From Buxus sempervirens (taxonomy: Eukaryota; Streptophyta; Magnoliopsida; Buxales; Buxaceae), in NCBI GenBank assembly GCA_947561395.2, contig OX387184.1, positions 35,268,766-35,332,765 on the forward strand: 64,000 nt of DNA, written 5' to 3'. The stretch's first letter is position 1. The number at the start of each line of letters is the position of its first letter. The notes beneath the pieces were generated by a model that was not told the DNA's origin, did no database searches, and saw nothing but the letters and a program-made list of their open reading frames with translations. A program made the position numbers and the translations under genes. Positions 1-64,000 of the stretch are shown piece by piece.

Positions 1-2048
1 TTTTACCAGATTGTCCATTATCAAATTTTTTGGTGTAATGTGATGGAAAGGCAATTTCCTATAAGTCAATGAATGCTTCTCACTGGATCAAGAATCAGCA
101 ATATCTATTCCATTGATGAATAGGCTAATAAAGGATATTGGAGAGCAATATGTTGTGTAGGTCATTACTAACAACCAATCCTCATACAAGAAAGCTAGAG
201 ACTTATTGATGCAAAAAAAATAAAAATAAAAATAAAAAGAAAGCATCTTTATTGAACCTCATATGTAGCACAATGCATCGATCTGATATTGCATGACTTT
301 GGGGTCAAAAGATAGTAAAGAGTGCGGCTGACAAAATAAAAAATTTGACGAGCTCCATTTATAACCACAATTGGGTACTGAACCTCATGAGGTAGTACAC
401 TAAAAGGGACCTACTAAGGCCAGGCATTACAAGATTTATTACAAATTTTATTGCCATTAATGGTGCTATTTCGGAGAAGGATGTTTATATCAGATCAATG
501 GCAAGAATATCAAGCTATAAGGGATCTTATTAGAAAAAAGATCGAAGAAATCATTCTAAGTAATAACTTCTGAAATAATTGACGGTTAGAATATGCGATC
601 CTATTGTAAAAGTATTGAAGGTGATTGATGAAAAGAAGCAAGCAATAATGGATTTTGGGTGTCAAGCTATTAGAAGGTCAAAGCTGGCTATTGCTACAGC
701 TACACCTTCATGTCACCAAGGATTTGTGCAATTATCAGTAGAAGATATGATAACCAACTCATCTAGGACATCCATCATGCAGGTAAGATACGACGTTTGA
801 GTTTTGTTGTAGACTTATCTTGATTGCAGCCCATGAAGTAATTGATATTAATTTTAAATGTTTTAGTATTTTAACTCCATCCAGTGTATCATTACAATGA
901 AAATCTTGGAAGTGAAATTCAATTGATAAGTGCATTAATAAGGGTACTGTTAAGGTTAGAGAGGGATCCACACTGTGCTGATGTAGCACTTCATTATTAC
1001 TTCATTAGTACTTCATTATTTTGGGAGTCATTGACTTGTTATTGATGCAACATTGACAATTGATAATAGTATAACTTTAATTGGAGAAAATATTTAGAGA
1101 TGCCATTTTGACTTAGGTGATGCAGCTATCATTATGGCAAGCACCACATTTGAGCCGTGTAATAAAAAATAAACAAATAAAGGCAGTTATTTCATTGTTT
1201 CAAGATATATATGTGATATGACTTTTTATTTTGACCAATTGCAGCTGAGTGTTGGTCTTTTACGATACTAATGACCAAATTTGAGAAGAATCGCGTTGAG
1301 ACTTTTATCTCTGATGGCTTCATCCAATGGATGTGAGAGAAACTAAAGCACGTTCTCTTTCAGCACACCAAAAGTGCATAATCATTTGAGTTATTCTTAG
1401 TTATATAAATAGGTATTTGTTCACTACAACATGAGATTGAAGATAAGGCACGTTCAAAAGTAAAGCAAAAAGGGAGAGCGTGAGGTTAGGTTTTATGAGG
1501 ATGAGAATCTTATTAAGCGGTTAAATATCCCTCAATAACAAAGCAAAAAACATAAAGAACAAAAAAAAAAAAGAGGTGCTCAAATATCTTGAAGGAAGTA
1601 GGGATTGATGGGTTCAATGAGGAGGGAAGGCCCACCAAGCTAAATAGATATTTGGCAAGCTTAGCTAACATGTTTAATGATGACAAGGAAGTATGGGGGT
1701 TGTGACAAGTCAATTTCAAGAAGTTAAAGGGCGAGCAATGCTATGGTGAGGTGATCTATGTTTAAGCGAGCCATGCTAGGATGATGAGATCACCTAAGAG
1801 GCATGACTATGATGATGATGTTACTATTCCTCCTAATGATGATAATGATGATCATGATCATGATGGTAATGACGGAAATGATTATGCTACTAGTGGGTCT
1901 TCAAAGGGTGGTTATACGAGTGGTTCATCACCACAATAAGGTGGTTGAGGTGAGCACTGATCGAGTGCTGGTTCTGGTGGCATTTTCTTTATGGAGGAGC
2001 ACCACATTCGTCATGCCACTTAGGATACCAACCACGGGGCATGTCCTT
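1..2048 (+). pseudogene. hAT-family transposase relic
   Basis: This is a decayed hAT transposase in several plus-strand frames. Near 419-439 the frame reads RPGITRF, and at 579-800 it reads VKVLKVIDEKKQAI followed by AIRRSKLAI. Both match the central conserved blocks of plant hAT transposases (the RPG.TRF block and the 'PLVKVLR.VD..KPAMG' block). At about 1800-1940 lies an Asp-rich, Gly/Ser-rich segment like the low-complexity C-terminal tails of these proteins. Frameshifts and stops separate the pieces, and the element starts before base 1. A methionine-rich reading of 1803-2051 in another frame is an artefact of ATG repeats. It lies in the presumed VPS52 intron. No terminal inverted repeats or target duplication could be assigned. 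Confidence 0.6.
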
Positions 2049-3794
2049 TGATAACCTAGAAATTCACCTAAGGTAGTTTAGTCATTCATATTAGTCAAAT
2101 GAATAAATCAATTAATTAAATAATTATTATACCTGAAAATTTAATTAGAACCAAGTTGAGTTTAATTTAAATTTAAAAAAGCAAGATTTATAGCCTAATA
2201 GATGGAAAAGGGAACTTTAGTAATAATACTTAATTAGGAGTCTTAAATTGGGAAATAAGTGAGGTTATAGGGTGATTAGGCAATACTTAAAAATAGGGAA
2301 TAAAAATATCACGAAAATTGGAAATAGTCTAATTAGTATAGGTTTTAGAAAAAGTAAACTTGTAGTCCAAGTAGGAATAGGTAACCATAAAAAAATCATA
2401 GTTGGATTAGGAAATCCTAGTAGAAGTCCTAGTCTGATTATAATAGCTTAATAAACTTATATTCCTAGTTGGATTAGGAGAGTGTAGTGAAATTATAATC
2501 CAAGTAGGAAATTCATTGACCTAGTTGGAGGAGGAAACTCTAAGATCCATTATAAATAACTGAACAAGGGTTTATTATTGAGCTTTTCAGCTCTATTGAC
2601 GAAAATTTTAAAATTGGAACCTAAGAGAGAGAGAGAAAGAGAGATCCTATGAGATACTTCTTTAAATTATGTAGGATTCTAATTAGATTTGTTGATGCAT
2701 ACGTATGGGGTTGAAAGCTCCTAACATTATGGGGAAACTTGCTATTCAGATTGGGGAGAGATAGGAGAAACCCATGCGGCCACACCCAGAATTTCTGTTG
2801 TAGCCATTGGAAGAGTTGCTTCATACGGCTGAACCTAAAAAGGGAAAAGAGATTTTGCCATATCGAGGAAGGAGATCTCTGAAGTTTTTAGCTTGGTGTT
2901 GTGGAGATCCATTGGAAGAGGCTCACTGTTCGATGTTTTTTGTTTCTGAAAAGGGATCCTCATACTTACTTGTATTTTCATACTCATAGGTACTATGTAC
3001 TATGTACTTTTCTCCTCTTTTAATCAAATATCAAAAAAAGGTAAGCAGTGACTTCTCGAAATCTGGAAAACTGCATGGTTTTGGAAGCTTAATCTATCAA
3101 CAACATATTTATGGATTTATCTGGTTTGAATTGATAGTTTACAATGGTTTCATGATTCTGGAGATGTTATTGAAGGTTTAGTTAAGATCTGAATCTGCTC
3201 TAAAAGGTTTACTGTGAAATTTTGACATTCTTTAGATAGTTTAATGTGTTCATAAATTTCCTGAATATTTAGAGTAACTGAACTCATGTTTTGGGAAGTT
3301 TTATAGCTGGTTTCAATCATGGTCTAGGAGCACGAACATGTAATTTAATATCAAAACTCAGAAATTTTGGAAAACCCAGAAAAACATTGTTTTTAGCCTT
3401 CACGCTCGACCCGAGCTCGAGTGCCACGACCAAATCTCATACTGCTTGGCCTGAGCTCAAGCACAAGCTCAAGCAATTGTGTTTCCATTTTGAACCCGAA
3501 AGGCCGAAACCAATTTTGCATGCCAACCCCCCTGCTCGACCTCTCACTCAAGTGCTAAACTGTATTTTAAAGCCCCATGCTCTACCCTTCTTCCCACACT
3601 TGAGCATGATGATTCGCGCCTTACCCCGTGCTTGAGCGCCACATTAGGCATGCAGCCATCCTTTTCACGCCCAAAGCCAGCTCATGCACCAACTAACATA
3701 GCTCATGTGTCAAAGCCTAGTTCATGTGCCCCATAACCTTAAGCCCCTAGCCTTAGCTCATGCGCCAACTCAAAACTTTTCTCTTAGTGCATGA

Positions 3795-3898
3795 CCTTAG
3801 CTTGAGCCCCACATCAAGCATGAAAATTTTTGTCCTTGGTGCACTACCTTAGCTTGAGCCCCACATCAAGCATGAAAACTTTAGCCTTGGTACACTAT
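3795..3898. repeat. 52-bp tandem duplication
   Basis: A block starting ccttagcttgagccccacat occurs at 3795 and again at 3847, a period of 52 bp, with only a few differences. Shorter related phrases (cttgagcgccacat, agctcatgcgcc) recur at 3400-4080, so the surrounding 700 bp is built from diverged copies of a GAGC/CATGC-rich motif. Confidence 0.75.
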
Positions 3899-4449
3899 CC
3901 TTGCACTATCCCTAGCTCATGCGCCCTAGCCCCCCTCATGTGTGAAATATTGATTTTATTGCCTTAAGCCCAACTTTAGTACCCATGCTCGAATGCCCCA
4001 GCTTGCGCTACCCCAGGCTCAAGCACCATACTGGCACGCAAACCTAGAAATACAATTAACCCTTGCCACCCAAGCTACGCCTGACCCTAACTTGAGCGGC
4101 AAAGTGTGTATTTTTAGGAATTGATCAAATTGACCTATTTTTCAATTCTAAGTCAACTAAAAGTAAAATTAAAGGTGTAAGTCAACTCCAAGTAAAATTA
4201 AGGTGTTTTGAAGAGGTTTTCACTAGCCAAATAATTTTATAAATATAGAGAAGATTTTGGGTACGGGTTGGTGGAATAGGTGGTTTTTGATTTAGAATAG
4301 TGAAATTTGTTCTTCCAAAGGAATTTTATTGCTTCTAATTGGTTTCTACAGTTTTATGAGATTGTTTTATATGTGTTTTGACTTCTAAAATTATTCAAAT
4401 TGGTTTTCAATTGGTTTTGGTTTATAAATGGAAAAGGGATGGTTTTTTA

Positions 4450-4860
4450 TTCCACACGTATCATGTAGGTTGGTTTTTCTCTCCCGTGTATCTCGGGGTG
4501 AGTTTGGTTCTTCTATGTATCTTAGATTGAGGTTTCGGTTCTCTAATGTATCTTGGGATGATCTCTCGGTTTCCTCCATGTACCTTGGAGTGATTTTTAT
4601 GCCATGATGGCACTATTACATTGGTTTGAACATATGTTTTGGTTTGTCTTGTGTCTAATGGGCTTAGCTCATTATGGATCCATACTTTAGCTAGATAGTG
4701 AAATGGGTCATTCTTTGTTTGGTTAACCCCGTGATCCATTTGTGCGTTTCTACCGTGTATCTCGGTAAGGTCTTCTTGTATCTGGTTGAGCTACAGTAAG
4801 CCCTTTTCGCTATATATCTCGGTGAGGTCTCTCTTGTTACATTGTTTCAATTTGATTGGA
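4450..4860. repeat. Diverged short tandem repeats around 'tgtatctcgg'
   Basis: The phrase tgtatct(c/t)(g/a)g, followed by a TGA/GAG-rich stretch and ggtt-ctc, recurs at about 4486, 4516, 4550, 4578, 4755 and 4810. This gives units of roughly 30-55 bp. The array is old and noncoding; minus-strand reading frames over it are by-products of the repeat. Confidence 0.55.
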
Positions 4861-5460
4861 TTGTACTTTCCAACCCGATACCATATCTAGTTGGATGCCC
4901 CACCTTGTTATGATGTCCATGTACTGTATCTGGCCCGCTTCGTACATGTAAGACGTGAGGTGGCAATTAGAACAGGTCCATAGCCTCTCAAAGATGTCTT
5001 ATTTCACTAGTCCTGTGATGTCACATTGGTTTGGTTTTGTTTGGAAACTGTTTTGAAACATTATTGGTATTATTTTAGAAAATTGTGGATCTGGTTTACA
5101 TGAAATATTTTTCTGGTTTATTGGTATTTCGATTATCGTTTTGTACCTCATGAAAAAGGTATTTGAAAAAGTATATTGGACTGTTTTCTTTCATGCATGT
5201 TGCTACTTCCTGGTAATTTATATTTCATATCGTGTTTTCAAATGTTTTGTTTTCAGATTATTTTGGCAAGGACGAAACAACGATGATAGATCTTTAGAGG
5301 GCTTGAAGAAGGAATTAAAATCCTTAAGTTTAGTAATTAGATAGTTTTGGAAGTCAACCATTGTAATAAGATGATTATGTGATTTCAATAATATTGAGGT
5401 TTTAATATTTAGCATACTCCAATGTATTCCTTTATCTTTCTAGTTTTATGCCATTGTTTT

Positions 5461-5806
5461 GCTACCTCTTGATAAGTGCCTCAATCCATGCAGACAAGGA
5501 AAAACAATTATTGGAAAGCTGGATCCAAAGTGCTACATGTCCTCCTATTCAAAGTCAATATCATTGACAACAACGTGAAGACCATTCAAGGACATCAACT
5601 ACAACGATAAGATGATATAATGCAGCCACAAGGTTTAGATGCTATAACACAAGAACTAGAAATAATTAATGTTGGTCTTTCAAGAATATTTAGAGGTGAA
5701 CCGCATCCATGGTCAAGGAGAAAATATTTTGGTTATAATCATGAGGGATATTTATCTTCATATGTGGTTATAGTCATAAGAGGATCATCTTATCAGCCTC
5801 ATTAAC
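5461..5806. other. Short interval before the Helitron, unassigned
   Basis: A 61-codon open frame at 5620-5805 on the plus strand has a Tyr/Gly/His-rich end. That composition resembles low-complexity C-terminal tails of plant hAT transposases, but I do not recognise the protein. It stops exactly at the Helitron border, so it may be the remains of a larger element that the Helitron interrupted. Confidence 0.25.
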
Positions 5807-8454
5807 TCTACTATATATAAAGCGAGGGGGCCCCTTGGGAACTGTGCCAAGCTAAATTATAGCTCTTTCCACCTTTGCCCTCACAAATCAAGGCCACCAT
5901 CAAATAATGCAGGGATATAATTGTCAAAATTTTTCATCCACTCTCTAAAACCCAGAATTCAGTTCTGCAACTGCCCACCCACATCCTTTGCTCCCTCCCG
6001 ACTACCTCACGATGAAGACCTTGCCGGAGAACACACAGCCTTCACAAAAGCCTCCATTACGCATTATTGTTCTCGCAAAGGATCCCTACTTCTCAACATT
6101 CGATTCCCACACAACAGCCACACATCTACATCGGAGGAGTATAGAAGCCGTCGCCGGAAAAGTTCATACGACGCGTCGACGACCACGAATTGACGCTCGA
6201 AACTCACGTTATGGAAGAACCTCAAGGCGCTCTTCTGATTTCGATGTGGAGAGAGCAACATTGAGTTCGACGAAATCCTCCATTGCACAATCAGATTCTC
6301 CCAAATCTCTGGATCAAGACGCACAAACCCTCCTACAAGAACTTGCTATGAGCATCATCCATCTTCTTCTCATCAACTTCTAAGGTTACGGTTCTGGGTT
6401 TTCGGTTTGGTTTCCATTTAGAGCCGTGTTTTTTTTTTTTTTTCCAATTTTCAGCTTCCACTAAAAACACTTTCATGTTCGGATAAGGAGCTCCAAATTT
6501 GATCAATAACTTTTCTACTTTTCTAATCATGCCCTTCAATTGGGTTTTTTTTTTTTTTTTTTCAGTTCTTAATAATAGTTCATAACCGGCCGTTCATGGG
6601 AGAATATGCTTTGGTGCCTTTCTTTGCACCAAAAACACGTTTATGTTTGGTTAAAGAACCCCAACTTCATTTATGAGTTTGATTTTTTTTTTTCCAATTT
6701 TCAGGATAGCTTTGTTCTTCTTCCAGATTATTTTGCCCAACTCCCACGAGATCTTCGTCTTGACATAAGCGCAATCCCTTTTATCAAATTACTCATTGGA
6801 TTAATTTGATTAGGTTTATAGTCTTTGATTGAGAGAACTTTGGCAATGTTGTTGAGATTCTGCAAAGCTGAACGATGTGGCTTTCGATCTTTCAAATTGA
6901 CCTGTTATCGATGAGGTTAGTAAGTAAAATTTCAGCAATTTAGCACAGGAAGATTAGTTTTTATTTCAGAACTTTTTAGTAGTTATTCTTTTGCTTGAAT
7001 CAACGTATTTCGTATGCCAATGTAGTGTACTTTAAACCCGAAAAGAGGATCACAGATAGTATAATTGTTTTTACTTAGGTTGCAATTGTGATTGCTACAG
7101 CTCCATCGCTAGGACACTTCCAACACCACCAACAACTCGGGCACAAAATCAACATCACCTCCAACACCGTCACACCAGGTAAGAATTTGGTTGAACTTCT
7201 TGACGTTTTGTTTTAGGTGCTTTGTTTTGTTTCGGAAATGAGATTTGTGTGGAGTTTTTCCTTTTATTCTATTCCATCCAGACTTAAGGTTCCCCTCGAT
7301 TTATCTGATTTTTAAAGATAACAAATGTAGAGAATTCAGGGAGGCGAGTTGAGGGGATGGAGAAACATGAAGGTGAATATACAGAGATTTAGGTTTTCAA
7401 TATTTCTGCTCCTTTCCTCTTATTTTCAAGGTTCGATTGAGAGATTTAGGTTTTCAATATACTTTATAATGACCAATGCTCAAGGTTCGATTGAGAGATT
7501 TAGGTTTGCTATGGATTTGCATTGAATAAAATAATTTGTTTTTGTGCATTTCGGTATGTAACCTGGTTACTCTTTTGTTCCTACGCAAATGATTATCTAG
7601 GAAAGAACGAAGAATTAAAAAAAAAAAGAGGGTTTTGTATCACATCTTCAAGAGCTTACAGCCATTTGATTTTGGTCACTGAGTCACTATTCATTCAGTG
7701 ATAGAAGGGTACTGTCTCCCAAATTGTAGGTCCCCTTTCTTCCTATTCATAAAGCCATGAAATCTAAAGGGAAATCTTCAAATTTCGTGAATTGGTCTAA
7801 TATGTAGAATTTGGTTTGATATAATAGCTTTTGTTAACATGATTTTACACTTCCAGTCCTGGCCACTACTAGAACATATTTTACTCATTAACCTCCATGA
7901 GATACACAGAAGCTCACCCAGAAAATTCACAATACAACCTACTCAAAAAAACTGTACCAAGGAGTATTATCAACAATCTGATCGTAAATTAAATAACAAA
8001 CCAAAGATGATCTTGCACAAAAACTCCTTTTCCACAATTAATTATAACATCTTGCTTTCCTACCCAATGGTATAGAAAAGAAATAACGTTCTGTTAGACT
8101 GTTACAGGAAATTTTTCGGCCAGCTCAAAACAAAACAGAAATGCATCATGAAAAAGTAAGTCAAGCTCTCAACATGTATTACAGGAAGAGAAATGGAGTC
8201 CACTATTCATGTATTATAGAGTTTTGATTATTTTAACTTCTATATTAATTGATTATTTTAACTTTTATATTAATTAGAAAGGGTGTAAAATAAATATTAG
8301 TTTTTGGAAAAAATGAGGTAGTTCTGAAACAAAAGATTGACTCATTTGTCTTTTGTGTTATTATTGCATGGTTGGAATAATGATTCATTGCGAGTTGTAG
8401 AGTTGGAATTGTTGCATTAAATTAGAAAAGTAAATTTAGAAGTTGGAAAATAGC

Positions 8455-8640
8455 CTCTTACAAAACCATCGGCAATTGGGAGGGATACTATTTGGGACCT
8501 GAGTGGAGATAGGTGTTCTCTATTGGGGGGAGGTATGTGGGGAAGATAGGTCTTGGTTCACATTTTGTGCACCTGTATCCTTTCAATTTTCACATTTAAA
8601 TATAATATCATCTACTTACTGATAAAAAATAAAAAAAAAA
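8455..8640 (+). mobile_element. L1-type LINE 3' end inside the Helitron
   Basis: This short segment ends ...tactgataaaaaataaaaaaaaaa and has the T/G-rich composition of the 3' untranslated ends of the plant L1 elements found elsewhere in the window. Only the 3' tail is present (strong 5' truncation). No clear target duplication was found. Confidence 0.4.
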
Positions 8641-9832
8641 CACTGTCAGCACTTTTATGTCATTTTGAGTTGCCCTCTGTCATAACATCGCTAAAAACTC
8701 ATGGATCCACTGACTTGATATGTTAAAAACTCATCACTAAAAACTCATAGCTACCGTGGTGGTCCACTTTTCAATCCTCTTGGGTTGACCAAATATACTA
8801 GAAAGTCACAAGAATGAAAGCTCAAAGTGATCAAAAATGGTTTTTCTTGCAGGCTTTGGTTTTTAATTGATAAGAGAAGACAAGCTTAAGTAACATGTCA
8901 TGTGAACTACTCATTTGTTACATGCAATCTTATGTGCATTGTTGTATTATTTTTTCGTATGTTTTGGGTTTGCTTTCAAAATTGTTTGATTCTTAAGGAA
9001 GCAAATGTTACAATTCTAGGATTGACCTCTGTTATATTTTTAATAAGTTTTTTGATACATTCTTTCCATCTGCAGTGGAACTACTGCTGTAACTTGGATA
9101 CAACAGGTAAGAATCTGAATGATTTTCAAAACTGTATTCTCATCTTATTTCCTCTTAACTGTCTGTAAAAAGAAACAAGAAATGCAATTTTTAATTATTC
9201 TTTGTCAGGTAGTAATTGGAAATGTTGGCGACTAAAGAACAGAACTGGGAACAAGAGATAATGACTATTCTTTGGCTGCTAAATAGTTGACTGTGGACCT
9301 GAAACATAATCTACCAAGTGCTTTGTGGTTCATAATCTACCAAGCACTCAAGAACAGAACTGGGAATTCTGGCTTAAGGAGTTTGGTTTGGACGTGTGTG
9401 TGCTTCCTTGGTTCATGGTCCTCTTCCTGATCATCTTGGTTACTTTATAATAGGCACATGCTGGGGCACTACTTCAACAAGACGTACACCGTGTTGGAGT
9501 CCTTTTAATTTATTTCATTTGATGGACTGTGTTGGAGTCCTTTTAATTTTTTTCATTTGATGGATGTTGTTTAATCTATGTAATGTTTATGATTAAATAA
9601 ATAGCATTTTCCAATTGGGCGAATGGTTGTTCCAAAGTTCTTTCACGACTAAGTATCGAAGTCCTTGCTTTGCTATATGGGGACCTACAGTCCTAGCAGT
9701 TCTACCTTGGTAGAATCAGATTCCCCAATAGGCCCACGAAGTGCCAGAAACACTTCCATCTTGATCCATCTTGATCTGCTGTTTAAGCAATTGAACACTA
9801 TGCCTGTGAATTCACCCTCTCCCAAACTACAT

Positions 9833-9862
9833 ACGTGCAGTACTGCACGTGCATTCCGCTAG
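9833..9862 (+). repeat. Helitron 3' hairpin and CTAG terminus
   Basis: The 18 bases 9833-9850 (acgtgcagtactgcacgt) are a perfect palindrome. Eight bases later come CTAG (9859-9862) and then T. This is the rolling-circle termination signal of Helitrons. Confidence 0.8.
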
Positions 9863-11724
9863 TGGATATGATTATAAGCATAGAGGTTCATAACATAAGC
9901 TTAGCTTTGGACATAAGCATGACCAGGAAGGTTTATCATCGCACCCTGATCGGATGGATAGATGTTGAGAGATATCATGGGCCCATTGCAGCATAATACA
10001 GCAGTCTAGAAAACAGTATGAGGCACGGTATCAAAACTAAACAAATTGGGCTTCTTATTGTCAGTAAGTTCTGCATTTGCATAATGTGCCATTGGGTGAT
10101 TATGAAGAATCTGAAGCTGACCCTACACATCACTCATGGTACTGAAGATTCAATGAGGAAGCTTTGAAAAATCAAAATTTACTGTTGAAGTAGCAGTTCC
10201 TTCTTATATATTTTTTATTTAGTTATTGGTATATTTGTATGGATTATAGAATATTTTGTATCTAGTTGTATTGCATATGAATGAATTTTTTTATTCTATC
10301 AACTAATTCTTTCTAAAGTTTTCATATGTCTATGCACATGCTGATTTGTTCCCATAGAAATATTTACACCTTTTTTAGGATTATGATGTGACAAAAACAG
10401 GTTTATTTATTACATTTTTAGCTTATCTTTAAGTATCTGCCATTTTTCGTGCATGTCAATCATATCCATGATTTTAATGCATACATATATGTATTCAATA
10501 TGTATCTTCACATACCCATTTCTAGATTAGTCGATACGGCACATCTGCACAATATTTTAAACCATGGTTCATCCTAAAAAGCCTATTTATAGTGATAAAA
10601 TTAATATATTCAACCATCTCTCCCAACTTCATAAAAAGAATGTTTCCTACACACTGGATACTCCTTTTAAGGTACCTTATTTTGCTACCAATTCCAACCA
10701 ACCCTAGAACTTCAAAGGATATACCAGTATGTTATATCACCAAATGTCATGGACAGACAAGAAACCCAATAAATATAAAGTTTCATGCTTTCTTGTACTC
10801 AGGATAAAACAATGAAACAACCATGCACACAATTACACAACAGACCACAAATAAAATACATAGATTTACATGGAGGAAACCCTTCTGTAAAATTAGAAAG
10901 GAAAAAAAAAACCAGAGCAATGGGAACAACCATGATGGAACAAGAAAACATGAACCATTGTAAAGTGTTACAATAATGAAAGTCACATCGCCCATCAAAC
11001 CCAAATTGTTTTAAAGGTAATTAATGCATTACCAAGATTTGAATTATGAAAACACACTTAATAATTACCTCCGAGGACAGACACTGGATCTAACAAATAT
11101 CAGGACCTACACCTAAACATCTTGATCATGAATATTTTACAACAATATCATATGTAATAGGACCAAAAACTAGTAATATGAGTTTAATATTACCAACATC
11201 GACAGTAAACTGAAAAAGAAAAAAAAATTCTATCTGACCCAAGATTTATAATTTAATTTTCAAAGATATATTTGCATTCTTTTTTCAAATAAATTTGAAG
11301 GAAAAAATAATAAATAATATATTCCTAGAAACAACAAACAGAAGACTACAAGTCTAATCTCACTGGCAACAGTTACCAGAATTTAGAAAGATTGCAAATG
11401 CAGATCAGATTCTACTAGCTTATTAGATCATATGTAAATGAAAGATCTAGCATATTCAATCAAATGTAAATGAATCAGCAACAGATATTCAAGCATACCA
11501 CATGATAAACAAATCATCTGAATAAATCAAAACTGGAATTCAATTAAATGAATTGGGTAAACTCTCTTAACAAATATTCAGGGTTTGAGAATCAACAAGA
11601 AATTACAATAGTTAAGGCACATCAAAATGAATAAACAAATAAATTCAGTAACAAATATTTGTAATACAATAACCAAAAATACCAATATAAAACCACAATG
11701 AAACCCATAACAGAGCTGACTTAC
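9863..11724. other. Presumed VPS52 intron, right of the Helitron
   Basis: No coding exon is seen here. 9863-10200 contains scraps with His/Tyr/Gly-rich reading that may continue the element interrupted by the Helitron. From 10200 the sequence is AT-rich, like 3' untranslated or intronic DNA. The VPS52 exon that should follow 11725 (after the LLKYK junction) is not in this stretch or further left, so this intron is longer than 11.7 kb. Confidence 0.5.
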
Positions 11725-11816
11725 TTGTATTTTAGAAGAATGCTTTGTTGGAGGATCTGGATATTTGTTTTTGGTTTTCTCAATGCATAAAGCTTTTGAA
11801 CAATGAACTCAAAAAC
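11725..11816 (-). CDS. VPS52: VPS52 exon (FIVQKLYALRKPKTNIQ segment)
   Basis: This minus-strand exon is 92 bp (30 codons plus 2 bases). It encodes a block beginning VFEFIVQKLYALRKPK and ending LQQSILLKY plus a split codon. This is one of the most conserved stretches of plant VPS52. The acceptor is ...tgtAG at 11817-11818 and the donor is GTAAGT, complement of 11719-11724, a consensus 5' splice site. It joins the preceding exon (15388-15531) in phase 0 and leaves in phase 2. It is the last VPS52 exon visible in the window. There are no stops or frameshifts. Confidence 0.93.
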
Positions 11817-12179
11817 CTACATAAAAATCAATACAAGTAGACAATTTTCAGCTGAATTTTTTTCTGTATAGCATATAAAGTAAAAATAGAATTCCATGAG
11901 TTAGTGGATTATGATTTTTATAAAAATCAGAAATTCATCTATCTGTAACTTCAATGAGAATTTATAAGCAATACTTGACATTCATGCCTAGGCTCATGCA
12001 AATCAAAGCCAAAAATATCTTTCTCAATGGAATGACTAGCTAAGAATCCCCACTGATTTCTTCCACAATGGACAGAAAGTTAGCTGCCCTCACAGGTTCA
12101 AAATCTGTTGTTACGATAACTGGATGACCAGAAGGCAGCCCATATTGCCATAGATGAGTCTGATGTCTATTACTTGGTT

Positions 12180-13180
12180 TTTTTTTTTTTTTTTTGATGA
12201 GTAATGATAGTATAAATTTTATAAATATAGAAGATGAACTTTACATCGATTTTACAAGGACTGCCTAGCCCAGAGAAAAAACTCCACCACAAAACATAAA
12301 CCACTCAAAGAGAAACAAAATAAAAAGACGGACTCCCTTCAAAAAGCATCCAATGAGCACCTATACCCGTCATGAAATAGAATCGTAGCCGAATAAGGCA
12401 TTCAACTACGAGGCCAAAATGAAACGATGCCTCCACAAAAATACTTTCCACTCAAAACTCGACTAAGGCCACTTTCACTCCCTTCCATCCCCCAACAATG
12501 AAGAAGAAAAGCACCACCTATGCCAGTCTCTTACAATCTCCACAACGTGGGTATCTTGAAACTCTGGATGAACTGCCAACCAAGATGCTGTTGCAAAAAT
12601 AATAGAATCAAAAACTTGTTCCACAGACACCCTAGAGTCATTGAAAATCTTGTTATTCCGCTCAATCCAAATATGCCATATAACTGCATGGAAAATGGAT
12701 ATGTACAACATGTTACCCCTTCTCCCCAGCCCTTTGATTCTCCATTGAGCGAAGAAAGCTGTAAGAGTGTTTGGAATAACCCATGATACTCCAATCACCT
12801 GAAACAAGCACATCCAAATAGTTGTAGCAAACCGACACTGTAGAAATAGATGACCAATATTCTCTCCATCCTCCATGCACATGCTACACACGTGAGGGGA
12901 TAAAGCATTCATCTTCCATCTTCTTTGGAGACAATCAGCCGTATTAATCTTATATAAGATGGTTGTCCATAAAAATGCCTTAATCTTGGGGGGAACTTTG
13001 GGTTTCCATAACCAAGAAATGGAAAAGGAAACAGGAGGAGAATGAACACTTTGATTGAGTACTTTAAGGAAGGATTTACAAGAGAACGTACTAGAAGAAG
13101 AGTGAGACCAAATGACCTTATCATCAGAGGAAGAATCAATGAATACATCCTTCAACTTATCTAAGAGAGAAGCCAAATCC
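12180..13180 (-). mobile_element. 5'-truncated L1 LINE with 14-bp target duplication
   Basis: The element lies on the minus strand. Its poly(A) tail appears as poly(T) around 12178-12195, next to gatgagtaatgatag, the 3' end shared by several LINEs in this window. It encodes the C-terminal part of ORF2: a reverse-transcriptase-associated zinc-finger domain with CSMCMEDGENIGHLFLQC, then AVIWHIWIERNNKIF. The frame is open for most of 12475-13180. A perfect 14-bp direct repeat, tctattacttggtt, flanks it at 12166-12179 and 13181-13194. Codons to the right of 13180 in the same open frame therefore belong to the host intron, not to the element. Endonuclease and reverse transcriptase are missing. Because the frame is still open, the insertion is probably fairly young. 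Confidence 0.9.
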
Positions 13181-13892
13181 TCTATTACTTGGTTATCAGA
13201 TATTTTCCTGTGTCCTACCTTCAAGGCCCCTAGTAAATGGTGTCAGAAAACAGTTTCCAAAGGAGAGGAACTATGGGTGCCAAAAGCATGGCAACCAAGC
13301 AACAAAATTCACCAAAATGCTACTAGAGAAGATTCCCGGAATCCAAAGAACTAAACACAAATGTCACAAGACACAGCAAAATTACTCATGCTCTCTTACT
13401 CCACAACAGTTTATGATCATCAACCCTCGATTAATCAACAATTATGATCTTTTCCTGATAAAGGATCCTCTTTGGGATCACTAAGGTTAAAATAAAGCCT
13501 TCTCACTTCAGCAATGTATGGGGACCCCGGATGGATGAAATCTCCACTCTTGACCCAGCAAAGTATCCCCATCTGAGGAAAAGTAGACCAAACTATGTCG
13601 ACTCCCTTAAGGGGCATTTTTACAGAAGTTCCTTTCATTACAATCTACTGAAACTTATTGACCGCTTTCATGTCTAAGATACACTGGGTACCATACTATT
13701 ATTACTCCTATTATAAAATTTTGCAGATAAGTTTGCTATGTAGACAAGTAGGTATAGCCAGGGGTAAGGTCTCTCTTACAAATAACATACTCTCGGATTT
13801 TGATGAATATTTCATGAAAAACATTTCTACACTTCCCAAGAATATCTGGCATAATAACTCCTAATTGACTCCAATCTCGAATAAAAAAAAAA

Positions 13893-14630
13893 TTTTTTTT
13901 TTTTGATAAATAATGAAGCGAGTATTTATATTATATGGAAAGGTAAAAGTATAGAGTATGGAGTATGGAGTATGGGGTATACAAGTGTAACCAAAAAGAA
14001 ACGACCGCTCTACAAAAACCACATGGTCCCCCAATCTGCCCTAAACTCAAAACCCTGACGAGGCACTGTACATAACATAACCATAGGAACACCTCACAAT
14101 ACTCCATGATCCAAGTTGAACAAGTCATTCAGCTTAAGACCACCAACCCCACACACTCCCGAACCAATCATCACCTAGGACATAACTTCGCTCACCCTCT
14201 TGACATGCCATCCTTCCAAATGAGAGAAGAAAAGCACAATTCTTTCCACTCCTTCACAATCTCTATAGGCCATAACCCCTGGAATTCTGGTAGAACCAAA
14301 GCCCATAATGCCACAGCAATCAACATAGAATCAAACACCTGGTCCACTGATGCCCTGATATCCCTAAAGATCCTACTATTACGCTCCAACCAAATGAACC
14401 AGACAACTGCATGGAATAACATATCGTATAACAATTTGCCCCTCCTACCTAGGCCCGTAACTCACCATTGAGTAATCCAAGCCTCAAGAGTATCTGGCAG
14501 CACCCAAGAAACTCCGATCATCTCAAACACCCACATCCACATAGTACTAACGAACTGACAATGGAGAAAGAGGTGATCAATGCTCTCTCCATAATGCATA
14601 CACATGAAGCAAACATTCGGGGATAAGGCG
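13893..14630 (-). mobile_element. 5'-truncated L1 LINE fragment
   Basis: Poly(T) at 13893-13904 is followed by gataaataatgaagcgag, the LINE 3' signature on the minus strand. The 14192-14434 frame encodes AVVWFIWLERNSRIF and a VLPEFQG segment, homologous to the end of the neighbouring LINE at 12180-13180. One in-frame TGA (near 14470) separates it from the zinc-finger part at 14480-14625. Similarity to the other LINE stops at about 14630 (ggggataaggc). No target duplication was found. It is more decayed than its neighbour. Confidence 0.8.
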
Positions 14631-15387
14631 AGAGTAGGATAACCAAAAACAACCTAACAAAAAGAAAGAGATCAAGTGCATCTAATAAGATTAAAGAATT
14701 TCCAGCTAAAATTCTAGTAACTTATAACAGAATATGATTCCTCCATATTCTTGTGATGCTGACAAGTTCTAGCACCAGTACACCATGCCTCAGTACTCTG
14801 ACAGAAATTTGTAGGCTATAGTACCTATAGTCTCAGTTAGACAGCCATTTGGGAATTATGCTCAAGATATTTCAGGTCTGGGTATGGGATTTTAATGTAC
14901 ACACAAGGAGTTTCATACTCACCTTATTTTAACTTCAACAACATCATAGTCAAAGAACATGGCAACAACTACTGAAGTTTCAGGTCTCATGATAGCAGTC
15001 CATTCTAAACAAGCTTCAGATTCATTTTTAAAAGGAGGAAAAATTTTAATTGAATTGAGAACAAGGTGTTGTTTTTTGTTCAGTTGAAGTGAGGGGTCAC
15101 CAAAGAGGGGAAAAAGGAAAATAAAAATAAAGAATGAGGCAACATTATAGTTGCATAATCGTTAGTCATATATTAGTTTCAGATGAAACATGAAGAAATA
15201 AATACTTATCCTGCTGCAAAATAGAATCAACAAGATAATTTGATTGCATGCATGAACAGTACAAGAAATCCTCTGTACATTAGCATATACTGCATGTATT
15301 CTTCCAAAATTTGGGGAAAAAAAAACCATGATAGAAATGAATTTATCAAGTCACAGTTTAACATGCATCCATCACGTAGTTAACAAC

Positions 15388-15531
15388 CTTTGAAACTGCT
15401 TTCTGCCGAAGTCTTTCTAACTCAGGCTGGACATCTTTTAGAGCTTTTGCAGATTTGACCATATGATCCACTTCAACAAACTTCAGCTTCTTACTTAGAA
15501 TCTCAAGTGTTCTCATATATTCATCATTAAC
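15388..15531 (-). CDS. VPS52: VPS52 exon (NDEYMRTLEILSKKLKFVE segment)
   Basis: This minus-strand exon has 48 codons, from VNDEYMRTLEILSKKLKFVE through ALKDVQPELERLRQKAVSK. The acceptor is ...ttcAG (15532-15533) and the donor is GTTGTT (complement of 15382-15387), both phase 0. It is highly conserved in plant VPS52, within the helical coiled-coil region used for GARP assembly. The VNDEYMR start and KAVSK end join directly to the DGE end of the exon at 15894 and the VFEF start of the exon at 11816. No defects are seen. Confidence 0.95.
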
Positions 15532-15893
15532 CTGAATAAGAATCCACAGTAAATATGTACTACAGATTTGAGCAAACTAATAATATATAAACTCCTTACA
15601 TGATGTGCAGACTGAGTATATTGAAGGCAAAATCTACATTTTAAATATCTTTTATCACTCCCATGCAAATTATTTCCATAAATGATTCAAGAAAATGGAA
15701 TCATTTATGGTACCAATTCTTATTTCAAAATAATCAACCGCTTGCCTCCAATATACCATGGAAAAAGCCTAACGTTGGGATACCATGTTAAAAAAATATA
15801 AGATTTAATATGCAAACAAAATTGAAATTTCCATGATACATAAAACATGTCTCAAAATAAAAGTAAATAAAGTTGACACAATGAGAAAAGTAC
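15532..15893 (-). other. VPS52 intron, 362 bp
   Basis: This is the shortest VPS52 intron in the window. It is AT-rich with no inserted element. Confidence 0.9.
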
Positions 15894-15974
15894 CTCTCCA
15901 TCAGTGATTATGTCTACCATCCTTGGTGGAACTACAATGTCTTCAACAAATCTTGCCAGTTTCAGTTCTGCCAC
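15894..15974 (-). CDS. VPS52: VPS52 exon (VAELKLARFVEDIVVPP segment)
   Basis: This minus-strand exon has 27 codons beginning VAELKLARFVEDIVVPPRM and ending VDIITDGE. The acceptor is AAAAG at 15975-15979 and the donor is GTACTT, both phase 0. The FVEDI(V/I)VPP..M motif is a hallmark of VPS52/SAC2 proteins. It continues from KLKNRK of the exon at 21197 and into VNDEYMR of the exon at 15531. It is intact. Confidence 0.95.
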
Positions 15975-16384
15975 CTTTTACATATGCACCCAAGTTATTA
16001 TATTTTACAGCAGAGAAAAAATTGAAGAGGGAAAAGAGATAGAGAGAGAGAGAGAGAAAGCTTGAGAATGAAAATGAAAATGAAATAAAAGACTTATCTA
16101 TCTAATAGATGTTGATGTGATTCCTTAAGAACTATATTATTTAGAAAGCACAATGAAATGAATCAATAGAAAAAAGAACAATTAACCAAAAGACAGCAAG
16201 ATTATTTTGCATTTGTGTCCCTAAATCTTCTAAAAAATATTTTATTTCTAAATTAGTAATTTAGAATATCAAAAATATCAAAACTGGCTACCACAACCTT
16301 CAAGGTATACAGACCTTTTTTGGTCCACGAGAGCAATGAAGGTATACAGGCAGAAAGGAACAGAAAAACAGATACCAATATCAA

Positions 16385-16450
16385 CAGTAACAAAGCCTTA
16401 TCCCACTAATTGTGGTTGGCAATGGCAACACAAATCCTGATCCGCCTTTC
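16385..16450 (-). mobile_element. RTE/SINE-like 3' end scrap
   Basis: The plus-strand phrase aaagccttatcccactaatt, followed by gtggttggcaatgg and acacaaatcc, resembles the conserved 3' region ('cccac-aagtgggg-tcggc-tacatgaatcc') of plant RTE LINEs and their SINEs. It is in the reverse direction of the element. Only this scrap is recognisable. Confidence 0.4.
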
Positions 16451-16832
16451 CACACAAGAACTCAGTCCATATCCTTTTAGTCCCTCAAGATTGCAATGGC
16501 TCTGTCATTGGGCATGGGATGGTTTGCTGGCATGTTTCTTGTTCTTTGTATTCGAAATTTTCTGAATAGTACAAACTTTTATAAATATTTCTTTCTAGTA
16601 CCTCTCTTGTATAATCTTGGTGTTGATACAAACTCACTTATCTGATCAACCAAGCAAATCTTGTGTTACATGTTGGTTTTCTTTTACCCAAATTTTAGCT
16701 TCTAAATTTTCTGCAGAATAATTCAGGTTTCAGCAGGACCAGAGCCTATCTGGACGAGAGGAATTGTAAATGCACATCAGAAAACACAACCTCAGCTTAA
16801 GGAGTGCGCACGAAGAATGTTTATACAACATG

Positions 16833-19800
16833 TGTCATGCCCCAATTCCAAGTTTATAACATATCCCTATTACTAATAAATAAATATACACACACATACA
16901 CATGGGGTATTAGGGCTATTGGAACGCAATTGCAATTTCCATTCACCCCCAAATGGAAATCAAAACATATTTACCCTCTCTCATGTGCAAAAAATTATCA
17001 AAGCATCAACATAAAAAAAATAATATCAAGATCTTGCACTTCGAAACCAGAATCAATAAAATAAGTATCATATCAGAGTACAAAATTGTAATCATAACCA
17101 TAACTTGAATTATAGAACATAAAATATCAAATTTCAAATCTAATTAATCAACTTATTAAACATAATATTCCAACACATCAGTTTCCCTATGTAAATCAGC
17201 GATTATTAACTCTCCTACTCTAAATAGACTATATCGAAATCATATCATGCCAAACAATAAAAGTCTACTCCTAAGCCATGTCCTGCTCCTAATCCTCATA
17301 AACTTCAGTACCTTCAAAATATAGTAGCCACGAGAAACGCTCAGTAGGCTTCATTTTACAATCTCACTCCCACAGTCTCAGTCCCAAATCCCAATAAGAA
17401 CTTCAACTTGTAGAATATACATTCACACAATCATAAATATCAAAATAGGTACAATAAACTAACAGTATGAACAGGAATACGTGCAATTAATATGATGATT
17501 CTAATGTGACTACATGAACCTAGGATGCATGAACACCCTAAGTATGGTATCACTATGAAAACACACTAAAGTCCGCAAACTCATGCACAAATAATATACA
17601 ATGCATGTAGTGAGTGTTTGCATCCCACTATAGAGACCACCTTCAACCATTTGTCAACAGCCACAGTGTTGCAACACTATAAGTCCATCCCCCTCCCACC
17701 CCAACCACTTACAGCCTGCCATGGCATCAAAATCATGTGAATTCTATTTTAGAGATATCCCATCAGCACACATTCCCATTTTATGGTCCAAGCCCCACTG
17801 GATATATAAACTCCCTCTACAATATTCTACGTGTACATATTAGCTCTATAGGCTTTCAAACGATCAGAATACTTATATCAAGTCATTATTTTTGGAAAGG
17901 AAAATACACCTGCAGATGTTCAAAACATCTCTGCAGAAGTCGGGCTCTAAAATAAAACCAGTCTCGTCTACTCCATGTACCTGACTAAATTTCAAGTCGC
18001 AGTTCACAATTCATCCACATTCTACAAGCTAAGTCTTGTACACTGTGGATGTCCTCGCTATGACATGTATGAATACAAATATTAAACATTAGGTTATTGG
18101 TGACTATTGGTCACATGCCACACATCTCACTCTCTCACAGGTATAATGAAACATGATTGATGATAGTGCCATTGCAATACAATTCAACTTCAAATGCGCA
18201 ACATAATATTGTTTTCAGCAAACAGCCATCTCATGCTTCAATCAATTCATGAGTTGAACAAACAAAACAATTCAGATAATCATGATGAATCCCAAAAACA
18301 AGAAAAAGATGTATTTGGGTGCATTAAGAACAATCAAATTGATAAAAAGTCATCTAAACTACTTTTTTTTTTTCCAGAATCTAGGTCTGCCAGTTAATCA
18401 ATCCTATTCTACTAATTAATCGAAACTCACCAACTAACACCATCAATTAATCATAAAATTCAATAATTCATCCCAAAAAATAATTGCCAATTGAATCTAC
18501 TGATTAATCGGCAAGTCTCAATTAACAAACCCAAAAACAGGCTTTTTGCAGATTTTTCCACTAATTAGGTCTTCCAATTAATCAACCTCCACTGATTAAT
18601 CCTAGAGATTAATCAACTTCATCCAATTAACCCCGGAGATTAATCAACAAATTATAACTTACGAAACCTGAGAACAAACAAGTTTCTAGGTTCGCTGCCA
18701 ATTAATCAACACTACTAATTGACCTGCGAACAGAAATTCCTATGGAGATTTTTCTCGACTTTCTAGAATTTCTACCTTAATTTATCTTATATATAACTAT
18801 TACCCATTAATCTAATACCTTAACGTTACCAAAATAAACATTAGACACCTAGAAAATCACCCTACAAGATCGTACACGACCATACATACACTTCTCCTAG
18901 AGTTTCTACATACACACATGCATATACGTATTTTCCAATCAAATCTCTCATTTTTGCACGTCCAAAACATTCATATCCCGACTACCAACAATGATCATGT
19001 GCTTTCAGAGTTTCAGATCATCAAATCATGGATTCAGAAACAAGCATCCAACAATAACATACTTGTAAAACAGAGAATTCACAACACATATTCATATCAT
19101 CATACATGCAAGAACTTTTATCTATTCATGAGATCATGATTAATACATGCGATCCTACAAGTCTAAGCCTCTAATTGGAAGAAAGACCATAAACCAACCT
19201 ACCTTATTCGCTAATCCTTCTTCTATTAAGCTAATCTTCACATATGAAGTTTTTCCAAAATTTTTCTGCAACTTCTCCTTCTTTCCTTCATCCAACCTCT
19301 TCTCCAACTCCTCAACACGTCCAAAGTTCTCCAGAAGTCCTCACACATCCAAAACAATCTCCCAAAAATTCTCCATGTCTAGCCATCTTCAACAATAAAT
19401 AATGTAAACACATATAATAGCTATTTATAGTGGGATTTTAATATAATATAGCTTACCATTAAGCCCCCTTTACCATCCGATGGGCTATTAAGGGTTAAGT
19501 TATAGTCCATCAGCCTATTTAGGGTTCAATTTCATGCAAGGTTTACCGTTTCGGTGCTGATGGGTGACACGAAACAATGGAAAAGTCAAAGAGGGCAAAA
19601 AATGGACAAAAAACTGGATAGTTTGGATTTTGGGAAAATTTCGCCGGCACGCCGCCCCGTTTCGCCAATGAAAAATGAATAAATTTTCATTTCCCTCCCC
19701 TGTTTCGATCGTTTCGCTTGGCACGCCGCCAAAAATCTCCAACAATGCAATTAAGCAATTTTCCTCCTCAGAAATGCATCGCTACCTCCCAAAAAACGAA

Positions 19801-19913
19801 ATTTCATGTTTGAATTGGACCCAAAACATGGTTAGTTCAATAATTAATAAAAGTTTAATTAAAATAATTTAGCAACTTACTAATTTGCACTTATGAAGTT
19901 TCAGGTCATTACA
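16833..19913. mobile_element. Long solo LTR, Ty3/gypsy-like
   Basis: The segment begins TGTCATGCCCCAATTCC and ends TTCAGGTCATTACA, the TG...CA borders typical of long gypsy-class LTRs of plants. It is flanked by ACATG (16828-16832) and ACATA (19914-19918), a 4-of-5 target-site duplication match. No gag/pol or second LTR is present, so it is a solo LTR (3081 bp, including a roughly 260-bp MITE). Inside it, 18370-18730 is rich in the repeated word ttaatc. No gene is seen. Confidence 0.65.
19537..19800. mobile_element. hAT-like MITE of the CAAGGTTT family
   Basis: The left end reads CAAGGTTTACCGTTTCGG, the same start as MITEs at 30893 and 49122. The 8-bp repeat ATTTCATG occurs directly before it (19529-19536) and at 19801-19808, as expected of hAT insertion. 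The interior contains the tttcgcc-ggcacgccgcc phrases that mark this family. The right terminal bases are poorly matched to the left, so that end is probably mutated. Confidence 0.5.
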
Positions 19914-20269
19914 ACATAGAGAAGTGAAAAGATAAATAGAGGCTAAATTTCAATTCGACAGAGCAATGACTAGGTTGTTAAGAGTTACTTCACATAGAAA
20001 CATCACGATTTCAAAAACATGATCTCCAAGCCCATAAATGAGGACCATTTGGAGTATAATTCCTACTTTTCAAGCATCATTGTCGCCATCACTTATTTTG
20101 CATAATTCAGACATTTAAATTTGACAAAATATTCAAGCAGATTTCTCTTTTGTTGAACTCATTAATAAAGGATTATTTAGAGAAGATGCAATAGTTTTCA
20201 AGGTTTAACCTCTAGCTCATTAAGGTATAGAAGATATAAGATGAGGAGAACCGCCATTAGATTACAAAG

Positions 20270-20620
20270 ATTACACCAGCTATGTTATATGGAATAGAAT
20301 GTTGGGTAGCAAAGAAAAAACATGTTCAAAAGAGGAGTGTACAATATGAAGATGCTAAGATGGACGTGTGGCAAAACTAGAAAAGATCAAGTAAGAAATG
20401 AAGATATTCGAAAGTAGTTACTAGTTAGACATATCATGCATTAGAGATAAAATTGAAGAGAGTAAGTCAAGATAATTTGAACATATAAAGCAAAGACCTA
20501 GAGATGCACCTTTAAGAAGGTGTTAGATGACGCATATTGAAGGGCCTAAGAGATCAAGAGGAAGACCCAAAAAGATATGGATTGGGTTAATAATAAAATA
20601 AATATATTTCAAAAGTATGT
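20270..20620 (+). pseudogene. RTE-type LINE, C-terminal end of ORF2 (relic)
   Basis: Read on the plus strand with frameshifts, the segment shows the order of motifs at the end of plant RTE LINE ORF2. Near 20291 it has M-L-(YG)-ECW, then MLRW(T)CGKTRKD(Q/K)VRNEDIR (20350-20410), and later RGRPKK near 20560. Several stops interrupt it and only the last part of the ORF is present. It is an old, dead, 5'-truncated insertion in the VPS52 intron. Confidence 0.7.
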
Positions 20621-21196
20621 AATTACTTGTGTAAAGCAATTTCCCAGCACCAAAAACATTCATAGGCAATGATCACCTTGATTTCCAGCCGGTAATCACC
20701 TAGTTAGGACCTCAATAAAAGCCTAGTCTACTAGACAAGTGCTGTTAACAACATTGCACCTAGTTATTACTTATTACTACTGTGGGTATTAGGATTAGGC
20801 AGGTCCATTGAGGCCAAGGAGATCATTAATGATTCAAAAACTTCATATTAAAAATGACAAAAATAATGGATAAGGCTGGATATCACCAAGACACCAACCC
20901 AAAGTTAGTCATCACCAGTTACACAGGTGATCACATCAAGTGAAGATAAAATTAAATGATGTAAAAAACCCCTAACATAACACATTTTCTTAAATCCAAA
21001 AGAAGCCATAGAATAGTTTACATGGAAAAAAAATATTACAAGTTTTATGTAACATTCATGATGTTAAAAGACACCCATGCCACAAAATATTAATCATCAC
21101 CCACCTAGGAATAGAATTATGAACCAAGGATTCATGCTTCCTTGAATAATTACATGAACTATACACAAACGCTTTCTTAGATTACAAAGTCAATAC

Positions 21197-21280
21197 CTTT
21201 CGATTCTTCAGCTTCAAACCCATGTCCATGGACTTCTCTTGAAGACTTTTTATTTCTGTACTTATAGAACCAATCTCAGC
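21197..21280 (-). CDS. VPS52: VPS52 exon (AEIGSISTEIKSLQEKSMD segment)
   Basis: This minus-strand exon has 28 codons from AEIGSISTEIKSLQEKSMD to LKLKNRK. The acceptor is GCTAG at 21281-21285 and the donor is GTATTG, both phase 0. In known plant VPS52 this sequence directly follows LLSGFQ. Here that preceding residue block lies at 50255, almost 29 kb away. The exon is intact and strongly conserved, which argues that the gene still functions despite the giant intron. Confidence 0.95.
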
Positions 21281-22340
21281 CTAGCACGAGATTTCCATCA
21301 AGTATAAGTTAGCCCAACAATATAACAAAGCATAATTCCTTGTAAGAGCATGTAATAAATATTATTCAAATGAGAGAAATAAATAACCTAAGAACTTGAG
21401 AACAAAAGAAAGAAGAAACAGTTTTATAATCCACATTAGTGACATCAAAATGGGACAAGAACATTGTAAGTAATATAACCAACTTCATTAACCACACATT
21501 CAACTATATGAAAACAACAAATACAAGAATCAAATAGTAAATTGGTTTAAGAATGTCAAATATCAATAACAAGCAAACCTAACAAAGAAGGCAAAAGCTT
21601 TGATTAAAGATGGAAAATACAGATTAAAAGTCACCAATCCTTGACCTAAATTTTGATCTTCATTATTTCAACAGATATTGCCTGTCAACAAAGACAATTA
21701 TTAGAGGTTTACAAATGCAAAATGAGAGGGTAAGGTACTGCAACTTCAGTATGCAGACAACCCTTCATTCTTCAATGATAAACAAATTTGAACCTCAAGT
21801 ATCTTTAAATTCTTTTAATTTTATAAAGGACTATGTTATTTTGGATAAAAGCAGGAAGACATTTTTCAACCCAGAAGAAGAAGCATAGTTCAAAATTTTC
21901 ACAATCTTGAACCAGTATATTTTTTGTCAGATCTACAGCCAGCAAAAAACCAGACACTATATATATTAGCGTTTTTTCACTAATGCACTGAGTGTCACAT
22001 ATTTGTGAAAACACGATCAAAATGTAGCAATACAATTCGACAGATCACAGTATCTCTTTAAATACAGTAGAAACTGCCTTGGAACTTTTCTTTAACACAA
22101 GCCCACTCCTGCTAAGCTACCAAAAAGTCAATAATTTCAATCAAGATGACTGTTACTCATTCTTCAATCACTTCATAATGACACCTAACCAAGCTTTAAA
22201 AGTAAAAATATAGCTTTAACAGTTTTCTAGATTAAAACTTATGTTACTGCAGTGTTTACAATGTTTCCATTTACCTCTTGGCACCATAAAAATTGAGGGA
22301 AATGATTGTATCATTAAAGTTTCCCCATGTCATCAAAATG

Positions 22341-22945
22341 CTTTTTTTCTTTTTTTGATGAATAAGGAAGTGTATTAAATCAATAGGAAAGAATGTACAT
22401 AAGTAACATGGATAAGTAGGATGAACCCACACCAGACTCAAAGAACAAAAGACCCTGCATCCTGGCAATCTATATACATCAGAGAGAACCAAGTAGGTTA
22501 ACCCAGACAAAGCCCCAAAAATCTACTGCTCATATAACTCCGCAAACTCTGCAGAAGGAGCCCCAATGAATAATAACTCTCTAGCTGTCCGATGCTAGGC
22601 CAACGATAGGCAACATCATTTGCCTCTCTAGGTACGTGACTGAATGAGTCATTCAACTCACATTCCAAATTACTAGCTTTATCAATAAGATCTGAAAATC
22701 TCTAAGGCCTTGTGCCACCTGTGGTCATCCACCTAAAGATGGTGCCTATGTCTCCCTCAACCACTATACCCTTGAACCCCATTTGTTTTACCTTGACGAG
22801 GCCAGCTAAGAGGGCTAAAAGCTCCACTTGAATGGAATCCCCTACACCAATTGGATCGCTGAATATACTGGAAATAACCCCTCAATAATTATGAAACAGT
22901 CCTCCAACACCCAAAGGGCCTGAATTGCCGAACGACCTTCCATCC
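22341..22945 (-). mobile_element. L1 LINE 3' fragment with RNase H (older copy)
   Basis: Poly(T)-rich sequence at about 22341-22357 is followed by gatgaataaggaagtg, the LINE 3' end in minus orientation. The minus-strand reading at 22560-22945 gives an RNase H domain of the plant LINE type: NVDGRSFGNSGP, then a GD(I/S) motif, then SHVPREANDVA. It is interrupted by stops. The domain is cut at its NVDG start, exactly where the next LINE's poly(T) begins. Confidence 0.7.
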
Positions 22946-22948
22946 ACA

Positions 22949-23845
22949 TTTTTTTGAAGAGTAATGAAGATATGATATTAAAGAGGAAGAAGAATGTACA
23001 TGGTCATCTCAAAAGAGAAGAACCCAGAGAACGAAAAAAGAAAAGGGGGGGAAAAAGGTGAAAAAAGAAAGGATATAATTAATCATAGCCCCGTATTATC
23101 ATCCACATGAGAACCAACAAATAAATCAGATCTCCAAGCTCCTGCATTTGCCAAAAATTCTGCAATGTTGTTACCCGATCTAGGTACATGCTTGAATGAG
23201 GCATTCAAGCTAGTAACCAAAAATCGTGCATGACGAATCAGATATCTCATTTTCCATGGTCCTTGAATCTCCTTTGTCATCCAGTGGAACACCAAAGAAG
23301 AATCCCCCTCAATGGTAAAGTGATGGTAACCTCGCATCCAAGCCAAAGAGAGACCTATGATAACTGCTAGGATCTCTGCTCTAAGAGAATCACCATTCCC
23401 TATATGACCACTAAATAGAAAAATGGTTTGGCCCCAATGATTCCTAAGAATCCCACCAACATCAAAAGCTCTTGGATTTCCAAATGAACAACCATCGACG
23501 TTTAGCTTCAAAGCCCCGATCTTTGGAGATTTCCACACTATTTCCTTTCTAAAACTTAGAGGTGAAGAGTAGGAAATGGCATGCCATTCCCTCAATATAT
23601 CCGACCCACTGATACCACGGAACACTTCCAAACCCGCACTCCAAGATACAAATACTGACCTGATGGATTCCACTACTGATGATGCCACATCCTAAAAAAT
23701 TCCCCTGTTTCTTTCCCACCAAATGAACCACAACGTAGCCTGAAAGGCCACCCGGTAAAGAAACAAAATACTGTTCAATCCTTGTGAATTCTGGCTGAAA
23801 AAAGACCCATGATGCCACAGCCACCCTCATCAAAATCTCCATTGC
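22949..23845 (-). mobile_element. L1 LINE 3' fragment with RNase H domain
   Basis: Poly(T) at 22949-22955 is followed by gaagagtaatgaagatatg, marking the minus-strand 3' end. The 23083-23688 frame encodes an almost intact RNase H domain: LNVDGCSFGNPRA, then AEILAVIIGL, EGDSSLVFHW and HVPRSGNNIAEFLAN. The Asp/Glu/Asp catalytic residues are visible. An overlapping frame (23549-23842) carries the preceding segment, so a frameshift lies near 23600-23690. The element is truncated at about 23845. It abuts the older copy at 22945, probably having inserted into it. No clean target duplication was found. Confidence 0.75.
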
Positions 23846-23899
23846 ATGAGGGAATTTCCACTCAAAATCACCCTTTTAAGGAAAATTTTGAGGTAAATG

Positions 23900-25200
23900 T
23901 CATATAATTCCACCTAAAATTTTCATACTTTTTCTTCTTCTCACCATTTTTTCGCACACCACCAAACCCAACACCCCCCAACATGCAAACCCACCCCAAA
24001 ACATAAAAAACCAACCAACCCCACCAACTTAGAAAAAATTAATTTACAAATGTTTTGTGGATATAGAAAATTTATGTACACATTTTTCAAGGATTTGAAT
24101 CATATCAAAAGCTCAAGTTGAGGTGAATTTGGATATTTGGTTTTGTGAAGTTATTTGGCTTCTATTCTTGTTTTAATTTTGGATATCTTTGATTTACATC
24201 AATGATATCTTGTCATATTAGTTTACATATATGCCATGTGCATCCCTTTTCTCAAATGTTAGTACAATTTCTTATAATTGTCTATTATTTAGATCTTCAA
24301 AATTTCAAATTATAACTCAAATCACTTAGTCATAATTTCTTCCACACAATACACAACCATATTTGCCTGTATATGAAAGTTACTACATATGCATATTTCT
24401 CTTAGTCTTTTGTGGTTTTTAGGTATATTTTACTCTCACTTAAGCTTGTCTCTGAAAATCCCATACCCCCAATCTTAGATGTTCAAAATGCATTGGTCAA
24501 AATTTTAGGAAAGTCCTCAAAACCATATTTTTCTCATTTTCTCTAGTTTGATGCTTTATATTACTATTAGAATCATCCTGGAAGCCGAATGATGTTCATA
24601 AAACCTCAAAATTGGAAAATCTTGTTCTTATATTGAGGTTTTTGGGTTCTTTTATGGGGATATTTACTATTCCAAAAAGTTCGATCTTATCTATTAATTT
24701 TGTTTCTAAAGCACTTATGCACTTTATTTGCAAGTTATTTAACATGTGATTTAAGTGATCATTTTGTGGGATGGGTCAAATTTTTAATTTTGATGATAAT
24801 CAAATACAACATTATTAATTATTGATTAGTCATTCAAATTTGAGTTTAAATCACTTATTCATTTCATTCACAACCATTCGACCCACATAAAAATTTAGTG
24901 CAATATTTTAAAAACCTATTAAAAAATAATAAAGAATATTTAAATCATTAAAATGCTTTCCTAACATAGAGAAAGTGTTTCCAAGATATTTTTCTCAAAA
25001 TATTTTTGCCTCTGCAAAAGGCAAAATTTTTAATGCTTTGCATGCACCCAAGGAAGTGTTTTCAAGATAAATGTTGATTGCTTGTATTCAAGGATCAGTA
25101 TATATAAACAAGGTTCTATACTCAAATTAAGTTTAACATTACTGCCTAATTATATAGATCGAGCACACAAACTACATAAATTAATATGGGCAATTGATTT
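23900..25200. other. Intron, nothing recognised
   Basis: AT-rich sequence with no open frame of interest, no terminal repeats and no LINE-like motifs that I can see. Confidence 0.5.
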
Positions 25201-25205
25201 CAGTC

Positions 25206-25430
25206 TTTTTTTTTTAAATATACATGTGAAGTAGAGTGTAGCCACTACACAGCTTCTTGAATATTAACTCATTGCATTTATCAGTAATAAGAAGAGTTTA
25301 TTGAGTAAATGAAGGCTAGAAGCCCAAGAATAGAAACAGAGAGTGTACACGAACAATGTAAAACAGAACAGACTAACAAAGACAACACTACACTCAAAAC
25401 AAAACATCAAAATTAGAACAGTTCATGAAT
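25206..25430 (-). mobile_element. Outer LINE, 3' part (interrupted by a second LINE)
   Basis: Plus-strand sequence tttatcagtaataagaagag (about 25279) and the following stretch match the minus-strand 3' end pattern of the LINEs in this window. The element continues at 29302-29450, on the other side of the inserted LINE. That second part reads AAIVWALWKDF on the minus strand, a match to the conserved W.LW.eRN region of LINE ORF2. Confidence 0.55.
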
Positions 25431-25458
25431 GCAATGAGGTCCAGATATAGTAGTTCTT

Positions 25459-26151
25459 GTGGAGACTAAAGTAGAAGAGGTAGATGCCAGAATGATTAGA
25501 GGATTATGGAATTGTGGGGGCATTGAATGGGTGTGTAAGCAGTCTTCTGGAAGATCGGGTGGGATTTTGGTTTTATGGGACTCTTTGAGCATTCGAATGG
25601 TTGATAACCAGGTGGGGGAGTTCTCGCTATCTGTTGGTTTTGAGTCTTTATGTGATAGGTTTAGATGGGTCTTATCAGCCGTGTCTGGTCCGTGTCGTGC
25701 TAGGGGGAGGGAGATGTTTTGGCAAGAGCTAAGGGATTTGTATCTTAGGTATTCACATCCGTGGCTAGTCATTGGAGACTTTAATGTATACCGATATTCC
25801 CATGAGTCTAATAAAGTTAGGCCCAGAGTCACTAGGAGCATGAGAAACTTTTCGAGGTGGATTCAACAATGCGAGTTGATTGATTACCCCTTGCTTGGTG
25901 GTCAATTTACATGGTCTAATTTTCAATTTCTTCCGTTGTGTTCTAGATTAAACAGATGTTTGGCGTCAGACTCATGGGATTGTCACTTTAGGTCGGTATC
26001 CCAAAGGCTTCTTCCTAGACCATTGTCTGATCATTCTCCATTGTTATTGTCTGATGAGTCTTTGGGTGGGGGTCCGGCTCCTTTTAGATTTGAAAACATG
26101 TGGCTTAGCCACCCTTCTTTTCAAGATCTAGTAAAGGAATGGTGGGATTAA
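25459..26151 (+). pseudogene. LINE ORF2 endonuclease domain (APE-like), 5'-truncated
   Basis: The 230-codon frame shows the apurinic-type endonuclease signature of plant L1 elements: ETKVEEVD at the start (the catalytic Glu motif), GDFNVYR near 25772, GGQFTWSN near 25900, and SDHSPLLL near 26030. The first 35-45 residues are missing because of 5' truncation. The frame stops at 26149-26151, just before the linker to the reverse transcriptase. Confidence 0.85.
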
Positions 26152-26160
26152 GGGAGAAGA

Positions 26161-28019
26161 TTGGCGTCAGGGTGGGCAGATTTTTTCTTTATGCGGTGCT
26201 TGAAAGAGGTCAAAAATAAGATCAACCCATGGAACAAGGAAAATTTTGGAAGGGTGGAGATAGAAAAAATAAAGGCCTTAGATGAACTTGCTATCTTGGA
26301 TAATAAGGAAGGCAGTGACGAGTGGTCTTTACATGATAGGGAGAGAAAGGTGGAGGTTAAGGAATCTTTGGAAAGAGTGTTAAAATACGAGGAAATCCAT
26401 TGGAAACAAAAGTCCAAGGTTCATTGGTTGAAGGAGGGGGATGGGAATACAACGTTTTTCCACAAGGTTGCAAATGGAAGAAGAATCCAAAACATGATTA
26501 CGAGATTGGAGGTGGATGGAAGGGTGATTGAAGAAGTCAAGGAAATAGGCCAATCTTATGTCAGTTTTATACCAATCTCTTTTCATCGGATGAAAAATTC
26601 AGATTCAAATTGAAGGAGGTTGGGCAATCTAAAGTTAGCGAGGAGATGAAGGAGTGGCTTGAAAAGGAATTTGAGCTGGAGGAAATAAAAAAGGCAATGT
26701 GGGAAATGGAAGGAGATAAGGCGCCAGGGCCGGATGGTTTCACAATTGATTTCTTCAAAAGAAACTGGGAGACGGTCAAGAATGACTTGCTAAAGGTGTT
26801 TAAGGAGTTCCATCGTAATGGAGTTGTCCACAAGGCCACGAATGCTACATTCCTAGTCCTCATTCCTAAAAAAGTAGGGGCGACAGGGATTAAGGACTTT
26901 AGGCCAATTAGCTTGGTCACTAGCGTTTACAAAATCATTGCTAAGGTGTTGTCGCTAAGGCTAAAGAGAGTTTTACCTGAAGTGATTTCAGCAAATCAAA
27001 GTGCTTTTGTGGATGGTCGCCAAATAATGGATTGTTTGTTAATTGCTAATGAATGTGTGGAGAGCAGAAGGAGGGAGGAGAGTCTGGGTTGGTGTGTAAG
27101 TTGGATATTGAAAAAGCATATGATTGAGTGGAGTGGGGCTTTCTGGATTCCGTTATGGAATGGAAAGATTTTGGGACAAGATGGAGGCGATGGATGAAGG
27201 GATGTATGAACAAAGTTCATTTTTCTATATTGGTGAATGGGAAGCTAAAGGATTCTTTCCTTCTTCTAGGGGTATTCGTTAGGGTGACCCGCTTTCTCCA
27301 TTCCTATTTACCTTGGTGGCAGACACATTACATAGCTTCATCATGATGGGAAGAGAAAGGGGCCTCATTGAGGGTTTTAAGGTTGGAAGAAATGGAGTGA
27401 CGATTTCCCATTTCCAATTCGCAGATGACACCTGGTTTTCTTTGAGGCATCTAAAAACCAAATTTTATGGCTGAAAAGTATGTTACATTCTTTCCATATG
27501 GTTTCAAGTTTGAACGTTAACTGGGGTAAGAGTTCATTAGTGGGGGTGAATTTGAGCGAGGAAGACTCTTTGGTGTTTAGCAGGTGTTTAGGTTGTCAGG
27601 TAGCGTCTTAGCCCATTTCCTATCTAGGGCTTCCTTTAGGTGAATCTCCTTGTAATCTACTTTTTTGGGAACCGGTGCTAGAAAGGGTCAAGAAAAGGCT
27701 AGCCGCTTGGAAAAGGAATTATCTTTCCCTTGGGGGTAGAATTACATTGATAAAGGCAGTCCTTGCCAATCTTCCTGTTTACTACATGTCGTTATTTAGG
27801 ATGCCTAAGAGGGTTGTGGCATTAGTTGAAAAAACTCAAAGGGATTTCTTGTGGGAAGGAAGGGAAGAAAAGAAAGCTCATTTGGTGGGGTGGAAGAAGG
27901 TGTGCTTAGGAAGGGATAAAGGAGGACTAGGCTTGAGCAACATTGTTCACCGTAATTCATCTCTTCTTGCTAAATGGCTATGGCGCTTCAGCACGGAAAA
28001 AGATAGCTTATGGTACTAA
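26161..28019 (+). pseudogene. LINE ORF2 reverse transcriptase (broken)
   Basis: Fragments in shifting plus-strand frames give the RT order. GDKAPGPDGFTIDFFK is near 26720 and FRPISLVTSVYKIIAKVLS near 26900. ANQSAFVDGRQIMDCLLIA is near 26992. A DIEKAYD motif near 27105 is followed immediately by a stop. FADDT (27418-27432) is the catalytic Asp pair. LERVKKRLAAWKRNYLSLGG is near 27678. At least three frameshifts and several stops make it non-functional. Confidence 0.85.
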
Positions 28020-28299
28020 GTTATCACAAGCAAATATGGTAGAGATGATAATGGGTGGGCAATCAACTTGAGAACTTGTCCTTCAGGGAACTGCCCTTGG
28101 AAAGCCATCATGAGTCAGGCGCCGTCTTTTTACCCCCACATGAAATTGGTGGTTGGTTCAGGTTCTTCTATTTGTTTTTGGCATGACATTTGGTGGGGTG
28201 GACAACCCTGTCCAATCAGTTTCCATGTTTGTTCTCTTTGGTTCCTAATACTAACATTTCACTAGCAGATACTATCCTCCCTTCATCAAATGGTAATTC

Positions 28300-28950
28300 A
28301 TAGAATATGCCATTTAGGAGAGCCCTTAGACCAGCAGAACTGGAAGAAATTTCTTCTCTTTTTGAATGTATTAAAGATGTCTATCTCGATCCACTAGGTG
28401 TCGATAGGGTCAATTGGTCCATCACTCCTTCTAGGTCATTCTCTTGTAAATCATTTTTCAGCAAGGTATGTCAAAACCCCTCGTGCCCTAGGGCACCGTT
28501 CTCAGTAGCAAGGGTATGGAAGCCTAAGGTTTAAGGCTTCTCTGTGGATAGCCCTCTTGTACAAAATCAATACGACCGATAGACTCCAAAGAAGATGAAA
28601 ATTGATGTCATTATCACCACAAGTATGCATTATGTGCATGAGGGCAGGAGAGAGCATTGATCACCTATTTTTACAGTGTCTGTTTGTTGCTGATATTTGG
28701 ATGCGGCTATTCCGGATGATAGAGGTATCATGGGTGCTTCCTGAGTCACTAGGAGCATGTTTTGCTCAGTGGAGGATTAGGGGACTAGGAAAGGGTGGTG
28801 TCATCATCTATGGCCTCCTCTTTCATAGAGTAGTATGGCATGTATGGTTGGAGCGGAACTCCAGGATCTTTCAAGATGTGTGCAGCAGCGGATCGGATCT
28901 TCGATACCATTGTGGTGACGGTCGCATCATGGGCTTCGGTTATTCCTGAG
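28300..28950 (+). pseudogene. LINE ORF2 C-terminal zinc-finger region
   Basis: Two frames (28307-28534 and 28602-28949) encode the zf-RVT region. The first has SITPSRSFSCKSFFSKV. The second has CIMCMRAGESIDHLFLQC, with intact Cys/His ligands, and VVWHVWLERNSRIFQD. A frameshift near 28535-28600 separates them and another occurs near 28880. The sequence is close to that of the LINE at 12180-13180, so they belong to the same family. Confidence 0.85.
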
Positions 28951-29301
28951 TTCCATAGGATTACCGCATCAGAGATACTGGGTATATGGCGTGGGTGGTG
29001 CCAGATGGATCCTGTGTCTAGGGGTCTATTGACGGGTTGTTTTGTTTCTATTTAGGAGGGATATGGGATTGTTACTCCATTCCTTTTCTTTTCTTTTTGT
29101 GAGCAGTGGATTTGGGTGATGACGGAATTGCTTGTTCCGTCACTTTCTTGTGTCATCATAGACGAGGAATCGGATTCGCAGTGGGTCTGTATAGGAGTGT
29201 GGTATCATATTTTGTTCACAGGCATACTTGTATATTTTCACTCATTATCAATATATAGCATATACCATCAATTATCAAAAAAAAAAAAGCAATGAGGTCC
29301 A

Positions 29302-29450
29302 AGTCTTTTCAAGACTCCAAATTGGACAACCAGAAAAGGATGAATCTGATGACTGACTGAAGGATGACTCTTTTTGGGCTGGAATAATCGTTGAAAATCC
29401 TTCCATAAAGCCCAAACAATAGCTGCAGGTGTAATATTCTATATAATTTA
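29302..29450 (-). mobile_element. Outer LINE, second part
   Basis: This continues the minus-strand LINE interrupted at 25430. It reads AAIVWALWKDF, then a diverged segment up to the insertion point. It ends indistinctly near 29450. Confidence 0.5.
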
Positions 29451-29739
29451 CTTCAGACCTGATCTTTTACTCCAACCCCAAGAACATGCAACTCATTGCA
29501 TTACAAGACATAAAGGGACATTGCAAAGGCCAAATGATGTGAATGGCTTGGACGTATATGATCACATCTTGTACAAATATATTATACTTTCTTATCTCCT
29601 TTTACTTTTCCTTTTCCTTTACAATCTATTTTGGTAGTGTAATAATGCTACTCCTTGTTTTTAGAAATATGCTTATTACTTAGTTTTAATTCAACTAATA
29701 TATTTATGTTTTCTTTAGGTTCAAATATGCCACTTGAGC

Positions 29740-30770
29740 TTGATATTGATTGACACCAAGGGACTGAAATTGAAGTAAATACCATGCACATTTTTTGTAA
29801 CTACTGTAAACAGATTAATGGGAAGGGATTTCTAGAATAAAAGATCTTGCTGATAAGAAATGCGATGTATAAGGATGCCATAAGGCCCCCAAAGAGGGAA
29901 TACGTGTTATGAAAAAACACCTTCAAAATAGTAGTAAAAAAGAAAAAGCAATTGCAAAGAGAGGAGCAAGTGCTAAATACTTTGGATGAGGAGCTTTATA
30001 TGAATGAGGCTCCCATAACAGCAATGAGGATATTAAGGAGCCTGAAGAAAGCAGATTGATTTTTCTAGGCAACGAAGTATAGACAAATGACATTAGATGT
30101 CATTCAATGTCAGCATAACCATCCTATTCAATGCCATTTGAGGATGAAAAATCCTCTTATGATCGTCAATATCTGCATTTGATACTATGATGGCACGTGG
30201 TACCAAAGAGGTTGGGTCACACATGGATTTGCCTGCACCTAGAGGGAGCCACTAAGATATACAAATTCTTTCACGTTCCACTGGATTCAAAACAGAAAAG
30301 ATTGAAAGACATTAAGTATGAAGTAGATTCATCGGGTTGGACGAGACTGTGTGAAATTTTTGCATATAATTTCATCCCATTAAATGTATCAAACACTCCA
30401 TATTTTCAGAGCATTGTAAAAAATTTTAAACAAGACTAGAGTCACAGGACCCAATGCAGCCACCCGATGACACTACCCTTCATGATGGTTTGCAATTTTT
30501 TGGAGCATGGGATTTTTTGGAGCATGACACTACCCTTCTCACATCCTCATCCCCAGCTGATCCATTATCCCTACACAAAACAATATCATTATCCACGGTA
30601 CTATCCCCAGCCACAACCATCAATTGAGTACTCCAGTAGTACAGTTGGACACTATGGATATCCAGGTCAGTATGTCCCTGGATCTAATAACTGCTCTAGG
30701 TTTCGAACATTAGGCTAATATGATACTCAAAGTAAGTTGAGTCAAGAAATACACATGGAAAGGAGCTTGT
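29740..30770 (+). pseudogene. hAT-family transposase relic
   Basis: Near 29790 the plus strand reads FCNYCKQINGKGF, a degenerate BED zinc finger (C-x2-C with following G). At 30197-30439 an 80-codon frame includes FIPLNVSNTPYFQSIV. That corresponds to the conserved 'IPFN.v.spyF..m' block after the zinc finger in plant hAT transposases. A Tyr/Pro-rich tail (30540-30720) resembles their C-terminal low-complexity regions. The catalytic core between these parts is missing, and stops and frameshifts are frequent. Confidence 0.6.
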
Positions 30771-30892
30771 AACCTTTTTCCTAACGATGTGAAGCAATCA
30801 TATACATTATAAATATCACAAAAGAGATATTGTTAATGACGATGAAGCCAGAGATATGAATTAGATGGTGGAGACCATCTAGTCAATATAAG

Positions 30893-31488
30893 CATGGTTT
30901 GCCATTTTGACGGCACCTTGCGAAATTTCCTTTTCACCCCCCTAGCGGCATGAAATGTTTTGGGGGGTTGGGCCGCGGGGGGGATCTTCTCATTTTCCCA
31001 CGGCGTGCTAGTGAAACGTTGCGAAACAGCCAAAAAATGGGTGATTTCGACCTAAAATGCTCAAATAATATGAAATTTAGCCCAATTTGGATGAATTTTC
31101 ATAGGAAAAGCTTTATTCTTCCGTTCTTTGGACAAAATCTTTACATTTATTGCGTTAAAACATTTATTTATCCCAAGGACATAGGTGATTTTAAGCAATA
31201 AATGTTTAAAATTTTCATCCAAACATAGATGAATAGAGCTCTTTCGTATGAAATTTCGTATAAGTTGGGCTAAATTTCGTACAATTTGAGCATTTTAAGT
31301 CGAAATCACCCATTTTTTGGGTTGTTTCACTGCATTACGCCAACTTTTCACTGTCACGCCGCTACTTTTCACAAGCATCTCGCCAATTTTCGCTAAATTT
31401 TACCAAAATCTACTTTTTTGCCCATTTCGACGAAATTTGTTTCGGTGGCTTAGCAAAGCACCAAGTGGAACCGAAACAGCAAACCTTG
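30893..31488. mobile_element. hAT-like foldback MITE, 596 bp
   Basis: The left end CATGGTTTGCCATTTTG and the complement of the right end CAAGGTTTGCTGTTTCGG form imperfect terminal inverted repeats. The flanking octamers AATATAAG (30885-30892) and GATATAAG (31489-31496) match at 7 of 8 bases, the 8-bp target duplication expected of hAT elements. An internal inverted repeat (tgggtgatttcgacctaaaa at 31038 with its complement ending near 31312) lets most of the element fold on itself. It encodes nothing. Confidence 0.75.
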
Positions 31489-31531
31489 GATATAAGTACT
31501 CATTTATTGGTTGATGTAAGTACTCATTTAT

Positions 31532-32022
31532 AGTTGGTGGCTGCACCTGGTTTTGGTTTTGATCGATCATTTTGCAAGTTGATATTTGATTTCTAGCATT
31601 CAAAAGTCAGTTTTTATTACTACCATCTACTATATCTAAAAGGAAAGAAACTCGCAAGTGTTGTAGAATTGTAACAAATGAATGCCATACATGTCGCAGG
31701 CTATCGTCATTGATATGATATCCAATTGCGGTTTCATAGTCATATATAGCTCGTACATGATAACTCTTATAACAGGCCTTTCATTACTGATTGGGGTAAC
31801 TTGTAAAGTTTAAGCCATTGTAGGTTTTTTTTTTGGATGGACGTATAGAGTGGTTAATATCTGGTTATTGTGGTGTGGTGGACCTTTGGGCCTAGCTTGT
31901 GGATCTTTGCCTTCTATGATTTTTGAGCCATGCCTAAGCTTTGCCTGGGTTGGTTTGATCTACCTATATATATCATTTTTTTTTTTCAAATACACTACAT
32001 TTAGCTTTTCCCCAACAAAAAA
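31532..32022 (+). mobile_element. Poly(A)-tailed retro-insert with 14-bp target duplication
   Basis: The segment ends in an A-rich tail (32016-32024) and is bracketed by aagtactcatttat at 31518-31531 and 32023-32036. A third copy lies at 31494, just before the left one. It has no recognisable protein. Length, tail and duplication fit a 5'-truncated LINE 3' end or a LINE-mobilised transcript. Confidence 0.55.
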
Positions 32023-32036
32023 AAGTACTCATTTAT

Positions 32037-33046
32037 TGTATGTTATGCATGACATGTTATTTAATTATAATTTTATATTTTGATGTGAATTGTATTGCTT
32101 ATTTGTACACTTTCACCTGTTAAATAGCTTACAAATTGTTTATTTCTTCAAAAATTGAGTATTTCTAACTTCAAAAAAAAAAATCATATATTTAATTTCA
32201 CAAATATGCATGTTGAATTTTTTTCCCTAATTTTTAGGCAATTTTTTCTGATTTTTAGGGAATTTTTTTTTTTTTTGTGGAAATTTATATCCCAACCCAT
32301 CTATTATATGCCAATCATGCAAGTTCCTTGATTGAGTCATCCATGACAATTAGGTTGAATATTCAACTTTCTCTGTATTCATGTCCGAGCATGCTGGTTC
32401 ACATTATTTCAAATTGAATACAAGAAAGCTATTCATGACTTGATGAATTGATATCAGTTTTTTCCATTCATGCTGCCAAAATTTCTCCTTCCATCCCTCC
32501 AAGTCACAATTCGTGTGTGTGTGTGTGTGTGGTCAAGAAGAGCAATTTTTGCTGAAATTATTTATATATAAAGGCTCAATTTGTGAGAAATTACATCCAA
32601 AGCGAGAAACTTCTCCCCAAATGGAGTTATTCCCTCCCCAAACCAAAAACTTCTTTGATTTCTCCACCAAATCACCTATAACTCACAATGATTGTTCAAA
32701 TTTACACTATAGAAGAACCAGAGACCTACTTTAGAGCGGATTTGGAGTTTGATCGCATCTTTTTTTCCATTTTGAAGGCTCCAATATTCTTAGAATTGGT
32801 TCGTTTTTATATATATGATGTAGCAACATCCAATCAATAATGTTGCAACTTTTTATTTTTGATTAAAATAAATATTTAATTGAATTATTTTAATCGAAAT
32901 TTCATTAAAATAAATTAATTATAGAAAATAAGATAAGTCATTAAAACTTTTAGGAAAATATAATAACATCAAAAACAAGGATTTTCAGTTTTATTTTATT
33001 AATTGTTATGAAATTAAAAGAATCATATATTTAATTATAATTGTAA
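32037..33046. other. Intron, nothing recognised; GT repeat at 32511-32531
   Basis: AT-rich sequence with one (GT)n microsatellite. The small open frame that begins inside the repeat has no similarity I recognise. Confidence 0.5.
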
Positions 33047-34170
33047 TTTTTTTTTTGATCGGTAATGAAAAATTATATTAAAAAGAAGCTGAAAACAGAA
33101 TACATTGCTGTACACCAAAGGTGTACATAATCCTCATCCCCTCCCCATCCTCTACAAGTCATTGAAATCCTCACACATTAATACATCATGACATTTCAAT
33201 CCCTTACAAGATTCCACAGCAGATGCCCAATAAAGGATAAAACTAAGTGAGTATTTGAAAAGAGCATCCCGAGATCTTTCCTTATTCTCAAAGATCCTGT
33301 TATTTCGTTCCTTCCAAACTGCCCACATCACTGCCCCCGATGTTAGTCTCCAAAAGACCTTGAAAGGACAGTCTCCTTTTGAGATCTTCCAACATAAAAG
33401 AAGTTGAGAAACGTCTTTCGGCTGGACCCAAGCTACTCCAAATTTGGCTAAGAACTCATTCCAAACTCCACTTGTGATTGGGTAATGAATGAGGAGGTGA
33501 TTGACTAACTCCGCATCTGCTTTGCAAAGACTACATCTATTGGGAAGTTGCCATCCTCTCTTCATCAAATTATCCAAAGTCAAGATTTTCTCCAGCACCA
33601 CTGTCCACAAAAAGAAACCTACCTTTGATGGGAGTAAGGGTTGCCATAACAGATTATGGACCTTGAAATTGAGATTCCGCTGGCTTATAAACCCATACAG
33701 GCCCTTCACTGAGAAAACCCCATCACTGCTCCTTGACCAGCTCATGAAGTCTTAATGAGAATCAAAATCCTTCCCATTGATGCACTCCAGAAACTGGGAC
33801 AATCCTTCCAACTCCCAATCATACATACCTCTTCTAAACAGCAGATTCCATTGTGTGCCTCCCACTCCTTGGGAATACAGATTTGCAACAAAGGCATGTG
33901 GGGCTATGGATATACTATAAAACGTAGGATATTGATCCTTGAGAGCTCTACCAGAACACCAAGGATCCGACCAAAACTTAACCCTATCTCCCCTCCCCAC
34001 CTGAAACTTCACACCTGCCTTAACCAGGGGAGACAATCTGCATGTGGGCCTCCATAAGCTGCAACCGATTCTCCCATGCACTTGATCTGGAAGCCACCTT
34101 GTCTCATCATAGCCATACTTAACAACAATTAATTTCCTCCAAAGACTATTTACCTCTTGGCCAAACCTCC
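33047..34170 (-). mobile_element. L1 LINE, 3' part of ORF2
   Basis: Poly(T) at 33047-33056 is followed by gatcggtaatgaaaaatt, which marks the minus-strand 3' end. The coding part reads from 34170 leftward: an RFGQEVNSLW segment, GDRVKFWSDPWC, one in-frame TAA at 33752-33754, then VLEKILTLDNLMKRGWQLPN, CSLCKADAELVNHL and MWAVWKERNNRIF. The last zinc ligand of the C-C-H-C set appears changed to Tyr. Apart from the single stop the frame is open over about 330 codons. At 34170 it passes without a gap into the pararetroviral promoter copy. Confidence 0.85.
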
Positions 34171-34293
34171 AAGGCAGGGGACTTCTATATAAAGGACACT
34201 CCCGTAGGAGGAGAGGAAAAAAGACTTGTTTTGGTGCTTAAGCTTGCTTAAAGCAGTAATGTCCCTTCTTTCAGGAGTTTTCTCCTTCTTTAG
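34170..34293 (+). promoter_or_regulatory. Pararetroviral promoter copy A
   Basis: The TATA box ttctatataaagg lies at 34182-34194. The following cactcccgtaggagg and gcttgcttaaagca-gta-atgtcccttctttcagg match promoter copy B (43865-44000) closely. Similarity begins at ccaaggcagg (34170) and ends at ctttag (34293). Nothing recognisable is driven by it now; a foreign GC-rich element follows. Confidence 0.75.
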
Positions 34294-35525
34294 TTGCTCA
34301 AGGCCCAGGCGTGGTGTCGCCTAGGCGAGTTGTGCCTAGGCGACCTAGGCGACAGCCTAGGCTATCGCCCGACCGACTATTCGCCTGGGCGAGCAAACCA
34401 AAAGGAGAAATGAAGAAGAAACAGAAACAAAGACAAGCTTCTCTTCCATCGTCTTCGTTGAGATCCATCGTCTTCGTCGAGCTTCGTTGAGCCGCAAGGT
34501 ATGTCTTCTTACTCTTCTCCTCTTCTTCTTCGTCGAGCTTCATCACTGTCTTTTTTTTTTCCTCTTCTTCTCCAATGAACAGAGCAACTAGAATAATCGC
34601 GCTCTCGTTCTCTCTTTCGCTCTTGCTCTCTTTCTTTGTGCTCTCTCTATATCTCACTCTCTCTCTTGCTCTCTCTCTCTCTCGCCTTTCTTTCCCTGTC
34701 GCTCTCTCTCTGTCTCGCTCTCTCTTTCCCTGTCGCTCTCTCTCTCTCTTTCTCGCCTCTCTCTCTATCGCTCTCTCGCCTCTCTCTCTCTTGCTTCTCT
34801 TTCTCTGTTGCTCTCTCTCTCTCTCGCCTCTCTTTCTCTGTCGCTCTCTCTCTTTCTCGCTTCTCTGTCTCTCTCTCTATCTCACCTCTCTTTCAATACA
34901 GAAGACACTACCGTCATGTTTTGGTTGAAGAAATAGAGGAAGAAAGGGGAATAAGATTGAAAAATCTTCCCATGACCTCTATGCTTACCTGTAAGTTTTG
35001 GTTCTTTCCCACCCACTCCATTTGTTAGATTTACCCACTCTCCATTAGACATTAAAGATCTCGTTAACCCCTTCAACTTATAAATTTGATTCATATTCAA
35101 ATTCATTGGGTCCTTGTCATCATTAATTTCTTACTGTGTTTTAGTTGCTAATTTCTAGCTAGTCATAGGACTTCCGTTGCAGTTGCTAAATCTCCTTCAG
35201 CAGAGAATACTCAAATATTGATAATGATCATTGTTCTTGTTGGCATTGCAAAATGCGACTCCTTCAGATATTGTTTTTTATTGTTTTTCTTCTCTAAAAT
35301 CTGTACTATTTTTTATTACTTAATAAAAGTGTTTGGTGTTTGTCTATTTGAAGAAATAGCATATAGACCTTTTGAAACTTTATATCCTTTTGATACTTCC
35401 ATCTACAATGGATGATGAACATATTTTGAAATGAAAAAATTGTTGCCTAGGCAACCGCCTAGGCGGTCGCCTAGGCTACAGGCAGGTCTATCGCCTGGCA
35501 TCGCCTAGGCGTTTTCACAACTATG
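34294..35525. mobile_element. Element with CCTAGGCG-rich inverted ends
   Basis: Comparison with the other leader copies shows this 1.2-kb segment is foreign. Its left end (TAGTTGCTCAAGGCCCAGGCG, counting the shared TAG) and the complement of its right end (TAGTTGTGAAAACGCCTAGG) are related. Both ends contain several copies of gcctaggcg within about 90 bases. The interior has a CT-rich tract (34600-34900). I infer a non-autonomous DNA transposon of hAT type. The leader sequence that should flank it (44001-45133 in copy B) is absent, so insertion was accompanied by deletion. Leu/Ser-rich frames here are repeat artefacts. Confidence 0.45.
34600..34900. repeat. CT-rich microsatellite tract
   Basis: About 300 bases of ctct with interspersed cgc/ctgtcg words. 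It generates long Leu/Ser-rich open frames in two phases, which I do not regard as genes. Confidence 0.85.
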
Positions 35526-35627
35526 GTACTGAGTTTGCATGTTTGATCTATTACGGTTTTGTGTGTTACTATGGGCAAACCCAACCCATAGCCCCAGTTA
35601 CCCCAAGTCGAGATGCATATATGAAAC

Positions 35628-36422
35628 TGTTAAGAGTCCCAGTCAAGACTCCGAAACAAATCTGAAACCACGCCTCCTTTGCGAGAAATGCACCCAAAGT
35701 TGATCCCCTTGACCGTATATAAGGCACACGAGCAATATGAAAATAAATGGATCACAACTCAAGATAAGGACAGTCCTTGAATTCTTATTGAAAGGAAACA
35801 AAATCTAAAACTGCCACAGTGTAGGGTTATTAGCCCAACAACAATACTCAACCAAGGTAATTAGCCTTGGAAAAGTCCCAAGTGAAAAGGAATACGACTA
35901 TCTCTTTCATCGACACTTTCCTTTCGGCACCCAATGCATAACCAAAAAATGGCTGCCACTTTTGAAAAGAAAAGAAGAAGCCTAAACATAACCCTATGTG
36001 GCTCTTAAATAGCCAAGGAAACCTAATCTCTAATCCTATCACAATCCTTAAAATAAAGTGATCCTAATCTCTAGAATAATGAGATAGCAATCTCCCAAAT
36101 TATCGAAGAAGCTATCGCAATTCTATCAATTGGATATTCTGTTCGTTAAATAATTTATTCATAAAATATAAGATAAATCCCAAGAGAAATATTCTAGAAG
36201 GTTCGGCCACCTTCTTGAGCTCCAAGTGCAACACGTCCATGGGTTAGTGGGGGCTTGTTGGGCGCTCTAGTATGCCTTGCTTGGGTTTGTCTGTGTTGAC
36301 TCGTCTTCTTCATGGGTCCTTTGTTGATGTGTGTGCCCTCAATGGTTGCAATGGCATGACTAGTGCCCTCCAATTGGACCGCTTGGTCGGTTTGGCCCCC
36401 ATCACTACCTGGGGTTTTGTCA
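35628..36422 (+). mobile_element. Solo LTR (Ty1/copia-like), 795 bp
   Basis: The segment starts TGTTAAGAGTCCCAG and ends GGGGTTTTGTCA, flanked by the perfect 5-bp duplication GAAAC (35623-35627, 36423-36427). The uninterrupted copies at 45230 and 46600 show the empty site (…tgaaacaccagcaac…), which confirms both borders. A TATA-like cgtatataagg (35714) and aataaa (about 35743) suggest plus orientation. Confidence 0.9.
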
Positions 36423-36441
36423 GAAACACCAGCAACGCTAA

Positions 36442-38049
36442 GGTGGCGTTTGGTGGGCATTATAGAATCTGGATTAAGATTCTAATCCCAGATTCTATAA
36501 CTCAGATTATATTTCCTCGATTTTAGAAAACCAAAATCCTATTTGGATGAGTTGGATTGTAAACTCAGATTTTTAAATTAGAATTTGGAATCTTGTTTGG
36601 TTGCCACTAATTATTGATATTAAATTTGGAGTTTTTTATTAAAAATTACATAAAAATAATATAATATATATATATAGAAAAATTAAATTCGTATTTACAT
36701 ATATATTATTACGTGACATGTATATTTTTATATAATATATAAATTTATATATAACATTATAATAATATAATAATATTATATAATAATATGATAATAATAT
36801 TATTTATATTATGTACTACAATAACACTACTATTATTTTAATAATATATATTATATATTATTATTATATATTATATGATATTATAAATATTATATAATAT
36901 ATATAATAATACTATAGTATTATAGTTTAGAATATAATATTATAATAATATTATGTATATTATAATATAAACTATATTATAATTTATATTATAACTTATT
37001 ATAATATATAATTTTATAATAATATAATTTATGTTTATTATAACTCAAACTTTATGTATATTACATATAATATTATAATAAATTTATTGTAACACTAAAT
37101 TTAATAAAATATAATATATTATAATATTAAATTTGCTAAATATATTAATATATATTATTATGTTAATATTAATATAATACTAAATTTGAATATTATTATA
37201 TTAAATATATATATGTATATAATATGTTTATTGTAAGAATATAATATTATTAATATTAATATATCAATTTGTTTAAAATATATAATATATTAATATGTTT
37301 CAGATTATTATATACTAATATAATATTATAATATATAATATTATTATAATAATACTATAGTATAATTAATGTTTGTTATATTATAATTTATAAAATATTA
37401 TTATATTAAATATAATATATTTATTATAATATTAAATTTATTACAATATATTAAATTTATTATGATATTATGTTTATAATATCATAATAAATTTATTATA
37501 TTATAATATTATTATATTTTATGATATAATAATATGTTTATTATTATAATAATAATATAATATTATTATAATGTAATATAAGTTATATTATAATTTGTTG
37601 TTATTAAAATAATATATTATAATAATAATAATTATTTATAATGTACATTATATTGAAATTTATAATTTATTCTATATTATTATATATAATATAATAATGA
37701 TATTTATATTAATAATATTTATATTACATGTAATATAATTTAATATTGTATTATCAATTATATATCATAAACAGAATATATTATATTATAATACTTATAA
37801 TGTTATTATTTATTATAATATGTTTTATATAATATGTCATACATAATCTCTAGAATCACAGGTTTTGGAAATATAAGCACCAATATCCATAATCCTTATA
37901 ATCACCAAAAAAGGAGATACTGATTATGGGCTTGATTATACAACCGGATAGTAGAATCCGGCCTTAAAATCCCAACCAAACACACCTTTTGGATTATGGA
38001 ATCGGATTCTTCTAGAATCCCGATTCTATAATGCCCACCAAACGCCCCC
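36442..38049. mobile_element. PIF/Harbinger (Tourist-like) non-autonomous element, 1608 bp
   Basis: The terminal inverted repeats are about 28 bp. The left is ggtggcgtttggtgggcatt... and the right, complemented, gggggcgtttggtgggcatt..., with one mismatch over 28. The 3-bp duplication TAA flanks it (36439-36441, 38050-38052). Copies B and C of the host repeat have the empty site with a single TAA. The GG-GGCGTTTGG-type tip and TAA duplication fit PIF/Harbinger. The interior (about 36600-37850) is almost entirely A and T, with no gene. Confidence 0.88.
36600..37850. repeat. Extremely AT-rich tract inside the Harbinger-like element
   Basis: About 1.25 kb consists almost only of A and T, mainly shuffled ATAAT/TATTA words with few G or C. 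It is the expanded interior of the non-autonomous element and shows no unit repeat of constant length. Confidence 0.85.
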
Positions 38050-38249
38050 TAAGCGTATGTCTGATACCTCTCTATTATGTACAGTGAGCCATCTAACAAT
38101 GCCTAAGTCCTGGATGTTGTATCCCTTAATCCACTCATTTAGTGTTATTGGTGTTATTGTGATCGTAACCTGACGATACTCCAGGTTACGATTATGATAG
38201 GGTTCATGGAAGATTCTCCTTTTGATGCCTTGAAGTGCTTGTTTCCTCT

Positions 38250-39653
38250 TTAGGGGCTTCTCATGGATTCTGCCGTTGATTCCTCATCAAGCCGTTCTCT
38301 TGCCTTCATCATATTTGGAGTCCAGCTGAAGTAGAAATCAGAACTGTAAAAGGGGGTAAAATCACTGTTTCTGTATTCACGGACTTGGAGGAGATGCCTA
38401 TCTGCCCATTGCATTGTTTCTTCCATAGAAGGAGGATACTGAGATACCTGTGAAAAACTCTGTTCTGCTGGAGGGACCGCTGGAGTATACCATCTTGTTT
38501 TGTAGGACCTATACAACTGATAATTCTTCTTTCGGGCCCTCATCTCATAAGTCCACTTCAAGATCCATGGGCATTCTTGTTTCCATAAGTGAAAGATCAT
38601 TTTGTGACTGGGATAAGCAGTAGGGTCCATTATCTTACCAGAAGATATTTCTTTGGCTATGTCCATTGGTAGTCCATCTTCTGTAATCCCGAATTTCGGT
38701 CACTAGTATTCTTCAAACCAGAGTGGTCTTGTTCCATAATTAAAGGTTCTTCCTAGGATGATAAACCATGTATGGGTCCTGGCAAAGTTTTCAACATGAA
38801 AGGCCTCAAAGAAAGCAGCCCTGTATTTTAGATAGTTCATGGAAATTCCTCTGATGTTGCGGGTCTCAAGCATCGTCTTTGTGTGGTATCTGCTTACCCA
38901 GTGTCTCCAACATAAGACCCTTTTGAGAATAAGTATAGAGTGGGCAATCTCATCTTCTGCATTCTGATGAATCTTGATGTAAGCGGAATCTGTTGCCCTT
39001 AAGATTTGATGAGCAAGCTTCCAATCAATAAGACTTTTTTCTCCTTGAAAGTTCATTCTGCCAAGCAATTGATCGGCAATTTGCCAAGGGGATTGATCCA
39101 ATGGTTCAGGAAGGGAAGAAAGAACCAAATCTCCCATGGGAGTTTCACAATAATAGTGGATAGACCTTGGTGATGGTCTTTCTGGGGAATCTGGAGGACT
39201 AGTCAACACTCCGACGAAGGGTTTGGGCCTTGAGGATGGAAAGTTTTGTTGAAGGAAAGGAAAGATGAAGGACTCTTCATTGTATTGTCCAGAGAAATGC
39301 TTAGAAGAGAAAGTAAATGACTCAATGAGATTCAAAAAAGGTCTTCCCAGAATAACATCGTATTCTAGATGTTCAAATAAAAGGTAGTCAAGAGATAGAA
39401 GGGGACCACCTTGGGGTTAGGTCTTTATAGCAACAGCTTGGAAGGTTGAGGAGGTAGGGATACCGTTTATCCCGTGTAGTCGTTTTCCCTTAGGAGTTCT
39501 CTCAACAGAGGGGACGAGTCTCTGTTTTAGGCAATTGTAATCTGCTCCAGTATCTAGGAGTGCAAAGGTTTCCACATGTAAATTCTGGGATATGAGGGTG
39601 AGCCTGATAACATACCTTTGCGTTACTCCGGAGAATGATCCCACAAAACTCAT
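38250..39653 (-). pseudogene. Pararetrovirus-like aspartic protease and unrecognised downstream region
   Basis: Read from 39653 leftward in one frame, the sequence gives a retroviral-type aspartic protease: the catalytic LLDTGADYNCL (39565-39535) and the conserved YDVILGRPFL (39370-39340) near its end. An in-frame TAA at 39417-39419 splits it. The frame then continues for about 350 codons through two adjacent stops at 38700-38705 to a final TAA at 38250. This downstream part is Trp/Tyr-rich (SLIDWKLAHQILRATDS, YGTRPLWFEEY, MIFHLWKQECPWILKW) and shows none of the reverse-transcriptase motifs (no YxDD box) that normally follow protease in Caulimoviridae. I do not recognise it. Confidence 0.7.
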
Positions 39654-39698
39654 TGGGGTATCTATTTCATCATCAGAAGAGGAATAAGGGCAGTCCTG

Positions 39699-40238
39699 TC
39701 AATGCTCAAGAATCCATACTCGTTCTTGCAACATTAGAATTTGATCTTGCAGTCCTTTGATTGAGCTATGGAACTCATTCTTAGTAAAGGGTTGGTTACC
39801 CTTAATATGCCTTTCTGTGAGAGCACCAATTTCCTTCATTTGAACATAATGCTTCGAATCAAAAAGTGCTTCCTTCCCTTTTGCTAGCACCATGCCAATT
39901 ATGGCATATCCGGACGAGGAGTCTGAATCGGAACTTTGTTCTGTCTCCGGTTTGGTTTCATATGACTGCATCATTCTTTCTTGGCATTCTACACATGCAC
40001 CTTCTTCTCCCGGGGCACAAGAGGAACAAGGGGGATGTTCATCCTCCTGTTCAAGCATATGAACCTGCTTGTCAGGACATTCCTTAGGGATGTGACCAGG
40101 CTTGCGGCATTTGTAGCATAGGCATGAGGATTTATGAGGCTGCCTTAGTTTCGGCCGTGGCTTGGAATGCTTTGGCTCCTTACGTTCCTTTTTCTTCTTG
40201 GGCCGCTTCTTGCATACCTTCGTACAATAACGCTCCAT
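39699..40238 (-). pseudogene. Pararetrovirus-like zinc-knuckle (nucleocapsid) segment
   Basis: The 179-codon frame begins with a basic Lys/Arg-rich stretch. It then has the CCHC knuckle CYKCRKPGHIPKEC (near 40110-40070), followed by a second Cys-rich patch (CSSC, C-V-E-C) and an acidic Glu/Ser/Asp segment. Coat proteins of Caulimoviridae end in a basic region and such a knuckle, directly before protease, as here. It is in frame with the protease at 39653, separated by one TGA (39699-39701). A frameshift near 40235 separates it from the coat core. Confidence 0.75.
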
Positions 40239-40386
40239 GCCCAGCTGTTCGCGTATGTCTCATCTTTTGCCTTTCACGAGCACAATACTCAGCAAGTTCT
40301 TTATCCACTAAAGCAAATAGATTACCATAAGAGACAGACTAGAGGTCCTGGGGACTAATCTTTTCTATGATAAGATCCAAGAAGCC

Positions 40387-40875
40387 CTAGGGAAGTCCTG
40401 CAATAAACTTTTCCTTCCAGAAAGTGGTAAGGGGATTTTCTACTTTGAAGATACGAGACATCCAGATCGGCTTGTACCAGTTGTAGTCTTGCAGAGTAGA
40501 AATCTTCAGGTTCATGAGGATGGTCTGATGTCGCCAAGAGACAAAGAGATCATCACCACAAAAGTGCAACCAAATGGTAGAGAGAAGAACAGCTGCCGAG
40601 TTGTAAACTGTTTATGAATCAACCTCCAATTCATTGCTCGCGGTTCTTCTAGTAGACCAGTATAGTTGTACCTTTACTTCATCTGGGACTGCATTGAACC
40701 ACCATTCTTGCAAGGTGCCAATGAAGCCTTGTGTGAGTATATTAAAGGCGTCTTGTTGATTTCCGCCTTTAAGTATAATAGCGCCCTCCATCATACACTC
40801 TTCCCCATATGATGCTGTATTCTTACAAGCTGATTTCCAAGGAGACCAAATAGTTCCGAAGAAGCTTGAAAGCAA
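40387..40875 (-). pseudogene. Pararetrovirus-like coat protein core
   Basis: Two minus-strand stretches in the same frame (40612-40875 and 40387-40569), separated by one stop, give GFIGTLQEWW and then DYNWYKP and FWKEKFIAGLP. The GF.G.L..WW and FWKEKFI.GLP motifs are characteristic of Caulimoviridae coat proteins and distantly of Ty3 gag. The N-terminal part is missing. At about 40800-40875 the frame meets the oppositely oriented exonuclease-bearing gene. The open frame at 40612-40875 has no ATG start and is the middle of a gene. Confidence 0.7.
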
Positions 40876-40879
40876 AGAA

Positions 40880-41299
40880 GTGACCTATACAAGGTCATGG
40901 TCTCCTCCATACAAGCCTAAAGCATCTACAGCAGCACCAGAGAAGCCTCGGTACTCTATCACAGGGGATGGTCGAGATGCCGTGCAGTTAAATTTCAAAA
41001 GCACCTCAATGCGAGATTCTTATCAAGCTTCCTTTCCTTCTTCTCGGCAGCACATCTGCATGGTCCTAAAGACTGAACCTTCTCAGAACAAGGACATATG
41101 TTTCCATAGCCAGTCATGTGGAGATCCTGCATGCCATCAAGAGCCTTGTTATGTCCCTGTCTGTCAACATTGCTGGTTTGGAAATGCTTTCCAGAAGGTT
41201 AAAGGTGGGCTTCTTAAGGATCCCTACGTCCGTGAAGTTTGTGAAAATTATTGGGAAGATCCACGAAGACAATTCTGGTTGGAGAATGTCCCAGATTAA
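40880..41299 (+). pseudogene. Upstream part of the exonuclease-bearing gene: Cys/His-rich segment
   Basis: The 139-codon frame (open from about 40760, no ATG) contains YTRSWSPPYKP. It then has a dense Cys/His cluster, CFHSQSCGDPACHQEPC and CQHCW, which looks like a metal-binding knuckle of no family I can name. It ends in ENYWEDPRRQFWLENV. The coding frame passes to the next reading frame between 41251 and 41299 (frameshift). Its codon use and amino acid composition resemble those of the following open frames, so I treat them as one broken gene. Confidence 0.55.
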
Positions 41300-41772
41300 A
41301 AGGGACAAGAATACAAGAATTCTACAGGGATTGCTGGTTATATGCTCTTTGGAAGAAAGAAAAGCCATGCCATGAACCATGTGACTTTTTCGAGTTCTTA
41401 GATAAGGTCCTTGGCCCAGCCGTCCTCCAGCCTCCACAAGAACCGGAGTATGTCTCAAAGCAAGAGTCACCGGAGACAGCAGATTCGTCTCCCAGAATCC
41501 CACTGAGCCAATTAATGGAAGATGTCAATTGCATTTGCCAGTTACATGAGCAAGTGAGACAGTGCCTGGCAATTTACCCTGAGGATTTTCTCGAATATGC
41601 TCGGCAAGATCCGTCTGGGGCAGAACTCTCAGATGCTATCCTGAATAGCAACCTTGCTCCAGTCAAGACTCAGTTTTATGAAATTGACGAAATAATTAAA
41701 GAGTTTGCTAATGATATCGAAGCCTACTTCTCATCTAAAGGGTCCGAATCACCAGAAAGAAAGATCTGGTAG
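41251..41772 (+). pseudogene. Middle part of the exonuclease-bearing gene
   Basis: The 173-codon frame includes EFYRDCWLYALWKKEKP and an acidic helical stretch (LMEDVNCICQLHEQVRQCL, YEIDEIIKEFANDI). It ends at a TAG (41770-41772), and the same frame reopens immediately and continues to 43041. I do not recognise a domain. The acidic, Ser/Glu/Pro-rich composition suggests a linker. Confidence 0.5.
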
Positions 41773-41805
41773 GAAATTGAAGATATCAGGCAAGAAGTTC
41801 AAAGT

Positions 41806-43041
41806 ATGAATATGAGGCTTGTCACACAACCAGAAGATCAGGAAGACAGCCTACAAGAAGTCCAAGATGAGGAATCAATTGGGTTTACAAAAACCCAGAA
41901 CGATGAATTGATTGAGTACCTTGAAGTCCCTGAAATCTCAGAAATTGATCCACCTTCCAAAGATCTTATAGCTGTTGCCTCTACCTATCCTCTTCCCTCA
42001 CAGGTAGAAATTTCTAGCCAATCCTTTGTTCATACTTCTGATAGTCTGCATTATAACCTTCTCTATCAGCAAGCTAACTGGATAAACATTGCTCTGATCT
42101 CTTTAGACCAAAAGTTTGTTCCATATTCTTTTGTGAATATTTTGAAAATCCAAATTGACTCATTTGGATTGTACAGGCGATCCTATGAGCAAAACCTTTG
42201 TTCTTCTCTCCTAAGCCTGGATATCCCAAATAAAGATTCTTCTCCATCTTCATCTCTTGCCTCTTCATATTCTCATTTTCGACCAACTGTGGTTGATCTT
42301 CGGAATCCAAAGCACCAAAAGAAATCTGCTTGCCAAATTTGTGTCAATACCTCTCCTCCTCTTCCCACAAATTTCAGGGGGTGTAAAGAATGGTCTTCCA
42401 AACCACCAAATAATTGTTGTCCCCTGATTGCAACTCTCACAGATTATCCCATCTACAAGAAAGAGTTAATCAGGAAGACAGTTTGGGGAGAATTCAGAGA
42501 ACTTTGCGAAGGTAATATCAGATATGTTGACTCTTTTGACTCTGAAGAGTTTCAACAGTTTGAAAAGGCAATTCAAGGAGCAGTTCTCATTGCCATTGAT
42601 TCAGAATGGTCACAGTATAAGATTGAAGAATTTGTGGTTAACAAACCTTCTCTCCTGCAAATCGGAGTTTACAACTTCGAATCTTATTATCATGATAGAC
42701 TCATGGTCTTCGTACTTGATTTACTAGTTCTACCAGATGTGTATATCTGCAGGATCCTCGATGCCATATTCTCAGATTCTAGGATTTTAAAGATTGGTTT
42801 TCAGTTCCACCATGACATCAAGGTGCTTGTTCAAGCCTACGAAGGAATTCTGAAGAATAAGTTTGTGCACTCGTACATCAACATCTCCAATGTCTATCAG
42901 GATATGATTACGGGAGAATGGGAATTTCAAGGTCCAGTTATAGGTCTTTCAAAGATCTGTAGCAGCATCCTCAACCTTGAAATGTCTAAACATCTGCAGA
43001 TAGTGAATAGAGTTAGCGCTCAATATCCTTTGCTCGAGTGA
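41806..43041 (+). pseudogene. DEDD-type 3'-5' exonuclease (RNase D/Mut-7/WRN-like) in a pararetrovirus-like element
   Basis: This is the longest open frame of the window (411 codons). Residues 1-60 are acidic, and 60-240 are a Ser/Pro/Cys linker with a CQIC...C...CC patch. From about 255 to the end lies an exonuclease fold. Motif I is VLIAIDSEW (Asp265, Glu267, at 42598-42606). It is followed by PSLLQIGVY and VFVLDLLVLPD. Motif II is ILKIGFQFHHD (Asp337, 42814-42816), then GLSKICSSIL. This order is that of the DnaQ/DEDD superfamily, closest to the RNase D/Mut-7/WRN type. The frame ends at TGA 43039-43041, but motif III follows in a shifted frame. The gene has no introns, unlike host members, and sits 830 bp upstream of a viral-type promoter. 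Function in the element is unknown. Confidence 0.68.
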
Positions 43042-43558
43042 AGTATGCCGCTGAGAACGCTTACTATGTTGCCAAGGTATTTGAAAAATACTTGTTCAAG
43101 GACTTGGGAAGCAAGTCGTGGGAATTCCTAACTTCATTTATGAAACCTTTGAACAAAAGGCTCTTCACTATTTTCTAGTCGAATCAGCAAAAAAGGTTCT
43201 TGCTGATTATTGTTTCCCAAGGTATAGGGGTAAAATTGGGCCCCCTGGTCTTCTGTCAAGAAAAGGGAAACCCATTGCCATGATCTGCCAAAGCATCTCA
43301 AGCAAAATCCAAGGATGCAGAACATGCAGCAAGTCTGAAAAATTCTGCCAGGAACATTTTATACAAGAAATGGGCAGACAACAAATGAAATCATCTTTAC
43401 TGGAAGCAGGCCTTTGAAGGATTGAACAATCTACATCCAATGAAGACAACAAATGAAAGTCTGGAAAAAGGCCCAAGTCCGATTAAGAGCTTCAAGATGA
43501 CTTGCAGAAAGAAGCAGCACACAATTCTGGACTATCATAGCGGATCAGCCCATGGTGG
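43042..43558 (+). pseudogene. Frameshifted C-terminal part of the exonuclease-bearing gene
   Basis: Starting at 43038 in the next frame, the sequence reads VKYAAENAYYVAKVFEKYL, the third exonuclease motif (Y-A-A-x-D-A-Y in the family). Here Asn stands where the catalytic Asp is expected. A TAG at about 43176 follows. Further coding-like stretches in two frames (DYCFPRYRGKIGPPGLL at 43208, Lys/Ala-rich segments at 43285-43400) extend to a stop near 43558. The C-terminus is therefore broken by at least two frameshifts and two stops. Confidence 0.5.
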
Positions 43559-43639
43559 ATAGTTCGCAAGAAAGCCTAAGGTCCACAAGGTTGCTTGATC
43601 TACAAGATTACTTGGAGAGAAAGCAACGATCTTTGCCCA

Positions 43640-44000
43640 AAAGCAAAGATTCCAAAAGTCTCTACTTTATGTATGTGTCTACTTTATATAAAAGCAAAGG
43701 AATATATTCCCTACTAGTGTGTCAGTAGGTGTCAGTAGGAAAAGCTGGGATGCCAGCTATGGTTGTAATAAAGGTATTCACTTTCGGTGGATACTGTGTC
43801 AGGTGGGGATGCCCACTGTGTGTCCTGTAGTGGTGAAGCCTTAACGCTTAAGGAAGGACCAAGGCAGGAGACCTCTATATAAGGGATACTCCCGTAGGAG
43901 AAGGGGAGGAGGAAGAACTTGTTCTAAGAAAAACTTGTTTGTGCTAAAGCTTGCTTAAAGCACTAGTGTCCCTTCTTTCAGGAGTTTTCTCCTTCTTTAG
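43640..44000 (+). promoter_or_regulatory. Pararetroviral pregenomic promoter copy B
   Basis: The TATA box cctctatataaggg (43872-43885) is flanked by aaggcaggaga and actcccgtaggag. This arrangement strongly resembles the 35S-type promoter of Caulimoviridae (ctatataagg followed by a purine-rich start region). Upstream are gtcagtagg repeats (43720-43740) and a second TATA-like tttatataaaagc (43684). The aagcttgcttaaagca element at 43956 is shared with copy A. The exonuclease-bearing gene ends just upstream, as the last gene of a circular viral map would. Confidence 0.75.
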
Positions 44001-44280
44001 GGTCACCTCCTAGCCTAGGTTCGAAGGAGTGTTCCCAAGCCACCCCCCCGGCTTGGTGGGTTCATCAAAGTCGGTGATTAGTCCAATCACCTGAGTCTTT
44101 ATCTTTCTTGAGTCCTTTTAATGTTTCTTGAGTCTAGTATGCTTGTTTTCGAGTCTGTAATTTAATTTCTGGTTTTCAGTTCTGTTTTTACAAGTATGTT
44201 TAATAATAGTATGTTTTTCATGTTCTTTCCATCTTCTTTGTATAGCTTCTCCACTTACTTCTTCTTTACAAGAAAAATCA

Positions 44281-44286
44281 AATAAA
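44281..44286 (+). terminator. Poly(A) signal in the viral leader
   Basis: AATAAA lies about 400 bases downstream of the TATA box. In Caulimoviridae a poly(A) signal downstream of the start site, in the leader, ends the terminally redundant pregenomic RNA. Confidence 0.5.
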
Positions 44287-44378
44287 AAGTTTTGTTTCTT
44301 TTTCCTGTTTATGTTCCTTCAAGAAAAAGAAAAAAGATTTTTCGTTTCTTTGAGTCTTTGAGTCCTTTGTTCGAGTCT

Positions 44379-45826
44379 TGCATTCTGTCTACCTAAATCC
44401 ATGTGTCCAGACCTCCATTAGAGCCATTAAGAACCACAGGTCCCAGGTTTAGATGTCATTAGGTCCCTTGTAATGGTGTGAACCAGCGATGTACCGCGAA
44501 GGTGTCTCTGTTGGTTGACGGTCTTGCTTGTCACTAGGAAGCCTCAGATGGGAGCAGGAGACTGCTTGTGAGTAACCATAAGTAGGGTAAATGAAGCCGA
44601 AACAGCCGCAAAGCCGTGAGATGTGTGAAAAGGAGCCAAAGGCCTAAGTATGGCGTAGTGAATCCGAGAAAGGCAGATCTGTAAGAGTCGAGTGTGACTC
44701 ATAGGAGGCCAGTAGTGACATCAAAGCCCATGCTTTCCGAGTTTGAACCCTATCTGGTATTAGAGCCATAAGCCAACCTTGTACACCGTAGAGTAGATGA
44801 TCTACCCCAACCTATCCATCTTTCTATTCTCATTTGGAGAAGACAACAATGACGGTACATATCTCTTAACTTTGTTGTTTTGAGCTCTATGGAGTTGAAT
44901 TGCGTTCATCCATTAAGGTGAGTTTGCTCTTCCCTCACCCGGAGAAGATAATGATGACGGTACATGTCTCTGTCACTTATGTGTGATGAGCTTCATGTAA
45001 TTGTATTCTTATCACTTTGGTGAGACAAATCTTATCCCTTAGTTAGGTGTGTCCATTTAATGTGTCTTTTGTCTTTTCTAGGAAAACCTATATGGAGAAA
45101 AGCATCCAATGGTAAGTACACCTTTTATGTGAGCAGTACTGAGTTTGCATGTTTTATCTGTTGCGGTTTTATGTGTTACTATAGGTAGACCCAACCCATG
45201 GCCCCAGTTACCCGAAGTCGGAATGCATCTATAAAACACCAGCAACGCTAAACGTATGTCTGATACCTCTCTGTTATGTACAGTGAGCCATCTTACAACG
45301 CCTAAGTCCTGGATGTTGTATCCCTTAATCCACCATTTTAGTGTTATTAGTATTTTTGTGATCATAACCTGGCGATCGCGTCGTGCATACATCATCATGT
45401 CTTAGTTTTGTGTTGTGTTGACCCAGTCAAACCCTGTGTTTTGTGTTGTGTTGTGTTGACCCAGTCAAACCCTGTGTTGAACCTGTTTATCTTTTTACCC
45501 CACTTGCATGTCTTTTCATTTTATCATTTTACTATATTTATTATTCACATGTCTTAGTTTTACAAAATCCAAAAAACATTTATTGTCTTTATTAGTCGTC
45601 TTATAGTTGTCATGTACTTATTTTTACTTTTATTTTACTTTTCTGTCCTGTTGAACCCGAAAGCAGGGGAGATGGTAAGATGAACAGTACTCCGACAACG
45701 ATGGCTAGATAAGCACACCATACGAGTACAACCACATGCATACTTTTGTCCAACTTACCAACTTGCATTTACCTCGAGTTGCAATCATTGACCACCTTGT
45801 TCTTGTTTTGACTGTTTTGTCCTATT
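44379..45826 (+). repeat. Left arm of a 1.4-kb inverted repeat (viral leader, copy B)
   Basis: The arm is inverted relative to 46023-47451. Matching phrases include tgcattctg, ccatgtgtccag, gaaccacaggtcccaggttt, ggagcaggaga, ctatctggtat, ggagaaaagcatccaatgg, ctaagtcctggatgttgtat and tacctcgagttg, in the same order from outside to inside. Similarity stops sharply outside 44379. The arm contains the tRNA-Met primer-binding site and many short ATG frames, as expected for a pararetroviral leader, but no long ORF. Confidence 0.85.
44755..44767 (+). other. tRNA-Met primer-binding site, plus copy
   Basis: TGGTATTAGAGCC differs by one base from TGGTATCAGAGCC, the complement of the 3' end of plant initiator tRNA-Met used to prime minus-strand synthesis in Caulimoviridae and many LTR elements. 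It lies about 880 bases downstream of the TATA box. Confidence 0.75.
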
Positions 45827-45831
45827 TACTT

Positions 45832-45975
45832 TTACCCAGATCCAGCATTGTCATCTCCATCATCATTTTCCTCTTCATTGTACTCACCAAGATAGTATTC
45901 ATCTGATCCTGATAGTACAACTTCCTCCTCTAAGGGATCATCTTCATCATCATCTGCATCGTCACTTTCCTCCAT
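45832..45975 (-). CDS. Short very acidic ORF (47 codons) in the spacer of the inverted repeat
   Basis: The minus-strand frame opens with ATG at 45975, starts MEESDDADDDEDD and ends at TAA (45832-45834). Nearly half of its residues are Asp or Glu. It fills the unique spacer between the arms almost exactly. A pyrimidine-rich tract ending in ACAAG precedes the ATG. It may be the start of a viral gene (acidic N-terminal regions occur in Caulimoviridae coat proteins) or a chance low-complexity frame from ATC/TTC repeats. Confidence 0.3.
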   Translation of the reverse strand: MEESDDADDDEDDPLEEEVVLSGSDEYYLGEYNEEENDDGDDNAGSG

Positions 45976-46022
45976 CTTGTAAGGGTAGTGGTTAGAAATT
46001 CAAGGTAAGAAACACATTTACG

Positions 46023-47451
46023 AATGGGACAAAATAGTCAAGACAAGAAGAAGGCAATCAAAAGTTTTCAACTCGAGGTAAATGTAAGTTGTAAAAGAGT
46101 TAGGACAAAGTATGCAAGTTGTTGTACTCGTATGGTGTGCTAATCTAGCCGTCGTCGTCGGAGTACTGTTCACCTTAACATCCCCCCTGCTTTTAGGTTC
46201 AACAGGACACAAAAGTAAAATAAAAGTAAAATAAAAGTAAAAATAAGTACATGACAACTATAAGACAACTAATAAAGACAATAAATGTTTTTTGGATTTT
46301 GTAAAACTAAGACATGTGAATAATAAATGTAGTAGAAGGATAAAATGAAAAGACATGCAATTGGAGTAAAAAGATAAACAGGTTTAACACAAGGTTTGAC
46401 TGGGTCAATACAAAACGCAATGTTTGACTGGGTCAAACATGATGATGTATGTACGACGCGATCGCCAGGTTACGATCACAAAAATACTAATAACACTAAA
46501 ATGGTGGATTAAGGGATACAACATCTAAGACTTAAGCGTTGTAAGATGGCTCACTCTACATAACAGAGAAGTATCAGACATACGCTTAGCGTTGCTGGTG
46601 TTTCATAGATGCATCCCGACTTCGGGTAACTGGGGCTATGGGTTGGGTCTACCCATAGTAACACACAAAACCGCAACAGATAAAACATGCAAACCGCTCA
46701 TATAAGAGGTGTACTTACCGTTGGATGCTTTTCTCCATATAGGTTTTCCTAGAAAAGACAAAAGACACATTAAATGGACACACCTAACTAAGGGATAAGA
46801 TTTGTCTCACCAAAGTGATAAGAATACAACTCCATGAAGCTCATCACACATAAGTGACAGAGACATGTACCGTCATCATTATCTTCTCCGGGTGAGGGAA
46901 GGGCAAACTCACCTTAATGGATGAACACAGTTCAACTCCATAGAGCTCAAAACAACAAAGTTAAGAGATATGTACCGTCATTATCGTTTTCTCCAGATGA
47001 GAATAGAAGAATGGACAGGTTAGGGTAGATCATCTACTCTACAGTGTACAAGATTGGCTTATGGCTCTGATACCAGATAGGGTTCACACTCGGAAAGCAT
47101 GGGCTTTGATGTCACTACTGGCCTCCTATGAGTCACACTAGACCCTTACAGATCTACCTTTCTCCGGTTCACTACGCCATACTTAGGCCTTTGGCGCCTT
47201 TTCACACACTTCACGGCTTTGCAGCTGTTTCGGCTTCATTTCCCCTACTTATGGCTACTCACAAGCAATCTCCTGCTCCCATCTGAGGCTTCCTAGTGAC
47301 AAGCAAGACAGTCAACCAACAGAGACACCTTTGTGGTACATCGCCAGTTCACATCACTACGAGGGACCTAATGACTTCTAAACCTGGGACCTGTGGTTCC
47401 TAATGGCTCTAATGGAGGTCTGGACACATGGATCTGAGTAAACAGAATGCA
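46023..47451 (-). repeat. Right arm of the inverted repeat (viral leader, copy C)
   Basis: This is the complement of 44379-45826, with scattered substitutions and small indels. It ends at aacagaatgca (47441-47451), opposite tgcattctg of the left arm. The spacer between the arms is only about 196 bp, so the two arms would form a very long hairpin if transcribed or extruded. Confidence 0.85.
47063..47075 (-). other. tRNA-Met primer-binding site, minus copy
   Basis: The plus strand reads ggctctgatacca, so the minus strand reads TGGTATCAGAGCC, a perfect match to the usual tRNA-Met primer-binding site. It is the inverted counterpart of 44755-44767. Confidence 0.8.
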
Positions 47452-48228
47452 GGATTTCCTTATTTGTTCTTGATGTGCAGATATGTTGTCAAGGTATGCC
47501 TAAGTTTTGATCTTATCTTACTTAACAACTTGGAATATGATCTACTGCGAGGAACTCCATATCTGGCTACAGTCCTTATCAGATAACCCCCAAGGGTATC
47601 CAAGGACAACTTCAAGGAGTTCCAATCCACCTTCCGTTCATTTAAGCTTGCTTAAATTACAATTGTAATTTAAAATAAGTTAACTAAAATAAATTATTTA
47701 ATAACAATAAAAGAATGGAAAAATAACGCAAATTAATTAAAAATTGTAATAATTTTGGAAAAGAATAAAAATTAATTTCAAAATTGGATGATTATATTTA
47801 AATAAATTTTTAATAAAAACGTACAAAATAATATTAAATTAATTTTAAAATTTTATGAAATTAAATTACATGGAAAAAAGGAAAATATTTGTGGGTAAAA
47901 AATTTGTAAAATTACTCATGCTATTATTTATTTAGTAATGTTTACAAAAACTATAATATTAAAACAAATTTTAAAAATTGCTGAATTATTCGAAGTAAGT
48001 AAGAAGGATAGTTGCTTAGCTATTTATGATATAATTTACTTTGCAATCTATAAATTTTGAATGATATTCAAAATGATTAAGTTCCTGATATGTTTTTTGC
48101 TAAGTTGTTGCATTTTTCTTTTTTTTTCCTATTGTCCAAGTCTATATCAATCATGTTGTGATTGTCTGTGGATTGTCTGTGAGTAGCTGATTGTCTACGG
48201 ATTGTCTGTGAGTAGCAAATAGTAGTAT
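47452..48228. other. Right flank of the viral complex and AT-rich intron
   Basis: 47452-47650 is not part of the inverted repeat and is not recognised. It ends with tttaagcttgcttaaatt, sharing aagcttgcttaaa with both promoter copies. From 47655 the sequence is AT-rich intron without features. Confidence 0.4.
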
Positions 48229-48480
48229 GGCATTTGATAGTGGTCATGGAGGTGAGCAACATGGTTGGAGCCACGGGACCCGATAATGAGGAGGGCAGAA
48301 GCAAGACACAATGTACTTATTGCCACCAAGTTATTAAGGGTGGGGGTTGTTGCAATTGAAACACTTGGTGAAAGATAAAAGCATTTGGCGGATCATGTTC
48401 GCTTATACGAGGAGCATTGATTTAGGATGAGATCAAAGCATTTCCGCCCATTATTGGCGAAAGAGCAAGGTTCGAGCCAC
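48229..48480 (+). pseudogene. hAT BED zinc-finger relic
   Basis: Plus-strand readings give GWSHGTR and then CTYCHQVIKGG (48309-48341). This is the start of the BED-type zinc finger that opens plant hAT transposases (W.hg..., C.YC...i.GGi..lK.HL). The His half is scrambled by a frameshift and stops. Nothing of the catalytic domain follows, so this is only the first 80 or so codons of an element. Confidence 0.6.
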
Positions 48481-48779
48481 CTAGACATTTTTTTTCAGTT
48501 TTGATGACACCACTAACCACCATTGTATGTTGTTTTTTCTACTTGCTATTATTATTCGCAACTTTTCATTTCATTTGCACAATCAATTAAATGTTATTTG
48601 ATTAATATCTTTAATATTCTACCATTGTATGACCCTATGATTGCACTTATCATGTGTGATTCTGATTTTTTTAATAATATTGTTTGTGTATATAAATGAA
48701 TTTTATTCATGAATGACAATTTTTTCTCAAATAATATACGTTTTTCAATAGAGATACAAAAAAAATGGATCTTTTGGCA

Positions 48780-48905
48780 AAATTTCAGCAATTTCAAGCG
48801 ATTCGTAAGCTTTTTTTAGGTGAAATGTCAAAATTTTGACAACGTGCCACCGAAATGTCGTTTGTGCCCTAGACAAAACACCAAATGGCACCAAACTATA
48901 AACCT
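48780..48905. mobile_element. Partial MITE of the CAAGGTTT family
   Basis: The right end, complemented, reads CAAGGTTTATAGTTTGGTGC, and the interior has ttttgacaacgtgccaccgaaatg. These are the family words seen at 30893 and 49122. The left end was not found. Confidence 0.45.
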
Positions 48906-49121
48906 TGATTTGTTTCATCACTATTAATAGAAGACCAATATTTTTGTAATTAATTATGATGATTCTGAGTTGCATGTTACCAAGGTTTTACAAGTGTTTC
49001 TAAGTTGTATAGGCTACCATAGTAGTTTCTAGTCTCTAAATGATGTATGGATACTAGTTTGAATATTAATTCATAAGCTGTGTACCACATAATGTGTTTT
49101 TTTCCTAGGAATGCTTATAAG

Positions 49122-49458
49122 CATGGTTTTCTATTTCGGCCATTTGCGCCCCTAGCAGAAAGTTGTGCAAGGGAAAAATGGCCAAACTGCATCTCTGACA
49201 ATTTTCAGCATTGCGCCATTGAAATGCAGCGTCGTGCCAAGTGAAACGGGGCGAAATGAAATTTTTTTATAAAAAAATTTACTTTTTTGGGCGGTACAAA
49301 TCAAAATTTCGCTCTATTTAGGCAAAGTATCCCCAAAATTCAAAAAAAAAAAAACTCAATTTTGAGTTTTAATTTTCTCAACCAATCACAAAGTGCTACC
49401 GAAATTTAGTTTCGTGCCCTCAGCGACATGCCTAGCGGCACCAAAATGGAAAACCTTA
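49122..49458. mobile_element. hAT-like MITE, 337 bp
   Basis: The left end is CATGGTTTTCTATTTCGGCC. The right end complemented is TAAGGTTTTCCATTTTGG. Flanking octamers CTTATAAG (49114-49121) and CCTATATG (49459-49466) agree at 6 of 8 positions, a decayed 8-bp duplication. Internal phrases (gcgccattgaaatg, gccaagtgaaacg) match the other family members. Confidence 0.6.
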
Positions 49459-50254
49459 CCTATATGTTTCACATAGTTATTACTTTCATTTATTTTTAGG
49501 TTTTTCAAGCACAAACACGTTTGCTTTAGTACATTTGTAGTTACATTGCAAATTGTTGCCCAAACTAAATATTTTCCCAATATTACTACTTATTTTGAAG
49601 CCATCAATATGCACCCTGATATTTAGTTACTTGGGAGCAGGGTATATTCCTTCAATACTGATGTTTCAAAACCTTTCAACACTCTTTTTTGCACAAGTGT
49701 ACCCACAATCTTAAGATGGATTGAAACCCTGCAGGGTAAGGGAACCAAATCTTTAGTCTCTTCAATTTCATCTAAAAAATTACATAGGAGTTCACAGCAC
49801 AACTGCTCCTAGGGACATGAAACCAGACCCTTTCTTCTTCATTTTCTTTCAGAAATACTGGTCTCCCCTGACTAGCATAAGAAGATAAGAAATTTCTTTG
49901 TCCCCCTACCAAGACAATGTCTATGGTCTACCATAACATTGCATTCCAGATGATTACCCCATTCATTTTCATTAAAGGTGGGGAGAGGGGGTGGAGAGAG
50001 AGAGAGAGAGAGAGAGCCACTAAATTCTTAAAAGCCGCAGAATATCATTTAAATTCCTAAAAATAGGACATAAATTCGTTATAAAGAATGCTGATAAGAG
50101 AAAAATGATCTATTTCCAATCCTTTCAAAACATGTACTAATATGACCGACAATAACAATCAGTATGTCTTCATCACCAAAAATTGATATCTTAAATGCAG
50201 GAGAATAAACTAAAAGAGATATCCAAAATAAGAAGGGAAAAAATTATAAAATAC

Positions 50255-50356
50255 CTGAAAACCACTGAGAAGCGTTTCCATCTGTGACAAGATGCTATCG
50301 CAATCACGAATTTGATCATGAAGGGAAACTAGATTGTCACTTTCTTTTATGTAATC
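50255..50356 (-). CDS. VPS52: VPS52 exon (DYIKESDNLVSLHDQIRDCD segment)
   Basis: This minus-strand exon has 34 codons, from DYIKESDNLVSLHDQ through SILSQMETLLSGFQ. The acceptor is ATTCAG (50357-50362) and the donor is GTATTT, both phase 0. It is almost invariant among plant VPS52 proteins, within the N-terminal coiled coil. It follows VELDSIQ of the exon at 55025 and precedes AEIGSIS of the exon at 21280, across the giant intron. Confidence 0.96.
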
Positions 50357-53300
50357 CTGAATGATTAAAAAGAAAAGAAATACTAAATGACTAAATACAT
50401 TGCACAGTTGTAGGAAAACCGTTCAGTTAAAGCTAATTTGATAGGCAGATGTAACAATAATTTACTTCTACATAATGACTTAACAAAAAACCAATATCCT
50501 TATCTAAACTCATTATCTCTTAGTTGTTTGGCTCACAAGCGTATCTTTACAGACTATAACCAGAGTCAAATTCAAAGAACAGTGGCGCAGATATCCTATT
50601 TTGTAGCTGAATTTCAATTACCAGTGCAATAGAATAATCAGATGTAAACAATTGTTGCCAGATAAAAAATTACATGGAGTAAATAATATCGGAAATGAAA
50701 AATAAATTATTACAGGAAGCTAAAAAAAGAAGCAGTAAATAAATTAAGAAAGTTCAGGGAAGCAGAGAGGAAATTTCAATAAAAATCTGAGAAAAACAGA
50801 AACAGAGACATGTGGGAAAGGTAATTCCAACAGGAAATGTACTTCCCCATGTGTTTCCCTGCCCTTTCTAGACATTTCTTCCAAAAGTTTTATGTGTGCT
50901 TCTCTTTCCAGTGAAACCATTTTTGAAACGGCTTCACAAACACTATCAGAAAGGTAAGTGTCCAGGGAAGACATAATTCCTGATAACTGTGATAAAAACT
51001 TATTATAAAAGAGAACAAGCAAAATCCACATTCTTTTCATTCTACCAAAAAACATAGAGCCAAGCTTCAAGCATCATTCAAAATAAATGTTGACTACATT
51101 TCAATAAATATTCTGCACAGTGCCTGTTTTTCAAGCAGATAACTCACTTCCTATAGATGAAGACCAAGTCCAGTGTGCCTTGATGTAACTTCAACATTCC
51201 ATTTGTACAAAATTAATAATAAAAACTTTCTTATCTCATCTATCATAATTGTAGTCACAGTTCAAATTTTTGCAGTTCGATTTTGGGAGAAGTTCCCTCC
51301 TTCAAAATATGGGACCCAAGTGAGAAAATTCAATAGGGATTCATAAGTGGAAAATTGACAAAGATTAGAGATACAATGGAACAAACATTGAAAAGTTCTC
51401 AGAAAATTTCAAGGAATATTACAACAAAATTAATGAAGTCAAGGAAATCAAAATATTATAGAAAGATCAACATTATACATTAATGTCGGAAATGCGTAAA
51501 TATTGAAAATTAGCATTCCCATTTTTCTACATTTTGTTTAAACGTAGGATAGAAATAACTTCAAACATATTGTAATATGGCTCTTTTTCAATAAAAACTT
51601 ACAGAAATCTTATGAAACATGTGATGCCTACCCAGTTGGATGTTTCTACTGCCTTTTTTTTTTTTCCTTTACAACAGATTGTATTAAAAAAATTAGATAG
51701 ATAATTTAAAAATATTTCTCTATGAAGTACAAAAATCAGTACCTCTTAGCTGACTGCTCCTATGTGATACCTTATCAACTAGGCAACCCTTGCCCCTGGG
51801 GCCTCTTCATTACTAATTGAATTATAGAGCAATCAAGTGCAATCATCATCCACAACTTCAGGCTCATGGGGTGTGGTTCATCAAAACAAGGTGCTCTCCT
51901 TTAGGTTCTGTTTGTTTTAGTAGAAAATAATAATATTTTTTGGAAAAATTATTCAAGAAAAGATTTTCCTTCTTTTATTTCCACCTGCTTCGATATAAGA
52001 TGAAAAATTTGTGGAATCTTTCCTCTTTCTTTTTAACCAAGAATGAACACGTAACAAAACAGATTTTCTGCAACCCTTCGCAAGCTCACCGCAGAGCTCA
52101 ACCCGCGAGGGCTGTGGCTGAGTTTCCAATATTATCAGGCTCCACAAACCCAAACATCTTCCTATCATAGTAACAACTATCATCAACTCCTAAGACCTTC
52201 ATGCATTGAGAATTGTCTTCAAGCAAAGTGTGCTTATTAGTCCTTCTCTATTACCACCATAGTTCAAAATACCATATAAAAGTTAAGGTCCGATCCTTCA
52301 AAAAAGGAAACTTCCATTAACATACTGATAAGCTAGAAAAAGTTTAAGAAATCGTAAAAATGTTGGAAATGCGTGGAAATTCCTAGAGACTTGAACAAAG
52401 ACTCATTATAAATGCAAAGACAAGCTCAAAAATGATGACATAAAATACATTTCATACCATTTACACATTCAAATAGCATTAAAAAAATGTTGAAACAGGC
52501 CACAATGTGCAGCCACACAAGGAAACTTTGGCCATATTGTTTTTTTTTTCTCTCTTAAGCAATAACCAAATCACATTGACAAGTAAAAAGGTAACGATTA
52601 AAAAAAACTCAAATAAAACAAAATAAGAAAATAAAAAGTTAGGATACTTTTCCTCCTCTCTCCCATAAAGCTTCCCTTCTTAGAGACCGACACTTTTCTT
52701 TCCTCATCATTCAAAATTGATATGATCTGAAAGGGAGGGGCACTTATTATGCTGAATGGCTTGTTCAGCTTTGGATTATGGGGTCTTCAGGAGGGCTTCT
52801 GTAGGTTATAGTTGTATAGTGGAATGTCATTGTCTTGTGGTTTTTTTTGGTGGCTTTTTGGGGATGCTGGGGCTTGTGAGGATTGTGTAGAGACTTTTTG
52901 GTGTTTTGTGCTGTTGCACTTCCGATTGTATGCTCCATACTTTTGCTTTTTCATAATCATATATATATAATATACACATACATTATTCATAAATAAATAA
53001 AAAAGGAGGCCAATCACAATGAAGCAAGGGGCCACGTAGGAAAAAAGTTAAAAAAACAACTGCATTTTAAAGTGAAACGAATACCCTTAAGTTATTGTTT
53101 TCCTAAATCCTAGTTATTCTCTTTCTTATTCTTATTACTATCACTTTCCAAACAGGGCCGAAAAAAGAAAACCATTAACATTTCCAGGTTGTATGCCTGG
53201 AAAAAAGAAGGTTTGTTATACAATTTAAGCAATTACAAAAGTAATGGATTATATCCCTGTCCCATAGTGTTTCTGTTCTGTCGTTCAAGAACAAACACTT

Positions 53301-55024
53301 CACCTAACTCTTTTGAATCACGGCCAGCATTTTCCCCACTAACCAAATTACATTCAACCACTAAACGAACTTGGTTGAGAAAGATTTTTTATGCAACTCT
53401 CATGTATCAGCTTATTGAGCATTTAGCAATAACATTAACTTTTGATTTGTAAATTAATAATGTTATAAGCCTTCAGTTAAGAATTTAGAATTTGAGATAC
53501 TGTTCAATAATTTAATTGATGATGTAATTTATCAATCTCTTTCCACTGATATGTAACTTGAAGTATTGATCCTAGCTGTAGACCATTATATATGAGAATT
53601 TAAATTTGAAGTACTAACAAGTAATAATAAGCTAGTAACTTAAGAACCCCTAATGGTTTTTGGGTAAGAGACTGTGGCAAGTCTTACTTTCAGAAACGGA
53701 GTCCCGTTAAAAGATAAAAAAACAAAAATTGCTAATTATCAGCTTGATTAACATATTAGCCCTTTGATTTCACAATATTATTTTGGATGGCAAAAACCAT
53801 TAAAAAACTCAAATGGAACTTTGAAAGTTAAATATGCAAATAAGATGGTTCAAAATTTAATCCATATGTTATTATTTTGCATTGAGATTTTTAGTAGTCA
53901 GACTCACTTAGTGATGGTCCTAATATTTCATTTTCTACATGTCAGACATACAGTTTAAGGACTCTTATTTTGGGTTCTTAAGCACCAAAAAGTAGGCATT
54001 GCCTTTAACTAAGTTATACATTTTACTTATAAATGTAGGCAACTTGTCCGTAAAATATGAGCAACATGCAGAAGTTACAGTTGTATTAGAAATGCACACA
54101 CACACATCTATAAGGTTTTCAACTATTATAGTCAACAATTCTCTGTCAGCAACAAATGATCATAACATTTCCGTGTAAAATGCAAATGATCATATGAGCA
54201 AACAATCATAACATCTTAGCTCAATTTCATTCATTAACCTGAAAGTGGAAAGAATAAAGTATATATTTTAGTAATAAAATCATATGAGCAACTTCTTGGC
54301 TGGACAATATGCCTTTAAATCACTCAGTAAATTTCATGAGTAAGCAAACATTTGTTGTGAATGAAAATAAACAATCATTGCATTTCAGTGTAATAGTGCA
54401 TTTCTCCTAAACCAAAATCATAAGCACAGGGCATCAGATGAAATACATGGAAACAAATTGGCCAAACTCTTTCAAAATTTAGCATATGATTTCTAACCAA
54501 GCCAGCCAAATCTCAAATAAAAACCACAAAATTTAGCCATTAGCATAAGAAACGAGGTTTTGTAAGTAATGTCATTCTTCTTCCCCGTTGCACTGATAAC
54601 CGACTCCATCAAAAAGAGAGTAAAAAAAAAGGAACAGAAAGAAGAATTACTTGTAGCATTTCCATGCAAAAAAACACAGTTCGTCGCAAAAAAATCTTCT
54701 TGAATGCCACAAAGATGGATGTGTTGGAATAACATTCTAACAAGCATCTTTATTAACATTTAATAAACTCTTCTCCAAATAGAGAATAAATAAAAATGTA
54801 GAACATGAAATGTAAATAAACAATTACCAAAAAAATAGAAAGAAGACACACAGAGGAAAGAAGAGAGAGAAAATAAAATTGAATATTCATAACATGGCTG
54901 CACCAACCTGAATTGGACATGAAGATATAGAATGAACAATTAATAAAAAAAATAGAAACAAGAGAGGCAAAGAGAAGAAGAGAAAGAAAATAGAACTGAA
55001 TATTCATAACATGGCTGCACCAAC
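50357..55024 (-). other. VPS52 intron, 4668 bp
   Basis: Mostly unassigned AT-rich DNA. It contains a probable LINE 3' end (52720-53003) and a 117-bp tandem duplication touching the splice donor (54799-55032). No other gene is seen; small open frames have no recognisable similarity. Confidence 0.85.
52720..53003 (+). mobile_element. Probable LINE 3' untranslated end
   Basis: A G/T-rich stretch (ggttttttttggtggctttt, ttgtgaggattgtg, ttccgattgtatgctcc) runs into an AT-rich end, attattcataaataaataaaa. This composition and order match the 3' ends of plant L1 elements. No coding part and no certain duplication are seen. Confidence 0.35.
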
Positions 55025-55032
55025 CTGAATTG
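54799..55032. repeat. 117-bp tandem duplication spanning a VPS52 splice donor
   Basis: Two diverged copies (about 54799-54915 and 54916-55032) share caattaccaaaa/caattaataaaa, gagaaagaaaata and the identical end gaatattcataacatggctg plus caccaacctgaattg. The second copy contains the real donor of the exon at 55025 (complement of accaac|ctgaattg). The first therefore carries a second, identical donor 117 bp into the intron. Confidence 0.85.
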
Positions 55033-55120
55033 AGTCCAATTCAACTTGCCGTACATTGTTCTCAACACCTTTCGTATACTCTCGCAGTTTTGTGCCTTTA
55101 GAAAGTATATTTGCCACCAC
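55025..55120 (-). CDS. VPS52: VPS52 exon (VVANILSKGTKLREYTKGVE segment)
   Basis: This minus-strand exon has 32 codons, from VVANILSKGTKLREYTKG to NNVRQVELDSIQ. The acceptor is TCCTAG (55121-55126) and the donor is GTTGGT, both phase 0. It is the first VPS52 exon in transcription order visible here. In known plant proteins it follows a short acidic N-terminal region (FEED...LQQELEEC), which I could not find up to 64000. The last bases of the exon and its donor are duplicated downstream in the intron. Confidence 0.95.
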
Positions 55121-56478
55121 CTAGGAAACAACAACTGATTCAAACTAGACCCCCAAGTTGAAATAGTGGAAAGGTGGGTCAAAAAATCAGATTGAAACAT
55201 AAAACCATTAGGGATGACGTAGAATTGAATCAGGATTTAAATTTTAAGACCATGACATTCAAATAATTTTATCCATAAATTAAGGAAAAAGTGTGATGTA
55301 ATATACAAAACATCTAAAAATAAGTTGAAACGTTTTGTGGGTTGCCTTGTCAGCTCTAGCTACATGGCGAGAAATGATTTTTTCTACCACACGGAGCACT
55401 TATTTGGCCAACCCAACACATTGACCCAAGGAAATTTTTTGAACAGGCGAAGAAGGCAATACTTGAACACATATAAACCTTATTATAGGTGTATCAGATT
55501 TTGTCATGCTAAGTGTAGCCATTGAATCTTTTAACACTTTCCAAAGTTCTTTATGAGAAGAACTTAGACTTGGGAAATTATTATTAATTTTCTACCATCT
55601 GGCACATGTGCTTGGGGCAGAAGCTCACAACATGAGAAATTTGACTGTATGAAGTATATATTCCAGGATAGTGTTTGCAGAATCATCTGCCACACCAGAC
55701 TTCTAAGTTGTGTCTTACCAGTGAAGCTCAACACAAAAATATAGTGGCGAAAATGAAATAAAAACAACAACATCACATCACATGTCAGGCAGCTTCCATC
55801 ACATTATATCACAAACATGACCATCTTAAACTGATACATCACGTAATATGCCGAGTTTCCAAGACATGAAATACACACACACACATAAAAAGAACAAGAA
55901 GAAAAGCAATCCTTTCAAATCAGCATAATTAATATCAAGATCATCACACCCCCATAACAAGAAGTAAATGTCACGTTTAACCATGGAAAACCTACTTCCA
56001 CACTATGCATATTATCTATTTAACACTTTCAAAATAAAATGAAGTACCTTCTGGTGCTTTGGTCAGGAAGAAAGCACATTACTCTTTATTTTTTACAAAA
56101 TGAAATTTACTAAAAATGAAGAGAACTTTAAATGGCATTGATTTCCCAAACATACAAAATGAACAAAAATCATGGTCTGACAAGAGAGCCATGAGCCTCA
56201 TGTTCTGGACAAATGATATGGTTTGAATGAACAAGTAATTCATGACACAAGTCACCAATTTAAACAAGAAAATAAGACTCCAAGGCACTTAACAAATTTT
56301 CTATATATTTCAATTTGAATCATGGATTCAAATTGCAAAAAATATGATTTTTAGAACAGGAGGAGAAAGTTTTGTGTCATCTTTAAACAAGCAAATGATT
56401 TTTATGTGACTCGTGGTGAGAAGAGAAAAAAGGATAGTAGAATTAATGTGATAAAACAACAGTATTTTAACTTTAGAC
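55121..56478. other. VPS52 intron, nothing recognised
   Basis: AT-rich intronic DNA with a short CA repeat near 55871. No coding exon, inverted repeats or LINE motifs are seen. Confidence 0.5.
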
Positions 56479-56748
56479 GAAGGTTTGAAATTTTATATTT
56501 CACCGGGCATGCCTAGCTAAATTTCTAGGGCATGCCGAGAAATCTAGGGAAAATAAATTCTCCACAATTTTGGGGAAATCTGGGGAACTTTCACTAGATT
56601 TCGCCAGCATGTCGCCAAATTTCCCTAAATTTTCCTAATCTGGGGAAATATTTATCAAATTTCGTCGACATGCCGCCAGATTTCGTCGGCTCCAATTTCG
56701 TGCCACTACCCCCTAAAAAGCGAAATTTCACCAGTATGCTGCCACACT
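56479..56748. mobile_element. hAT-like MITE with 8-9 bp target duplication
   Basis: The repeat ACTTTAGAC stands at 56470-56478 and again at 56749-56757, flanking 270 bp. The left part, GAAGGTTTGAAATTTTATAT, and the interior words tttcgccagcatgtcgcc and tttcgtcggc place it in the same family as 19537 and 30893. It encodes nothing. The extreme ends are too mutated to pair. Confidence 0.55.
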
Positions 56749-56841
56749 ACTTTAGACATTTCCATGCAACTCTCAACAAGTAAAGGTAACTCCATCTAAG
56801 ACATTCCACTCTACAGAAGGCAAAGTTCTATGTTAATAGTC

Positions 56842-58930
56842 ACCTCATCATCATCATTATCATTAAAACCCAGTTCCCACCAAAGTGGGATCGACAACAC
56901 GAATCTTGTCTCCCCATCCCATTCTGTCAAAACCGTTTTTGCAGGTGCATCTCTATGCCAAACTACTTTTGAATGTTTTCATTTTTTACTTTGTCTATTA
57001 ATTTTTGCAACAAGTCTATCCTATCATCCTCATATCAGTAACACTCATCTATGTTAATTCTTTGCCACCCAACACTCTACATCATATATAACATAGTTGT
57101 TCTAATTGCTATCTTATAAAACTTCTCTTCCACCCAACATTCTGCATCATATAACATAGTTGGTCTAATTGCTCTCTTATAAAACGTACCCTTTAATTTA
57201 ATTGGAACATGCTTATCACACAATACCTTAGAAGCCCGCCCCCCCCCCCGCTTAAGTCAAATGACTCAAATCCTATGTGCTACATCTTCATCAATTTATC
57301 CATCTTTTTTAACCACTTATCTAAGATATTTGAACTTATTGCTTAAAGGGATATCTTGATTGAAAAATCTAATTAATTTCATTAGTTATATTGTTATTTG
57401 TGTTAAAAGGACATTTCATATATTTAGTCTTCACAGGACTTACTTTAAAACACTTTGATTCTAAGGTATCTGTCCACAATTCTATCCTAATATTTACTCC
57501 TCTAACATGACCAACCAAGACTATACCATCTGCAAATAACTTACACTAAGGCAGCTCAACTTGAGTACGACTCATCAACATAACATAACTAAAGCAAATA
57601 GAATAAGGGATAATAGTTAAACCATGATGCAAACCTATCTTAATCGGAAACTTAGTGGTCTCACCGCCAATAGTTTTCACTATAGTTAAGTCTCCCTCAT
57701 GCATATCCTTGTTTGCATCAATATATTGCATTGACACACCTTTTTTTATACAAAGACCACCAAATTAATTCTCTTCCAACCCTATCATATGCTTTTTTCT
57801 AAATCAACAAAAACCATATGTAGATCTTTTTTCTATTCTCCAAACTTTTCTATTAACTATCTAAGTAAAAATATAACTTTGGTAATGAACCTTACAAGCA
57901 TAAGTCCAAAATTGGTCTTCTGTAACTCTTGTTATTATCCTTAATCTATGTTGAATCACTCTTTCCCACAATTTCGTAGTGTGACTTATAAGTTTAATTC
58001 CATGATAATTTGAACACTCCTGCAAATCTTCGTTATTCTTATATATTGGTATTATTTTACCGATACTCCAAGCATTTGGCACTTTCCAACCCTTAAAATT
58101 TCATTAAATAATTTAGTCAACCAAGATACATCAATATCTCCTATAAATTTTCATACCTTATAGGGATGCCATCTAGGCTCAAAGGCTTTGCCCATTCTCA
58201 TTTTCACTAGAGCATCTTCAACTTCTACAGCTCGAACTCAACAAATATAGAATTGTTCTCTAGTTCTATTAATGCTATCATCCATGTAAAATCTAGATCT
58301 TTGTGCCCCGTCCCCATTTAATAGTTTCATAAAACATTCTCTCCACCTTTCTTCAATCTCCTCATCTTTTACTAAAACTCTAGAATCGTCACTTTTAATA
58401 CATCTAACATGATCTAAGTTCCTCATTTTCTACTCTTTAAATCTTGATAGTTTATAGTTAAGTTTTTACCTTCTTAGTACCTAACTTGTTAAACAAGTTG
58501 TAATAGGCATGTTTTTAAGCCTCACAAATTTTCTTCTTGGTCACTTTTTTAACATATTTATATCTTTTTAACTTTGCTTGGTTTTACTCTTTTGCCAAAT
58601 TTTAAAATAAAGTCTTATCTTTTCTCTCTAATAGCATCTTAGCCTATATCACACCGCACCAAGCTTCCCTATAAACTGGAATACTACCTTGCAATTCTTG
58701 TAACACTTCTTTTCCAAGTCTTATGATGCAATTGGCCATTTCATTCCACAACCTAATCAGATCACCCATCAGGTCCCAGTTGGCCTCTTTCATTAACTTA
58801 TTCCCAAAATCTACTAAATTCTCTCCTTTCAACTTCCACTATTTTATTTTTGGGTTTATTTTAGTATATTTGTTTTTATCAAAATCAAATCTGGGAGAGA
58901 ATGCTCTTGGTAGGTCATTCTCAAATTATA
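56842..58930 (-). pseudogene. RTE-type LINE, 5'-truncated and dead
   Basis: Minus-strand order from right to left is as follows. An upstream linker has LWNEMANCIIRLGKEVLQEL (58832-58644). DLDHV-like RCIKSDDSRVLVKDEEIEERW follows (58420-58240). The RT fragment has IGKIIPIYKN and NYHGIKLISHTTKLWERVI (58060-57930), then GLHHGL and LFADGIVLV (57540-57515), where the second Asp of the FADD catalytic pair is Gly. A repeated LYDAECW segment is at 57060-57190 and DKVKNENIQ near 56980. The 3' end (56840-56960) has the caccaaagtgggatcgac phrase and an ATG trinucleotide tail typical of plant RTE LINEs. There are many frameshifts. Confidence 0.82.
57061..57190. repeat. 65-bp tandem duplication within the RTE LINE
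   Basis: The phrase ccacccaaca(c/t)tct(a/g)catcatat, continuing to attgct-tcttataaaac, occurs twice in a row (about 57065 and 57130). It duplicates the part of ORF2 encoding the RAIRPTMLYDAECW segment. Confidence 0.75.
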
Positions 58931-59078
58931 AGCAGGTTTTAGTCAACTGACATAGTAACGTAAAGAAACTCACTTCTTGCAAAACAAGCAACTTATGCTA
59001 CTATGGAAGATAATGAGATCATACATAGAACTTTTGCAAACTACTTTTCTATTTAGAAGGAAAAACCCTTGGTAGTGA

Positions 59079-59535
59079 TGTAACGCCCCACTCCCTCGCA
59101 ACGATATTGTCCTCTTTAGCCCATCAGGCCTCACAGGTTTGCTCTTGGGTTTTATCCCTGAGGGAGTCACAAGCCTACATATATAAACCTTCACCTTCCT
59201 CTCTGCAAGCAATGTAGGATCCGGGATCTCACAATCCACCACCCTAACGGTTGCATATCCCCGTGCAGTAGCCTGCCAACCCACTAACTTGAGCCCGCCG
59301 AAATGTACCAAACCAACTTTTGGGTCCCACATTTCCGGTTGGAGTCCAACTCTAATACCATTCTGCAAGTCCATGATCCCACCCACAACGATATTGTCCG
59401 CTTTGGCCCATTGAGCCTCACGATTTTGCTCTTGGGTTTTACCCCAAAAGGCCTCGTTGCTTGAGGGAATCACAAGCCTACATATATAGACCTTCACATT
59501 ACCTCTCTAAGCAATATGGGATCCAAGATTTCTAG
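59079..59535 (-). mobile_element. Complete TRIM (short LTR retrotransposon), 457 bp
   Basis: Two direct repeats, 59079-59233 and 59374-59535, share caacgatattgtcc, tttgctcttgggtttta, cacaagcctacatatata and the gatcc-agat end; these are the LTRs. A perfect 5-bp duplication, AGTGA, flanks the whole (59074-59078 and 59536-59540). Between them the minus strand has TGGTATTAGAG (complement of 59350-59360), a tRNA-Met primer-binding site just after the 5' LTR, so the element is in minus orientation. The internal region is only 140 bp and noncoding. The LTR wording (gatccca-cat..., gacaatatcgtt, ggggcgttaca) is that of a widespread plant TRIM family. Confidence 0.88.
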
Positions 59536-59540
59536 AGTGA

Positions 59541-62500
59541 ACATATCATAAAATATGATTTATATCTTTATTTTCAGAGTCAATAATGAAATACAGTTAT
59601 TGTATAGAGCTCACATGCTGTTATATATTCATCATTAATACAGTTATTTAGGTGTGTCATGGTTCTTTTGTGTCGCATGCATTTAATTGAAATAAATTGT
59701 TACTGAATCTTTTATTAACTGAGACCTTATAGCTCCATTATCTAAATGTAAGCATTTTCACACCAGGAACCAAAAATAATGCTTTGTTCTCTCTAGTTGG
59801 GTGCAACAACAATAATCCTTTTATGCAATTCCAATCTATCAAAAAACGTTATGGGATACAGTTTATATAAACAACATCAGTGCATTGTGCATAGATGTAC
59901 TATTCAGTAGAAATGATAATAAGCAATGCAAGATCAAAAATTTGCCACCTCAGAAAAAGACAAACAAGTTTAAATTAATACTAGCCAAATATTTTGTCTT
60001 TCAGTTACAATCTTCATAAATTATATCCTAGAAAAAGATATTACAGTTTACAAGATCGACCTTATTCCCTACCAAGTAGGGCTGAAAAAATGCACCAGCA
60101 ACTACAAGATTGCTTCTTGGTATGCCCTTTCTTCAAATCCAACTTTAATAGCGCAACTATAATAGTCTACGAATGTTTCAATTTTGATTTTTCTGATTAT
60201 CTCATTAGGGGAGCCTGGCCAAATGTTGGCCACATTTTGCCATCATGGAAGCCGTCATAGGGGAAAATGGGGACATTTTGGAAAAAAAAAATTTTAAAAA
60301 CTTCAAATTGAAATTTGTAGGAATTTTAAATGACAGTAAATTACATTTAAAGCCCCTGAACTATTAATATGTGTGTGTATGTGTGCATTTCTATTAATAT
60401 ATAGTAGCTCACACATATGTAGGCAAGTATAACTGCTTTTTAGTCACAATATGTAGAAATCACCAAACTGATTAAATTATAATGCAAAATTTATAAAGAC
60501 TAAAACTAGAGATAACGTTATGGGAACAACATAAAATATGACAGACTGTGTATATGGTATATATAGATGTGAACCTATCAAAGTATCATTAGTATAAATC
60601 AAAGAAATTCAAAATGAAAACAAAAAATGAGTAAAATAATCCTATAAAATTTTAAGAAATGTCCAGTAGGATCAAACTATTAAAGAACAAGGATAAATGA
60701 CAATATTACATCCATAACACTAGCTCAAAGTCATATCCATCCATTGACTGCTATGCCAGCAAAATTTCACCAGTACATATGGGTTCTTAAACAAAACCTG
60801 CCTAATTCCATCCGTACCAGTTGAAATTTGAGATTTACAGACATGAGAGAGAAGAGTGAGTGTGTATGAGAACAAGAGTGGACAGAGAGGAGGGAAAATT
60901 CAGCTTTTGCTAGTAAAAATTTGAGGTTTAAATATGATAGAGAGAGAGAGTGTGTGTGTGACGGAGGGAGGGAGGAGAATTCCACTGCTATGTCATCTCC
61001 ATCTCCCTCTTTTCCAATGAATATTGACAGACTACAAAACAGGTTAAAAAAAGTAAATTACAAAATTCAGTTTGAGTATGATGAGATTACAAGTAACACC
61101 TACATATTTTGAAATAGCACTGATCTCCCTCAATATATATATATATGGTTGGTTATTACATTCACATTCCTCCTAGAAAGTGACAATTGCAATATGCTAA
61201 AATTCATTAATTTTTCAGGATCATTATACTGTTGTAAATTAAGTCGATTAGTTAAGTGACACTTTATACCCATTAAAAAATAACAAATTTCATAATTTGC
61301 ACTTATTTAAGATAAATTATTGTTCCCATTTAACACTCTCTTTCTTCAAACCATATATTTAAATAAAAATTTCCATCGTTGAAAATAACATTTAACAATT
61401 GTCTTTATAAAAGTAAGACAGTTCTAATTAGTGAAAATTCAATAAAATTGGTTGAAATCATTAGCTATGACACGTCAATGTAATAGATAACAAAATTTGA
61501 AGTGATCTTAGACTTTTCTAACTTCCAAAAAAAATTTGGATTTTTCTGAAAGTCTTACGACAATTGCAAGAGCAACTTGTCGGCCAAATAGCATGACAAA
61601 CCACGAGTAAAATAATGTCAAAACCAGAATTGCGAAACTAATCTCCATCGGATGCAGGATGGCTATGTTCCATAAATAATTAAAATGCTGTGGCCAGCTC
61701 AGTATATTATGATTCCACTCAATGCAGTCCCCGAAATATCTCTCACACTCATCTAAGATGATATTAACTAACATCATTATGAGGGAATATTAAGGGAAGT
61801 ATTTTTAACGAATTCTCATTATTCATCAGAAAAAAAAGTACTAGGTGATGGACACAATGACAGCAAGAACAAGCATAGGTGGTGGTGGCTAAGAATCATA
61901 TCCTAGGTGCTATGGTTTCCAAGAAAAACTGCACATCCATATCCATACCCTCCTTTACCAGATGGAAAGTCACACCAGTACTTTTAGGGCATAATCTCAT
62001 ATCATTGAACATCACTTCTCATTCATAACTCTTGGAAGATGACTGTGTAGGCAAGCATGGATGGTAGCCTCCAGCTCTATTACATCCTCCCTTTATAGGC
62101 CCTGTATATGATGCAATAGAAGATAAACACAATTGCCCACATACAAGATCCATAGACTGAAAGCTATTAGATATCAATGCCTCCTCTAGCATAACAATAT
62201 GCTTCTTCCCCTTTCCCAAATGCTTTTACTGTTAGTGTGAATAATTGATCCACTGTAGCCCTATAAAGGGGCCACCTAGTCCTTATCCTAAGTATCATAT
62301 TGAAATTGACTCCTTATTATCTTTTTAATTTTTTTTTCAAGCATTCTTAGAAAATTTTTAAATTTTCTTAATTTAATTTTTTTTTTCAAGTCTTAAAATA
62401 AAGCCTTCTCTTTTTAACAATCTTTTACACATTATTACCCACCTTTAAGGTTTTTCTTTTGTAGACTGAATTTTACCTCCATATTCTCGAGAGACCACTT

Positions 62501-64000
62501 TCCATACTCAATTAATATAATTGTTCATTTATCTTAAATTTGTGTTAGTTTGTTTCTAGAACCCATGATTCCACTTTCACTAATTTATCTTTGCAATTGA
62601 CAATTATCCCCTTAGGTGCCACCATTATATATATATATATTGAGAGGGGGGGGGAGAGACGGATCATTTTTTGTTTTCTACTTCATTTCCACATCTTAAT
62701 GCAAAAATCTGTTAGCAACTTATCATCAACCTATTTTTCAAAGAAAGGCATTCTTCTCAAATGACATTAAAATCTTTGCAAATTCCTAAGTTTTGAGGAA
62801 AATTCTACTTCAACTTAAAATTTGTTCCACTCTTTGGAACAAATAGTGTTCAACTCTCTTCAAAAGAGCCTATTTATTAGTGCAACATCCTAATCCATAC
62901 AAACTCAAAAATTGCTTCTTCCAACTCGTTCCTCAATCCAAAGCCCCATGTTTCATGCATTTTATCATATCCTCCAACTCCTCTCCAACACGACCATTTA
63001 AATTCCCACACATAAATAATTTCTGGACCTAAACGATTCATTTCTTACTCAGATTATTTTTTGATGTTTCTTTGAAACCTAACTGGTGCATATGCACTAA
63101 TAATGCTAGGAATCTCTATCTAAAGGCTAATTTAAATAGAATTAACTACATCATCCTTTGTATCCTTTCTAGCCAACATTCTTACACCATTTCCATTGTT
63201 GTCCCTTCCCATATATCAGAATTCATACTGATCAAGCTCTTCAACTTTGTCTCCTTTTCATTAGTTTACTGCTTATAGATTACACTAATTCTCCTTCTCT
63301 TCTTCACACGCACTTCTACTCTTTTGGACAGGCCTTTTTATTCGCATCCCTCTACTTCAACACAAGAATTATTGCCTACTTACCACTTCAAACAAGTATT
63401 GTTGTATTGCATCATTGACAAAGGACACCTCACTATTGCTCAACCAAGTTATTCTGTAACACATCATCTTTGGATGACACCTTGTTACAAGATCAAATAA
63501 TGATTAGGATTCATTTCGTGAGAGATTTAACCAAATTCAACTATCATATCTCACTTGAGCTCGGGACCAGGGATGCCCAAAAAATATATCAAAGCAAGAT
63601 ACATCAATGACAAGGTTGACAAAGTTCCGACTCGTTCCATTAATCTTTTTGTATCTGCCTGTTGAATTGGTTTTACATTGTATGACATTTTCATGTTGAA
63701 AAAATTTTATGGATGTTTTTAAATGTCAGTTGTCATTCATGCCAAATAGTGTGAAATTGCTTCTCTAGTTGCCTCTTTATGTCATATAAATTGTCCTATA
63801 TTTTCAGTCTGTTAATATGTCTTGAAATTAAATTAGAAACTTCCTACTTTCCTTAATGTTCCCCTTGTTTACCAAGTTTTCTAGCCAGAGGAAAATATCT
63901 CAATATACATTGATTGATGCTTCTCCTTCCGAAAGGAACATCCTAGTCCAATTGAAATTTAAACTTCAAGATTGATTACTTTCTGTAGCTCCAAATGAAC
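59541..64000. other. Presumed VPS52 5' intron or flank, nothing recognised
   Basis: AT-rich DNA with GA/GT and AT microsatellites (60936-60960, 61132-61145, 62625-62641). Open frames at 59994-60260, 61508-61777 and 63072-63278 have no similarity I recognise. The missing N-terminal VPS52 exon was looked for on the minus strand (acidic FEED/LEGLQQELEEC-like sequence) and not found. Confidence 0.5.

What the first reader, a model, noticed from the sequence alone, without database searches (positions are those of the whole stretch)
40760..43870. A 3'-5' exonuclease gene embedded in a pararetrovirus-like element
Seen: a plus-strand gene with a DnaQ/DEDD exonuclease domain (IDSEW motif I, ILKIGFQFHHD motif II, YAAENAY motif III). 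It directly precedes a 35S-like promoter, poly(A) signal and tRNA-Met primer-binding site, and lies head-to-head with a coat/zinc-knuckle/protease gene. Known: I recall no Caulimoviridae member encoding an RNase D/Mut-7-like exonuclease; their usual enzymes are protease, reverse transcriptase and RNase H. Inference: this family either captured a host exonuclease, or a processed copy of a host gene was joined to viral fragments. The former would be a new viral accessory function, for example RNA decay or silencing interference. The Cys/His-rich N-terminal part gives no family I know.
Basis: partly seen in the sequence, partly recalled or inferred. Interest (0 to 1): 0.88.

Follow-up and report, generated by a model that had tools for sequence, protein, structure and literature searches.

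The report
Exonuclease segment of a split pararetrovirus
A plant genome carries decayed copies of an unrecognised reverse-transcribing plant virus that seems to have divided its genes over three DNA circles, one of which pairs the virus's movement protein with a 3'-5' exonuclease, an enzyme I know from no other such virus.

Summary
The exonuclease is real: PF01612 matches window 41773-43038 at 8.5e-10 and another copy in the same genome at 2.1e-20. It is viral. Exonuclease hits fall at 13 places in the window's genome. At 8 of 13 the same intergenic region follows on the same strand; at 5 of 13 a caulimovirid movement protein (MP) domain, whole or part, precedes. Exonuclease-domain dN/dS is at most 0.20 in 24 of 28 pairs; shifted frames give 0.66-2.92. 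One copy is a whole circle of about 5.74 kb: MP, Cys/His segment, exonuclease. The same region follows a coat/protease unit and a protease/RT/RNase H unit, and unit types mix in its tree. Coat-unit relatives fall at 10 places, none in the long frames that hold coat and RT together. I read this as one component of a tripartite, florendovirus-like pararetrovirus. Bipartite ones are known; my searches found no tripartite one and no exonuclease gene in the family. The window's head-to-head pair joins two components, and its exonuclease copy is dead. Function is inferred: small-RNA trimming or 3'-end processing.

The parts
40784..41299 (+). Cys/His-rich segment that follows the MP domain in the MP reading frame of other copies; the MP domain itself is cut off here
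   Evidence: tblastn to MP ORF L009:8038-9300 residues 266-421, 82%; PF01107 lies at residues 101-260 of that ORF
41245..41772 (+). Middle segment, same frame as the exonuclease, one in-frame TAG between them here
   Evidence: both lie in one open frame at L013:7128-8711
41773..43041 (+). Exonuclease ORF, motifs I and II; PF01612 at about 42535-43014
   Evidence: PF01612 8.5e-10; 13 places in G000
43044..43175 (+). Motif III (YAAENAY) in another frame; N where 6 of 7 better copies have D
43085..43559 (+). C-terminal part of the exonuclease protein, spread over two frames
   Evidence: tblastn to L012:2306-3994 residues 402-563
43767..43772 (+). AATAAA, in 9 of 11 intergenic pieces covering it, from all three unit types
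   Evidence: alignment
43876..43882 (+). TATA box, in 12 of 12 intergenic pieces covering it, from all three unit types
   Evidence: alignment
43560..44375 (+). Shared intergenic region: promoter and start of leader
   Evidence: found after exonuclease, coat and RT units
44755..44767 (+). tRNA-Met primer-binding site, 1 mismatch
   Evidence: with at most 1 mismatch in 8 of 11 loci scanned
44376..47454 (.). Leader and post-leader region as an inverted repeat
   Evidence: self-blastn, 87%
38250..40780 (-). Fragment of the coat component: DUF7746 piece, zinc knuckle, protease (DTG), ORF2-like domain
   Evidence: 71-89% to L016; in the coat search 72-83%
38023..38177 (+). Leader fragment (matches 45228-45376) at the left end of the viral block
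36730..37753 (.). TA-rich repeat flanking the viral block, up to 95% AT in 300 bases

Best explanation
The window holds a decayed, rearranged insertion of a florendovirus-like pararetrovirus whose genome was divided over three DNA circles that share one promoter/leader region: (1) RT component (N-terminal segment, protease, RT, RNase H); (2) coat component (N-terminal segment, DUF7746, coat protein, zinc knuckle, protease, probably an ORF2-like domain); (3) movement component (MP, Cys/His segment, exonuclease). The exonuclease is a DEDDy 3'-5' exonuclease at the C-terminus of the MP reading frame, kept under purifying selection while the virus circulated. Shown here: gene content, linkage, shared regulatory region, selection, catalytic residues in the better copies. 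Inferred: that the three circles formed one virus; that protease from components 1 and 2 cuts the MP-exonuclease protein in trans; and the role. Role, by my estimate: trimming or degrading small-RNA 3' ends to blunt silencing (about 0.45); 3'-end processing or proofreading for reverse transcription (about 0.3); another role (0.25).
For: PF01612 in the window and, over profile positions 6-167, in one open 563-codon frame at L012 (2.1e-20). Exonuclease at 13 places (20 rows, all 23 candidates scored), followed in order and strand by the shared intergenic region at 8 of 13. MP domain by Pfam at L009, L010, L011; by similarity whole at L017 and in part at L019. L011 is one circle opened in the intergenic region, about 5.74 kb. 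Coat unit L016 lies between two intergenic regions 5745 bases apart. RT-RNase H is followed by the region within about 120-175 bases at L019 and L045. Coat class: 20 of 116 rows (58-100%) at 10 places, longest open frame 561 codons; the other 96 rows (26-43%) include the long frames with RT. RT-unit N-terminal segment: 5 rows at 5 places, 17 of 17 candidates scored. DTG active site in the window and L016 coat units and in the L019 RT unit. All three pairs of unit types are found next to each other: exo-coat (window, L015/L016), exo-RT (L019), RT-coat (C11, about 5 kb apart by coordinates). Intergenic identity across unit types up to 95.5%. Tree: {L013 exo, L015 exo, L016 coat, L045 RT} 100. 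dN/dS and control.
Against: No RT component was seen complete to its 5' end. Every copy is degraded. No second species could be searched. Beyond the one clade, RT and exonuclease intergenic regions reach only 82-87%. The L044 piece in the tree is inverted relative to its RT gene and may belong to a neighbour; L044's own 200-base piece is nearest to L021 (75.6%) and L017 (74.3%). The nodes inside the good clade are weak (54-89). The ORF2 likeness of the coat unit is weak: hits in 1 of 19 loci and in L016, and none by phmmer. L011, with a stretch read out of frame, gives dN/dS up to 0.54. L044 and L045 proteases have lost the DTG. Activity, silencing effect and substrate are untested.
Confidence: 0.77

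Rival explanations
1. The MP-exonuclease circle is a satellite or helper-dependent element that borrowed the promoter region of a bipartite (coat + RT) florendovirus-like virus, not an essential component.
For: It encodes no coat, protease or RT. The numbers of places are not equal: 13 exonuclease, 10 coat, 5 RT-segment.
Against: It carries the only MP domain found in this group: the N-terminal frames of the coat unit L016 and of the RT unit L024 gave no MP hit. One clade holds all three unit types. Purifying selection is strong.
Confidence: 0.12
2. The units are broken pieces of one larger monopartite virus that encoded all genes.
For: All copies are fragmentary and rearranged, and joined fragments are common at such loci.
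Against: L011 and L016 are each bounded by the intergenic region. MP, middle segment and exonuclease are in one frame in L009 and, up to its truncation, L010. None of the 20 coat-class rows lies in a frame over 561 codons, while plain relatives hold MP, coat, protease and RT in one long frame, for example 1864 codons at L026.
Confidence: 0.05
3. The exonuclease is simply ORF2 of an ordinary florendovirus, whose fold had been missed.
For: It lies where ORF2 lies, just before the intergenic region, and its ORF is of similar size to the 45-58 kDa reported (PMC4241990 section 6).
Against: ORF2-position frames of three florendovirus-like copies here (413 codons, cut at the locus edge) give no Pfam hit; 19 such loci give no tblastn hit to the exonuclease. 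The weak ORF2 likeness in this group is in the coat unit.
Confidence: 0.03
4. A host exonuclease gene or processed copy happens to lie next to viral fragments.
For: The genome has other PF01612 genes (13 of 20 rows are not these viral copies).
Against: The same linkage at 8 of 13 places; 16-21% identity to seven host ORFs, against 72-83% between L012 and five other viral copies.
Confidence: 0.02

Closest known systems
Bipartite florendoviruses (Vitis vinifera B and D viruses, Oryza sativa B virus, Sorghum bicolor virus; Geering et al. 2014, PMC4241990)
   Same: Divided genome known from endogenous copies; components share the intergenic region; one has coat and protease and no RT, another has RT; sizes 5.5-6.9 kb; compound insertions (section 7)
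   Different: There MP is on the coat component (component B), and the sections read (6 and 7) describe no third component and no exonuclease. Here MP sits with an exonuclease on its own circle
Monopartite florendoviruses
   Same: RT 46-59% identical to most florendovirus-like rows of this genome; MP 28-36%; coat 26-43%
   Different: Genes divided over circles, exonuclease added. I call those rows florendovirus-like from ORF1 length, domain order and an ORF2 behind it, not from a tree
Mut-7 / RNase D / RRP6 and NrnC exonucleases (PF01612)
   Same: Motifs IDSEW, HHD, YxxxD; E 5e-7 to Mut-7 homologue 7jw2 over residues 212-402, 6e-8 to NrnC over the C-terminal part only
   Different: Viral setting, fusion to MP and Cys/His segments, no relative found in the protein collection
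Wollendovirus WolV1 (Vassilieff et al. 2026, PMC13308828)
   Same: Caulimovirid with an extra 568-aa ORF of unknown function
   Different: Polyprotein with MP, CP, AP, RT and RH in one genome; that ORF could not be compared (abstract and passages seen)

Membership tests
DEDDy 3'-5' exonuclease (PF01612) | Profile match over the domain | tested here: met
   Window 39.1 bits, cut-off 23.6; L012 73.7 bits, positions 6-167
DEDDy 3'-5' exonuclease (PF01612) | Catalytic D-E, D, and Y-x3-D | tested here: met
   By eye: motif I 9 of 11 copies aligned there, motif II 7 of 10, motif III 6 of 9 (old remnants L022, L023 counted as misses; L020 ends before motif II, L011 is out of frame at III). Window copy: motif III has N and lies in another frame
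DEDDy 3'-5' exonuclease (PF01612) | Fold and activity | not testable with these tools
Caulimoviridae | 30K movement protein | tested here: met
   PF01107 6.5e-18, 2.1e-18, 4.8e-13 at L009, L010, L011
Caulimoviridae | Coat protein with CxCx2Cx4Hx4C knuckle | tested here: met
   Window sequence CLCYKCRKPGHIPKEC (motif recalled); in L016 zf-CCHC 4.3e-8, PF22909 coat domain 6e-4, below its cut-off
Caulimoviridae | Protease, RT, RNase H, no integrase | tested here: met
   L019 RT unit: RVT_1 1.2e-32, RNase H 3.8e-11; protease by similarity, DTG present; no integrase among the Pfam hits of the unit frames scanned
Caulimoviridae | tRNA-Met primer-binding site | tested here: met
   At most 1 mismatch in 8 of 11 loci scanned, 2 in L013, none in L016 and L021
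Florendovirus genus | AP-RT-RH phylogeny inside the florendovirus clade | not tested
   Named reference sequences were not at hand; RT about 50% to florendovirus-like rows only
Florendovirus genus | ORF2 of 45-58 kDa | tested here: inconclusive
   A weak ORF2-like match (26-29%) at the end of the coat unit, not seen by phmmer
Divided (multipartite) florendovirus | Intergenic identity over 90% between components | tested here: met
   In one clade: 95.5% exo-coat (669 columns), 94.9% RT-coat (235), 90.6-91.2% RT-exo (363); the RT unit L019 reaches 87.1%
Divided (multipartite) florendovirus | Components complementary, each able to stand as its own circle | tested here: inconclusive
   Shown for exonuclease (L011) and coat (L016) units; no RT unit was seen whole

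The most novel reading that the evidence does not exclude
A lineage of reverse-transcribing DNA viruses with a tripartite genome whose components share no gene but protease, in which a dedicated circle encodes a movement protein fused to a 3'-5' exonuclease: a pararetrovirus with its own exonuclease, for counter-silencing or RT end-processing.
Probability: 0.72. Interest if true: 0.9.

Novelty: new variant of a known kind. Interest (0 to 1): 0.84.

Why it matters
Divided genomes among reverse-transcribing viruses rest on a few bipartite florendoviruses. A third component with complementary genes would show that the process went further, and it can be tested in genome data. An exonuclease would add an enzyme to a family whose core set is given as protease, RT and RNase H (PMC13308828, passage). 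Surveys that start from known domains lose or truncate RT-less components, as the CAULIFINDER authors say of component B (PMC9719215, passages), so more such components may lie unseen.

Tried and rejected
Rejected: chance host gene; ORF2 identity; monopartite virus (see rivals). Homologues: none in the protein collection, none in IMG/VR, no phage match. PHROGs and NCBIfam gave no convincing hit; an AcrID1 match (E 0.03) was taken as chance. Leader fold z -0.76 against 20 shuffles, so not more structured than chance. No Rfam match up to E 0.5. The exonuclease remnants L022 and L023 sit beside an integrase-bearing retrotransposon and a LINE; taken as chance neighbours. No family tree of the exonuclease was built, because cellular reference sequences were too few.

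Rows dropped: alignment pieces under 55% identity were dropped and 28 pairs of 8 copies used (L019 and L020 left out). In the tree, 11 of 13 intergenic pieces were used (two partial L011 pieces dropped), 10 of 13 (the inverted L044 piece dropped too). In one search, 15 of 16 stretches exist. The searches scored 72 of 8906, 99 of 206 and 121 of 220 candidates, so their counts are lower bounds; searches scored all.
Full report
Observation. The gene is there. The stop-to-stop frame 41773-43041 (422 codons) is longer than any in 200 shuffles of 38250-44400 (maximum 249). It matches PF01612 at 8.5e-10. Motif III lies in another frame (43044) and has N for D. The gene is therefore broken in the window.

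Copies. The window's genome (G000, 676.5 Mb, 247 contigs) was searched with the protein: 20 rows, which I group into 13 places, 34-78% identity outside the window. I fetched the surroundings of all 13. The order exonuclease, C-terminal part, then the shared intergenic region on the same strand is seen at 8 of 13: window, L009, L011, L012, L013, L015, L017 and, degraded, L021. The other five are cut-off copies (L010, L019, L020) or old remnants (L022, L023) without that region behind them.

MP. Upstream of the Cys/His segment lies a viral MP domain (PF01107): L009 6.5e-18, L010 2.1e-18, L011 4.8e-13; by similarity it is whole at L017 and partial at L019, so 5 of 13. In the window the copy begins at residue 266 of that frame, just past the MP domain. 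In L009 MP, middle segment and exonuclease are in one frame; in L010 too, up to its truncation; in the others frames are broken. A genome search with the MP frame gave 100 rows (99 of 206 candidates scored): 20 rows at 59-100%, and 80 rows at 28-36%, six of these in open frames of 1856-1911 codons. Some of the 20 lie where no exonuclease was listed (C3:22.87 Mb, C1:4.77 Mb).

Whole unit. In L011 the intergenic region appears left of the leader (query positions 402-958) and right of the exonuclease (1-395), so the copy is one circle opened inside that region, about 5.74 kb. No coat or protease piece was found in it, and leader, MP, Cys/His, middle and exonuclease parts leave no room for an RT.

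Coat unit. L016, next to the L015 exonuclease unit, has leader, N-terminal segment, DUF7746, coat protein, zinc knuckle, protease and an ORF2-like end, then the same intergenic region; repeat distance 5745 bases, with a deletion in its leader. The window's minus-strand gene is a fragment of this unit type (71-89% to L016), joined to the exonuclease unit at about 40780. After many unanswered tries, the coat search gave 116 rows (121 of 220 candidates scored): 20 rows at 58-100%, which I group into 10 places, none in an open frame over 561 codons; 96 rows at 26-43%, among them the long frames that also hold RT. The ORF2 likeness is weak (25.6% and 28.7%, single-locus E 5e-5 and 3e-4); phmmer between the same pieces gave none.

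RT unit. L019 has a 613-codon frame with RVT_1 1.2e-32 and RNase H, followed by the intergenic region after about 115 bases; L045 likewise after about 175 bases; L044 has only a short piece of it, 500 bases on. These three places are the 5 rows at 61-100% among 75 rows; the rest are 40-59% (72 of 8906 candidates scored). Pfam found neither MP nor coat in the segment before the protease. That segment has relatives at 5 places, 17 of 17 candidates scored. DTG is present in the proteases of the window, L016 and L019 and lost in L044 and L045.

Neighbourhood. Exonuclease and coat units adjoin in the window and at L015/L016; exonuclease and RT units at L019; RT and coat at C11 (RT at 23196-24530, coat at 29254-30172).

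Co-evolution. Intergenic identity: L015 exonuclease to L016 coat 95.5% (669 columns), L045 RT to L016 coat 94.9% (235), L045 RT to L013 and L015 exonuclease 91.2 and 90.6% (363). Between exonuclease units the values run from 61.7 to 91.7%, with 95.8% for the neighbours L011 and L012; the window's unit has 79.4% to L015 and 89.6% to L009. The tree of 11 pieces puts {L013, L015, L016 coat, L045 RT} together at 100, again at 100 without the L044 piece. The pair {L021 exonuclease, L044} at 97 rests on a piece that is inverted relative to the L044 RT gene and may belong to a neighbour; the RT gene's own short piece is 91% to that piece and nearest to L021 and L017, so a second mixed clade is likely but not secure. 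The authors of the bipartite case used over 90% identity there as a criterion (PMC4241990 section 7). One clade meets it.

Selection. Exonuclease-domain dN/dS over 28 pairs of 8 copies: 24 at 0.20 or less, the others 0.26, 0.32, 0.32, 0.54. Frame-shift control: eight in-frame values 0.08-0.54, sixteen shifted values 0.66-2.92. The three highest in-frame values involve L011, part of which was read out of frame. Catalytic residues by eye: motif I 9 of 11, motif II 7 of 10, motif III 6 of 9, all misses in decayed copies or old remnants, the window among them for motif III. I infer that the gene worked in the virus and decayed after insertion.

Relatives. With L012's frame as query the best solved structures are NrnC (6e-8, C-terminal part), Mut-7 homologue (5e-7, residues 212-402) and RRP6 (9e-4). 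PF01612 in this genome: 20 rows, 7 of them viral copies. Seven host ORFs are 16-21% identical. A host exon on C19 (L057) resembles the viral motif III most, by eye; the rest of that gene could not be fetched. So a capture, if from a plant, is old.

Mechanism. [quoted passage not shown] A viral relative might trim or destroy small RNAs. Alternatively it could trim 3' ends or proofread for the RT. Neither was tested. Protease on the two other components could cut the MP-exonuclease protein in trans (inference).

Literature. Searches in the held library: caulimovirid with exonuclease (10 of 11 listed, 15 of 16), pararetrovirus with RNase D or 3-5 exonuclease, tripartite or multipartite pararetrovirus (15 of 182 listed), florendovirus with bipartite, florendovirus and related names (30 of 49). 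Passages were read in PMC13308828, PMC5766536, PMC10377300, PMC9719215, PMC11281623, PMC6135502 and PMC10458927, and sections 6 and 7 with passages of PMC4241990. What I read describes no exonuclease gene and no third component; the exonucleases in PMC11281623 and PMC6135502 are laboratory reagents. The other listed papers were seen as listings only. Most subscription papers and all preprints are missing from the library.

Window locus. A TA-rich tract (36730-37753) flanks the viral block, as reported for insertion of such elements (PMC10377300, passage); among 15 loci scanned only the window and L019 reach 94% AT in 300 bases.

Odds. The first raises and the second lowers the case; I moved the main reading from 0.74 to 0.77, the monopartite rival from 0.07 to 0.05, the satellite rival from 0.13 to 0.12 and the novel case from 0.70 to 0.72.

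Noticed in passing
34169-34293 and 35526-35627: A LINE-rich stretch holds the TATA box and leader start (as 43859-44000) and, beyond an inserted transposon-like element, a piece of the post-leader region (as 45136-45237). In one of two equivalent placements the missing part starts with GT and ends with AG, so this may be a trace of a spliced or deleted leader.
   Followed up: partly
L026, L029, L035, L037, L038, L042 and others: Florendovirus-like frames in G000 are in part open over more than 1,800 codons without stops, with an ORF2 behind them, which suggests recent insertion.
   Followed up: no
44376-47454; L010 274-1767: Inverted leader pairs with different centres at two loci.
   Followed up: partly
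L024 3647-4681 and L016 1889-2803: The N-terminal segments of RT and coat units match neither each other nor MP; no family found apart from DUF7746 in the coat unit.
   Followed up: partly
58970-59506: Minus-strand 178-codon open frame with an internal repeat, not identified.
   Followed up: no
34609-34891: Long TC-rich tract inside the transposon-like element.
   Followed up: no
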